NCBI GenBank assembly: GCA_963969595.1
Contig: OZ018416.1
Location: forward strand, 2,310,065 to 2,374,064
DNA length: 64,000 bases
Direction: 5' to 3'
DNA from: Neckera pumila
Lineage: Eukaryota; Streptophyta; Bryopsida; Hypnales; Neckeraceae
Shown: in pieces, positions 1 to 64,000 of the stretch
How positions within the stretch are numbered: position 1 is the first letter of the stretch
How the letters are laid out: each line of letters begins with the position of its first letter
Position numbers and translations under genes: made by a program
The notes under the pieces: model-generated
What the model was told of the DNA's origin: nothing
Databases searched by the model: none
Seen by the model: only the letters and a program-made list of their open reading frames with translations

Positions 1-194
1 TGTATTTGAAAGCTTTGGTTCACTATGGAAGATGCTAGAACTTGTTCACCACCTTCAAACTTCTTCTTATTTTTATACATTTCCTTCTCCTCTTTCTCCT
101 TCTCCTTTTCCTTCTCTGCCAACTTCACCAACCGCTTCGCTTCTTTCTTTTCTTTGTTGGCGCAAATCTCTTGTTCTTTGTCATCCTTCCTTTG
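1..194 (-). other. Open charged, coiled-coil-like reading frame running off the window edge
   Basis: On the minus strand a frame stays open from a TGA at 195-197 to base 1. It is very rich in Lys and Glu, with a KEKEKEKEEKE run, and looks like a coiled coil. Such Lys/Glu-rich tails are common in the Myb/trihelix-like second protein of plant PIF/Harbinger elements, which would fit the Harbinger transposase further right, but the part seen has no diagnostic motif. It could equally be a chance frame opposite a pyrimidine-rich tract (TTCTCCTTCTCC). No start or end is visible. Confidence 0.25.
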
Positions 195-292
195 TCAACA
201 ACCGTCCTCCTTGCAATGACCCTCTTCTTCTGTGTATCATTGAAATCAACAAATTCAAAAACCTCCAAGTCAATAATCTTGAGGGCCTCCAG

Positions 293-445
293 TGACTTTT
301 GAATTTACAACCTCAAGGGGAGACTGCAAGGATATGGAATTCCTAGATGAAAATCTCACCTCCTCTAACTAACAACTTTGCTCCTCAAGTTCGTAATATC
401 TCTAGGATAAATTAATGTTACAATGGTTAGCAACGTAACCTTGGT
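293..445 (+). pseudogene. Genomic fragment of the ASG2/WDTC1-like gene (exon 14 end plus intron)
   Basis: This stretch matches by eye the end of exon 14 and the following intron of the intact ASG2-like gene (minus strand, roughly 52735-52440), at roughly 88 percent identity. It contains the exon sequence for the end of the acidic linker, the splice-donor region and then intron sequence, so it is a DNA-level copy and not a processed mRNA copy. About 150 bases of the intron are missing, with the deletion falling between two CTAG motifs. The copy ends at 445, exactly where a TTA followed by a Harbinger-like terminus starts. It is far too short to encode anything useful. Confidence 0.75.
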
Positions 446-2100
446 TAGGGCATCTCCACCAGTTCTCCACAAATCTGACGCGCTACACTTGGTTTGGAGT
501 GTGTTAGCCTTGACCGCAAGACCGGCATTGCTAGAGAGACCCACCAGTCTCTCGCCATTGGGTGCAACCTGTCAGATTGAACAAGGTTCTATTAAAAGCA
601 ATTGTATGTGAGATTAATGCTGGTCGGGCCATCAAGCACCGGGTTGTGGGTGATTGGGCATCGGGTTGGTATGAGAAAAAAAAACCTGATGAGTACATGC
701 ACTTTGGAAAACAGAGGCGCAAAGTAGGAGCTCTTTTTGAGTTTTGGGTTCAAGCTCCGAGTGTGTTTTTTCTTGATTTGAGAGTCATTGTTTGATGTTT
801 TGAGGTTGTGTTTTTTTTTACTATTCACCATGGATGAGTGGAGGGCCTGGCTTATTGCTCCTAGAGATAGGATGAGGGAGGATGATTTGGAAGATGACAT
901 TGTGTTGAACTTCGTGCGAGGAATAGGGTTTGCGAACGATGAACATGTTGTGCCTCGTGCACAAGGTGGGTCTTGTTATGGTAAAGCACCTAATGTTGAG
1001 AGGTTTAGAGGGGCCATGCATGACCGTATGATGCAAGATTATTTTGCGGATTGCCAGTGTATGGGCCGGCCCTTTTCCGGCGATGCTATTGCATGCAACA
1101 CCCGTTGTTGTTGCACATAATTGAGAAGGTGTGCGCCCGTGATGATTATTTTATGCAGAAGAGAAATTGTACTGGTGCATTGGGTTTGTCCCCGCATCAG
1201 AAGATCACTTCTGCATTGCGTATGTTGTGTTACAGGGTTGGTGCGGATGCTACAGATGAGTATCGCAAGATGAGCAAAACTATTGCCATGAAGTCATTCA
1301 AGCAATTTTGTGTGGCTGTGCGTGCTGAGTTTAAGGGCTACCATCTTCAACAGCCTACACGTATTGATTTGGCGAAGCAATTTGCTATCAATGAAGCACG
1401 TGGATTTCTAGGTATGTTTGCATCTTTGGATTGCATGCATTAGAGTTGGAAGAACTGTCCGGTTGCATAGCAGGGGGATTTTGGGGATAGAGACAGTCAA
1501 TGCTCTATTATCTTGGAGGCCATTGCAAATGGAGGGTTGCATATTTGGCACATTTTTTTTGGGCTCCTTGGTTCAAACAACAATCTAAATGTTTTAGATT
1601 GTTCTCTTATTGTTCGGAACTTGTTGACAAGTTCTAGACATGGCATGACTTTTGTGGTTAACGGTTGTTGATACAACCATTACTATTTACTTACCAATGA
1701 GATCTATCCTTATTGGTCATGCTTTGTCCAGAGCATTCATTTGCCACAGGACAAAAAGAGGGCTCATTTTGCTTAGAGACAAGAGGCATTGAGAAAAGAT
1801 GTCAAACGGTGTTTTGGGGTTCTTCAAGCACGTTTTGCGATTATCCGCAATCCCAGTTGCCAGTGGAGCATGGATGTCATTTCAGACATCATGTTCACAT
1901 GTTGTATTTTACACAACATGATAGTTGAAGATGAAGAGGGAGTTAGAGGCTTAGAGGATATCTTTGGAGAGTTATCGGGGGATACTATTCCTATGCATAG
2001 AGACCTCACTTTTGGAGAGCTAGTGGAGGGCACTCTAGAGATAGAAAATGTAGATGCACATTTTGATCTGAGAGGAGACCTCATTGAGCACTTGCATTAG
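446..2100 (+). mobile_element. PIF/Harbinger-type DNA transposon, degenerate, left end visible
   Basis: The left terminus GGGCATCTCCACCAG starts directly after TTA (443-445), the target triplet of PIF/Harbinger elements, and resembles plant Harbinger ends. The transposase remnant follows. I could not find the matching right terminus, so the end given is the end of the coding remnant; the element may reach further right. Confidence 0.55.
830..2100 (+). pseudogene. HARBI1-like DDE transposase, broken
   Basis: The reading frame would encode the nuclease that cuts and joins PIF/Harbinger elements. The ATG at 830 begins a stretch that reads into the conserved N-terminal part of plant Harbinger transposases. 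The frame shifts near 1060-1090, continues through segments ending in SLDCMH (about 1430-1440), meets TAG at 1441, and further stops occur near 1470, 1670 and 1770. The C-terminal part (1789-2100) keeps the RCFGVLQARFAIIRNP and CCILHNMIVEDEE motifs typical of the family. At the second catalytic aspartate (the usual xLxDxIYP motif) codon 1696-1698 reads Asn (LLTNEIYP). With at least one frameshift, several stops and this change the gene is dead. Confidence 0.9.
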
Positions 2101-3368
2101 AGGAAATTTCAAGCCTTCGGAGGGCTGCTCCACAGCCCTCCGAGGTACCCTAAAATTTCTTTTTATTTTGCTCAAAAAGTCGTGTTTCCCCTATGTCCGC
2201 CCTATTGAAACTGCAACAACAGTGGCGCAGGAACCCAAAATTCCGAATATAACCTTTTTTCCGGAACATCCCAGAGTCTGGGTGCTTATCAGAATCCCAT
2301 CACATTCAACAAAGCTACTTGCAAGGGGCTTATTCATCTCTCAATACAACATTGGCCATTATTTATTTTACATCCTTATCTCAAGCAAAGGTTCATAGTT
2401 TCTCAGCCCAGTGGTGAGTTCAATGCATTCTGTCAAAACATACCATTCTAAAAACTATACAAAGTCATTACTAATACAATTACCTTCGCATCATGAGCTC
2501 AAAGGTGCTCATAAACATCTTTTTTCCATAGCATCCACTAATTGTGTATAAAAGAGGACATTCGCAGTTTACAAATACATCACAAACCATTAATAATATC
2601 AACACTGTAATCATACTATAACCTTCAAATATATGGGCAATGAGCGCATCAACTAGAGGATTAGAGTATTTGTAAATTGTTCAAAATATTCCGCGAGGTC
2701 GTGGGCCTCACTTGTGCCCATCCCAAAAACAAGACAATAAATTGCAATGTTAGTGAGGCTACACCAGCTGTCTTTAGCCCACAGACGCGTGTTATTGCTT
2801 TCACACAGAAAAAAGTCTAGATACACCTATAGATGCACAAAATCCTCATGAACATAACAAAACCTGAGAAGGAGCGGTATTAGATTGTGAAGCAGCCATG
2901 ATACTCCTATAGCAGCTTGCTAGAAACAATGTAGTATGGATACACCAAAACTGTCTTGCTATTCAGGTCACTCAATGCTTGCAAAACAAACTACAACTCT
3001 AACTTGTAACTAGTCTTTCAAGTGCGTACAGCAGCAAGTTAATTGAATTGTAACAAAACAAGTTTTTTGGAGTACATAGGACTGTTTGCAAATGACGTCG
3101 ACCCCCTCTTCGCTTTGATTTTTGCCACCACTCCTTGTTTCAAACCGCGCTTATCTCCTACAAGCACCATTATTGATCTCCCCCCCAGTTCCCAATGCTA
3201 TACAATAGGACACTCATCTATGGCACTCAGGAATTGGACTTACCAGGTGACACTTGAGAACCCATCTGTCTCAGGCTGGCTCAAACGTGTCAGAGTCACT
3301 CAACCTAAGTCCGGCCCTATGCTTTACGTGGGCATTGTGGTAGAAATATTCTTTGACCAGGCCGATGG
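2101..3368. other. Non-coding stretch with one small hairpin
   Basis: No gene is recognisable here. A short perfect hairpin lies at 2117-2143, with 11-base arms (TCGGAGGGCTG and its complement) and a 5-base loop, just after the dead transposase. The part from about 3040 to 3368 may be the 5' side of the LINE fragment that follows, but I see no motif in it. Confidence 0.4.
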
Positions 3369-4402
3369 ATGTGGAGCCTAGCCCGGTCACTATCAGGGCC
3401 TCTTCACTCATACACTGCAAAGCTGGGTCACTCTTTATTGACTAAGTGCACAACGCTTCTTAAACCCATCCATGAGAAATGGCATGGAGACCTTGTAGCA
3501 GGCTATCAACCGAGAAGGAATGAGGTTTGGTTGAAGATACGGCCCCGAAAAGATGCGGGCTTCCTTTGGTCAGTCCTCCACTATACTATAGCTGTCCATA
3601 GATGGAGGAAGGTAGCCAACCCAAACATCTCTACAATCTACACCAGCTGCCAATCTAGTCTTGAAGAATCCATCTTGCATCGTTTTCACCACTGTGAGAA
3701 AACCCGCCATGCTTGGAACTTTGCTCTCTCAATTCTTTACAATTCATTGCAAATTGAACCAGTAGCTAGAGCCTGGCCGTCACTCACTTGGAAACAACGC
3801 ATCCTCGTCTCCAAACTGCCAAGGAGACTGAAACGTGGGACCTCTATGTGGTCCTTCTTCAGAGGCTCCGTGATTTGGACAGCCTAGCTGGACCGCAATG
3901 CGATCTGCTTCAACAACAATCCTTGGCCGACCCAAAAGCTTGAACAGGTGCTTTGGGAAGCCTTCGTCGACCATACTCGAGTTGCTTGGTTCAAAACCAC
4001 AAAGCTATACAGCCTATACCCTAACAAGGAAGGTTCCTTCCTTAGACGCTTTGACAACGTGTAGCTTCAATCTGACTTCTTTGGCGTGAGAACGCATTTT
4101 AAGATGAGCTGGAGATTAGCTCATCCTAAGATGGGGGCCTTCAACTGATAGTGCAAAGGTCCCATGGTCTCATGGGACCTTAATAGTAGGCTTCGCTTGC
4201 TATATTGGCTTTAGTGTGACTTCGATTTCTCTTGCTCCTTGTCCTTTAAAAAGCAATCTTAGAAAATGTCTTTGAAAATGTAAAAATCTTTGCAGAGGAC
4301 TTGGTCCTTTGATTCTATGTGCTTTTTCCTCTATCAATGGAATTTGTTCATGTATTTAAAAACAAAAACAAAAACAAAAAAACAAAAAAACAAAAAAAAC
4401 AA
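3369..4402 (+). mobile_element. LINE (non-LTR retrotransposon) 3' fragment with zf-RVT region and A-rich tail
   Basis: The frame from 3369 to 3887 contains the C-terminal part of a plant L1-type reverse transcriptase polyprotein: a W...H.....RW segment, a CX8-type pair with EES..HRFHHC and a following W, which is the zinc-binding (zf-RVT) pattern near the end of such proteins. After a frame change, 3890-4110 continues with RNAICFNNN and a WFK motif, again typical of this C-terminal region. An untranslated stretch follows and ends at 4359-4401 in an A-rich tail of AAAAAC repeats, as expected for a LINE 3' end. The copy is 5'-truncated, frameshifted and inactive. Confidence 0.75.
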
Positions 4403-5491
4403 GTTTTGTGATAAAAACGAGTTTATATGGACCTCTCAGTTCAAACAATAGTGTTTCAGAGTTACTACTAAAGGTCCTTCATGCCCTGTGGCTGTTGCCG
4501 AAACAAGCTGGCCTATCATCAAAGCTGTTAGAAGCCAAATCATCAACAAGTAACACTGGTTACACTGGGTTCCAGTTAAAGGAGCGCCATTTTTTTATTT
4601 CTGGGGTTCTGTATCCATCCGTCCTTTTTATTTTACTTTTGGCTGTTAATCCTTAAAGGACGGACCCATGACCACTGATTTCAAGCGTCACTACCTATCA
4701 CTCAGTTTTCTATCATTTTGCAATTAGGTTTGAATGAAAGTTTTTACATTTATTTTTCAAAGATGTAACTACATGTCTTCTATACTTTGTAAATTTTTTA
4801 GATTTTTTTGTGAATAATTGTTTTTTTTGAGAGTTTTTGAAGAAAAAGTAAAGGAAAATCATTTCAAATAGAAGAATATTTCAAAAAATTCGAAAATTTC
4901 ACCATGTATGTCTCTTACGGTGACAAAAATCATAGTGTAAACTCAATTTCCGTATTATTCTATAATTAGAAAATAATAGACATTGAAAATGCATCTAAAG
5001 TTCAAATTGCAACAAAATATTCAATATTAGGAATTTTTTTTAAATTCAAAATGGAGTAGAAACTAGAGTAGATGGCCTTTATTTTATTAGTTGGGCTCAA
5101 ACTCAAGAATTATCATTTTTGTGGAGAACTTTCAAATTTAGAGCAAGGAGCAACAACTTCCCAAAATACACTAAATTTTGTGATCCGTTTTTTTTACTAA
5201 CTTGAGTAACTTCTCATTCACTTGAAGACAAACATTGGGAAGACTACAAACTCATTTGAAGATTCTTCATAACCCACCAATGGAAGGTCAAAGAAAAGAA
5301 AGTGGATGAAAAAATGCATCTAATCTCTGTGTAGACCATATACAGTCATCCAAACACCATGAAATGGCACTGGCGTCGCCTTTGGGTTAAGCATCCAGTT
5401 CAACTACAAGTTGATTGTGTCACAGGCTCACAGCCCAGTTAGTATCAGCTCTGGGTCTCGTGATTCAATCTGATATTGATTTAGATCAGTC
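4403..5491. other. AT-rich intergenic DNA
   Basis: No coding, RNA or clear repeat structure is recognised in this stretch. Confidence 0.5.
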
Positions 5492-6037
5492 ATTAGGAAA
5501 AATGGCAACCCTCAAAGGGGCTGCTTCCCTTTGAGGAGTTCCCCTCAGGGAGGTGCAACCCCTTTGAGGGGAACGCCTCTGTTTTTGAACAGGGGGGTTC
5601 ATTTTTAAAAAATTTAAAAATTCATAATAATAATATAATATTAATATAATATTATAATTATAATTAAAATAATTAAAATAATACAAATTAATAATAAAAT
5701 AATAATATAAAAAATAAAAAATATTAAAATAATAATTAAACTAATAATAAAATAATTAAAATAAACTAATTCTCAAATTAGGAAGCTGATGTGGTCGCCA
5801 TGGTGCCACATCAGATTCAAAAAAAAAAATTAAATTAAATTAAATTAACTATTTTTATGTTTTTTTAAATATTAAAATAAGGTTCAGTGCCAGTGTCGAG
5901 CGCTGTCCAGGCTCTCCCGTTCGCTAGAGGGGGATTTTTTTTTTTTTTTTTTTTTTAATTGAAAAAAAAAAAAATCAGTTGCTGTTCCCTCGTTCCCCTC
6001 ACTCACAGCCCCTTTGAGGGCTCCAATTCTTCCTAAT
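5492..6037. mobile_element. MITE with 32-bp terminal inverted repeats and internal CCACATC palindrome
   Basis: The ends are imperfect inverted repeats: ATTAGGAA... followed by CCCTCAAAGGGGCTG at the left, and CAGCCCCTTTGAGGG... ending in TTCCTAAT at the right. The interior holds an AT microsatellite (about 5600-5770), a GATGTGG...CCACATC palindrome (5786-5814) and a poly-T run (about 5937-5957). There is no coding sequence. No target-site duplication is obvious. It shares its layout with elements at 15911-16329 and 61165-61442. Confidence 0.7.
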
Positions 6038-7604
6038 GTTAAGCCTGATCTTATTAAGCTAAACCAACAATTCTCACTCTTTTGAGTTGATTTAGGGCCA
6101 TATTATAGCCTTGAATCAATGAATGAAAAAAATATATAGTAGTAGAATTATATTCCCTATATATTTTATTTCCGATAAGGGTGGGAGGGTGGGAATTTTT
6201 TCTTTTGCTTATATTAGAAAAAAATATCCGTAATCATAGTCATAGTGGTGTTAATAATGATAATAATATGTATGTGCATGTTATCATATTTATAGGATGT
6301 TAGAATCCTATATTCACAACAACATACAAAACTTATTAGCCCCTTCTTTGCTAATTAGGTTGATGTTTTCTAGTAATCTCTCTCCAAGCGTTAACCTCAT
6401 AGCATATACTTGGAAATGAATTCTAGAAAAAAATAAAAAATAAAAAAATAAAAAGTTCTGCCAAAATTGACTGCTTCGGCGAGCAGTCAGAGACTCTGAC
6501 TGCTCACCAAGAGCAAATTCGAAGTTGACAGGCCATGCAAACAATAGCATAGCATGTCAACATTAGACGGCCTTGAAATGGGCTGAATTTTTCTCTAATG
6601 TGGACCTTGAAAGGGTCTACTTTAGCATAGAGCATAGATCTTTAGCTTCTATTGTTCTAGCATTGTAAAGGTTTGGATATTCTATTTTTCAAACCTTTTG
6701 TATTTTCCATATTTATTATATATTTTTCATATTTGGTCTTTTATATTATCCACTTCTGTTGTGTGCATTTCCAGCAAAGTGTACTCTTAGATATTTTTCA
6801 ATGTCCTATATCTTTTTTAGCTTTCACATTTTTTTGGGGCATTCACTTAGTTTATTTTTGGCTTTCATCTATTTTTTTTCTTGTCTTTCACCTATTTTTC
6901 TTTGGCATTCACCTCTTCTTTTTTTTGGCTTTTGACTAATCAAAGTAGATTAAGGCATTAAGCATTGTGGATTAATCTTGATCTTTAGAAATGTCCATAA
7001 TACCATAATGAGGGAATTTGCAATACTACTTAGTAAAAAAGTACTCAAATACCCTTCAAAAAATTGGATGAAAAAACAATTTTTTCCACCATACAATCTT
7101 AGATGAACTCATCCATTGGGCTCTTAGCGCCCACACTCCACATCAACTTTATAGGGTTAACCTTGAAAGAAAAGAAGCTTTGTGACTCAAACAAGAGTGT
7201 ACAAAAATAAAATGAATGAAAAAGCGTTCTAATGGCTTCATAGTCATAGTAGCTAAACAATACAACAAATAATCAACAATAATTATTGAAGCCCCCAAAT
7301 AATACTCCCTTTGTTCCAAAATAATCTTTAGGTTTAACAAAATATTTAGGATTAATCCCAAAGGGACATGAGATTTCTTTACCATCAAATGGCACCTAGA
7401 AGCATTGCAGGTATATTTATTATATTCCTAGCATCCAAGGGTTTATGAATACATCCAACTATACAATGGAGATGGGAGCTTATATATGTGTATGCTCAAA
7501 AAAGTTCAACCATTGGTTATGATAGGATCTTGAAGTAGACTAGTATGAGTATGTATCATTACAAAAAAAATAGACTTAGAAGTGGGCCGCGAGTTCTCTC
7601 TCAA
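6038..7604. other. AT-rich intergenic DNA with a short perfect hairpin
   Basis: No gene is recognised. A perfect hairpin with 12-base arms (GAGCAGTCAGAG) and a single-base loop lies at 6481-6505. At about 7301-7335 a sequence starting TACTCCCTTTGTTCC resembles a Stowaway-type terminus, but no partner terminus was found. Confidence 0.4.
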
Positions 7605-7844
7605 TAAAAATTTGAAATTGGTTCTTTATATTTATATAGAAGTGTGAAGCTTTGAATCATTCAATTTGGATCTATGAGTCAAAGGTTATGAGGAGTTTTA
7701 GTTTGTGGGTAGGTATGGTTTTGAAAGACTCCATACCTACCCACAAACTAAAACTCCTCATAACTTTTGACTCATAGATCCAAATTGAATGATTCAAAGC
7801 TTCACACTTCTATATGAATATAAAGAACCAATTTCAAGTTTTTA
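7605..7844. repeat. Foldback: 114-bp nearly perfect inverted repeat, 12-nt loop
   Basis: Bases 7605-7718 and 7731-7844 are inverted copies with about three mismatches, separated by 12 bases. A transcript in either direction would form a long, nearly perfect stem. The arm sequence is related to the interior of the TTAA-flanked family (compare 12106-12215), so this is a head-to-head copy of transposon interior. Confidence 0.92.
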
Positions 7845-8101
7845 CTTTAAGAAATAAATAATTTTTAAAGAAGTTCCTTGAGCTGCCTGGACTGCCCACC
7901 GACCAATGAAAATTACATATCATGCAATAACTTTTTAACTATGTAGTCAAAAGTTATGAAAATTGTTGGCCCTTAAAGCCACTCCTCGAGCACATGTTGT
8001 GTAAAACTTTCAAAGAAAAAAAATAAAAACTCCATTTGTAGTGAGCTGCCCAAAATTGCTATGTTGCCAAAAAACACAGCTTGGTCCTTTAGGGGCCAAT
8101 A
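7845..8101 (-). mobile_element. Reverse-oriented end fragment of the TTAA-flanked family
   Basis: Read on the minus strand from about 8098, the sequence starts GGCCCCTAAAGGACC and continues with the family's GTTTTTTGG and ATTTTGGGCAG motifs, as at 11859 onward. The TTAA itself has decayed to CCAA. It joins directly to the right arm of the foldback. Confidence 0.6.
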
Positions 8102-9060
8102 TAAAGAAATATATTTTTGCACCCAACTTTAGAAGTGTTGGAATATAAATAACACACTTGTATAAAAAAATTTAGATTTTTTTAAAGGAATTTCTTTTAA
8201 AGGAATTTTTTATATTTTATAATTTAACCAAAATTGTTAATAAAAAAAGCTTCTAATATAAAATATTTTTTTTCCACAATCATTAAGTAGAAAGAATTTT
8301 TTTTAGAACTTTTGGAAATAATTCTTCAAATTTTAATATTTTATTGAATGAAATATTACTAACTATAGTAGATTTTATATTTTTTATATTTTTCATAATG
8401 CACTCCAAAAAATTTGTAGAAAATGCTTAAAAACTATATAAAAGCATTTCATCCAATTTTCATATTTTTCACAAGTTTTGGAGATTTTGGGAGTGAATAT
8501 CAGAAATTTAAAAATTGAAGCTATATATTACTCAGTAATATTCTATTGAATAAAATTTAAATTTTTTTGAAATTTATTCTAAAAATTCCAGGTTTTTAAA
8601 ATTCCATTTACAAAATAAATAAATCAAACTATTAGTGTTAAAAAAAATCTCACTAATAAGTTTGATGGAATTATAAAAAAATCAAAAAATATTTTAAAAG
8701 TTTTGAAAGTTTATTTCATGCAAGTATAAAATTTGTACTAAGGTAGGAGGCTGTAAAACAGAGCGGGCATCAAAATGGAACATGACTCAGAGGTACCTTT
8801 TGCTTTCTTCAATGTACCACCTATGCACATTTCAGGAGGTGGTCCATTTTGATGACCATAAATGACCACTTTTTTCCAACTTCAAAAATTTGTAACTAAT
8901 TGTAGAAAGGTCCAAAGAATATGAAACGGCTTGGGTTAGATTCTAATTGGCTTGTCTTTCAAGGAAAATTTACTGAAAAGTATTTCAAGATATTTTACCT
9001 CCCAAAAAATCCAGTTTCAGCACTTAGATGCTCCATTTTTGGACCTCCTACCTTACAACA
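8102..9060. other. AT-rich intergenic DNA
   Basis: No gene or clear repeat end is seen in this stretch. Confidence 0.45.
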
Positions 9061-9637
9061 TACTCCCTCTGTTCCATTAAAAACCTCCAAATCAAGCACA
9101 ATTTCTGTCCCACTAAAAAGCTCCGTTTTTAGATTTTGATTGTTGGGTAAGTATTGGCTGTGCTAAACGACCTCGTGGAGGCAAGTCAAGTGATTAGGGA
9201 GCATTCTTTGCCAAAAAAATTTGGCCTTGCCCATATGAGACACCTTGGATTTGTTGTGCTTCCTTAGATAGTAGTATTGACAATGGATTTGGTGACCACT
9301 TCAACACTTTGAAGAGTTATTCTTGAAGTGGTGTAGGAATCTTTGTTGTGGGTATTTAGGTTGTACTAGATGTTTTTAGAATTCCAATGTTGCTACCAAC
9401 ATTTAAATCATCAAGAATGATGGAGCTGGCAGCGTTTACAAATTTTGTCAAAAATGGTACTTTCCGCATGGATTTTGGGTGCCTAAACGATGGTGCCTAA
9501 AAGTTGGAGATTTTGCAAAGATCTAAATGATGGGTTGCTAGTTTTTGAATGCATGTATCCCTATTAGAAAGACTAAAAATGTAGTTAATCCTTCACGGGG
9601 AAGCTTTTTAGAGGTTTTTAGTGGGACAAAGGGAGTA
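9061..9637. mobile_element. Stowaway-like (Tc1/mariner-type) MITE
   Basis: The left end TACTCCCTCTGTTCC and the right end, which reads TACTCCCTTTGTCCC on the other strand, form inverted repeats of about 27 bases that extend through ACTAAAAACCTC. The CTCCCT(C/T)(T/C)GT ends flanked by TA are typical of plant Stowaway elements. The 577-base interior has no transposase frame. Confidence 0.75.
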
Positions 9638-9649
9638 TTAACCATATGA

Positions 9650-10572
9650 TTAACCCCTAAGTCCCTAAAGTCCCCTCGGAGGACACTTGGGATTTTAGGC
9701 AGGCTCGTGTGACCTGAAATTTTGACCTAATTCTTTGAAACCTTTTTGAAGATAGGGAATCACATAAGCTTTCTAAAAATATAATTTTTGGCTCAATTGG
9801 TGCTCAAAAGCAAAAGTTATGCCTTCCGAAGTCTTAAAAGCAGTTTGTTGGGCAAAACAAAACAAAACAAAATAAAGTAGACTAATTTGTAATTTTTTTC
9901 TGAAAGATTATGTTTTTGTTTAAATTTGAAGCTTTGATTCATTGTATTTGGACTAATAATAAGAAAGTTATGGACAATCTTGTTTTTTAGGCAGTTTTTG
10001 CGTCTTCTTCAAAAATCAACTTATAGAATTCCTTTTTGAATGCAATTTTCAAAAAAATTCAAAATTTTTATGATAAGGTGAAGCTTTTTGGAAAAAAGAG
10101 TGTCACCTTTGGAACTATGATGTTTCAATTCTATCTAAGAGCTATTAACAATTTTGTATTTCGTTTAATCTTAGACCTACTTCTATTTAGCAATTTTTTT
10201 ACATGTGAAAATCAAGTTTTGATATGCTAAAAAAAATTACTCAGACTCTCAACTCAAATTTTCAACAAAAAAAATTATAAATTTATGGTCTATAGTGCAA
10301 AAGAATTCCACAAATGGCGCTCAAAGTCATCTGAAATAGCAGGCTAGCATTCAAAAAAAATTCTTTTTCCAACTTTGAATGCTAATATCTTCCAACCCAT
10401 GTGGTCAAACTTCTTGAAATTTTTGCCACATGATTTGAGACAAGTGAAGCATAAGATCCTACGGTTAGATCTCAACAAAATGTTTGTTTTTGGTTTGTGG
10501 AGTGATCGCTGTAGAAATGGCAGTTTTCAGTGATTTTGGAGCCAGAAAATGCCTTAGGCGTTTAGAGATTAA
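9650..10572 (+). mobile_element. TTAA-flanked repeat family, copy 1
   Basis: The copy starts TTAACCCCTAA at 9650 and ends in a decayed GCCTTAGGCG...TTAA at 10569-10572. The interior has the family's recurring segments, such as an AAAGTTATG motif and ATAAGATCCTACGGTTAGA (around 10450). It is non-coding. It begins 13 bases after the Stowaway-like MITE. Confidence 0.75.
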
Positions 10573-10871
10573 TGTTTAAATAAAAATTGATTTTTTAATT
10601 CATATCATAAACATCATACACTTAATACTTAAATAAAAAATAAATTTGAAATTAACATCATACACATCATACTCTTAATTTTTAAATATAAAAAATTTGT
10701 AGAATTGATACTACACACATTATACATTTCATGATTAAATATATTATTGTCTAATTAGAGTCAAAATTTATTTTGTAGACCAAATATGTCATTGTTAAAT
10801 AAAATATTATTGATTCTAGATACTCTAATATATTAAGCTAGTTCTATAATCTTTTGTTCAGTTGAATTCTT
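10573..10871. other. AT-rich spacer
   Basis: Only AT-rich sequence with short direct repeats of CATCATACAC-like motifs is seen (about 10610-10670). Confidence 0.4.
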
Positions 10872-13091
10872 TCAAAAACCTTTGTCATATTCATAGATAA
10901 TAGATGACCAATAATCTTTACTAAATGTAGGTATTTTTCCTTCCCTTTTTTGATTGATTAGGCTAGTGCAGATATTTTTTTTATTGACAAGTGCTATTCC
11001 TAATTTATAGTTTTTATGTAGGTCTATTTTTGGAGATTTAAATTCTAAAGTTCCATGAACTAACTTTTTCAACCTCATAAAAATATCGGCTCCATTTAAT
11101 GTGCAAAATTTATACCACAATTGATGAATAGCAAAATTCCCTCCCTCAATATTTCCGTTGTTAAACCATGTTATTATTGAGGCTTCTTTGTCGCCTACAT
11201 CTACATGTGGCTTGATTTTTGAATTTTTGGAAATATGCATAGAATGCACACTTGTTAAATTATCCACTTGTCCAATAGCAATACATTTTAATTTGGAAAA
11301 TTGATTTGAAAAAAAAAGATTAATAGAATTACCAAATTTGAACGTGTACCTCCAAATATTGCTTGCTATTAAATTGCCCATAGTTCTCCAAGCATATTCT
11401 TTGGAATGTGATTGGAAGGTAAGATGAAATTGACAAACATCTCCATGCACATTAGGACCCCCATGTGATCCATATCCATGGCTAATAGATAAGTAGTTGC
11501 CTCGTTTTTCATCTTTACTACTTTTGCCTTTACAAAGACAATTTTCATAATAAATTAATAAAACTAAGTTTAATAAAATTAATGTATTGTTGTATAAAGG
11601 CTTTTCTATCATATGTGGTATATATAATAAAAGAATATACTCTACTACTAATTCCTTCTAATCTAAAATTTGATTTTTAAGAATTAAATCTCCATTTATA
11701 ACTAATAAAGATTCAATGGTAGTACATATGATGCTTTCCATTGAAAAAATATTTTTCCAAGTATCACTATACTTAGGATGAATCCAAAAAGGATATTCTT
11801 TTTCATCATCTTTTTCTTCATCATTTACTTTTTGCTTGCCTTTGTTTTTTGAACTTAACCCCTAAAGGACCAACATGCGTTTTTTGGCCGTATAGAAATT
11901 TTGGGCAGGTACGTGTATCTAGAGATATCTATATTTGAGGCTGAAATTTTTATTGAAGGTAGGAACGAGGAATATCTTCATGTGTACCAAGTTTCACGAC
12001 ATTTCGAAATACGAGTCAAAAGTTGTGACCTGATATGTTACTTTTTTTTGTAACCGGGCAGTTTGGGCAGATTAGAAAAAATCATTTTTTCCGGATTTTT
12101 TTTTGAAATTGGTTCTCTACATTTATATGTACTTAAAAAGCTTTGAGTCACTCCATTTCAATCAATGAGTCAAAAGTTATGAGGGTTTTTGGTTTGCGGG
12201 CAGTTATGGGTTCTCTACTCTAAAAAAAACTTTAAAGTCGTTTATTTAACTCAATTTTCAATAATTTTGGAAAAAAATAAAATCTTAGGATGTAGATTGA
12301 TTATTACAACATTACAACCGTTGGGATTGGCATTTTTAAATTCCATGATTAAATTTTTAACAATTTAGTACTTTGAGTCATTTTCTACTTCTTTCTACTT
12401 GCTATTTTTTTCCTATATGTTGTACAATTCCAAATGATGTGAAATTTTTCATGCATATAGACAACTTGCTTGGGAAACCCAATTTAAAGAAGAACCACCT
12501 TTATCGGCATTTTTTCATTGAAAAGTGAGCTTGCAAAGTGCAGCTGCCCGTTTTTTCGCAGGATTGAAAAAATGGTTTTCAAGACTTTGAATGCTTATAT
12601 CTTATGATCCACAGGGTGGGATTTTCTGAAATTTTTACCACATGTTTTCAAAATATCATACTACAAGATCCTACGGTTACATATGTCAAAAATTGTTTTT
12701 TTCCAAAAATTTGGTAGTTGTATTAGAAATGGCAATTTTAGAGCGTTTTTGGTGATTACATAGTCGTGAAACTTTAGGGGTTAATGAAGTCTTTTAAGCA
12801 AATATCACAAATTTTGTGACAATGATTTCTATATAAATATTGTTTTTCACTTGGATTTTGTGCATTTTTAGGTTTTGATTTAAAAAATTTATCAAAGTAA
12901 TTTCCTTCTTTTATTATATTAGCACATGGGCAAACGTATAATTTTAAAAAAGAATCTTTACAATTGTGATTTCCGTAAGAACAACCTTTAGCTTTTTTAC
13001 CTCCATAATCAAGTTCAAGTATATTACTTTCTTCAAGATATTTTACACTTATAACATGATTTCCAAAACTTTTTGTTTTTAAATCTTCCAT
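10872..13091 (-). pseudogene. 2OG-Fe(II)-oxygenase-like gene, broken by a TTAA element
   Basis: Two minus-strand frames flank the TTAA element at 11855-12784. The upstream part (13091-12785) encodes about 100 residues with a Cys/His-rich stretch (CPC... and HCHKICDIC). The downstream part (about 11840-10872) is open apart from one TAG near 11657-11659 and carries HVD, GGNF and, about 40 residues on, LVHGT. The HxD...H pattern with a GG-F strand is what 2-oxoglutarate/Fe(II) dioxygenases show; the closest picture I have is the TET/JBP-type group found with transposons in fungi and algae, but that subgroup is an inference. A frame change is also needed around the insertion site. The gene is probably dead, or it was part of a mobile element. 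Confidence 0.5.
11855..12784 (+). mobile_element. TTAA-flanked repeat family, copy 2 (inserted in a gene)
   Basis: TTAA at 11855-11858 and 12781-12784 bracket 922 bases whose ends are inverted: CCCCTAAAGGACC at the left and CTTTAGGGG at the right. The insertion splits the oxygenase-like reading frames, which gives an independent confirmation of the boundaries. No transposase is encoded. TTAA duplication with CCC ends is the hallmark of piggyBac-type transposition, so a piggyBac-like origin is possible. Confidence 0.88.
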
Positions 13092-13680
13092 ATTAATAAG
13101 ATAATTCTATACAACAATACCCAATATTTTTTTTAACATCTCTATCTAATATAATCTTAAGCAAAAGAATAATAATATTGCTTTATTTATTATTATTTTT
13201 TCATTTAAAATAATTTATAATTTTATATAAATAAGCTTATTTTATCAATCATTTTATTTCTATCTTTATTTTATATTATTATATAGTTTATATTTTATAA
13301 ATATTAATCTATTTAATTTTATGAAAAATAAGATTCATGTTCTTGTTGCTTGCAAATAAATACTCTTGTTTGTCAATTTTCAAATATTATTGACAGAAAA
13401 AAAAAAATTGTTGTGTAAATAAAAATAGTCTTACATTGTTGGAGAATCAAAAATTGCAAATATATAAGAAGAACTCAAGCATTAATACGTAGGTAGAACA
13501 CCATAACAAAGCAAAATCACTATAACAAACTCTCTTTCTTAAACATACTCATAAAATTTGACTTGGCAAATAACGCCAAGTCAAATTGGCAAATACAATC
13601 AAACCCTAGTTATTTGGCATGACTAGTTACTTGACACTAATTAGTTACTTGATAGTAACTAATAACTTGAGATTAAGTAG
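13092..13680. other. AT-rich spacer leading into degenerate repeats
   Basis: The sequence is AT-rich without genes. From about 13620 it has degraded units resembling the tandem repeat that follows (TAGTTACTTG motifs). Confidence 0.45.
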
Positions 13681-13752
13681 TTACTTGGTAGAACCTAATT
13701 TATTGACCTTAACTAGTTACTTGGTAGAACCTAATTTATTGACCTTAACTAG
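13681..13752. repeat. Tandem repeat, two identical 36-bp units
   Basis: Units 13681-13716 and 13717-13752 are identical and start TTACTTGGTAGAACC. Less perfect related units precede them back to about 13620. Confidence 0.9.
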
Positions 13753-13941
13753 TTAGTTAGCATTACTTTTCAAATTTTGATTTGATTTAATTATTTTTGA
13801 AAAAAAACTATTTTTATTTATTATTCTACAATTTATTGTTATTCACAAACTTTCAAAGAAAAGAGGCATTTTTTGGCCCCAATTTAAATTTAATGATTAG
13901 GTCATGTGGCATGGCACATAATGCCATTTAAAAATGACTTT

Positions 13942-14876
13942 ATAACCTCTAAAAGCCCATTGTCCCTTTGGGGGACAAATGCGTTTTTGGGCAAGTACCT
14001 ACGGGCTAAAATTTTCTTTTGATTTTTTAAAACTTTTTTGGGAGGTAAAAAAACTGATTAGCTTCGTGGGAACATAATTTTGTTCACAATTAGTGACCGG
14101 AAACAAAAGTTATGACCAAATAAGCTCAAAAAAGGGGATGGCGGGCAGCAAAAATAATTTTTATTTTTATTTTTATTTTTTTAGTATTTTTTTTCTCATT
14201 GATTATATTTTTGTCTATCTTAAAAGCTTATATTCATTTCAATTGGATTTTTTATGAGAAAGTTATGGACATTCTTGTTTTTCGGGCAGTTAGAGCATTT
14301 TTTTGAAAAAATTAACTTGTAGGACTCATTTCTGAATGCAATATTTCAAATTTTTCAAATTTTTTTGGCATGGTTTAGCTTACCTGCTAGACCAATCTCA
14401 CCATTGGGATTAGTGCATTTTAATCCCACCTAAAATATATAAATATTTTAGAGTTTCCTTCTGTCTCATACCTACTTCTACTTAACAATTTTTTTAATAA
14501 TGAAAATTAAGTTTTTTTGAGTTTTTGTTTTTTTGGTAGACTGTCAACTCAATTCTCCACTATAAACATTTAAAGCTCAAAACTTTGTAGTGCAAAAATT
14601 TTAAATTAAAAATGTTCAAAGTCAAATAATCCAGTCCCACAATGTGCTGAAAAACTTGTTTTCTTCACTTTAAACGTAGATATCTTACAATCTGTGTGGT
14701 CAAAAATCCTGAAATTTTTTCCACTCATTCTTATACTAGTTAGGTGCAAGATCCTACTGTTAGATGTGCAAAAAAAACATTTTTAATTTTTTTCACTCTT
14801 TGCTAAAAAAATGGTAGTTTTGGGTGTTTTTTGGCAGAAAAAAGGCCTTGGGCCTTTAGGGGTTAATTAATTTATT
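13942..14876 (+). mobile_element. TTAA-flanked repeat family, copy 3 (GTCCC subfamily)
   Basis: The left end (ATAACCTCTAAAAGCCC) has a decayed TTAA and is followed by a GTCCCTTTGGGGGAC palindrome. The right end is GCCTTTAGGGGTTAA at 14862-14876. The interior matches the other copies around the AAAGTTATG and GCAAGATCCTACTGTTAGA motifs. It is non-coding. Confidence 0.75.
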
Positions 14877-15018
14877 TTTATTCCTAAGAAATTGTTGGAA
14901 TTCTCTACTAAAAAATAGAATTAAAAAAACAGAAATCAACAAAATCTTTGTACAATACTTAAAAAATTAACTTTTTAAAAATTGGATTTCAAAAATAATA
15001 AAAAATAGTATTGCAAGA

Positions 15019-15340
15019 GTATTGAGCTCGACCTCAAAGCACTCTCAAAATAGGTTTAAAGAGCATTGAGGTGAACCTCAAAGTTACCTCAAACTAGGTT
15101 GAGGTAGCATTGAGGTAGAACTCAAAGCAACCTTAAAATGATTTGATGGAGCATTGAGGTCGGCCTGAAAGCTACTTCAAAATGGTTTGAAGGAGCATTG
15201 AAGTCGACCTTAAAGCTACCTCAAAATGATTTGAAGGAGCATTGAAGTCAATCTCAAAGGTACTTCAAACTAGTTTGTGGTAACTTTGAGGTTCACCTCA
15301 AAGCTACCTCAAAATAGGTTGAGGAAGCATTGAGGCATTC
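15019..15340. repeat. About seven tandem units of 44 bp with GAGGT/ACCTC palindromes
   Basis: The unit reads GAGCATTGAGGTCGACCTC, then AAAGCTACCTCAAAATGG and TTTGAAG, and repeats about seven times with roughly 10-20 percent variation. Each unit contains self-complementary GAGGTcgACCTC-like cores. All frames are interrupted across the array, so I do not think it is coding. Confidence 0.85.
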
Positions 15341-15404
15341 ACCTAATTATTTTTGGCATTCACCTAGTTTACTTTTTGTATCAAATCTTAATTAAAATAT
15401 AAAC

Positions 15405-15555
15405 TAAAAAGTGTGTTGAGGTGTGTTGAAGTAGACCTAAAGCCTACCTTAACACATTTTTATTTTTTCTATTTGTATTGAGATCAAAATGAAAACTAAA
15501 AAGTGTATTGAGGTGTGTTGAGGTGGACTTCAAGCCTACCCTAATACACTCCTTT
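15405..15555. repeat. Two imperfect tandem units of about 80 bp
   Basis: The sequence AAAAGTGTRTTGAGGTGTGTTGA, followed by a GTAGAC/GTGGAC variant and a CAAGCCTACC or AAAGCCTACC segment, occurs twice. The motifs echo the 44-bp array just upstream. Confidence 0.7.
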
Positions 15556-15910
15556 ATATTTTTAACGGAATTCAAATCAAAAGTAATTGAAATAGTATTT
15601 TTTTTTCAAATATAATTTCCAATTCATATGAAACTTAAAACATCTAAATATAATGAATTCATATTGGAAAAGAATACTATTTTTATTTAGGAATTTTAAA
15701 TCCAAACAAACTCATTCTATTCTCATATTATCTCTTCTATCTTGGTCAAATGATGAGTTCTAATTTCAAATTGAAATTTTAAGTTGATTCTTGGTCAATT
15801 GATAAGTCCATGAAAAAACTAAAAGGAATTTAAATATCTTCTTGGTCCTAGAAGAGGACCAAGCAAAAAACTCATATCCCTTCTTGGTTCCAAAATGGAT
15901 CTAAGCCTTA

Positions 15911-16329
15911 GAAAAAAAATCGACCCTGCAGGAGGCCGTCAGTTCCCGGACAGGGGAACGCAGGCTACATTTTTTTTATTTTTTTTATTTTTTTTATTTT
16001 TTTAATTAATTAAAAAACAAACTAAACTAAACTTGCGAATGGACAGACGACGCGCAGACACGCAGGCAGGGACGGATTGCAACCTTTTCTTATTTTCTTA
16101 TTTTATTTATTTAATTTGAAATTGGCAATTTCAAAATCTGATGTGGCAACAGTAGTGCCACATCAGATTGTGATTATTTTTTTTATTTTTTTTATTTTTT
16201 AATATTTTTAATATTATTTTTATTATTTTTTATTATTTTTTATTGTAAGAAAAATCCAGTTCGTTCCCAGCTTGATTGCTTGGGGAACGAACTGGCTTAA
16301 CAGACTTATAACAGGGTCGGGTTTTTTTC
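15911..16329. mobile_element. MITE with GACCCTG ends and internal CCACATC palindrome
   Basis: The left end GAAAAAAAATCGACCCTG is mirrored at the right by CAGGGTCGGGTTTTTTTC. The interior has a CTGATGTGGC...GCCACATCAG palindrome (16139-16167) and a second inverted pair (CCAGTTCGTTCCC and GGGGAACGAACTGG, about 16256-16293). It is non-coding and shares its layout with the elements at 5492 and 61165. Confidence 0.65.
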
Positions 16330-16640
16330 TAAAGAATAAAAAACATAAATTTAAATCTCCTTGTGGAATACTAATGAGGCCTATTTTCAAATTATAAGTT
16401 TAAATGTCTTCTTCGTGAATTGGTGAGGCCTCCCAAAACAATCTAAGTGTAAATCTCATTCCGGTCCCAAAATGGAAGAGACAACTTGCCATAAAGGAAA
16501 TAGAGATTTATTCCACCCAAACTTGGTATTGTTTTTATAAACTCAAAATTGTTATGCTTCATTGGAAGTACACAAGCCAAATAAATTTGGAGTGGAAGAC
16601 TAAAAATGCTCACAACAAATATAGATAATGAAACCTTTCT
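16330..16640. other. Spacer without recognised features
   Basis: No gene or repeat end is seen here. Confidence 0.4.
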
Positions 16641-17524
16641 TTAACCCCTGAAGGACCGACATGCATTTTTTTGTCTATATAGAAATTTTGGGCAGGTATG
16701 TGTGACTAGAGATTTCCATTATTTTGGCCCAAATTTTAATAGAAGGTGGGGACAAGGAATATGTTTCATATTCACCAAATTTCATGACATTTGGAAATAC
16801 TTTACAAAAGTTATAGCCTAATATGTTACTTTTTTTTGGAACTGAGCAGTCTGGGTAGATTGAAAAATATCACTTTTTCATGAAACAAAAATTTGAAATT
16901 GGTTTTCAAGAGTTATATATATATGGAAAGCTTTGAATCATTCCATTTTGATCAATGAGTCAAAAGTTATGAGGATTTTTTGCTTGCGGGCAATTATGGA
17001 TTCTCTACTCTAAAATAAACTTTGAAGTCCTTTATCTTACTCAATTTTCAATATCTTTTGAAAAAAATAAAACCATAGGATGTATACTGTTTATTAATAT
17101 TTCAACCATTATGATTGGCATTTTTCACTTCTTTAACTAAATTAATAACAATTTAGTATTTTGTAGTCAAATCTAAGAATAAGATTAAAGGACTTCAAAC
17201 TACAATTTAATTTGTTTTTAATCTAAATGTGAAATTTTTCAAGCATGCAGGCAACTTGCCTTGAGTAATTATTCCAAAGAGTTACCATTATTTTGGACAT
17301 TTTTTCATACACAAGTGAGCTTGTGAAGTGCAGATGCCTGGTTTTTTTTGTAGGGACAAAAAAAGTTTTTTTGTCAATTCAAATGCTAATATCTTGCAAT
17401 CCACATGGTGGAAATTCTGAAATTTTTTCTACATCTTTTCAAACCAGTGTAATACAAGATCCTACGATTACATGTGTCAATAAAAAATTTAAGTTTTTTT
17501 GGTACTTGTTCTAAAATGCCAGTT
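16641..17524 (+). mobile_element. TTAA-flanked repeat family, copy 4, cut off at its right end
   Basis: The copy starts TTAACCCCTGAAGGACC at 16641 and follows the family to a CCAGTTTTT motif. The last 50 or so bases, including the CTTTAGGGGTTAA end, are absent: the sequence changes at about 17525 into the left arm of the inverted duplication. The duplication breakpoint therefore lies inside this element. Confidence 0.8.
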
Positions 17525-17586
17525 TTTCTTTAACTGCTTGTATCTGATGTATTGTCTGACGGTCGTGCCTGCTTGGGGCTATAGCA

Positions 17587-19141
17587 GTTGTTAATTGTAT
17601 CCAGAGCCATCCATTTGATTGTGCTGTCGCCACAAGTGGTATTGATATGGTAGAAGGCTCAGAAACCGCTCGTCTAAGGGCTGGTCTGGCTTTCTCATGT
17701 ACTTATTGGATGACAATATTTTTAGCTCATTTTTCAGACATAGAGAATTAGAAGAGGAATCTAACACAAGTGGTTTCATATTTTTTGAAGCATTATTGAA
17801 TTAGTTATGAATTTTCAAACAAGATGTGCCGTAGGTGCCTATTTATGTGCCATAGGTCTTCCATAAACCGCTCACTTGCAATTCTAAAAAAAGATGGGGA
17901 AAGCAAAGATAATGATTGACTCTTGCAATTAATAATGCTTGTTTCCTTGATTCATTCAATGACTATAGAGGTCAATTTTAGAACCACCTCATGTAGTCAT
18001 GTCCATTTCACAGCCATTATAGGGACGGTTCTTAATGCCTGTGCGATTTCAGAGCCTTCTACCATAATACCATTAAGGTAACATGCATTGAATTTTTGCT
18101 GATCAGTCCAATGCTCTTTGAATGCTCAGACTCTTTTTAACTGGTTCTTTGGGTTGATTAAAATCATAGTAATTTTTAGCATAACTCGTTTTGTATTCCC
18201 ATTTTGTCAGTTTTGGACGCCGTGTGCAAGAGTTCCATCAATGGTGGCTGGCGGAGAATCTGGTCCTGACACTGCAGATTCTTTGCAAGTCATGGCTGAC
18301 AATCAGAATCAGATGAGAAGGCATCGAGAAATTGGATTGTAAGTACCTCCTTATGAACTGGATCTTTCGTGCGCTACTGCGCTTCCTATGTCAATCCCCA
18401 AAACAGTGGATGGTAAGGTGGACGTTATTATTTGCATTACTTGACGCATGTCAACATATGTAGGAGTTTGATTCTTAAGAGATCACTATTGGGATCTTTG
18501 GATACAAGAGCCAAATTTGTTGAGATCAAATTTTTATAACCGTGTATGAATTTCTTACACAATTATGAAGTGGGAGGTTGTAGAATGTTGACCACTATAT
18601 GTGACAGTAGGCAACGTATAGACTCAATTTAAAGGTCTGCCGCCATAGATATGTGACCAATTCATGCTTCAGTACTTACTAATAAGGTGGTCCACTGACC
18701 CAAAACCGCCATCATCGCTCTGTACATCTCCAAAATCAGTATGTACGTATGTGGAAGATACCTCTACCAAAATAAAGTTTGACGCTTCCTAACTTTTGCA
18801 TACGGTATCTAAATGTCGCATTCTTTGGTGCATTGGAACCTCTTTGCACTTGCCAGCAAGAAAATATAAAAGATTTGGTCAGTCTAATAATAGTAATTAG
18901 GCACAGTAGCGGTTTTGGGGGTGCCCACCTTAGATCCAACCAAGTGTGAGAATGGACGAGTTTCTGTTGGCAACTGAGTTCAGTACCGGTGGTACGATTT
19001 AGGTCCCTAACGGGTTTTGCCTCATACAACGTACTGATAATTAAAGTGGATCGTTGCAGACCAATGGAGATTCTTCAACGGTTTAGAGTGCAGGAAGGAG
19101 CAGAAGGTGTTGGTCATCCTTTCCAGTGCACGCAGAGTTGA
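17587..19141 (+). pseudogene. Truncated ASG2 3' fragment (exons 18-20)
   Basis: Copies of the last three ASG2 exons lie at 17587-18075 (exon 18, split by the MITE at 17648-18064), 18211-18338 (exon 19) and 19060-19141 (exon 20, ending in the CTQS box and TGA). The 17 upstream exons are missing because the duplication ends within the intron upstream of exon 18. It cannot encode a WD40-TPR protein. It may still serve as 3' sequence or give antisense transcripts. Confidence 0.92.
17648..18064. mobile_element. 417-bp MITE with TA duplication, inserted in the ASG2 fragment
   Basis: The right arm lacks this segment, so its borders are exact: TGGTAGAAGGCTC at the left and its complement at the right, flanked by TA at 17646-17647 and 18065-18066. 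The pre-insertion site in the right arm has a single TA. TA duplication indicates a Tc1/mariner-type element. The insertion postdates the duplication, or was lost from the right arm. Confidence 0.92.
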
Positions 19142-19956
19142 GAGCAACCATGACAGAAAGCTCTAGCTTAATGTCCTCACCTGACCCCCTTAATGTCCTG
19201 GTCGGTGGTGATTTTGGTAGGCTAGTGTGTTCTAGCTTAATTGGAGCATTTCTGACACAATGAGTCACAAGTGTATATACGAGTCACTCTGCATTGTTTG
19301 TGATACCCTACAATACATCTAGGATTTGTACAAATGGTTCTAGAAGTTGTACATTCGGTTATCTTCCATTAATAGTGATTTTTTAAATAATTCCATCTTC
19401 ATATTGCAAATCTGTTGCAATATGTGTGAAGAACAGGAGGGTGATTGGTGGTTTTGTAAAAGTGCAACTTGTATGCAGGTGTACCCAAAGTCAGATGCTA
19501 CTCCTGCTTGATGTTTGATTCGATTATTCCATTACTTGCTGCAGTTAGGATTCACTTCTGAATGTTGAAAGTCAGGAATCGTGAAAAGTTTGGCATTAAT
19601 GCAGTGAGTACTTCCAGTTTGGAAAATGTTTGAACTTTCAATGTTTCAGGTTATTCAGACAATGAGATTGAAAAGTTCGGGACCTGTCACATTCCAATTC
19701 CAAGGCCTTTTCGCCCCAGTCTTTTCCTAAAGTACTCTACTGGTCAGAATCGGGCTCGCAAGCCTTGCAAAGAGTGTGACAATTTATTCATGACTCAAAA
19801 GAAATCTCATCTGCTCCTAAATACTTCTGCTAAGGTATGCAGACACGCGAGGCCAAAGAAGAAAGACGAGTGAAAGAGAAGTGGGCTAGAGGAGCGGAAA
19901 GCGTTTAGGATTAGGGTGAACAAAAGACGAGATCATAAAAGAAAATGGAACTCTGC

Positions 19957-21667
19957 TTACGGAGGATTACTTCCAAGAATTTCCAATCGGTGTAAGTCAT
20001 AACCATTTTGAATGAGAGTCACCTCTAGATCATCCTCAGAATAAGGGATCACGATAGGCGGATTCCCCACAAACAGGCCAGAAATCTGTTCTCGCTCGTT
20101 GTTGAAGGGGCCGTCATCCTCACCCCTGTGGGTGGGCCGACTTTTGCCTGCGTCGAACTCGTAGTCAACACAATCACCTGCAGCGTTGAAGTGAAAGCAT
20201 AGTGCCCGGAAAGCAAACATAAACTTGTCCGGGTACTTCGGCCTGGAAGATATTTTAAGGTTAAGGACCGATTTGTTCGGACCGACCTCACGGGATGTCG
20301 TGAAGCCCACCGGTCCAGGAGCGCTAGGCACAATATTGCAGGTCACTTTTCCACCAGTGGACGCAGAGTCATCAGCTGTAATCTCCAGCTTTGAGGCGTA
20401 TATAATCTGATGAATCACCCACAACTTGCGCCGATCATGTCGATCACTCCAGAATCTACAAAATTACAGGTTTCGTTACCCTCTCAAGAGCTGGGCATGT
20501 TGGCCAAGAACACGTCACAAACATGCATACAGCTAGGCAGCGCCGCAAGAACTATACTTTGACAAACAAGTTATCAAATTCCCCTATTGATCTTATGATT
20601 TAGGATCTTATGATTCCACTCTTGATCTTATGATACTTTGATGCTGACTGCACTTGATGGAAGACAATGTCGTAGACAGTAGCACTCGGGCTCCTATCTG
20701 AAGGAGACCACCAAATAGTCACAATTTCGTTCTAGGGGACGATAATTTGCACTACTATGGAGGATACCCAATCTGGAAATGATGTCAAATACCAGAATGA
20801 TTACAGCTGGCCCTCACGTCCTTTTCAAAGCAATAAATTAAAACTTGTTGTATAGACTTGTTACTAGTTTCTACAAATCTTCGAGAGTGAATGGAGAACG
20901 ATCCTGACCAATGTTACCTTTCGAACATCGGCAAACAACAACAAGGTTGGTCAGGCCACTTTAGCATCGGATCGTCGATGTTAGGCTTCCACTGTTTTAG
21001 CCTTCCTACTCCCTTGCCCGTGACGATCTCAATGAGCTGTTTCTTGTCGGCCACCATAGTCGCCAACCCCTCTGAATTGACGTGCACATTTCGGGATTCT
21101 GAAAAATGAGCCTCTGCCTCCCCCAAGGGTCCACCGAGGAGTGAACCCTTCAAGGAGTGTATAGAAGGGAATGTTGCATCAATTTCACGGTCTAAGTATG
21201 ACCATGTGATCAGGTCGCCTTCTGCATTTCCACCGGACACAACGTTAATTAAAACAATTTACAGCTCACACTCATAGAACATAGATTCTTCTCAGAGCTG
21301 ATAGCTTAACCTTGAACATAATTAGCCTCGTAATATCAATTTGAGCTATCCGGCAGCCTCATACTGTGCGTACTGCAAAGAACATCATAATATGATGCTT
21401 GAGAAGGGTCTCAAGTCTCAACGTACCTGAGGATCCGTTCTCTTGCAAGGAACGAAGTCCCGCTCTCAGCATCTCTTGGGACTCTGAGCTTGAAGTGGTT
21501 CCCAGATTGAGCATAGACCCAGCTTTCCTCAATACAAGAGATCCCCCCGCGCTCTCCTCCTTGCACAGGACATCCAGCAAGGTAATATCTAATGCAAGTT
21601 CTCCCAACGGGTCCAAATATACAGCGCTGCTCTTCTCGTACAAGTATGTCTCGAAGGTTCCTTCCAT
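19957..21667 (-). CDS. Uncharacterised 347-residue protein, candidate gasdermin-like pore-forming protein (open copy)
   Basis: Three exons on the minus strand: 21667-21427, 21221-20918 and 20455-19957, joined in phase by GT-AG introns. The ATG at 21667 is chosen because only non-ATG codons lie upstream in frame. I do not recognise the family with certainty. Visible features are a beta-like SLVLRKAG (43-50), a Gly/small-residue stretch GSLLGGPLG (106-114), a basic segment before LWVIHQIIYASKLEI (193-207) and MFAFRALCFHF (261-271), then a polar region with DDGPFNNE and a short C-terminal tail. The order of these segments recalls gasdermin pore domains with a short C-terminal inhibitory part, as in fungal members. 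No signal peptide or full transmembrane helix is seen. It is head-to-head with the TPR-CHAT gene, 2.7 kb away. Gene structure is well supported; the gasdermin assignment is a hypothesis (perhaps 25 percent likely). Confidence 0.7.
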
Positions 21668-22851
21668 TTCTAGAGTACGATGCAGGTGTGCCCTAATTGA
21701 TTCTAGCACGTATCAAATTAAGACATAGTTGGCCTTCTGTCCTAGTGAGAGCCCCACTCAATCAGAGTTTATCTGTTCCCAGCACAAATGGATGAAGTAC
21801 CACGCGTAAGGTTGCTGTCGATGTTGAATAGGGTTGTCAATTAGAGATCGTCTTGGAGGTTTCGTTTATGAAGTTGACAGACTTCAAGGACAGGTTGCTT
21901 TAATTAGACCAACAGTCGTCGAACGGCGAGCTGTGTTCGATTGTTGCTTGGCACGAAGGGAGTCGTCCAGATGAGGTACATCTATTTAGCGACGTCAGTG
22001 CGACTGTGTGCGATGGAAATGTCTTGAAGGTGAATAGTTCTGTAAATAGAACTTCAAACTAACCCTAAATGTAGATAGTGCAACAAGTTGGGCAAGGAAG
22101 CAGCTACGCCGCGAACAACTTAGATGACCTGAATTGAAAGGATCAAGGGCCTGAATAGAAGAAGGAAACCTAGAAAGCAAACAAATTGGATCATGTAAAA
22201 ACTAAAACCCACTAGTTCAATAGAAGAACTGGCCAACAGCCTAGTTACTCAAAGCAAATCCGGCAGCCCTTATGTACCAAGAGTAGCAAACCGTATCAGA
22301 AAGACCAGCAACTTCACGACAAATGCAACGTTTTACTGAAGAACCAACTTCGACCAGCAAAGTGAAAAGTGAGAACGAGACATCACCAGCACCAAATCCA
22401 CATCAACAACACTGAGAAGATGTACGATAAGAACGAGAAGGACGGACTAGCTCAACCAAAGACGTACGAAGGTAACCATTACATCCAATAGGGCTTGTAC
22501 ATGAGACTTCTATCAAGATGAACCAAAACATGGCCAGCACCTACACGGACAAGAAGACAAGCGCCAAAAATGACAAGAGAACCAAGGCTGAAAGTAGTAA
22601 GCGGCAACCTTAGGAGAAGTGCCGGAGATGACAATTGCGGATTGCAGCGACACCACAGCCAGACCACAAAATGACGATCGAGGGCGGACTTGATGAAGGG
22701 GGAGCGGCCAAGAGGAGAGGAGTTGCAAATCATCACGAAAATCTCCAGCAAATGAGTATTACAATTAGTATCGCACGCAATCTAAAGCACCACGATCCGG
22801 TGAACAACGCGAATGGGGAGGCGGGCAGAAGAGGACCGTCACCTGGCCACA

Positions 22852-24347
22852 ATCACTCACCGTACAAGACAAATTTCTTGTGAGGAGTACAATGGCGATT
22901 GACCAACTCACGAGGGTTCCAAACATTTCTAAATGTTGTAAATTTTGCAATTTCTTGCTTAAAAAACACCACCAAAAATCATGAATATGTCCCTTGTTTA
23001 CTGACAGTGTTGAATACCTTACTGTGTCGGAGAGTAAACCGACCTTATGATTACTGTAGTAAGACCTGATTACTTTAGTGTTTGAAAAACAATAATAAAA
23101 TGTTATCATTGTTTAGGGTTAAAATTGTGTATCCAGACATTGTCACTCCAATGATATACATAACATAATCAGTTGCCCTAGTGTCTGTACAGTACAAACA
23201 GCCTTGTGCAGACCGTTTCCAGTTTAGGTTGCACCAACAATGCATTGCTCTGGAATAGATCAAGGTTGCAATTTCACTTCTCTGCTACAGCCTCTGATCG
23301 GAAGCCAAGGTTTCGTCAGAAGATTGATGGGGCTGGTGTGAGAGAGAGTTCTGCTTAAACGCGGGGAGACAATTCTGTAGGAAATTGATTTACAGAAGAA
23401 CAATAAAATTGTAAGACAAAACTAAGCTGGGAGCAGTCTTCGGAATGTATTCAAACTGCTGAGAATATTGCTGCGGCTAGTGTGAGAAATAGTAGTTGCC
23501 GCTTCTAGTAAAATCTTGGGGCGAGCAATTCAGTCTGCAAATCGGTCACAACATCTGCGAGTAGACTAGTTGAACAAGAACGGTAAACCTTCTCTGTGCT
23601 TAGTAACCCTTCATCAGTTGGAAATTATCGTGCGCGAAAGAAGCTTTCGTTCTAAGCGCGGAAGAGAGCGACCTTGCTGTAGAGACATCCAGGTATATTT
23701 CTTGCCTCTTTTTATGATTGCCTTGCAGATCATAGTCTTAATTATACACCATAACAGTGGAGCTTGAAAAACCAGCTAGGATGTAGATTCTTGCATTTAG
23801 GTTTTACAAATTGATTTCAGGTCTTCATCTTGGTTTGCACAACACATCAGGTAGTAGAAGGTGCAACCAAAGTCGAATCAAGATGTTCCAGTTATTGCCT
23901 TATTGGGAAGTTATGATTTGCTTTGCAATGCTTGTTCACATCGAATTGTACATTAGCATTAACGAAGTACTTTTAAAGAATCGATCCCAGAATATTGCGA
24001 TTAATGATTCTTAAACCTAAAGTATCACAAGTGACCTCTCAGGTCACTATTTCAGTGTACGGGTATTTTGAGGACCCTGTGACGGTTATGACATTTACTG
24101 TGATGTTTTAGGGTTGATTCGTTGTGCAATTGTGAGAGAAGCTGGATGCGGCAGAATTGATTTTGTTCCCCGACATGCAAGTGTTTAAGGTACTACATGT
24201 CATTTTCAATTTGAAGGTCCTGCAAGCTTCTTTAATCTACTTGGAGTCTTGGATTGACGTTGTTTCAGCTGTATTAAGTGTTATGAAGCTCATGGAATTC
24301 AATCAGTATTTGAAAATCGTGCAGCAGGAATAACGACATCGAAGGCA
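22852..24347. other. Divergent promoter/leader region between the uncharacterised gene and the TPR-CHAT gene
   Basis: No protein-coding exon is recognised. The stretch has more mixed base composition than the transposon-rich flanks and several possible splice-like sites (for example TTGATTTCAG ending near 23820), so it may hold 5' untranslated exons of the TPR-CHAT gene. Two degenerate direct repeats around GCTGGTGTGAGAGA and GCTAGTGTGAGAAA occur at about 23330 and 23475. Confidence 0.4.
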
Positions 24348-27300
24348 ATGGATCCACTCCAACCTTATTGTGTATTGCATCCTTATCAATCGACAAGCAT
24401 AACTGGAGCTGGATGTTCCACTCCGGCATTATACATGTCATGGAGAGCATTGGTGCCTTCAGAGGTTGGTTTGGAGTATCACCTACGAAAACTACCGGAA
24501 CAATTCCTGCCGGAACGATTTGTTGCGGATTTACTGTCGAAGAACATCGAAGGAAGAAGTGCTCAAGAGCTAGGTGATTTGAAGTCAGCTATGAAAAAAT
24601 TTGGAATTTGTAAGTCTCTAATATCAGAAGATCTGAGAAAAATAGTACCAGAGCATGTTCAAAAGCAGGATTATGATTTTCTGCTGGCATGGGCAAACCT
24701 TCCTTTGGCACAGTTGTGCCAATCACTAGGCACCGGTGATCCAGTCATGTTCAAAGAAGCGATGGATATGTGGAAGGAGGTCCTTGACTGCATCTTGTCA
24801 TTAGAAAGGTCGGATGATTCCCTTGAGCTAGTTTGTAAGAGTAATTATTACACGGCTCAGTACGAGTGGGGGTGCGCAACGAGTTCTCCCGAGGCCAGAA
24901 CTGAAGCAGTGCAGGAATATGCAAAGTTATTGAGTTGCAATGAAGAGCAAGCAGTTTCCCAGTTATGTTTCCTACTGGGTATTGACCACCAATACTTGGG
25001 GAACTTTGAAGTTGGGTTGCAATGGATACAGAAAGCAGATCGGCTGGGTCCGAGAAATACACCAGGTGTGGACGTTTATAGATATGTTATTTATATTACC
25101 GAAGCTGAATTGTTTCTGCGGCTTGAAAAATTTCCTGAAGCAGTAGAATTTCTACAGAATTTGATCTGCAAGTATCCAGAAAGCATATACATGAGAAGGC
25201 GCCTAGAAGAATGTTACTCGTTGATGAGGGCAAGGGCGGAAGTCAACGGCCTTCCTGAAGAAGCGAAGACATACGAAAAATTGGCCAAAGATCAACATGA
25301 CCTCCACTGTAGGCGCTGTGGTTCTGGATATTTTGAAGTGGTGCATATTCCTGAAGCCGTTGACAATTCTAATCTCACTTCGATTCAAGGGCCATTTGCT
25401 TCGGTTCAAGGGCCATTTGAACTGAAAGACATCCTCATCGCGAGTGAGGATGCATATTTTGAGAGTCCTCGTTCTCATCCGATGATGGCGCCTCCGCACT
25501 GTCCTGTCGGCAGCTGGGTACGATGATTCCAAACAAGATATAATGCATATTGCTGTAGAATTTGTTGCAATCTATCATCATAGGTTGATGTGGATCTGCT
25601 TGAGATTCATCTTGCTGTTACAATGTGCTCGGGACTGGACAGGTAGACAATCAAAGCTCCGTCCTGACAAAAATCTTGCGTTTGCTGATTGAAATCTGCG
25701 CAGCTAGGCCTGGTTCAAGCAGACGATGGTTCCCTGTTCCATGAATTGGAGAAATGGCCAATTGCAATTTTTGATATCTTTAAATCATACGTCCAACTTG
25801 CAGAAGCTGCACAGAGACGCTGTGACTGGGAGGGAGCGATTCTCAACTATGAGCGGATTAGGGAATTACTGAAAATCACTACAAGAGTTGTTGCAAGAGA
25901 GACCTATGACTGGCTTTTGTCGTGGTGCGACCTGTCATTGGCAAATTGGTATCATTACCATACAAGGAAGTTTGAAAAAGCGCTCGAGATTTGGAAGGAG
26001 ATGACACGTAGTGCCAATCGTATTCTGAATCAGAATAAATTCTTAACAATGGGATATGGGTTATGGCAGTGTTGTTTGAGCTTCAAGTTAGCAAGGACCT
26101 TAACGAAACAGATTTATACATAGGTACAGCAGATATAACCAGCGAGCGCCTTGCATGTTTCTGGCTGTATTATGGTTACTTTAGATCTGGGAATTATGCG
26201 GTTGCTTTGAAATGGCTTGGTGAAGCTGCGAAGAGGCACAAGGCAGAAGGCATTCGACGAGATGTTGAGAGCAAATGTTCAGTTGACGGGGATTACTTCT
26301 GTTGTGAGTATGATTATCTCCGCAGCGAAGCTGATCTGTTGATGAGACTCCGAAGATTTTATGAGGCCAAACATGTCCTGGAGAATTTGCTGAAAACCAG
26401 GCAGTGCATTCATGTGCAAGGGACACAAATGTTTACAAGAGAAGCAAATGCATGGTTGCAGCGTTGCAACTCTGTGGTTGACAAAGAAGAGTTGGATATA
26501 CAGAGGGCCCTCAAATTGAGTCTCATCGTTGATGACCATGAACCTGAGTAAGTTTGAATTAATCACCTACTTTGGAAAACGTATAAATTGTTGTATGCTA
26601 ATTGGCAAATTCGCTATACTCGATTCACATTTTGCTATTTTCCTGTGTCATGTATTTTCTAAAGCGGAATAGCCTGCATACTTTTGTTCACAGCGACGGA
26701 ATTGCGGAACAGTCAACATCTCCAACTGGTTGTGATATCGTGGAACTTGACTCAAATGATCAGGTACAGGACAGTTCAATTTTTTATCTGGTCCATCTGA
26801 ATACCTCGCCAGAATTTATACTAGTAGTAATTCTAGACAGAAATATCTTTTGAGTTGGAGTCATCAAATTTGATATTTAAATTATAATCTTTGTTGAGGT
26901 TCCCTAGGCTGAGGTCAGTTTTGCCCATAATTGATTTAAAAATGAATTGTTGAATATGAAACGTGCCACATGTGTAGAATTCTATTTCGTTGCTTAGCCT
27001 GCTATGGTTTCATTTATCTAGATCTACGTGGAAAGTCCTCAAGGTTCACAACTGGCTGCCTAAAGTGACCACAAATATGTACCATAAACATTAAACATTT
27101 AAACCTGTAAGGGAATTCACATGTTAATTCTGAGCTATCTCAGGTTGAAACTTATGTAACGTGGTTTGTATGGGACGTTTTTATGTAGAACTTCATTAAG
27201 TTGGTTCAATCTCAAGCGGGTTTAGAGCACCATTTGCGTCAGTTGCCTGTACCTCTTCATCTGGCGTTTCGTAAGCATGGAGACAGGGGACGATCATATC

Positions 27301-30300
27301 TGGAAATTGCCAATTGGAGAGCTGCTATTTTTGAATTTGAGTGGTGTATAAATATACTGAAGAGTACAGAAGAGCCGAGTTATGCAATCGAGGCTAAGAC
27401 TCGTGATTGGCTAATGGTATGGGCTATTCTACCTCTGGTCGGCATATACGAATTCAGGACAAAAGAATTTAAAAAAGCAGTGGATTTACTGGTTGAGATG
27501 GTCAGAATAATTATGCAAGTTCCGGATTCAGGTGAGCTCGAGCGTCTGAAAGGTACTTCACTGGAACTGTTATATACTGCAAGATATCACTACTCTGACT
27601 CAAACTATCCTGATTTGAAGGATGCGATTGTCAAAGAATTTGGTGCAGTATCAAAGCAGGGTACGGGGGACAGCGAGAACCAGTTATTAAACCGACTTTA
27701 CAGGACAAATGCGGAGAATGGGAATCAAACTGCTGCATTGCTCTTTATTCGGGAAGCAAAGCGGCTATTTATCCAACACTTCTCAGGAGATGAGCTTGTT
27801 TTGCCAAAACTATTATTCTTCTATGTTGACAAAGAATCTACTTGTTTGTTTGAGCTCCAAAGGCCGAAAGATGCGATAAAAGTCCTACTCGAGTACCGTG
27901 ATAGTATTGGCAAGAGTGACGAGGAACTCCCAGTGACGGTACAACGCAAAATGCTTGAACTTTTCAATACTGCGAGGGCTCGGGGCATAGGAGTGCAAGA
28001 GTTGCATAGACAGGCAAAAATAAACCTAGAGACCGATGAGATTGATCATAATCCAATCGAATCTGGAGTATGGCAGCTAAGACTTGACAGTTTGGAGTAC
28101 GAAAAGAATGGAGAGTAAGTAAATGTCAATGACCACAATATTTCACAATGCTCATGCAGTAGTAACTCGTCACATGGATTGGACAGCACGAGACTGACGA
28201 GAGTGCAATTTGATAGCAGCAGTTGATGAGTTGGAAAGCTATAGTTGTAAGGAAGTTTAGAATGTACACCTCTTCTGGGATTTCCTTGGGGATCAGTGGT
28301 GTGCTAGCTAGCTAGGAAAGCAAAATTCCGTTGGATTTTTTAGGTTAAAAGTTTAATAATGTTTCTGATTGTAGATTGGTTAACGCGAGATAAATGTTTT
28401 TGGTTTGCAGGTATGCGAAAGCGATAGAGTGTTATGAAAGGAAGATCAGCAGAACTCACACTGGAGGAGCATTGGAGAGTTCTTTCAGCTCTGAACTTCC
28501 ATCATACGATTATCAACGTCTTGGTTGTTTGCACCTTAAGTTGTTTATGCAAAGCATAGGATCTCGTGTTCTTTACAACCGAGAGCAGATTGTCGCTTTC
28601 TACCAGGATGTGAACTTCTTAAGTGCAACACAGTGTTTTGAGAAGTCCATCAAGCTTTCACGAACTCTTAGGGAATCTGCAGAGGCAAACTGTTCACTGG
28701 CGACAATATATGGAGTACTCGATTATCAATATCGTTTCTACCTCCAGTACCTTGAGGACCAAATTCCTACTGAGCTCAAGTCCTCCGTGAACAGCTCGGA
28801 CCCTCTTAAGCACCTGCAAGACTTCCTGCACTTCCTCTATGAGATACGAGCTTACTTAAATCTAAAGACTCCGTTGCAGAAGTACGGAGAAAAGGCAATA
28901 GCTCAGTATGGCAGCTTGTTGAATACTGATAGGGAAGGTAAAAGATACAATGAAGGCTGGATAGAGCTGTTGGAGCGTCACAAATTCCTGTATACCCTTC
29001 TTGAGAATTACCACTTCTGTAGGGCTCAATGTTTTAATTGGCTGCATAAGTTCTATGGAAGAAACGAATTTCAGAAAGAAATTGATTCCTGTCAATGGAA
29101 GGCTTTCAAGTGTGCTGAAGGAGAGCGTGCCCAAGTTATGCTGTACCAGCTGGGTGGAACAAGCAGGTCCTATTCTGTCCACTCTTTTGAAGATTTACAC
29201 GTTTTGGAAGACATGCAGGGACATTGGGCTACTCTTCAGATTAAGGGACCTACTATTTTCGTGCAATACAGTCCTACGACAGAAGATCGAAGGTCGTGTT
29301 TTTTAATATACGTCATAGATCAGGTATCCAGCTTATTATTTTTCACCCAAAAATATTATTCTTTGATTTGCCTCACTAAGGTCGTTATTAATCTAAGGAC
29401 TTTTGAATTTGTCAGGATGGCAATCTGAGTGTTACGGTTACTAAAAAGGCATGGAACTGGGAATGGGAAAAAGAAGGTGAGACGAAGTCAACAATGGAAG
29501 GCCGAAGCCTTCAGAAAAGGTTGAATGACATGTACAGTTATCTTGAAGGAAGAATAATATCCGATCCCACTAAGCCCAGATATAATGGTGATTCTCTCAA
29601 TAAGGATTTGGAGTTCTTGCATGACCTACTGATCGAGCCCATTGCTGCCAAGTTGAAGCCTGAACACAAGTTAATCCTGGCTCCATGTGAGGTGTGACAT
29701 GTTTCTTAACCTTGTGCACTAAGACTTCCCATAGGTAACAAGTACTCATGTTTGGTTCTTTGAAAAGGTGAGATGAATTGAGTACACTTACATGACCTTA
29801 TGCAACTCTGTAACACTTTTGGTACTTTATTTTTGGAGTGCAGTCGCTCAGCAAAGTGCCTTTTGCCGCACTTCGTGATAGGTCGAACGAGCAGAAGTAT
29901 CTTATTGAGCGCCACTCCATTTCCCTGACTCCCTCGTTAAGAGTATTGTACAACCGCTGTGAGCGCCTGCAAGATCTGCAAAGCTCTTACTCTTATACAG
30001 GCCATGTCGGCTCGATTGTTGCACTGGGGGATCCAGCATATGAGTGCCCCGTGCACGAGAAATTTAAACGTCTGGAAGGAACTGGAAAGGAGGCGGAACA
30101 CATCGCCAAGTTGTTTGGTGAGACAGCAGTACTCAAACTTTTGCGAAGAGATGCAACTGCACAACAACTCTTATATTGGGCTGCCAAAGCATCTCATGAT
30201 TGTTTTCGACAGGCTCTTGTGCACATTGGAGCACATGGGACGATGAAAGATGAGGAAAAAAATCACCGAGAATACACCACCGTCACCCTTCAACTGGCTT

Positions 30301-31808
30301 GTGACTCTTCTGTAACACAGGAATCCCCGGTAATTGCTATACCCGACGATTCATTCTGGAATAAGGAAGCGTATTTATGTGATCCTGGAACAGAGGGGAC
30401 CCCAGTACCCAGTACCACTAACGATTCTTCCTGGGGTAAGGAAGCATATTCCTAGACAAAAAAGTTGCTTAAACAAGTGATACAGGCTCCTGGGAACCTT
30501 GTAAGTCCAGCAAACGGTGCCTCCTTATCATCAGACACAGCGAGTACTTCGTCAAAAAGAGGGCATCTACATGGTGAAGAATTTGAAGGATTTGACACTC
30601 ACGAAGAATATGTGAGTTACTGCGATGATGATTCTGACAAGATGATTAGTATGTCTATGTCCGACTGCTTCATGGAGTCCGCGGTGCAAACTGCGCCTCA
30701 AACAAGAAGTCAAGCTGCATCAAGCTGTTCAGATGCTACAATCAGACAAAGTGTTGATTCTGCACAGAAAAATGATTCCTCACATGCTCTGAAGGTGGAT
30801 GACATAAGCAGCTGTGAGTGGAGAGCAGAGCTTGTTGTTCTAAGCGCATGTCAAACGGCTAGAGGAAGAGTAACAACTGAAGGCGTGTTGAGTATTGCTC
30901 GTGCGTTTATGATTGCTGGAGTGCCGAGTGTAGTGGCCTCACAATGGAAGGTTGACGACGAGCCAACTGCTGCTCTTATGCAAGCGTTTTACAATGAGCT
31001 GCAGAAAGGCAACGATGTTGCCTCCGCGTTGAGGTCTGCCATGCTTGACCGAATGCGAACCCGCCGTCACACAGTAAACGAGTGGGCTCCGTTTTACGTT
31101 TTCGGAGTTCCCTCATTACAGATTCCGCAAGAGTTGCAACTAGAACAAAATGCATATCCTGATCCCACCCATGCTAGTTTCCCACAACCTGATCCAGCAC
31201 AATCAGATCCCAGACAGGAATCTCCCAATGTCATGAATGGAGGGCAAGGCATGAAGTTCACATTGTTCCCCTTAGACGAAGATTTTCCTCCTCATTATCG
31301 TCTTGCCACGGTACAAGAAGTCCTAGACAACCGAAAGGCGTTGTTGAGAACAATGCCGGGCTGGCAGATTGCCAACTTGGCTGATCGTTCCGTGGATGGG
31401 GCTTATTATGGAGGTCGGACAAGGTAAATGATGACTCTTTCTTGTGTGTGTTGTGGGTTACTGCTGCATATTGGTTAATTTGGTAAATTTTGGATTCCCA
31501 ATTTTGTCTCCAAAGGAATGCTCCTCGTCCACTAACAAAGTACCTGTCTAGAATTGTGAAGTGGGGGTTCGGAAGTGATGAGTGAGGGTGATCACGCTAA
31601 TACGTATTGAGTCATATATGAACATAGTAGTTGCATTTAGAAGTGAAGCACTGTTGCTGTGGTTGAAATGCATATCCACGGCCTCTTTGTACTCTGCTGA
31701 CAATCATCTTTGTTAGCCTGACAGTTTCTTTCTTGTAGGATGCACATTCGCAACGATGTCGGTCACAAGCTAGCCACTCGAGTGGAGCAGGATATAGTGG
31801 ATATATAG
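24348..31808 (+). CDS. Large TPR-CHAT domain protein (caspase-like protease)
   Basis: Nine exons: 24348-25517, 25704-26547, 26694-26763, 27189-28114, 28411-29323, 29416-29691, 29844-30435, 30535-31423 and 31739-31808, giving about 1,900 residues. CHAT domains are cysteine peptidases of the caspase/separase clan. Here the domain is at the C-terminus: a pre-domain strand with LLIEPIAAKL and KVPFAALR, the catalytic His in HIGAHGT (codon 30234-30236) and the catalytic Cys in LSACQTARG (codon 30849-30851), followed by SVVASQWKVDD and a WAPFYVFG segment. Upstream are three homologous modules of about 300 residues with helical TPR-like repeats, two of which open with GLE(Y/H)HLR(K/Q)LP. An acidic, Ser-rich insert of about 160 residues separates His and Cys. 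Two irregularities exist: exon 2 changes frame near 26060, and TAG at 30453-30455 is in frame unless the 99-base intron 30436-30534 is spliced. No membrane segment or signal peptide is seen, so it is probably cytosolic. Confidence 0.88.
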
Positions 31809-33769
31809 TATGATGATTTAATATGCGAAGGTTTCGAGGTTGGTTCAGAACAATTTTAGTCAGTTTTTGTTGGGTTGGTCCTGCCGTTTCCAACAGTTTT
31901 TGGGAGGGCCTATTCCATCGTGATCAAAACAAACATCCAAACTTAAGGTATGGATGTGTCCTGAAGTTTATCTGTCCCCTTTCACTATTGAATATTTCAT
32001 TCACATTTTCATTAACTTCTCAAACATTCTCTCCATGTCCAATTTGTGCCCTTTCTTCCTTGTGATTTCCTTAATTTCTCACCATGTTCCTAAACGTTTT
32101 CATATTCCCACAAACTTACCATATTTTCATCACATTCCTATAATGTTTCCATCTTCTCGTTCTCATAATGATCCAATGTTCTCAAGATGTTTCCATAATG
32201 TTTTAATCTTCTCATCTGGCGTTCTCATAATGTTCCATTGTTCCCATTACATTGTTGTGATGTTTCCATATTCTAAATACCTTCCAATAATGTTCCCATG
32301 TTTTTCCAGTAATGTTCTTTTACAAATTCTTTGTATATTCCTTAAGTATCCATAATGTTGTCCAAATTCACACTACTACCTATTTTTGAAGTTGATATTG
32401 CTACGCTGTCTTTCATATATATATGAAAACTAGCATGATCCTTTGTATCTATCAATATCATGATGGGTAAAATTCTTTTGCTAGTGACATAATATAATCT
32501 GAATGTAACCATACATTGGATGAAGTATCCAATAAGATTATTCTCCATAAGAAAGCCTTGCTACTTTGAAGTTGTGTTGCTTTTCTTTCAAAACCCTTGA
32601 TTCATCATCATTGATGATGATTGAAGAATATTCAAATATTGAAGTTATGTTTGAAAACAAGAAAGTGTAAAATTGATTAAGATTCATTTCTTGAGGTTTT
32701 TGTCTCATATCCTTTTTAGACCTTGTGACTTTCAATAGTTAAATAGTCTGCAAATGCAGCATGGTATGTGGCCACGAATGTAGGGCATGCAAAGATGTCT
32801 AAAATATGGTGGTAATTTGGATGTCTAAAATGTGTATTATTTGTTTTCATTATTTGTTTTGATTCATGATATAGGTGGCTTTTTACTTGTGTTCCACAAA
32901 GTTAAACTCTACAAATTGAAAATGCCCTTGTTATTGAGGATGCCATAGTTAAAGAAGCAGGCAATATTTTTGCATTTGGTACAGAGTATGTACCAAGTTG
33001 GTCTTCAAATGAGAGTCCTTAGTTGATTTGCAATTCATATAATGTGATAAGTGATTTTTCAACATGCAAAATGATTAAAGCACACAAAGTTTAAAGTCAC
33101 AATACACAAAATACAATAACAAGTCATATAAAATAGATTTACTCACTTGTTAATGTCATGCATCATCTGCATGACTAATTTGATTCTCTCCTTTATTTGT
33201 AATACAATGCTATCAATTGCATTGTGAAATCTTCGAACTTCAAAATATTTTTGGTCAATAAGATTCAGCCACCCAATACAATGGTGATTCTTATTACACA
33301 TGTAAATAGTTTTTTTATTTCTTTTCTAAAATAAAGCCCTAGGGTAGAGTTCAAACTCTAAGAGGTAAATTACTTCAGAAAGAAATCTTGAATAGACCTA
33401 AGAGATCCAATTGCAAGATTCTTTAAGTACAAATCCCATACATTGTATCAATAACCATCGTTTAAGAACCACTTATCATAATTTCACTTGGTTGTGGTTT
33501 GCCGGTTTCCTATCTTTTGTTCCAAATAATCTTCACTCCAATTGTTCTTTTCTTTTAATTCTTTTCCCCAAGCTTCTTCTCATTGCTATTCATCTTTAGC
33601 TTTTCTCCAATTGGTTTCTTGGCTTTGTCTTCTTCTATAAAATTCTCCTTTTTAGTCTTGCACTTCATTCTTAGATTATCCAATTGTTGACAATATGCAC
33701 ACTTCTTTATCTTCATTTTAAAATATCTCAAAATATGTCTCAAAAAACGTCTGGACATCTAATTGGAAA
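31809..33769. other. Downstream region with degenerate ATGTTCCCAT-type repeats
   Basis: Between about 31990 and 32340 loosely repeated ATGTTYCCAT, TTCTCAT and ATAATGTT motifs fill the sequence. The rest is AT-rich without recognised genes. Confidence 0.4.
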
Positions 33770-34405
33770 GTATAAAATTTGGACGTCTTAAAAAACATCT
33801 TTGGCTGCAATTTAGAAGTCTAGTATGTCTATGTTGACATTTGTCATGTCGAAGTAGACATCTCTTATGATGGTGTATGTTATCAAATGCACGTCTAAGT
33901 GAACGCCACATGCACAGAGGTGAGCATCATGAGAAGCATGATGTGTCCTCCTTGACGTCTTTTAAGACGTTCAGACGTCTATGCTGATGTCGTACAAAAC
34001 ATCACTGAAATTCTCTATTGACGCCAGAGATCGCTTTTGAAAATGCCACGTCAGCAGCTCTGGGTGCCATGTCATCCTATTTTGGCCTCTACGTCAGATG
34101 ACATGTCATTGCCATCTCAGAGGACACATCATCAACGGGTAATGGATGAAAAACTTGTCAAGCTGGTTGCCCGCGCTCACGTGGCGCCTAGGTGGTAGCC
34201 ACTTGGCTAATTTTTAAGACCCCGTTGACCAGTGTTTTTTCGGATGTCTGTAGTAAAACATGTGATGTCATTGCAGATTTTTGATGTTTTTGGCACGGAC
34301 GCACGGACGCGATTTTTTGGATGTCCACATAGACGTGGGAAACGTCAGCCGAGACATTCCTTGTCTAAATTTGGACATCAAAAAAATCCTGCGTTTCTTA
34401 TAGTG
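33770..34405. mobile_element. CACTA-type element fragment (right end)
   Basis: The segment ends GCGTTTCTTATAGTG at 34405, the complement of a CACTATAAGAAA terminus. Upstream it is packed with GACGTC, ACGTC and ACATC motifs that resemble the subterminal repeats of the element at 39572-40856. I could not locate the left terminus, so the start given is approximate. Confidence 0.5.
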
Positions 34406-37400
34406 AACAAACACCCCCTCCTTCTATCATAATATTGTCTTTTGGCATTTCGTATCTCCTTTGCAGGAATTTCAGTTTGCATTGGTGATTATTCCGCCAC
34501 CCTCTTCCAACTGGATTACTAAGCTTCTTCTAGAAAATTTATGTTTGCTATGGACACTACGAGGAGTTTTATGTCCCATTTGACAACAAATTAACAGAAG
34601 TTTGTCAACTGCTTTGTGAGTGGGAACGTGTAGGTTCGACCACTTATTTGACAAAATTTTGTCATTTCTTCTGTGACTTTGCACAGAAATTCTGTCAATT
34701 TGGATTCCTAGGACCATGGTATGTGAATGAACCCTTGCCATGCTGGCTCCACAAAGTGCTCTCACCATTCATCAATTGCTACTATTTTTCTTTTTTAGAA
34801 AAGAAGGTGGTGTACCTGTTCACTAGTACACGGAGCATTGCACAATTGACAAGTGCACATTCTCCATTGAAGTTGGGCCCCTCTATCGGATTCCACCTGC
34901 CTTTCAAAATTTATTTAATTGATTTTGACATGATATGCCCCATCCACATTCAAGAACGAGAATTGTAAAAGTTTCATGTGCACATTTTATTGTTGGCTGG
35001 TAAAACTTTACATCTACTTGTGCAAAAATCATGTACATTTGTTGCAGATCCATCACACAATCTACATTCATGAACATACCAAATCCCTGTAGCCCCAGAA
35101 ACAGAAAACACAATTCAACATCCTTTCTCGGCTTGACTAATTTATACTGCAAAATCCAACGGAGCAAGTAGACATCAAAGCTAAGGAGATCTCAACATCA
35201 TAATATATTGCTGCACAGAAATTGTTGGTGGTCATTGTTGAATATACTTGTTATACCTAGCTACTAACATCACACATGACATGCTTTTTCAAGGTCCCCA
35301 AAGTATGTCATATGTGACGTACTAGAATGAAAAACTTGGAAGTCATTGAATTGAATATACTTGTTATACCTAGCTGCTAACACTGAATGTCGGTCACCTT
35401 TCTCATGTAACACAATAAGACTGACCCAATTATATCATTAGTTCTTCAAGACCTCATAACAGACAAAGCAAGATGAATATAACCAACAAAACTGTAAGAC
35501 GTGGTGGCGAGCATAGACAAATGTACCAAACAAAACTTCCGGATTTCTATATTGCCGATGCCGTGCTATAATTGCAATCTTGCATTCATGAGCTGCTGCA
35601 GCACGCCACTGCTTACGAAAAATATCCTCCACTATGTGAAGCAACAATTTTGCAACTCCAAGTTGTTGACTATTCTCCAATCTGCCACCATCACCACAAC
35701 ACAGCCATTTCTAAGTATCCATTACCTTCTCTAGACCTCTCAACTTACTTTTCCAGCTCTAGAAACATTTTGTTTCTGGAACATAAGTTATGTACCACTT
35801 AAAGTGCTGAAAACTCTGCAAGAAAGATGCATACCCAAGCAATGTTTGAAACGCATGGACGACATCTTTGTAAAGCAGTGCCTGAAATAGTTTCGGTGCA
35901 CCCACATATGCAGCTTTCAGAATACCTTATAACTCTTTACAGGCTTCTACGTAGCACAACATTGTATCCATTCATGGGTCAAGTCATCAGGTACACAACT
36001 TCAATAGCATAATCACACAGCAAGTTCATCCCCTAAAAAAAGAATAAATATTTCAAATTCAAAATCAAGGGTCATCCCCTAAATATTAAAAAAAAAAAAA
36101 TTCATCGTTTTGTTTTTGCCTTCCAAACCTCATTATAGACCTTTATCTCATTTTCCACTTTTGAAATTATTTTAGACAATACTAATTTAAAAACCCGTAA
36201 CAATACAAACAGCGATCAAATTTATGAACCAAACATTCACATCAAACACTTACGAGAACATGTGCCCCAAATCAAGCGGAGGACCATCCCAAATCAATCA
36301 AATTAGAGATGTCAATGCATTGAAACAAAAAATTGACTCTTGAAACAATTTTGCCAAATTAAGTTCATCTCACAAGTTGAAAAAAGTTTTAACTGATAAC
36401 CCAACTCATAAATTCAACCAAGCATACCAACAGCCCTGAATGCTACAACAATTAGCACAAATTCCCCAAGCCCTCAAAAGCAATTCGAAAAATTGGTACC
36501 TGCAAGAGACGGCGACATGCAGCTGCAAAGATTGATAACAGCATTGCATACCTTGTTTGATGGAACTTTCACCCTACTTTGAATGATGGGTGCACTGCAA
36601 TTCTATGCTACCGAGTGCAGAAGCCAAGCAAAATACCCAAAACATACCAAAATATTTAGAAATTTACAAAAAAATCAAATAAAGATTGTAACCTAACCTT
36701 AACTCAGCAGCTTAAAACTCAGATATGCAAAGAGAAAGAGTGTGCGCAAGAGTGTGATGGCAGGATTTTGCAGCTTGGCAAGTGAGTCTCGTTGTGGCGT
36801 TCCACAGGAGAGAATTCTAGCGCTCCGTAATTTAGTCCTAAAACCAAAGAAAGGCCACCAGTTCTACACGTGGACGGGATTAAAATACAGAATGTGAAGA
36901 ATTGACAAAAAAAAAATGAAGGAAACTTTGAATGACAGAAATCAAAGGGTCTTGAAGCCTCTTTGTCAATTTGGCCAAATTTTTGTCAATTCTTTGTCAT
37001 CCAGGATGCCATTCCCTTGTAATGGGAATTAGGGTTTCCAGGGTCGACAAAGAACTGGATTTGTCAATTGGATCTTGTTCATATAGCTGGTCAAAATTCA
37101 TCTAAATGATTGAATCGTGAGTAATGCGGGGTGGGATTTTGCACTCTTGATTTATTTTTTTGAGTTTTGGAGGTCTCGGGTATGTCTGTAGGGTTTATTG
37201 TCTGTACAGGATGTTGGAGGTTTGAGGTAGTGAATACTTGTCGCTTTGTAATGCATGTGCATTTAAACTATCGGAAAGATGGTGCGGTTTTAATGCACTT
37301 TTGAACACTTGGTAGCAATGGAATTACTTTATTTGTGTCAATCGTTGTTCGTGAAATATTTAGATCCTTCATGAAGCCCAAAAAATTCATTGCTATAGTG

Positions 37401-37613
37401 CAAGGGCTGCACTGATGTTGAGTTTGTCTCTTGGAGAATATGATTGTTGGTTGCACGATTGAATCTTTTTTTGAAGCAATTAGAATTTTGTATGGAAGAA
37501 TCTACTGGAAGAATGCTGAACCAAAGAGCTATTAGGGTTTTGGGTGGTAGTTTGAATAACTCTCTCTCGAGTGTGATTCAACTCTAGCCCTAATTTTTTT
37601 TTTGGCAAAGGTC
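34406..37613. other. Intergenic DNA, no recognised gene
   Basis: Recurrent TTTGTCAA/TTGACAAA motifs (about 34570-34700 and 36960-37080) resemble those in the small CACTA MITE at 38864, so old CACTA-type debris is likely. A segment starting TTGAATATACTTGTTATACC is repeated directly about 113 bases apart (about 35239 and 35352). No coding region is supported. Confidence 0.4.
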
Positions 37614-38081
37614 ATGGCTTCCTCCGATTCTAAGAAATTTTCTATAGAAATCAAGAAGAAGGGCACTGTAGGTTTTGCATGGAACTCCAAACACAAGCAC
37701 AAAGAAGGCCCAAAAGAACATCGTAGTGCAAAGATATGTCATAAGTCAAATCGGGGTCTTGTTACCCAACTAGCCTCTAAGGACGTCCAGGTTATGGTCA
37801 ATGACCTTGACTTAAATGTTGTAATGCGCCCCCTCAGGGACATAGTTGAAATCTTTTCATCTCAACAAACAATTTACTTAGGAAGTGCAGTAGAAAATGA
37901 TGTTATTGGTACTCTTGAGGGCCAAGTTGGTGTTTACTTGGGCCAAAGAGTAGGCCTCAAAGGCATGATGCAAAGGATGCAAAAGCAGGTGGATGAGAAC
38001 AAGGAGATCATGGAAGAGCGATTAGAGGTTTCTGAACTCTTCCAACACCAAGTAGGGTTGTCATTGTCACAACACGTGTGA
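37614..38081 (+). CDS. Hypothetical protein fragment, Lys-rich start and coiled-coil-like end
   Basis: An ATG at 37614 opens a frame of 155 codons beginning MASSDSKKFS, with a basic N-terminal part and a charged, possibly coiled-coil C-terminal part (QKQVDENKEIMEERLEVSE). I recognise no family. It ends just before an array of GTCCGTCAGAATT repeats. It may be an exon of a transposon-associated gene that continues in the frame at 38524-38857, or a chance survivor. Confidence 0.35.
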   Translation: MASSDSKKFSIEIKKKGTVGFAWNSKHKHKEGPKEHRSAKICHKSNRGLVTQLASKDVQVMVNDLDLNVVMRPLRDIVEIFSSQQTIYLGSAVENDVIGTLEGQVGVYLGQRVGLKGMMQRMQKQVDENKEIMEERLEVSELFQHQVGLSLSQHV

Positions 38082-38098
38082 ATGGACATGACTCAACT

Positions 38099-38205
38099 CA
38101 TGTCCGTCAGAATTTTAAAAAAAAAAAAAAAAATTTTTTTTAGATAGTTTGTCCGTCAGAATTAAAAAAAAAAATTTTTTTTTAGATCGTTTGTCCGTCC
38201 CGTCA
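38099..38205. repeat. Two direct repeats of about 50 bp with A-run/T-run core
   Basis: The sequence GTCCGTCAGAATT, then an A run, a T run and TAGAT(A/C)GTTT, occurs twice in tandem, followed by further GTCCGTC motifs to about 38240. The unit is self-complementary at its A/T core. Confidence 0.75.
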
Positions 38206-38523
38206 ACGGCTAGTCCATAACATCGATGGTTGGTCCGTCCAAGTGGATGGACGACAGACAGGCCATCTAGGAAAATAAAATAAAATAAAAAAATTGTTTT
38301 TTTTTAATCTTGACGCGATCACAATGCGTCTGGACGCGTCCGAACCGATGCCAACGGACATCCCAAGGTAAAAAGCAACGTCGCGTTAGGATGGACAACC
38401 CTTACATCAAGGTATGGGGAATGCCTTAAGAGCGTTTTGTAATGTCGTTTTGGACGCTTTTTATAAGGCTTGTGGGAAGGGATCTATGAAAAAGGAAGAG
38501 AAACCAAAATAGCTACTAGCTTA

Positions 38524-38860
38524 GGGACCAATTGGTGCCCAAGCGTTTGTGACTAAGGGAGTTACTCTTATCCTTTTTGATCTTGAGAAAGAAGTCACTA
38601 AGAAGAACTTTTCTCTCCTCAAGTGCCTTAGAAAAGCTTCAACCGGTGCGAGCTACAAAGTTTCTCATAGGGCTTCACCTATAGAGGTGGCCATTGCCCT
38701 TGAGAAAGAAGGGAGAAATATGTTTGAAGGTCAGTTTAGGAATGTTTATGTTTTTTTTCAAGCACTTTTTAAAGTAAGCTCCAAGAAAATGGTGAAGGAT
38801 TGGAAGGAGGGCCAGCGAAAAGAAGAATTCCAGAAAAAGTTTGAAGCTCTTTCATGACTT
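38524..38860 (+). CDS. Hypothetical protein fragment, possible exon
   Basis: The frame is open from just after a splice-acceptor-like CTACTAGCTTAG at 38512-38523 to a TGA near 38855-38857. It begins GPIGAQAFVTKG and is rich in Lys and Glu near the end (DWKEGQRKEEFQKKFEALS). No family is recognised. It could be a downstream exon of the frame at 37614. Confidence 0.3.
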
Positions 38861-38863
38861 AAT

Positions 38864-39002
38864 CACTACAAGAAAACAATGTCCAAATTGACACGTTCTA
38901 AATGACTAAAATGCCCAAATTGATAGAATTCTGTCAAAAAATGTCCGAATTGATAAAAAATTGACAAAAAAATGTCCTAATTGACACTACTCCCTTGTAG
39001 TG
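38864..39002. mobile_element. 139-bp CACTA-type MITE
   Basis: The ends CACTACAAG and CTTGTAGTG are perfect inverted repeats and the flanks are AAT at 38861-38863 and 39003-39005, the 3-bp target duplication expected of CACTA elements. The interior repeats TTGACA and ATGTCC motifs. It is non-coding. Confidence 0.88.
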
Positions 39003-39571
39003 AATCTAGATATACTTTCATTGAATTTGAGAGCCTTATTTGTTAGATAGTTTGATGAATTCCATTTTTGAAGTTTTTACGGGTTCTTTTACTTTGAAAG
39101 ACCAGATACTGATCGCTTGGCATTGAAAGGTTAATAGTTTATAGCACTTTGCAATTTTGATATATTGTCCTGTAACATCTAGGGGAAGCAACCCATTTCT
39201 GATTACTTAAAGAATTAACAATATCTACAAGGTAGATTTCTTGAGTGGAGAAATTTTCTTGAGTACAAAAATAGAGTTCAAAAGATTTCCATAATTGTTT
39301 AAATTTTTATTTCTCAAAACATATTTATTATGAATTTTTTAGTTGAAGATTCTATTCTCTCCATTTTGGTCATAGAGACTTTCCTATTTTCAACCAAGGA
39401 CTAGTTGCAATATTGAGAGTCTTAGAGGCAATTCTAATTTGCCACAACTACCTCGGGAACCATGCCATAATTAATCACTAGTCATCTCCTCCTTTACAGA
39501 AAGAGAACAGCCTCGAGGGGGTCACACTCCTATACGATTAGATATCACATGCGATAATGGGGTATTTAGTT
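39003..39571. other. Spacer without recognised features
   Basis: No gene or repeat terminus is recognised in this stretch. Confidence 0.4.
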
Positions 39572-40856
39572 CACTATAAGAAACCTATAATTTTTGCTAT
39601 ATTTTACCACAAACGCACGATGTTCGATGAAACATGAAGATGTCAAAGGGAATCTGGCTCAATAAGGTAGATTTTCATGGACATTGCAAAAAACATTGAC
39701 TTTTTAGTATAAATCCAAGATGATGTTATCATTGACATTCATGTTTTATTTGACATGACTAAAGACATACTGATGTTTTTTGGGACGTCCAAAAATTACA
39801 TAGACTGCCACATCAACAAATAAATTGATTTTTACGATGGATAAGTTAGTAAAAAGTACTACAATCTATGGTAAAATGTTGACCATATTTTAAATTTTTT
39901 AAGGAAGGGCAGCCACATGGCATGCTTTGCAAAAAAAGTAAAATGGATGGATACGCAGCATGGATGAAAAGAGATGGTCTTTATACAAGTGGGGTGCTAG
40001 GAAGTAAAACAATCCATATGAGATTGTTTAACAACATGATCTAGATGTCTGAAATAACATCGACATGTCTGAAACAACATCTAGATGTCTGAAACAACGT
40101 TTAAAACAATGTCAAGACTTACAATGGTCAAATTCCCATATTCTAATTATCCCATAACTTTTGTCTCACCATGGACAAAAGAGGGATATAAATATAACCT
40201 CTCTATCCTTTACTCTCACAAAGTTTTAATGAATGAATTCCTTCAATTTGCCATCAAAAATTCTCTTAATGGTAGATGGTAAGTTTTCTTTAATTTTTGT
40301 TGAATTCAGCAATTTTGCTTGTTCATTTTTTTGTTATTTTATTTTTATTTTTTAAATAATGTTTTTCTACTAACCTTGTCCTATGGATACAGTATGCAGC
40401 AGTTGGTGTCTCAAAAAATGTCTAAGTAGACGTCTAAATTGATGTTTCAAAAAACAATATTAAAATTTCTAAATAGCATAAAAGTCTGTTGATACATCAG
40501 TCCATGTTAGCATCCCAAAATGCCACGTCATTTTTCCAGGGGTCCACGTCATATGCCCCGTCATGATGGGGATGGATGAAAAAAGATGACGTGGCCCTGC
40601 CCGCCCTCTTTTGTTGACATGGAGTACACATATCCTCCACGTGCCACATCCAGGCTTCTTTGGGAATCCATGTCTACTGTGACAATTTACAAAAACATGC
40701 TTGAAAATTGGTACGTTTCCTTGTTTTTCTTACATGTTTTTGGCCTGTTGGTTATAAAGCATTTTTTTGGACATCCACGTTGGTCAATTTTGTGTCCACC
40801 AGAACTTCTGGCCGCGTTTTTGCAGACGTCAAAAAAAACCTCGTTTTCTTATAGTG
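39572..40856. mobile_element. CACTA-type non-autonomous element
   Basis: The left end CACTATAAGAAACC and the right end CGTTTTCTTATAGTG are inverted. The flanking triplets are GTT and ATT, a target duplication with one mismatch. Many GACGT and AGATGTCTGAAA repeats fill the subterminal parts, as is usual in this superfamily. No transposase is present. Confidence 0.75.
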
Positions 40857-41128
40857 ATTGGGTTTATTTATGTATTTTAGAGTATTTTCTCCCTCCCTAT
40901 TTTTAGATAAAAAGCTACCGGCATGTATTTTTCAGCACCCTATTTTTTTTTGTAATTGATTTGAAAGATTAATTTTCACACCCTATTTTTTTATATACTG
41001 TAGGGTTTTAAAAATATTAAAAAATACTATAGCAATGCAAAACCAACTTTGTAAGCAACAAGCATTCTATACAATTCAAATTAGCGTTGTACATCAATGG
41101 GTCAAGAATCAATATCAATTGCTTACTA

Positions 41129-42061
41129 TTCAACCTCTAAAGGACTAGCATGCACTTTTTGGCTACATAGAAATCTTGGGCAAGTACGTGTGACTGGAAA
41201 TTTCTATATTTTGGTCCAAATTTTAATAGAAGATAGAAACAAGGAATATCTTTCATATGCAACAAATTTCATGACATTTGAAAATATAAGTCAAAAGTTA
41301 TGGCCTAACATGTTATTCTTTTTAGAAATAGGCAATCCGAGCAGATTAAAAAGAATCACTTTTTTGGGAAACAAAAATTTGAACTTGGTTTTCTAGAGTT
41401 ATGTATACGTGGAAAGCCTTGAATCATTTTAGTTTGATCAATGAGGTCAAAATATGAGAATTTTTTGTTTTGGGGCAGTTCTGGATTCTCTATTCTAATT
41501 TCTAAAGTAAACTTTGAAGTCTTTTATCTTACTCAATTTTCAATATTTTTGGAAAAACAAATAAAATCATAGGGTGTAGACTGTTTATTACAACATTGCA
41601 ACCATTTGGATTGTTTTTTTCAATTCCATATTTAAAGTTTTAACAATTTAGTATTCTGAATCATTCTCTACTATTGTCTACTTATAGTTTTTTTCTTGTA
41701 TGTTGTACAATTCCAAATGATCTGAAAACTTTCAAGCATGTGGCCAAATTGTCTAGGAAAAAGAATCCAAAGAAGCACCACCATTTTGAACATTTTTTTA
41801 TAGAAAAGTGAGCTAAATGCAGCTACCATGTTTTTCACAAGGTCAAAAAAATGATTTCAATGAATTTCAAGGCTTATATCTTGCAATCCACATGGTGAAA
41901 ATTTCTGAAATTTTTACCACATGTTTTCAAGTTAGCATACTACAAGATCCTACGATTACATGTGGCACAAAGTTTTTTTTCAAAAATTTGGTACTTGTAC
42001 TGAAATTGACAGTTTTTGAACGTTTTTGGTGAAAACTTAGTCAAGGAACTTTAGGGGTTAA
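41129..42061 (+). mobile_element. TTAA-flanked repeat family, copy 5
   Basis: The left end has a mutated flank (TTCAA) followed by CCTCTAAAGGACTAGCATGC; the right end is CTTTAGGGGTTAA with TTAA at 42058-42061. The interior follows copies 2 and 4 closely, including TTTTGGGG or TTGCGGGCAATTAT segments and CTACAAGATCCTACGATTAC. It is non-coding. Confidence 0.82.
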
Positions 42062-42581
42062 AGACCCATTGCAATCATAAATGGGAAGATGGAAACCAAT
42101 TGAAGCAAAACCAACATATACGGATCTGTAAAAATGAGAAATCTGTAACACAAAGCTTGGGAAAATATACCATATAGAATAAGAAATACAAGCTAGACCA
42201 CATACAACCTGCTAGGACATGGAAATCTGCACATTCACAAAATGTAGAAAACAAGACTGAAAGCAAATATAAAAAATTGAAACCTCCAAAAAAATATGGT
42301 GATTACCATTTTTTCTAGAGATTACCTACAAAATTACACTTCATAGAATTGACCGCGTCTCCAAATCCTTTCAGTGAAAAGATCATTCTGTCTTCCATAG
42401 AGCTACAATTCTAATACTCTCTTGACAGATTAGGGTGCTCTTCTTTCTAAAGAAAAATACTAAATTGTTAGCTTTTCTGTACAAAGCAACCTTGAGTACA
42501 CAAGGCATGGAAAACTATTTGTTTAATTGCATAAGTTTGCTCTCCACTAAATGTACATGTCGAGAAACTATAGAGTTCTTT

Positions 42582-44899
42582 CACTACAAGAAAATGGACA
42601 AATATGTGACTGCAAAGAACAAATTCATGGAAAATGTAACTTCAAAACAACTAGGGCTCTCTAATTGCACCAGCTTTGCTAACTCTACAGCGTCCGAGTG
42701 AAGGTAGAATCACATCTGCGACTGCAAGATGAGGAGTGAACAAGCCTAAACTTCTATATGCCATGTTGTTAATAGATGCAGATTTGGCAAAACAATGTGT
42801 TGTCCATAAATAACTTATAAATACTAAGAGGCTGTACAGTGCCTTAGCTCCTAATTACTTTGAGTATGCACTCATCGAAATGATAGAAAAATTTAAGATT
42901 TTGGCATTGCAAATGCATGATGATGTCATTGAAGATTAGGGTGCAATTTTGATAGATTAGTTAGTCCACCCCTAACTGACAAATTCATGACGGCTTCTCC
43001 TTTTTTGTGGTATATATTGCTCTCTTCCTTGGATTTTTCTATATAATTTATTTAATATCCTACAAATATGGAAGCAATTATTTTTGACAATTTCTACCAC
43101 TGTTATTAAATATCATTTGAATAGCTTACATGAGATAGCTTTGAACCTATAGGGGTGACAAGAAGCACATTGTAAGGGATTTCTTATATCAATTCTTTTA
43201 GGCATTCTAGAATTATTACAAAAATGCTTGACAATAACACGATTTACAGTAATGAGTCTCCACAGTGGAACTACTATGCAAGCCATTGCGGTTGCGTGTA
43301 TGTATGACTTCCAAGGCTAGCTCTCATAGTAGTGTGTTTAATACAAGGATTAGAATATAGACAACAATGCGTAGAGCAAAGACATGCCTTGCAACCATGC
43401 TTTACTTCAATGTGAATGTAAAAACACTAGGGGTTTACTTAATTATGTGTTTTCAACAGTCCAGTATAGAATCTGACATTGGCAATGGCTTTGGAAGTCG
43501 GTCATATGCACTTCTAAATTCCATGGATGACTATGTCACAACTCTGTTGCCACTACAGAATGACTTCTGGCGATGGAAGATGGTAATGCAGAAGTCATAA
43601 ACTATTGAGTACCTCGTACATTACATTTTCGAAGTCCTCCACAGTTCCATTCACTATGCACTGTAGATACACCCTGCATGCCACTTTTTTTGCATCACGG
43701 CCAAAAAGCTAGGACAACTATATATGCACATGTTTTTTGCAACTGATCTTTGTGATCCAAATACTCTTCAAGTACTAGTAAGTTCTCTTCTATCAACAAT
43801 TTGATGTCTCCTATTAGATTAATTGTCTCTGCTAGAATTGGCCACCTCTAAGGAGCATTCAACCTTGCACATACAACAAGGATAGACAAATTTCAGAAAC
43901 AATGTCAGAAAATGTCCAAAAAAATATCCTTTTCATTCCGCTTTCTCTAATTTATCCATAACTTCTTAATTGAGTCTTGAAATATGAAACGGATTTTTGG
44001 AGATGAAAGAAGTATTGATTTCCCAACTTTTATTGGTTCAAAGTTTATTGAAAAAAAGTCATATACTATGCCTAAATGAGGTTTGAAATATTAATTAGAA
44101 CACAATTCCTGCATTTTACATATCCCACATGGTTTGTCTTGCCTCCTATCACCCCACTTGTATAAAAGGCTTCTCATTTCATTTCTTCATACTCACACAC
44201 TAAATGGCTTTGAAAGCCATACGACACATTTTGTCAAATATAGCATATAGTGTATTGTGTATTGTGTATGGCGTATTGTATATGGAATATTGTTGTGGAA
44301 ATTTAAATGTACTCATGCAATTCTAAAATGACTACTCCCTATGCAATGCTCATTACACTCCTTGCATACATCACTGCAACTTAAAAATGACAAGAAAATG
44401 ACTTCCCTTGTCTTTTGGGAGTGATCTGAACCTAAATCCACGTCACTTAAGGATGACTATGGAATGACTTGCAACGTGGCAGTTCATTTGAATGGCACAA
44501 AGATTCTTCGCAACTTCTAAATGACTACACAATGACTTCCAATGTGGCTATCCACGTCAGTTTTATAATGGGTCTATCATAACTTTGAAATGACTTGCAA
44601 ATGATTGGCCATGTAGGATGGAAGGTAGAAGCACTTTCCACATGGCAGCACAGCAGCCATTTCCTTAAGTTGAAACTTTCTTTTATCAATTCAATGATAA
44701 CTATTTCTCATCCATTTATACAATTATACATCCATTGAAGGTACAATTGGATGGTAATAATACAATGGCAGTCGTTTATGTAAACGACTTGTCTTTAACG
44801 ACTGCAAGGCCTTCTAGTTGTATTGCAGTCATATCTATCCAAAACGACTGCTTTCCAGTCATATTTCCCAGTCATTTATTTCGTGATTTTATTGTAGAG
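42582..44899. mobile_element. 2.3-kb CACTA-type non-autonomous element
   Basis: The left end CACTACAAGAAAAT and right end ATTTTATTGTAGAG are imperfect inverted repeats, flanked by TTT at 42579-42581 and 44900-44902. Near the right end AACGACTG/CAGTCGTT and AATGACT motifs recur, including GTCGTTTATGTAAACGAC around 44772, in the way of CACTA subterminal repeats. I find no transposase frame. Confidence 0.65.
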
Positions 44900-44902
44900 T
44901 TT

Positions 44903-45482
44903 GTAAATCTACAATGGAACCACTTTGGATCTGGAAAAATGAATTGATTAGTTCACTCTTCACTGAAGAGTCAAAAGTAAGCGTTCAGGTAGTCAGGTTG
45001 CTCAATTAGCAACTTCCATTCATTACAAAAATGAGATACAATTGCTCCGTCACTCACTCTATGATCGGCCACCTACGTCACCTGCATCACCAGCCAAAAA
45101 TTGAACATAAATAAAGGTGCCACATATCAACTAATTGGGGGTGTAAGGAGCTTGAGTATTTTGAATGGAGGCCCAAATTCAGAACAAAAATATAGTATGA
45201 AAACTCTAGAGTTGTTGAACTCTCAAACTCCAAGCACCTCCTACGCACCCTAAACAGAAAAACATAGCAAAACAGCTATGTACACTAAGCAAATCACAAT
45301 ATTATCACAGCACCCACAAGGCGATTTGTGCATGCATAAAAACAAAAACAAAGCTTAAGGTTTGAATCTCCCTTACTACAACAGTCTTCGATCTTGAGCA
45401 AAAAGATACCGTATTGAAATGTGCACCTGAGACCTTTGAGCCACACTCCACCCCAAGCCTTTCCGGCAGAGTTTGTTGTAGA
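44903..45482. other. Spacer without recognised features
   Basis: No gene or repeat terminus is recognised here. Confidence 0.4.
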
Positions 45483-45485
45483 TTA

Positions 45486-45624
45486 GGGTCTCTTCACACT
45501 ATGGCCGTCCAAGTCGAGAGTCCATCGTTTCCACCAATCATATTACAGGGTCCGTCAGTTCCACGAATCATACTGCAGAGTTCCACGGCCTCTCGACTTG
45601 TACGGCCATAGTATGAAGAGGCCC
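45486..45624. mobile_element. 139-bp foldback MITE with TTA duplication (Tourist-like)
   Basis: Arms of about 38 bases (starting GGGTCTCTTCACACTATGGC) are inverted at the two ends and the flanks are TTA at 45483-45485 and 45625-45627. TTA duplication points to PIF/Harbinger-type mobilisation. It is non-coding. Confidence 0.85.
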
Positions 45625-45627
45625 TTA

Positions 45628-46672
45628 GACCCTAAACCTTCAGCAATCCAAACCGCTCTCTAAAACCCAAAAACAAAAAAGATATTCCAGCATGCAAAGA
45701 CTGTAAGCAGGATGACACAAGTTTGATCAAAACCTAAATGCAAACTAAAAGAATACCATCAAGCAATTCACCAGGGAATGACGCAAGTTGAACCGCAATG
45801 TTCAATATGCACCATGCATAGGAACCCTTATGTTGTTGAAAATGTTAGCGCGCTCCTTCTTCCTGCTCCAAAAGAAAAAAATTAATTTCCCTCCACAACT
45901 TAATTCAAAACTAGACAAAAAAGAAGCCAGTTGTCCATCAAACTAGATCACACAGTAATAATGAAATTGAACCTACTAAACAAGTTTAGAAGGATCCCAT
46001 ATTTGGGATCCTATTTTTTTTCTACTGTACAATGAAATGGAAGAATTTTACAGCACCCTATTTTTTTTGTACTCACCCTAAGCATATATAACCAATGCTA
46101 TGATAGATCTACTGATGGTATAAATTTTTTCTCCAACGAATTAAATTGATCCTATTTTTTATCTCACGTAGTTTTCTAAAATTTCGATGGTCTCCCCCCA
46201 AGAGAACAACATACATAGCCACAATGGGATGTCGATCAGGGATGGGTTGCCTCCCCTAACAAACTCTTTGACGGGCGCAAGTGTTTACCCTTATCACTAT
46301 TTTGGTATCTGGAATATGTTGCATGAAGGCAGTCAAGTCACCAGCACAATTTGAGGTATCGAAGGAACAATGAAGAACCTGCGCTTAAATTTGGGGACAA
46401 TTCACCCGTCATTATATTGACTCGTTGGAGTCAGCAAGGATTTAGGACTGAGAGATGTGGGATGCACTTTAGGTTGAGTGTGCGCAAGTTTTGTGTAATG
46501 ATCGTTGGAGGACTTCATGCTGACGTATTTTGCAAAAACTCTGCATTCTTTAGTCAGAATATTTGTTCGGTGCAGGGTTGCAATTTCAATCTTGTACTGA
46601 GGTACTGAGCAACCCTGTTAGCTATGGATTTCTTTCCTCTATAATTGTAAAATTTGTACATAAGGTCTGCTC
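45628..46672. other. Spacer up to the right arm of the inverted duplication
   Basis: No gene is recognised. Composition becomes less AT-rich toward the duplication. Confidence 0.4.
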
Positions 46673-49600
46673 TGTGGCCCTGGTGATGGTCCTCTTCTGC
46701 CCGCCTCCCCATTCGTGTTGTTCATCGGGGTCCTAGTGCTTTAGATTGCGTGCAATGCTAATTGTAATACACATTTGCTTGTAATACTCATATCGAGGTG
46801 ATCAGCAATTCCTTTCCTCTTGGCCGGTCCCCCTTCATCAGGTCGGCCCTTGATCGTCATTTTGTGGTCTGGCTGTAGTGTCGCTGCAATCCGCAATCGT
46901 CATCTCTAGCACTTCTCCTAAGGTTGCCGTTTACTACTTTCAACCTTGATTCCCTTGTCATTTTTGACGCTGGTCTTCTTAATTGTCCGTGTAAGTGCTG
47001 GCCATATTTTGGTTCATCTTGATAGAAGTCTCATGTACAAGCCCTATTGGATGTAATGGTTACCTTCGTACGTCTTTGGTTGAGCTAGTCCGTCTTTCTC
47101 GTTCTTGTCGTACATCTTCTCAGTGTTGTTGATGTGGACTTGGTGTTGGTGATGTCTTGTTCTCACTTTTTCACTTTGCTGGTCGAAGTTGGTTTCTTCG
47201 GTAAAACTTTGCATTCTTCATGAAGTTGCTGGTCTTCCTGATACGGTTTGCTACTCTTGGTCAGATACATAAGGGTTGCCGATTTGCTTTGAGTAACTAG
47301 GCCAATTATTCTATTGAACTAGTGGGTTTTAGTTTTTACATGATCCAATTTGTTTGCTTTCTAGGTTTCCTTCTTCTATTCAGGCCCTTGATCCTTTCAA
47401 TTCAGACCGTCTAAGTTGTTTATGACGTGGCTGCTTCCTTCCCCAACTTGTTGCTTCAACAAGCACTATCTACATTTAGGGTTAGGTTGAAATTGTATTT
47501 ACAGAACTATTCACCTAGACGCTGACGTCGCTAAATAGATGTACCTCATCTGGACGACTCCCTTCGTGCCAAGCAACAATCGAACACAGCTCGCCGTTCG
47601 ACGACTGTTGGTCTAATTAAAGCAACCTGTCCTTGAAGTCTGTCAACTTCATAAACGAAACCTCCAAGACGATCTCTAATTGACAACCCTATTCAACATC
47701 GACAGCAACCTTACGCGTGGTACTTCATCCATTTGTGCTGGGAACAGATAAACTCTGATTGAGTGGGGCTCTCACTAGGACAGAAGGCCAACTATGTCTT
47801 AATTTGATACGTGCTAGAATCAATTAGGGCACACCTGCATCGTACTCTAGAAATGGAAGGAACCTTCGAGACATACTTGTACGAGAAGAGCAGCGCTGTA
47901 TATTTGGACCCGTTGGGAGAACTTGCATTAGATATTACCTTGCTGGATGTCCTGTGCAAGGAGGAGAGCGCGGGGGGATCTCTTGTATTGAGGAAAGCTG
48001 GGTCTATGCTCAATCTGGGAACCACTTCAAGCTCAGAGTCCCAAGAGATGCTGAGAGCGGGACTTCGTTCCTTGCAAGAGAACGGATCCTCAGGTACGTT
48101 GAGACTTGAGACCCTTCTCAAGCATCATATTATGATGTTCTTTGCAGTACGCACAGTATGAGGCTGCCGGATAGCTCAAATTGATATTACGAGGCTAATT
48201 ATGTTCAAGGTTAAGCTATCAGCTCTGAGAAGAATCTATGTTCTATGAGTGTGAGCTGTAAATTGTTTTAATTAACGTTGAGTCCGGTGGAAATGCAGAA
48301 GGCGACCTGATCACATGGTCATACTTAGACCGTGAAATTGATGCAACATTCCCTTCTATACACTCCTTGAAGGGTTCACTCCTCGGTGGACCCTTGGGGG
48401 AGGCAGAGGCTCATTTTTCAGAATCCCGAAATGTGCACGTCAATTCAGAGGGGTTGGCGACTATGGTGGCCGGCAAGAAACAGCTCATTGAGATCGTCAC
48501 GGGCAAGGGAGTGGGAAAGCGAAAACAGTGGAAGCCTAACATCGACGATCCGACGCTAAAGTGGCCTGACCAACCCTTGCTGTTGTTTGCCGATGTTCGA
48601 AAGGTAACATCGGTCAGGATCATTCTTCATTCACTCTCGTCAAAGATTTGTAGAAACTATTAACAAGTCTATACAACAAGTTTTAATTTATAGCTTTGAA
48701 AAGGACGAGGACCGGCTGTAATCATTCTGGTATCTGACATCATTTTCAGATTGGGTATCCTCCATAGTAGTGCAAATTATCGTCCCGTAGAACGAAATTG
48801 TGACTATTTGGTGGTCTCCTTCAGATAGGAGCCCGAGTGCTACTGTCTACGACATTGTCTTCCATCAAAGCGCAGTCAGCATCTGAAGTTTTCAGATGCT
48901 CATTGATTGTCATTCTAAATCATAAGATCAATAGGGGAATTTGATAACTTGTTTGTCAAAGTATAGTTCTTGCGGCGCTGCCTAGCTGTATGCATGTTTG
49001 TGACGTGTTCTTGGCCAACATGCCCAGCTCTTGAGAGGGTAACGAAACCTGTAATTTTGTAGATTCTGGAGTGATCGACATGATCGGCGCAAGTTGTGGG
49101 TGATTCATCAGATTATATACGCCTCAAAGCTGGAGATTACAGCTGATGACTCTGCGTCCACTGGTGGAAAAGTGACCTGCAATATTGTGCCTAGCGCTCC
49201 TGGACCGGTGGGCTTCACGACATCCCGTGAGGTCGGTCCGAACAAATCGGTCCTTAACCTTAAAATATCTTCCAGGCCGAAGTACCCGGACAAGTTTATG
49301 TTTGCTTTCCGGGCACTATGCTTTCACTTCAACGCTGCAGGTGATTGTGTTGACTACGAGTTCGACGCAGGCAAAAGTCGGCCCACCCACAGGGGTGAGG
49401 ATGACGGCCCCTTCAACAACGAGCGAGAACAGATTTCTGGCCTGTTTGTGGGGAATCCGCCTATCGTGATCCCTTATTCTGAGGATGATCTAGAGGTGAC
49501 TCTCATTCAAAATGGTTATGACTTACACCGATTGGAAATTCTTGGAAGTAATCCTCCGTAAGCAGAGTTCCATTTTCTTTTATGATCTCGTCTTTTGTTC

Positions 49601-51574
49601 ACCCTAATCCTAAACGCTTTCCGCTCCTCTAGCCCACTTCTCTTTCACTCGTCTTTCTTCTTTGGCCTCGCGTGTCTGCATACCTTAGCAGAAGTATTTA
49701 GGAGCAGATGAGATTTCTTTTGAGTCATGAATAAATTGTCACACTCTTTGCAAGGCTTGCGAGCCCGATTCTGACCAGTAGAGTACTTTAGGAAAAGACT
49801 GGGGCGAAAAGGCCTTGGAATTGGAATGTGACAGGTCCCGAACTTTTCAATCTCATTGTCTGAATAACCTGAAACATTGAAAGTTCAAACATTTTCCAAA
49901 CTGGAAGTACTCACTGCATTAATGCCAAACTTTTCACGATTCCTGACTTTCAACATTCAGAAGTGAATCCTAACTGCAGCAAGTAATGGAATAATCGAAT
50001 CAAACATCAAGCAGGAGTAGCATCTGACTTTGGGTACACCTGCATACAAGTTGCACTTTTACAAAACCACCAATCACCCTCCTGTTCTTCACACATATTG
50101 CAACAGATTTGCAATATGAAGATGGAATTATTTAAAAAATCACTATTAATGGAAGATAACCGAATGTACAACTTCTAGAACCATTTGTACAAATCCTAGA
50201 TGTATTGTAGGGTATCACAAACAATGCAGAGTGACTCGTATATACACTTGTGACTCATTGTGTCAGAAATGCTCCAATTAAGCTAGAACACACTAGCCTA
50301 CCAAAATCACCACCGACCAGGACATTAAGGGGGTCAGGTGAGGACATTAAGCTAGAGCTTTCTGTCATGGTTGCTCTCAACTCTGCGTGCACTGGAAAGG
50401 ATGACCAACACCTTCTGCTCCTTCCTGCACTCTAAACCGTTGAAGAATCTCCATTGGTCTGCAACGATCCACCTTAATTATCAGTACGTTGTATGAGGCA
50501 AAACCCGTTAGGGACCTAAATCGTACCACCGGTACTGAACTCAGTTGCCAACAGAAACTCGTCCATTCTCACACTTGGTTGGATCTAAGGTGGGCACCCC
50601 CAAAACCGCTACTGTGCCTAATTACTATTATTAGACTGACCAATTCTTTTATATTTTCTTGCTGGCAAGTGCAAGGAGGTTCCAATGCACCAAAGAATGC
50701 GACATTTAGATACCGTATGCAAAAGTTAGGAAGCGTCAAACTTTATTTTGGTAGAGGTATCTTCCACATACGTACATACTGATTTTGGAGATGTACAGAG
50801 CGATGATGGCGGTTTTGGGTCAGTGGACCACCTTATTAGTAAGTACTGAAGCATGAATTGGTCACATATCTATGGCGGCAGACCTTTAAATTGAGTCTAT
50901 ACGTTGCCTACTGTCACATATAGTGGTCAACATTCTACAACCTCCCACTTCATAATTGTGTAAGAAATTCATACACGGTTATAAAAATTTGATCTCAACA
51001 AATTTGGCTCTTGTATCCAAAGATCCCAATAGTGATCTCTTAAGAATCAAACTCCTACAGATGTTGACATGCGTCAAGTAATGCAAATAATAACGTCCAC
51101 CTTACCATCCACTGTTTTGGGGATTGACATAGGAAGCGCAGTAGCGCACGAAAGATCCAGTTCATAAGGAGGTACTTACAATCCAATTTCTCGATGCCTT
51201 CTCATCTGATTCTGATTGTCAGCCATGACTTGCAAAGAATCTGCAGTGTCAGGACCAGATTCTCCGCCAGCCACCATTGATGGAACTCTTGCACACGGCG
51301 TCCAAAACTGACAAAATGGGAATACAAAACGAGTTATGCTAAAAATTACTATGATTTTAATCAACCCAAAGAACCAGTTAAAAAGAGTCTGAGCATTCAA
51401 AGAGCATTGGACTGATCAGCAAAAATTCAATGCATGTTACCTTAATGGTATTATCAATACCACTTGTGGCGACAGCACAATCAAATGGATGGCTCTGGAC
51501 ACAATTAACAACTGCAATAGCCCCAAGCAGGCACGACCGTCAGACAATACATCAGATACAAGCAGTTAAAGAAA
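46673..51574 (-). repeat. Right arm of the large inverted duplication
   Basis: This 4.9-kb arm is the reverse complement of 17525-22851. It is contiguous with the full-length ASG2 gene, so it is probably the ancestral location; the left arm is cut off inside an intron of ASG2 and joined to a transposon. The uncharacterised gene copy here is frameshifted. Confidence 0.95.
47853..49561 (+). pseudogene. Second copy of the candidate gasdermin-like gene, one-base frameshift
   Basis: Exons correspond to 47853-48093, 48299-48603 and 49063-49561. Exons 1 and 3 encode the same residues as the left copy. Exon 2 is 305 bases against 304 in the left copy: an extra C lies in the CAACCC run near 48573-48575, which shifts the frame and puts a stop (TGA) a few codons into exon 3 after normal splicing. 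The likely product would lose the C-terminal half. Whether the extra base is an insertion here or a deletion in the left copy cannot be told from two copies, but splice phase is only consistent in the left one. The gene is convergent with ASG2, 815 bases apart end to end. Confidence 0.75.
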
Positions 51575-54500
51575 TTTACTCCTGAATGCAAAAGGACAAA
51601 AGTTCCTGAACAAGTGCCCATGGAAGTGGTGTCCTCCAGTCCCACCCCCTAGTGCCAAAATACAATCACAGCCGAGAGTTTCGGATTGACACACACCATT
51701 CTCATCACCATTCAGCATTTTAATGAGTCTTCCTGTCTTCTTCGACCATATGAACCAGCGTCCATCGTCACTGCCACTTGCCACAAACTCCCCTGCCATT
51801 TGGAACCAAGTTGAAGAGAGTTACTCAATAGAGATTGTGGTAGGCAGGACAATCTAAACAAAGATATAATGGAGCGTCTTGTTTCAGAATTCATATATGA
51901 AAAACCTTGTAAACCTGTAAAACAGTTCGGAGCGTAAGTTCTCAAGATGAGACCTAACAGAATCTCTTCCGAGTTTCAGTTCGAGAGAGTTTCAAAATTA
52001 AGTTCAACTTATAGAATTCTTTGAATTCTTGAAAAGTGCATGAGCGTAGACTTACCTTGTTCACCAAGGAAGCTCGCCTGCTTGATGTCTGTACCAGTAT
52101 TGCAATGCCCCACATAACGCTGTTGCATGTCCACTGCGATTTCAACCTGAATACGGCAAGACAGATTAAGACCATGAATACTGAGAGAATCACTCGAAAT
52201 ACATATTTCGTTTGAAGCTCAACAAGATGGACCCTACCAAACCAATGAGACGAGACTCCATTCCACAAATAGCTAAGACCTCTTTTTGACTCGTGAAGTC
52301 TTTCACCTCAAGCTGCAATAAGTAGGAGCCTCTCTAAGCACACGCTCATTTAAACCGGACCTTGAAAAGCACAAATTATGTGCGTGACATATTGCGCACT
52401 CTTCCTCTAGTTGCAGGCATAATGAAAAACGACCGTCTTAACCAGGGTTACGTTGCTAATCACTGTAACATTAGTTTACCCTAGTAAGTTGCAGAGCAAA
52501 ATGAATAGCTCAAAAACTGATAAAGAGACATGGAACTGTACAGCCGTGCAGATTAGGCCCAAGAAAATCTTAAACTCGGTAACCAGAATGAAGTGCACTG
52601 ATCTCAAGGAAAAAATCCTCGCAAAACTAGAGATATTACGAACCTGAGGAGCAAAGTTGTCAGTCAGAGGAGGTGAGCTTTTCATCTGGGAATTCCCTAT
52701 CCCTGCAGTCTCCCCTCGAGGCTGTAAATTTAGACTTGACATAGATAGCATCCCTGTCCCTCTGAACCTTACCTCTTCCTCTGCGTTAATTCCATTTGAC
52801 ATCTCAATCTCCATTTCCATTTCCTCCATATCATCGTCAAAGTAGTCGGAATCCTCTCTGTCCATGGTGTGCTCATCAACTGAAGCATCAGAATTATTAG
52901 ACTCTGTCTTCAGCAAAAAGTCGCTGATTGATCGGATTCTTGAAACTTTCCTCTCCAGTTTCACATCACCATTGCTACCTCTGTTCATCCTTGCTTCTTC
53001 TGTCACAAGTCGGAAGATAAAATGAGAAACTCATTATCAAATATAAATGGATATGTTAAGTTCCTGCCTAGAAAGAAACATGGCTCCTAAATTCCTCTAC
53101 GTTCCTACTTACTCTTCAGTCGAAACCTCACGTAATTTGGAACAGATACGAAAATAGATTGGAGAAAGTACTTCCCTAGAGGTCGGCAAAGCCTACTTTA
53201 TTCTTGAAGATCATAGCTTTCCAAGGAGCATCCTCCTCAAGAGGCACCCTAATTTCTTCAAAGCGTGTCGCTATCCATGCGACATTGTGTACTTGGTGTT
53301 CTTCTATTCTAGAATTTGATGACCATGAAAAATGGGAGGAAAAAGACCTCGAGGGCCATTCCTAAAAACAAATATCAAAAGGTATAACATACCCCAATAC
53401 TAAAAGTTGAAGAGGGCAGAAAAAGCACCTGCATTAATCTTGGCACGGAGCTGCGCAACATGCTCAGACAGCCTACTATCAGATGGATCCAACTGGTATG
53501 ACCTCATGGCAAAATCTAGCGCTTCCTTGAATCTTCCGAGCTGTCAAATTCAGGGACCGAAAATTTTCAACTTTGAAGGAGAACATTAAAAATAGAAAAC
53601 ACAAATCGTAAATCACTCGAAGAGCTTGCATTGCGGTCCAAGAACTAATTTTCTCAAACGCTGGCATCGCAGTATAGAAAGCCAAACTTTGCATTCAAAT
53701 GAGATCAAAGAAGTGGTCCAATAAAATTCTTCCCCAAAAATTACTATATGTATCGTCTACTACCTCAGTGCTCGACAAGTAGACATAGGAAACATAAGCT
53801 TCAATATTCTTCTGGAACGAATAATTGGGAAGGAAATGAAACCTGGGAAAGTGCCTCTGCCATGTAGTGATGAGCTCTGCTGGACGTTGGAAGAATACGG
53901 CGAGCATCATTCAAATCTCTAATTGCCATATGGACATCGTTTTTCCACTGACGCTGCCAGACCATCCCAAGTACAACCATTAATAATTGCAACCAATGAA
54001 GATTAGTTGACCAAAATCTGAGTAACGTACACAATGAGCTGACCTGTTGTTCATAGGGAGGAAAAATTGTGTATGAAGATTTGCACAGAGGAAAAAGGAT
54101 GCTAAGGACGAAGTGACTCAAAAATTACACTGACAAGGTGCACAACAAATTACCAGCAATGAAGGCTCATACCTTTAAGAACGCAGCGGCTCGTATGCAA
54201 AGGCAGTCATGACGAAGACTATCACCCACCACTTGGCCTCCCGCATCTAATACTTCTCCAATTGCCTCAATTGTGTATATATAATTATTTCCTTCTTGAG
54301 AAGCCTTCCTGGCTTCTTCTACTAACTCGGTGCACTCTTGCAACTGCACAAGAAAACTCTATGAAAAAGATCCACAGTACCAAGCTAATGTAGCAAGCAA
54401 CTGGTCTCGAAGACAGAAAGAAATTATTGACAAGACAATCAGTGATACATGACAGGAATATCAATATGCATCAGACCTTGACCAACACAATCCCAAGAGG

Positions 54501-57500
54501 TATAAACTGGTATACACTCCCCCAAAAGATAAGCAACAAAAGTATCCAAGGATGTCACGTATTTCACATCAAAGACGTCAAAAGTGAATGATGCCAAGGA
54601 CTATAAACCTCAAAAAAGAAATATCATGGTGGAATAGTTACCCAAGCCGAGTTGCGCCGGTAACCACGCCCCAGGACACCTACATAGGGTGCTTGAACAG
54701 TGCTTGTGTTGCATGCAGCTGATGTAAGTGACATTCTCTTGGGCACGTCACTTGCCAGATACACAACAGGACTTTCACGACCTGCGGTGAGGATAATAGA
54801 AAGAGTAAGACTCAATTCTTCAAAAAAACATCTTCTACACCAACTACACGTAGAATCCAATCAAGAAGCAATTGCACCTAATGAAGCTGTGACTATCAAG
54901 AAATCCGATTCTAAGCTGAAGGTGTGAATACCAGCAGTGTGCAAAAATATTCGGTACACGACCAGCGTCTACTCATTGCAAGGAAATCATGAAACAAGTC
55001 TCCATGCAAAGACTCACCGCCATTAGCGTTCATGAGATACACATGCTCGCCACTATAGCTTAGCAGCACCTCCTCACCATTTGAACTGAATGTCACGTGA
55101 GTCAGATGAAGTCCTGATCGGCTCTGCACAAGACGAGCCTTGCAGAAATTAAGACTTTCTCAATAATTTCGAGCCTATACATACCGGTTAAAAGCACTCG
55201 GTTTTCAGAATTGTAGTATGTATCAAAACTTGCACGAGCAATAAGCGGTAGAAATATACCTGGTCTGATAAGTGAGCTGGACAAAAGTAACTGACGCAAG
55301 AGGGGGGCTTATTCAACTGCCTCGTCGAACTTGGGGGCGGAAGCATGCGCCGATCGTACAACCGTGCAAATGCGTCACTGCAACGCAGAAAGAACGAAGA
55401 TCGACTTTGAGTCAAGTGATAGTCGCATGAACATATAGACTATAGACATTACAAACACAAGACACATGAAATGATCAATATCAGATTTTGTAGTATCCTC
55501 ATTGCACTCTGTTGCCTAGTTCTCACGAAATCAAATAATAATAGCCAGAAAGAGATTCTGAACAAAGTCGTCAACAGAACAGTCACTCATCAATACGACT
55601 TTGCTGATGATAATTGTGAACCGACTTTCCAGTTTACCTGCCTCCAATCAGCAGCAAATGAGGTCGAGTAGGACTCATGGCACAAGTTTTTAAATACAGG
55701 CAGTGCTTAGGAGGATCTGACAGCGATCTCTTATGACCATTGCGCAGGTCCAACTGCTCACCAGAACACAGCATCATATTACCGAGGCAACAGAGCAAAA
55801 CATGATTCACCAAAGGTATCTTGTTCGACTGTTGAACCGCACTGTCATAATGGCTCGTATGCATATGGCCAGCTGATTTGAAGTAAGATCTATACTCTGG
55901 CAGTACTTAGGTAGGAAAATTCATGATAACCCAAAGAAATAGTCAAACTTGTACGTATCTATCCGGAATTAATCAGAAATGACAAGCTACTATGCACGTT
56001 TGCTCAGAAATATGAAAACACTCTGAAAAGCACTTAAAGAACTAAAAAGCAATAACAACGGTCAACAACTACGTTTTTCCAGAGAGGAACTCACAAGAAT
56101 GTTTCGGCAGTCTTGGTCCCCGGAGCCTGGAGGAGGACACTGAACGCCCTCTCTGAAATCATGCTGCCTAAGAGTACCATCTTCACTTGCGCTCCACACA
56201 ACATGCGGATTCCCATCTTCAACCTGGAAAACGGTATGACAATCTCTGATAAATTCCGCGTCCTCAGGAATTTGATAATAAAAAATTTTGAGCACATCTG
56301 CTGCTACTATCCTCACTGCAACCACCACTTTATCTCAATGTCACAAACTGTTGAAGGTCCTCTCCTATGCGAAAGGCACAATCAAGAATCTAGCATGGCC
56401 CATGGCCCAATCCGAGAGAAAGAAGACTAGAGAAGTACAAGCAATTAAGCTCCTGTAAACCCTCAATTAACGAAAACAGTAAAACAATTCTCACCGCCAA
56501 CTTCTTCACCCGTCTTGTATGGCAACGAAAAAGAGCCGATTGCTCTAAATATGAACCTCTCGAAGATGCAGATGACCTGCTAACTCGGTGCACTCTGACC
56601 TGACAAAACAAAACAGAAAGCTTGATGACAGATCCACAGAAAAGACTACTAAGAAAGGCACATGAGAAGAAAGCTACAGCTCCAAAGGCATGTAATTTAG
56701 AGTCAAGCCCTCATCTAGCTGCAGCACGCTTAGTTATTCGGAACAGATAAGAATTTCATGCCTGTAACTACATATGTAGATTTAGAGAGTTCCCTTTAAA
56801 TGAATCGAATGACACGGGATGGTCCATTACTGAAATGATCCCACGCCAGAATCTGAATCTAAAACAACTATCTAATATTACATACAACTTTGCAAAAAGA
56901 AACTTGATTGTAATAATCGGTAGCAACACTCTATTTAATAATCGTTACATTGAAAATTCAAGAATGGGTTCTACAAAGCAATAACCAGCAGTAGTATACC
57001 TCTGCATCACCTGCTCCAGACACCACAATATCATCTCCAGTCTCCGGCATAAACTTTGTACAAAATATATTGGCAGAATGCCCTGTTTCAATGCTGTGAA
57101 CAAGTTTCCGACTTCCATAATCCCAGATATTCACCTGCCAATGAGAAGATGCACAAAACTAAATATCCACCAAGAAATGTTTATTCTAAACCTAAAAAGA
57201 ACCATTGTTAATCCGCAAATCAATCCGGATATGAAACAATACGCGGAGCATAGAGTACGAGAACAGACCCTGGTGTCGTCCGATCCAGATATGAGGAGAG
57301 AACCAGAGGCGTTCCAGGCAAGGGCATTCACACACCCAAGATGACCCTGCACAGCACCAGCACAACTACAACTCAGGCCCCGGCATTACAAGAAAAGTAA
57401 TGTTTCGGTCCGCAGCAATGTTTTGCAGATCAATTTACAAACCACTTGCCATGCAGAACACACAAGAAGAAGCATCTACCCACCTCCATCACTTTCTCAA

Positions 57501-58922
57501 GATCCAATCGCTGGACCAGGGAGGAGTGCATCTGCAGTGCACGCACAGAATATGGCTGCAAAACTGGAAATGGCACCTGTGCCCAAAGATGTATCACACA
57601 ATCATTAGCATTGGCGTAGTACGACAACCAGCAATTGAAAAAGCCAAATATTTGTCATTAGATATCGGGTTAGCTACTATTTAGACCGTCTACATCAATA
57701 TATATACATGTAATGCAGTAAACATACAGCATGTACCGAAAGTCTCCGTAATGGAATCCCTATCAAAATATCTCCACGAAATTTCTCTAGTAGAACACTC
57801 CGTCAATAAGTTGAATGAGCTATAATGTTTCGAAATGGATGTGGCGACCTAAACCCCATAGATTCAAAAAAAAAACCATTTCCATCCATATCGAGAAGTG
57901 AAATAACGGATATCATGATGCTACTTAACCAAATCATAAGGATGAAAACGTAAATCTAAGGCATTCAAATATAACAAACCTACAGTTGAACCCTCCAATT
58001 AATGCAGGGCTTCATGAAAATGACAGATACTAAAACGCATCTATAAACGAGGACATCAGCTGGGGAAGTATGACACAAAGAAGTCAGCACTTCTGATTCG
58101 ACAATTTATTCATTTACAAGTACCCAAGTACACGGTTTCGACTGCAGTTTGCAACTTCGAGATCTTCAAAGAGCCTATGAGACAAAGTCCTGTGAAAATA
58201 ATCAAAATCTAATACTACGTTTAACCCTTAAACGCCTGTCAGACAGAAGCCCTGCTTAGAAAGCAGCTTCGTTTCTCACGCCTTGGCAAAAAAAGAGTGA
58301 ATAATCCTGAATTACTGCATGTTCGTAACGACGAAGAATTGAACTACCGTCAAACGGAAGACAAGCATGCGGCATATCAGCTCGAAAATTTTGGTCGGGC
58401 TCTAAATATCACTAGAAAGTAAGGTCATCAGACAAAATTTGAACAAAGGTGAAAAGGAAACAGTGAAAAGCCAGTTCAAAGACTGCAAATTTCAGTGCGA
58501 AAAACGGGATTCCACGATTCTGTGCACTTGCAGAGATGTGAAGTTCGCTTGAATGGATACATCAACGAATCTGATGCGCAACCTCCTTAGAGTCTATAAA
58601 TCGATGCATCCCTAGAAGCTGACGCGTCGCCATTTGTAAGAAACCGTACAACAATACGACATAATGCAGATATCCTGAACCACAAGGGATAGAATAGGAG
58701 ACATAATCCACACTCGCAAAAGAATTCACCTAGAAAATACACACCGCTCTGCCATTGCCCCGTCTCACTTAGTTTGATCGCTCATGCATGTGCATTGGAT
58801 TGCGAGTAAGAACGAAATTGAATAAGAAATAATGATTGATCTCTAAAAACCTGTGAGCAATTGAGAGATCGGCCGACGATGTGGCCGAAAATGTTGCCAT
58901 CAGGACTGGAAAACTGCCTCAT
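50377..58922 (-). CDS. ASG2: ASG2/WDTC1-like WD40-TPR protein, substrate receptor of CUL4-DDB1 type
   Basis: Twenty exons join in phase to 787 residues, close to the plant family length: 58922-58851, 57555-57484, 57346-57269, 57134-57000, 56599-56495, 56223-56095, 55753-55638, 55377-55260, 55123-55018, 54781-54642, 54343-54173, 53953-53843, 53540-53429, 52999-52644, 52312-52238, 52146-52056, 51792-51697, 51511-51441, 51307-51180 and 50458-50377. WD40 repeats come first (GHLGCVNALAWN, LLISGSDD, VVWSASEDGTLRQHDFRE, SDAFARLYDRRML), then a TPR region (exons 11-13), an acidic Met/Glu-rich linker (exon 14) and final WD repeats (FVASGSDDGRWFIW, ATSGIDNTIK). In Arabidopsis the homologue is a farnesylated DDB1-binding protein in ABA signalling; the C-terminal CTQS here is a matching CaaX box. 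The ATG at 58922 gives the family's short N-terminal lead (SSPDGNIF). The 3' end lies in the inverted duplication. Confidence 0.95.
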
Positions 58923-60116
58923 GCTGCTTTTTTCCAATGTCCGCACCGAGGGCGATGCCTACAAGTCAACAACCTCCAACAGCCGATTCAGCAGCCTTGA
59001 TCGACCATTGACCAACGCAATCCTCCGCCGTCTCCACCATATGATAACCGCCACTCCTACTCGGCACCACAACCCCCTGCCAGACCGACTCCGCATTCAT
59101 CCCTTCCCTGTTCTCCTCATGTAAACCGCCGGCTCCTCTCACATGAAAGTAAGCACATCAAAGCTCTCCAAGCGCTACCTGCTTCCCCCTCTCGCAACCA
59201 TCCTCGCTCCTTAGGTTTGGATTCCCCATGCATCTTGAAAAAGACCAAATCTCCAAATCCCGATCATTGAAGCAACGCCGGTTCGAAGACGGACTTCCTG
59301 CAGGTACGCCAAACGATTATTCGATTCGCATCATAGGCAACGTCTCCACCGCCACACTTCTACGCCATCCCGGCGGGAGGTCACCATCGCGGACTGCTCT
59401 ATCTCATCCCCCGCTCCACCAAAAGAGGCGAGACAAAATTCGACGCAATGATCTTGTCCACGGCAACGACACAAACAACGTCGACAGGCATCAACGACAC
59501 GGAAAAAACGCACGCATCGGCGAAGACATCGCCGTGTCGACAAGCTTTGCTGGCGACCATCACCACAATTCATCGTCTCCTTCGTTCTCGCACTCTCGCG
59601 GTGTTGTTTCCACGGTTTTCCGTCTCCAAGCTTTTGTTGAACGACAACTTCCAGCCGTCGATCTGAGCAGAGAGATGGTAGAGATGATGCCACCTGGAAG
59701 TGCTCCCGGGGCAGCCTTTTGAGAGTAAAAACCAGAACTCTGAGTTGGCTTTGAAATTCTGACGTCATCTTGGGGTGGGTGGGAGGTGGACACGTGTCCA
59801 GAAACCTGACCTTCGAGGACCCGCGCTTCTGGGAAGCGTCCAAGTCGGCCTACTCTAGGGTCTTTGGTTTCACCCGTGGGGTAATATTGCGATGAGTTTT
59901 TTACCAGTACTGGCCCCGAAACAACGCATTTGCTCAGGCCACTGGCGAAAACGCTGGAATCTATTTCTTACCATGGATAGATATTTTGAGTTCCTGTTTG
60001 GAATCGGAGACCGCCAAATAACTGGTATTGTAGTGGTCAAAAATTGATGTTGCGAATTTGGTGACCTGTGCAACAAAGGATTTTTTGGGGCACCTCAGTT
60101 TTGCTTTGAAAACTTT
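58923..60116. promoter_or_regulatory. GC-richer upstream region of the ASG2 gene
   Basis: From about 58860 to 59880 the sequence is clearly richer in C and G, with many CG dinucleotides, than anything around it. It lies directly upstream of the ASG2 start and probably contains its 5' leader and promoter. Long frames on both strands here are what such composition yields by chance; none shows a known domain. Confidence 0.5.
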
Positions 60117-60347
60117 TTAACCCTTAAACGACGCCGAGGCCATTTTGTGGCCGATGAATGACAGAGAATCAAACTGTATAGGACAGAAATGCAATCATTC
60201 ATCCTTGAAATTTGTTGTGGAAAGGGGAGATCTTCTACAGTAGCTTGACTTCCAATAGATAGTTTTGGATGTTTTAATGTAGATGATGTCACACGGTAAT
60301 GAAAAAGGATGATTTCCAGGGTCACCCCTGCATCCTTTAAGGGTTAA
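60117..60347. mobile_element. Short (231-bp) TTAA-flanked MITE
   Basis: TTAACCCTTAAACGACG at the left and CCTTTAAGGGTTAA at the right form inverted ends with TTAA flanks at 60117-60120 and 60344-60347. It is a shorter relative of the 930-bp elements. The same left end, without a partner, occurs at 58221 (TTAACCCTTAAACGCC). Confidence 0.8.
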
Positions 60348-61029
60348 AAACTTTTGGATAAAAGTTATTTTTGCCGATACACAAATGAAGATTTTTTGAA
60401 GGGTAAATTTGCTCCAAAATAATACTACGTATTTTTTTAGATTTTAGTCATAAAAGACCCTAAAGCATGTGATAATATATTTGGACTACTTCCCCTTTTT
60501 GTGTATTGAGTGAATGACAAACATATAATTTAACTAAAAATAATGACTACTACACTACAATGATCTGCACACAAGATTAAAACAAGATACAATATATTAA
60601 TGACTTGCTAAGGTTGTAGTCTAAGTTGCATAGAATGGAAAAAAATAATCTACTCGAAGAGTGAGTTCTCTGGAAGAATACCAAGGCTACATACACAAAT
60701 GGAATTATTGTAGGCTCCTTCATGGCTCCACATCTATCAAATAACATCAAATTTTGGCTAATGATGAAAATTTAAAAGATGAAGATAATAATAGTTATAA
60801 TGGAATATTTCATTGACCATTTCAATTTTTGGATGTCAAATACGGCTAAATGCATTAAATAAAAAATCTTATATTACAATGTATGAAGGGCAAAGGTAAA
60901 TATTTTGTAAGATAATTGTCATTTTTATCTACATTATTAATACTGGTGGTTAGTATTTAGGAAATTCAAAGTAATCCATAATAAAATAGGGGACAACATT
61001 TCACTACACTTATAGATTCATTCATCCAA
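60348..61029. other. AT-rich spacer
   Basis: No gene or repeat end is recognised here. Confidence 0.4.
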
Positions 61030-62315
61030 CCTCTTAAAATCCTATATTTTTTTGGACATCCAACCGTAGGATCTTATACCTAACTAGTATGAGAATCTTT
61101 GAAGTGTACTTCAAAAATTTGACCATACAGATTGCAAGATATTTAAAGTGAAGAAAACAAGCTCATTAGGAGAGATTTGGGGCCTTTAGAAGACTGCAAG
61201 TTATACTGCATTCCTAGACTGAAGGAATGCAGGATAACTGCTGGCTAATGTGGTCGAGATAGTGCCACATCATTTTCGAAAAAAAAAAAAAAAAAAAATT
61301 GCTCAAAATGATATTTGGGAAAAAAAAATTGAAAAAAAAATTCTGACAGTCCATACCGCTATTCACAGGGTCGGGCCAGATTGGGGGAACGAGCCTGCAA
61401 CGGCCCTCCAAAGGCCCCAAATCTCTTCTAATATTTTAGCACATTGCGACACTTCATTATTTGACTTTAAACCTGCTTAACTAAATATTTTTGCATTAGA
61501 GAGTTTTGAGATTTAAATCTTTATGGTGGGAAATTGAGTTGAGAGTCTCAGGAAAAAAATTCAAAAAAATTTAATTTTCATTCTTCAAAAAAATGTTAAG
61601 TAGAAATAGGTACAAGATAGAATGAAAATCTAAATTATAGTAGAACCTTTCTTAGTGCATAATGTTGGGACTATCCACTATGAGAGGTTTTATACAATTG
61701 TACAATTGTAGTAATAGCACTTGACTAAAGTGGCTTCTAACTACACTACTTTGTAGATTAAATACTTGAAATTGGCTCCACCCACGAACCTCTCTTATTG
61801 CATATCATGTACTAAGAGAATATGCAATAAGAGAGTTTCTAGTGTATTAATATCCCTAAGATGGTATTAAAATGCACTAATTCCAATGGTGAGAATTTCC
61901 TAGCAAGAAAACTAAACCATGTGGACCTCTTTTAGTAAAAATTGTAAAAATTGCATTCAAAAACGAATCCTACAAAATGCTGAAATTGCTTAAAAAACAA
62001 GATTATCCATAAATTTCACATCACTTATCTAAATGAAATGAATAAAAGCTTCACATGTAGACAAAAATCTAATCTATAAGAAAAAAAATTCAAATTTTTG
62101 AAATTTTCTTTGTTGCCCGTTCTCCCTTGTTTTGAGTTTACTTGGGCATAATCTTTTTTTCTGAGCACCGATTAAAAAATAATATCCCCATAAATCTAAT
62201 AAATTTTTATCTTCAAAAAAAATTCAAAAAATCATGAAAGAAATTGAGATCGTAGGTACCTACTTAAAATCCAATTTGTCGGCCCCTGAAGGGACAATGG
62301 TCCTCTAGGTTAAAT
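61030..62315 (-). mobile_element. TTAA-flanked repeat family, reverse copy, with nested MITE
   Basis: Read on the minus strand the copy resembles the one at 13942-14876: its family left end lies near 62315 (TAACCTAGAGGACC, then a GTCCCTTCAGGGGCC palindrome) and the GTAGGATCTTATACC motif lies near 61065-61080. The family right end near 61030 is decayed. The nested MITE at 61165-61442 splits it. Confidence 0.65.
61165..61442. mobile_element. MITE with ATTAGAAGAGATTTGGGG ends, nested
   Basis: The left end ATTAGGAGAGATTTGGGGCC and right end GGCCCCAAATCTCTTCTAAT are inverted over about 30 bases. The interior has a TAATGTGG...CCACATCA palindrome (61245-61272) and A-rich runs. It interrupts a TTAA-family copy. 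Confidence 0.75.
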
Positions 62316-62639
62316 AGATATGAGTTTATTAGTTTAGAAAGTAATATAGGCTAGATTTTGGTATTTTGTAGTTTGATCAATCACATGAAGTTCAAAGGTG
62401 AACTTTTAAACTTGAGATAAAACTATTAAAAGTTAAAGGACAAAACATGAATTTCAATTCAATTCTCATTTTTGGAGTGATCATCACAAGTGCATATATA
62501 GAGAAATTTCAATGAAATTTGATTTAAACATATAATATACTACAATCTTGAAGACTTGTTATTTTTTTATTGCATTTCGATATACCATTCACAGGTTACA
62601 CAAAAAACATTCCAAAATAATTTATGGTTTGCATCAGGG

Positions 62640-63354
62640 GCAATTTAGGTGGCTCACCAAAACAAAAAATTTATTACTTAAAATTTAGATTTGGTTCTTT
62701 AGATTTATGTGAATATCCATGGAAAACTTTGAATCATTTTATTTTGATTAATGAGATGAGAGTTATGAGGATTTTTATTTTTTGTTTTGTTAATAATCAT
62801 AGAATCTCCTCGCTAGGAAAAGGTTTTAAGCCTTATTTTTAAATCTAATTTTAAGTATTTAAAAAAAATACAAATTTAAGGTGCACACTTCATGTCACAA
62901 GTCACAACATTACCACCATTGGAAACCTAGAATCATCAGTTTTCAAATCTACATAGAAATTGTAATCAATTTAATATTTTCCATTATGTTTTATTCTCTT
63001 TTGTTCAATATTCTTTGCAAGAATGAATATAAATTGGGTTTTTTTAAATTTTTGTATGATTTTTCATAACTCATGTCTTCAATACATCTTTTGTTATAAC
63101 TTGAAGGATATATCGTACCATATAGGCTTAATTTGTAATACAAAATTTGACCATTAAGATTACACTGTGACCATTAAGATCATGCAATGCAAGCTCAAGT
63201 TTTCCAAAACAATTCTGCATGGTTTTTTTTTTTTTTATTCTAAAACATTCTTTTTCAATTTCCCTTAATGGACTACGTTTTCAATTTCCCTCAATTCTGG
63301 ACGCTTTTTTTGTGAAATCATAGTTGCAGTCCTTAAGGATTAAATCAAATGTAC
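62640..63354 (+). mobile_element. Degenerate TTAA-family copy
   Basis: The stretch 62690-62820 keeps the family interior (TTTGAATCATTTTATTTTGAT, split by divergence, then GAGAGTTATGAGGATTTTT). A possible decayed right end, CCTTAAGGATTAA, lies near 63341-63353. No clear left terminus was found. Confidence 0.45.
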
Positions 63355-63972
63355 AAATTAAGAAATATGCTTGAAGCAAAAAAAATTCAGTTCAGAAAGC
63401 TATGTATGTCACGTAAAGAAGACTAGTGTGTCCTATGCCGTTGCCACATCCAAAACAAAAGGAAAAGTCATTTATTTATTTATTTATTATTATTGATATA
63501 AAAACTGCAAGATTCAATAACTTTCACACCATCATTCCTAACGCCAGAAAACAAAGCCCATCCACCTCTCCTCGCCAAGAGCTTTCCAATAGTACCAAGA
63601 ACGCGACCAAAATCAAAGTTAAAGTAATTTTCTAGTTTTTTTATCCATAAATACTTTGAAATTCAACTACTTCCGCACCATAGGTCCAAATGCCACAAAA
63701 CCAAGCCTGTGCACCCCTCCTTGCTGAGTGCTTTCCGGCAGTACTAAGCATGCGGTAGGGAGACGCACAGTTTGGAAGATCTCAACGTAGCAAACAAAAC
63801 AAATTGGGTATCTAAATATAGAAAAAATCCATGCCAATTTAATATATGGATATAGATATATAAAAGAAAACAGAAATATGATTTCCCTTGTTATTTCAAT
63901 GAATTTTATACAAAATTGTGCTTACAATTTCTTTTAATGAATTTAGGTGTCTAAGAAAATCTATATTAGCTA
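63355..63972. other. Spacer without recognised features
   Basis: A short ATTT microsatellite lies near 63472-63490. Two related segments around ACACCATCATTCCTAACGCC and CGCACCATAGGTCCAAATGCC (about 63525 and 63676) suggest an old duplication. No gene is seen. Confidence 0.4.
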
Positions 63973-64000
63973 TTAACCCCTAACGGCCTAAGTGCCCAGG
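63973..64000 (+). mobile_element. Start of another TTAA-family copy, cut by the window edge
   Basis: TTAACCCCTAACGGCC at 63973 matches the family's left end. The rest lies outside the window. Confidence 0.6.

What the first reader, a model, noticed from the sequence alone, without database searches (positions are those of the whole stretch)
19957..31808. Candidate plant CHAT-protease / gasdermin-like pair, head-to-head
Seen: a 347-residue three-exon gene (minus strand) is divergent from a TPR-CHAT gene with intact His (HIGAHGT) and Cys (LSACQTARG) motifs. The small protein has a SLVLRKAG strand, a Gly-rich hairpin-like region, LWVIHQIIYASKLEI and MFAFRALCFHF in an order that recalls gasdermin pore domains, with only a short tail after it. 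Known: bacterial and fungal gasdermin genes are frequently adjacent to proteases, including CHAT-domain ones, which release the pore domain by cleavage. Inference: this may be a CHAT-activated cell-death pair in a plant, which I do not know to be described. The gasdermin identity is the weak link.
Basis: partly seen in the sequence, partly recalled or inferred. Interest (0 to 1): 0.88.

Follow-up and report, generated by a model that had tools for sequence, protein, structure and literature searches.

The report
Plant gasdermin paired with CHAT protease
A plant-like genome carries a small family of gasdermin genes, the pore proteins that kill cells in animals, fungi and bacteria, several of them sitting next to a caspase-like protease gene that may switch them on.

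Summary
The finding holds up. The minus-strand gene encodes 347 aa in three GT-AG exons. Its family is gasdermin by fold: for an AlphaFold2 model of a 49%-identical relative, Foldseek ranks 1-14 and structural-aligner rows 1-23 are gasdermins (modest model confidence). PADLOC bGSDM matches 6 of 12 members and exon pieces at 2.2e-8 to 1.3e-5; the window protein alone reaches 0.055. Animal-type Pfam gasdermin does not match. The neighbour, starting 2.7 kb away, is a CHAT gene (1e-34) with catalytic His and Cys; one frame change in it is unresolved.

The same 340 Mb genome holds 17 CHAT loci. Three of six independent further gasdermin sites lie within 12 kb of one (P 3.5e-8, post hoc). Three of three fetched CHAT genes of one cluster keep a gasdermin 3' remnant on the opposite strand. 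Two sites have no CHAT nearby.

Most likely the TPR-CHAT protease removes a conserved C-terminal tail and frees a pore domain. Cleavage, pores and death are untested; plant identity is probable, not proven. Ten paper searches listed no plant gasdermin.

The parts
21427..21667 (-). gasdermin-like gene, exon 1 (start codon at 21667-21665)
   Evidence: aligns with exon-1 region of P0001-P0003
20918..21221 (-). gasdermin-like gene, exon 2
   Evidence: 45% identity to P0001 in the genome search
19958..20455 (-). gasdermin-like gene, exon 3 with the core strands (LWVIHQIIYASKLEI ... KFMFAFRALCFHF), conserved HRGEDD linker (residues 291-296) and C-terminal tail, stop TAA
   Evidence: PADLOC bGSDM 0.026 for this exon
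24348..25517 (+). TPR-CHAT gene, exon 1 (TPR-like)
   Evidence: TPR_2 2.5e-4, below cut-off
25704..26547 (+). TPR-CHAT gene, exon 2 region; frame changes between 26039 and 26123 (unrecognised intron, or frameshift)
26694..26763 (+). TPR-CHAT gene, small exon (inferred from splice sites)
27189..28114 (+). TPR-CHAT gene, exon
   Evidence: no Pfam match
28411..29323 (+). TPR-CHAT gene, exon
29416..29691 (+). TPR-CHAT gene, exon leading into the CHAT domain
29844..30329 (+). TPR-CHAT gene, first half of CHAT domain with catalytic His (HIGAHGT, codon 30234-30236)
30486..31427 (+). TPR-CHAT gene, second half of CHAT domain with catalytic Cys (LSACQTARG, codon 30849-30851) and C-terminal extension
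18064..22851 (.). left arm of a 4.8 kb inverted duplication containing gasdermin copy 1
   Evidence: 96.5% identity with 46673-51454
46673..51454 (.). right arm of the inverted duplication containing gasdermin copy 2; it has no CHAT gene of its own (the window's CHAT gene ends about 16 kb away)
47853..49560 (+). gasdermin copy 2 (exons 47853-48093, 48299-48603, 49063-49560); a one-base difference in exon 2 shifts the frame, so with the same splicing it stops early in exon 3

Best explanation
The 347-aa protein is a microbial-type gasdermin: a pore-forming domain (about residues 1-280) plus a short conserved C-terminal tail. The divergent gene encodes a TPR-CHAT cysteine protease. The pair most likely works like the two-gene gasdermin modules of fungi and bacteria: TPR repeats sense a cue, the CHAT protease is switched on and cuts the gasdermin between core and tail, and the freed domain oligomerises into a membrane pore that kills or permeabilises the cell, probably as immune defence. 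Shown: gasdermin fold and profile match of the family, CHAT domain with its catalytic dyad, repeated gasdermin-CHAT neighbourhood in this genome. Inferred: sensing by TPRs, cleavage, the site (an Arg at the core-tail junction, Arg292 here, present in all 10 tails compared, two of them near-copies), pore formation and cell death. The host is probably a plant, possibly a moss; this is not proven.
Against: The window protein itself scores only 0.055 against bGSDM and P0003 0.023; nothing in Pfam, no gasdermin in PDB sequence searches; 3 of 8 window or paralog pieces match no PADLOC family. Both models are of relatives with low mean confidence, and the Foldseek superpositions are loose (TM-scores 0.19-0.41 over ranks 1-14, rmsd 9 to 19). 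Two gasdermin sites (C9:0.248M, a C9:21.11M fragment) have no CHAT within 0.6 Mb, and C4:30.374/30.405M lie 55 and 86 kb away. C6 is tail-to-tail, not head-to-head. C7 CHAT pieces match the CHAT at C9:8.60M (no gasdermin found there) about as well as C6, so parallel divergence of pairs is suggestive only. The CHAT at C4:20.741M has Tyr at the His position; 8 of 25 CHAT matches contain in-frame stops, introns or decay. The window CHAT gene needs an unverified intron or carries a frameshift. No expression or functional data for the window genes. P values use thresholds chosen after seeing the data, and paralogs are not independent events.
Confidence: 0.7

Rival explanations
1. True gasdermin, but the neighbouring CHAT gene is incidental: linkage reflects clustered, transposon-rich duplication of two unrelated gene families, and the gasdermin is activated in another way (another protease, or allele interaction as in fungal RCD-1).
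For: Two gasdermin sites lack a CHAT neighbour and window copy 2 lacks one of its own; apart from C4:20.741M no CHAT locus shows a gasdermin in the 1.5 kb flanks first held. RCD-1 is a precedent for protease-free activation (PMC10197012 passages).
Against: Repeated adjacency in diverged paralogs on C7, C6 and C4, and gasdermin remnants near three of three fetched C4 CHAT genes.
Confidence: 0.2
2. A decaying or repurposed gasdermin-fold family with no pore activity.
For: Copy 2 is frameshifted; C4 remnants are truncated; one CHAT has lost its catalytic His; the CHAT frame in the window is uncertain.
Against: Copy 1 is open over 347 codons; relatives P0001-P0003 keep intact 324-327 aa frames, 46-61% identities among the four, conserved core and tail.
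Confidence: 0.15
3. The small protein is not a gasdermin but an unrelated beta protein.
For: No Pfam family for the window protein, P0002 and P0003, and only a 0.21 match of P0001 to a DUF; low model confidence.
Against: All leading fold matches are gasdermins, and two profile libraries name gasdermin in relatives, PADLOC also in paralogs.
Confidence: 0.03
4. The genome is not a plant's but another eukaryote's, so the kingdom-level novelty is less.
Against: Window lies in a 339.5 Mb genome of 18 contigs with no relatives in the prokaryote collection, introns and a plant-type transposon.
Confidence: 0.12

Closest known systems
Bacterial gasdermins (bGSDM; structures 7n50, 7n51, 7n52)
   Same: Best Foldseek and profile matches; short C-terminal tail rather than a large inhibitory domain; protease gene next door
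   Different: Eukaryotic gene with introns; 9-17% identity in structural alignments of the relative P0002; roughly 80-110 residues longer than the solved chains; no Cys within the first 30 residues, where some bacterial ones are lipidated (recalled)
Fungal gasdermin-protease clusters (HET-Q1/HET-Q2 and CHAT-type Q2-like)
   Same: Two-gene neighbourhood of gasdermin and protease, CHAT in 17-19% of fungal cases (PMC10989679, PMC10197012, passages)
   Different: TPR-CHAT rather than subtilase or NLR-type partners; fold match to RCD-1 weaker than to bacterial gasdermins; host probably a plant
Animal gasdermins (GSDMA-E, Pfam PF04598)
   Different: No Pfam match at E up to 10; no large C-terminal repressor domain
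TPR-CHAT of the type III-E CRISPR effector (Craspase)
   Same: TPR plus CHAT caspase-like protease (titles and abstract starts)
   Different: No CRISPR effector; not among PDB sequence matches at E up to 1 (only another CHAT protein, 8rot, at 0.034)

Membership tests
Gasdermin (microbial type, bGSDM) | Gasdermin pore-domain fold | tested here: met
   Model of P0002 with window exons in the alignment: Foldseek ranks 1-14 and aligner rows 1-23 all gasdermins; model of a relative, not of the window protein, modest confidence
Gasdermin (microbial type, bGSDM) | Match to bacterial gasdermin profiles | tested here: met
   Met for the family, not for the window protein alone. PADLOC bGSDM: 1.4e-6 and 2.2e-8 for P0001/P0002, 0.023 for P0003, 0.055 for the window protein; paralog pieces 6.6e-7 to 1.3e-5 in 4 of 7; window exon 3 0.026. 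NCBIfam 3 of 4 members, below cut-off
Gasdermin (microbial type, bGSDM) | Short inhibitory C-terminal tail removable by protease | tested here: inconclusive
   A conserved tail follows the core; inhibition and cleavage not testable
Gasdermin (microbial type, bGSDM) | Oligomeric membrane pore | not testable with these tools
   needs biochemistry
Animal gasdermin (Pfam PF04598) | Match to PF04598 | tested here: not met
   PF04598 not reported at E up to 10; not filed as an animal-type gasdermin
CHAT protease (PF12770) | Profile match over cut-off | tested here: met
   55 and 120.8 bits against 24
CHAT protease (PF12770) | Catalytic His and Cys | tested here: met
   HIGAHGT and LSACQTARG; aligned with paralogs
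CHAT protease (PF12770) | TPR repeats and one intact frame | tested here: inconclusive
   weak TPR matches; frame change in exon 2
Gasdermin-protease two-gene cluster | Protease gene within 10 kb of the gasdermin | tested here: met
   window 2.7 kb between starts; also C4:20.74M, C6 and C7 at 2.7, 3.8 and 9.7 kb between matches
Gasdermin-protease two-gene cluster | Linkage conserved in other species | not tested
   no plant genome collection among the tools; homologs lie on contigs of at most 1,653 bases

The most novel reading that the evidence does not exclude
Plants (here probably a moss) possess an undescribed pyroptosis-like execution system: a multigene family of gasdermins, many with a partner TPR-CHAT protease encoded next to them, in which a conserved Arg at the core-tail junction is the activation cleavage site. 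Pairs expand, diverge and decay together like immune or allorecognition loci.
Probability: 0.55. Interest if true: 0.95.

Novelty: new variant of a known kind. Interest (0 to 1): 0.88.

Why it matters
Gasdermin pores are known executioners of cell death in animals, fungi and bacteria; plant immune death is explained by resistosome channels and other routes (recalled). A gasdermin family with linked caspase-like proteases in a plant would add another kind of death pore to that kingdom, bear on the old question of caspase-like activities in plants, and give a genetically tractable test of how protease-gasdermin modules spread between kingdoms. In the ten paper searches made here (open-licence PubMed Central only, some listings capped) I found no plant gasdermin described.

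Full report
Observation. The minus-strand gene reads as three exons with GT-AG introns and gives exactly 347 residues. A word-based search of 5.8 billion predicted proteins found one relative with the single sequence (P0001, 47% identity over 93%) and two more with a profile (P0002, P0003); a third search with four sequences added none among the 7,993 candidates scored. All three come from one source (lgn, read as Logan), on contigs of at most 1,653 bases with uninterrupted frames, so they are probably transcripts (inference). Identities among the four are 46-61%. The plus-strand neighbour holds a CHAT domain in two parts (1.1e-14 and 1e-34). My exon model runs 24348-31427. It removes the in-frame TAG at 30453-30455 with a 156-base intron, but needs a further intron near 26020-26132, or a frameshift sits there; this is unresolved.

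A family in the genome. The window lies in a 339.5 Mb assembly of 18 contigs. P0001 gave 13 exon matches: both window copies, C9:247.4-249.5k, a fragment at C9:21.11M, and weak ones at C7:207.9k (E 0.03), C4:20.738M (0.72), C4:30.374M and 30.405M (0.87 each). A profile of the four proteins then scored those weak places at 1.7e-5, 3.7e-12, 7.9e-12 and 7.9e-12 among the open frames of 38 fetched loci. The C7 exon as query found one more, C6:12.552M, 50% identical, 2.7e-37. PADLOC bGSDM matched the C7, C4:20.738M, C4:30.405M and C6 exons at 6.6e-7, 2.3e-6, 2.8e-6 and 1.3e-5; of 8 pieces given, 5 matched (the fifth, window exon 3, at 0.026) and 3 did not. Over all PADLOC scans, 6 of 12 members and pieces reach 1.3e-5 or better. 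Genome searches with the C4 and C6 exons did not complete, so the census is a lower bound.

Pairing with CHAT. PF12770 gave 25 matches, which I merge into 17 loci; 8 of the 25 contain in-frame stops, which may be introns or decay. Distances from gasdermin match to the nearest CHAT match: C4:20.738M 2.7 kb, C6 3.8 kb, C7 9.7 kb, C4:30.374M 55 kb, C4:30.405M 86 kb, C9:21.11M 645 kb, C9:0.248M 2.1 Mb. Counting the two C4:30.4M copies once, 3 of 6 lie within 12 kb (P 3.5e-8) and 4 of 6 within 60 kb (P 1.0e-8) under uniform placement; thresholds were set after seeing the data and paralogs share ancestry. At C7 the layout repeats the window: gasdermin on minus, CHAT on plus, 9.4 kb between the last gasdermin exon and the CHAT C-terminal match (10.3 kb in the window). 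At C4:20.738M it is also head-to-head, but the CHAT there matches only part of the first half-domain and has Tyr for His. At C6 the genes are tail-to-tail. Near three of three fetched CHAT genes of the C4:30.19-30.32M cluster (a fourth was not fetched), 4.5 to 8.4 kb upstream of the CHAT match on the opposite strand, lies a 27-37 residue remnant of the gasdermin 3' end at 87-96% identity: these look like pairs that lost their gasdermin. CHAT pieces of C7 resemble C6 (49-70%) more than the window (39-50%), as the gasdermins do (50% against 17%); but they resemble the CHAT at C9:8.60M, where the C7 query found no gasdermin, about as well (50-65%), so parallel divergence of whole pairs is suggestive, not shown.

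Mechanism. Fungal and bacterial gasdermins are freed by neighbouring proteases; about 80% of fungal gasdermin genes are clustered with protease genes, with CHAT in 17% of the partner proteases or beside 19% of the gasdermins (PMC10989679 and PMC10197012, passages read; PMC12881547, passages). Here the tail after the core, residues 283-310, is as conserved as the core (0.62 against 0.61). In nine tails aligned (two are near-copies), and by eye in the C6 tail, an Arg stands at the junction (HRGEDD in the window, Arg292), followed in most by a motif like IRDLF and by acidic residues. I propose it as the cleavage region; nothing here tests that. Sensing by the TPR part, pore formation and cell death are inferred from the families.

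Host. Support here is a Plant_tran transposon (1.3e-20), a zf-RVT element just under its cut-off (6.3e-6), introns and genome size. Searches for plant marker families did not complete.

Literature. Ten searches of the open-licence library listed no paper on a plant gasdermin. Some listings were cut: 30 of 9,417, 15 of 17, 8 of 9. I read passages only, of PMC13157962, PMC13142454 and PMC8866957 besides those above; none of the passages describes one. Most subscription papers and bioRxiv preprints are not in the library, so priority cannot be claimed.

Noticed in passing
18064-22851 and 46673-51454: Inverted 4.8 kb duplication with long 100% identical blocks broken by diverged patches (about 20605-21057 and 22000-22850), a pattern like recent gene conversion; copy 2 of the gasdermin is frameshifted in exon 2 while exons 1 and 3 are identical.
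   Followed up: partly
30486-31427, C-terminal part: The CHAT protein's C-terminal extension has a weak Aerolysin/Pertussis toxin (APT) domain match (0.014), and a similar stretch occurs three times in a row at 47-65% identity beside the CHAT gene at C10:16.18M (L019).
   Followed up: no
L036/L038 flanks and L001-L003, L007, L014: Short DNA stretches downstream of the C4 gasdermins resemble stretches upstream of the C4 CHAT catalytic exons (75-85%), as if the two genes' pieces were interleaved by rearrangement.
   Followed up: no
C9:8599290 (L010): CHAT locus of the same subclass as C7 and C6 (50-65% to C7 pieces) but with no gasdermin found by the C7 query.
   Followed up: no
1024-2097 and 3357-3884: Plant_tran transposon pieces and a LINE-like zf-RVT piece.
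   Followed up: no
11857-12784, 16635-17476, 41122-42061: About 0.9 kb dispersed repeats, 76-78% identical.
   Followed up: no
P0001, P0002: Both carry a precomputed Pfam label PF26164 that the local Pfam copy did not report; what it names was not established.
   Followed up: partly
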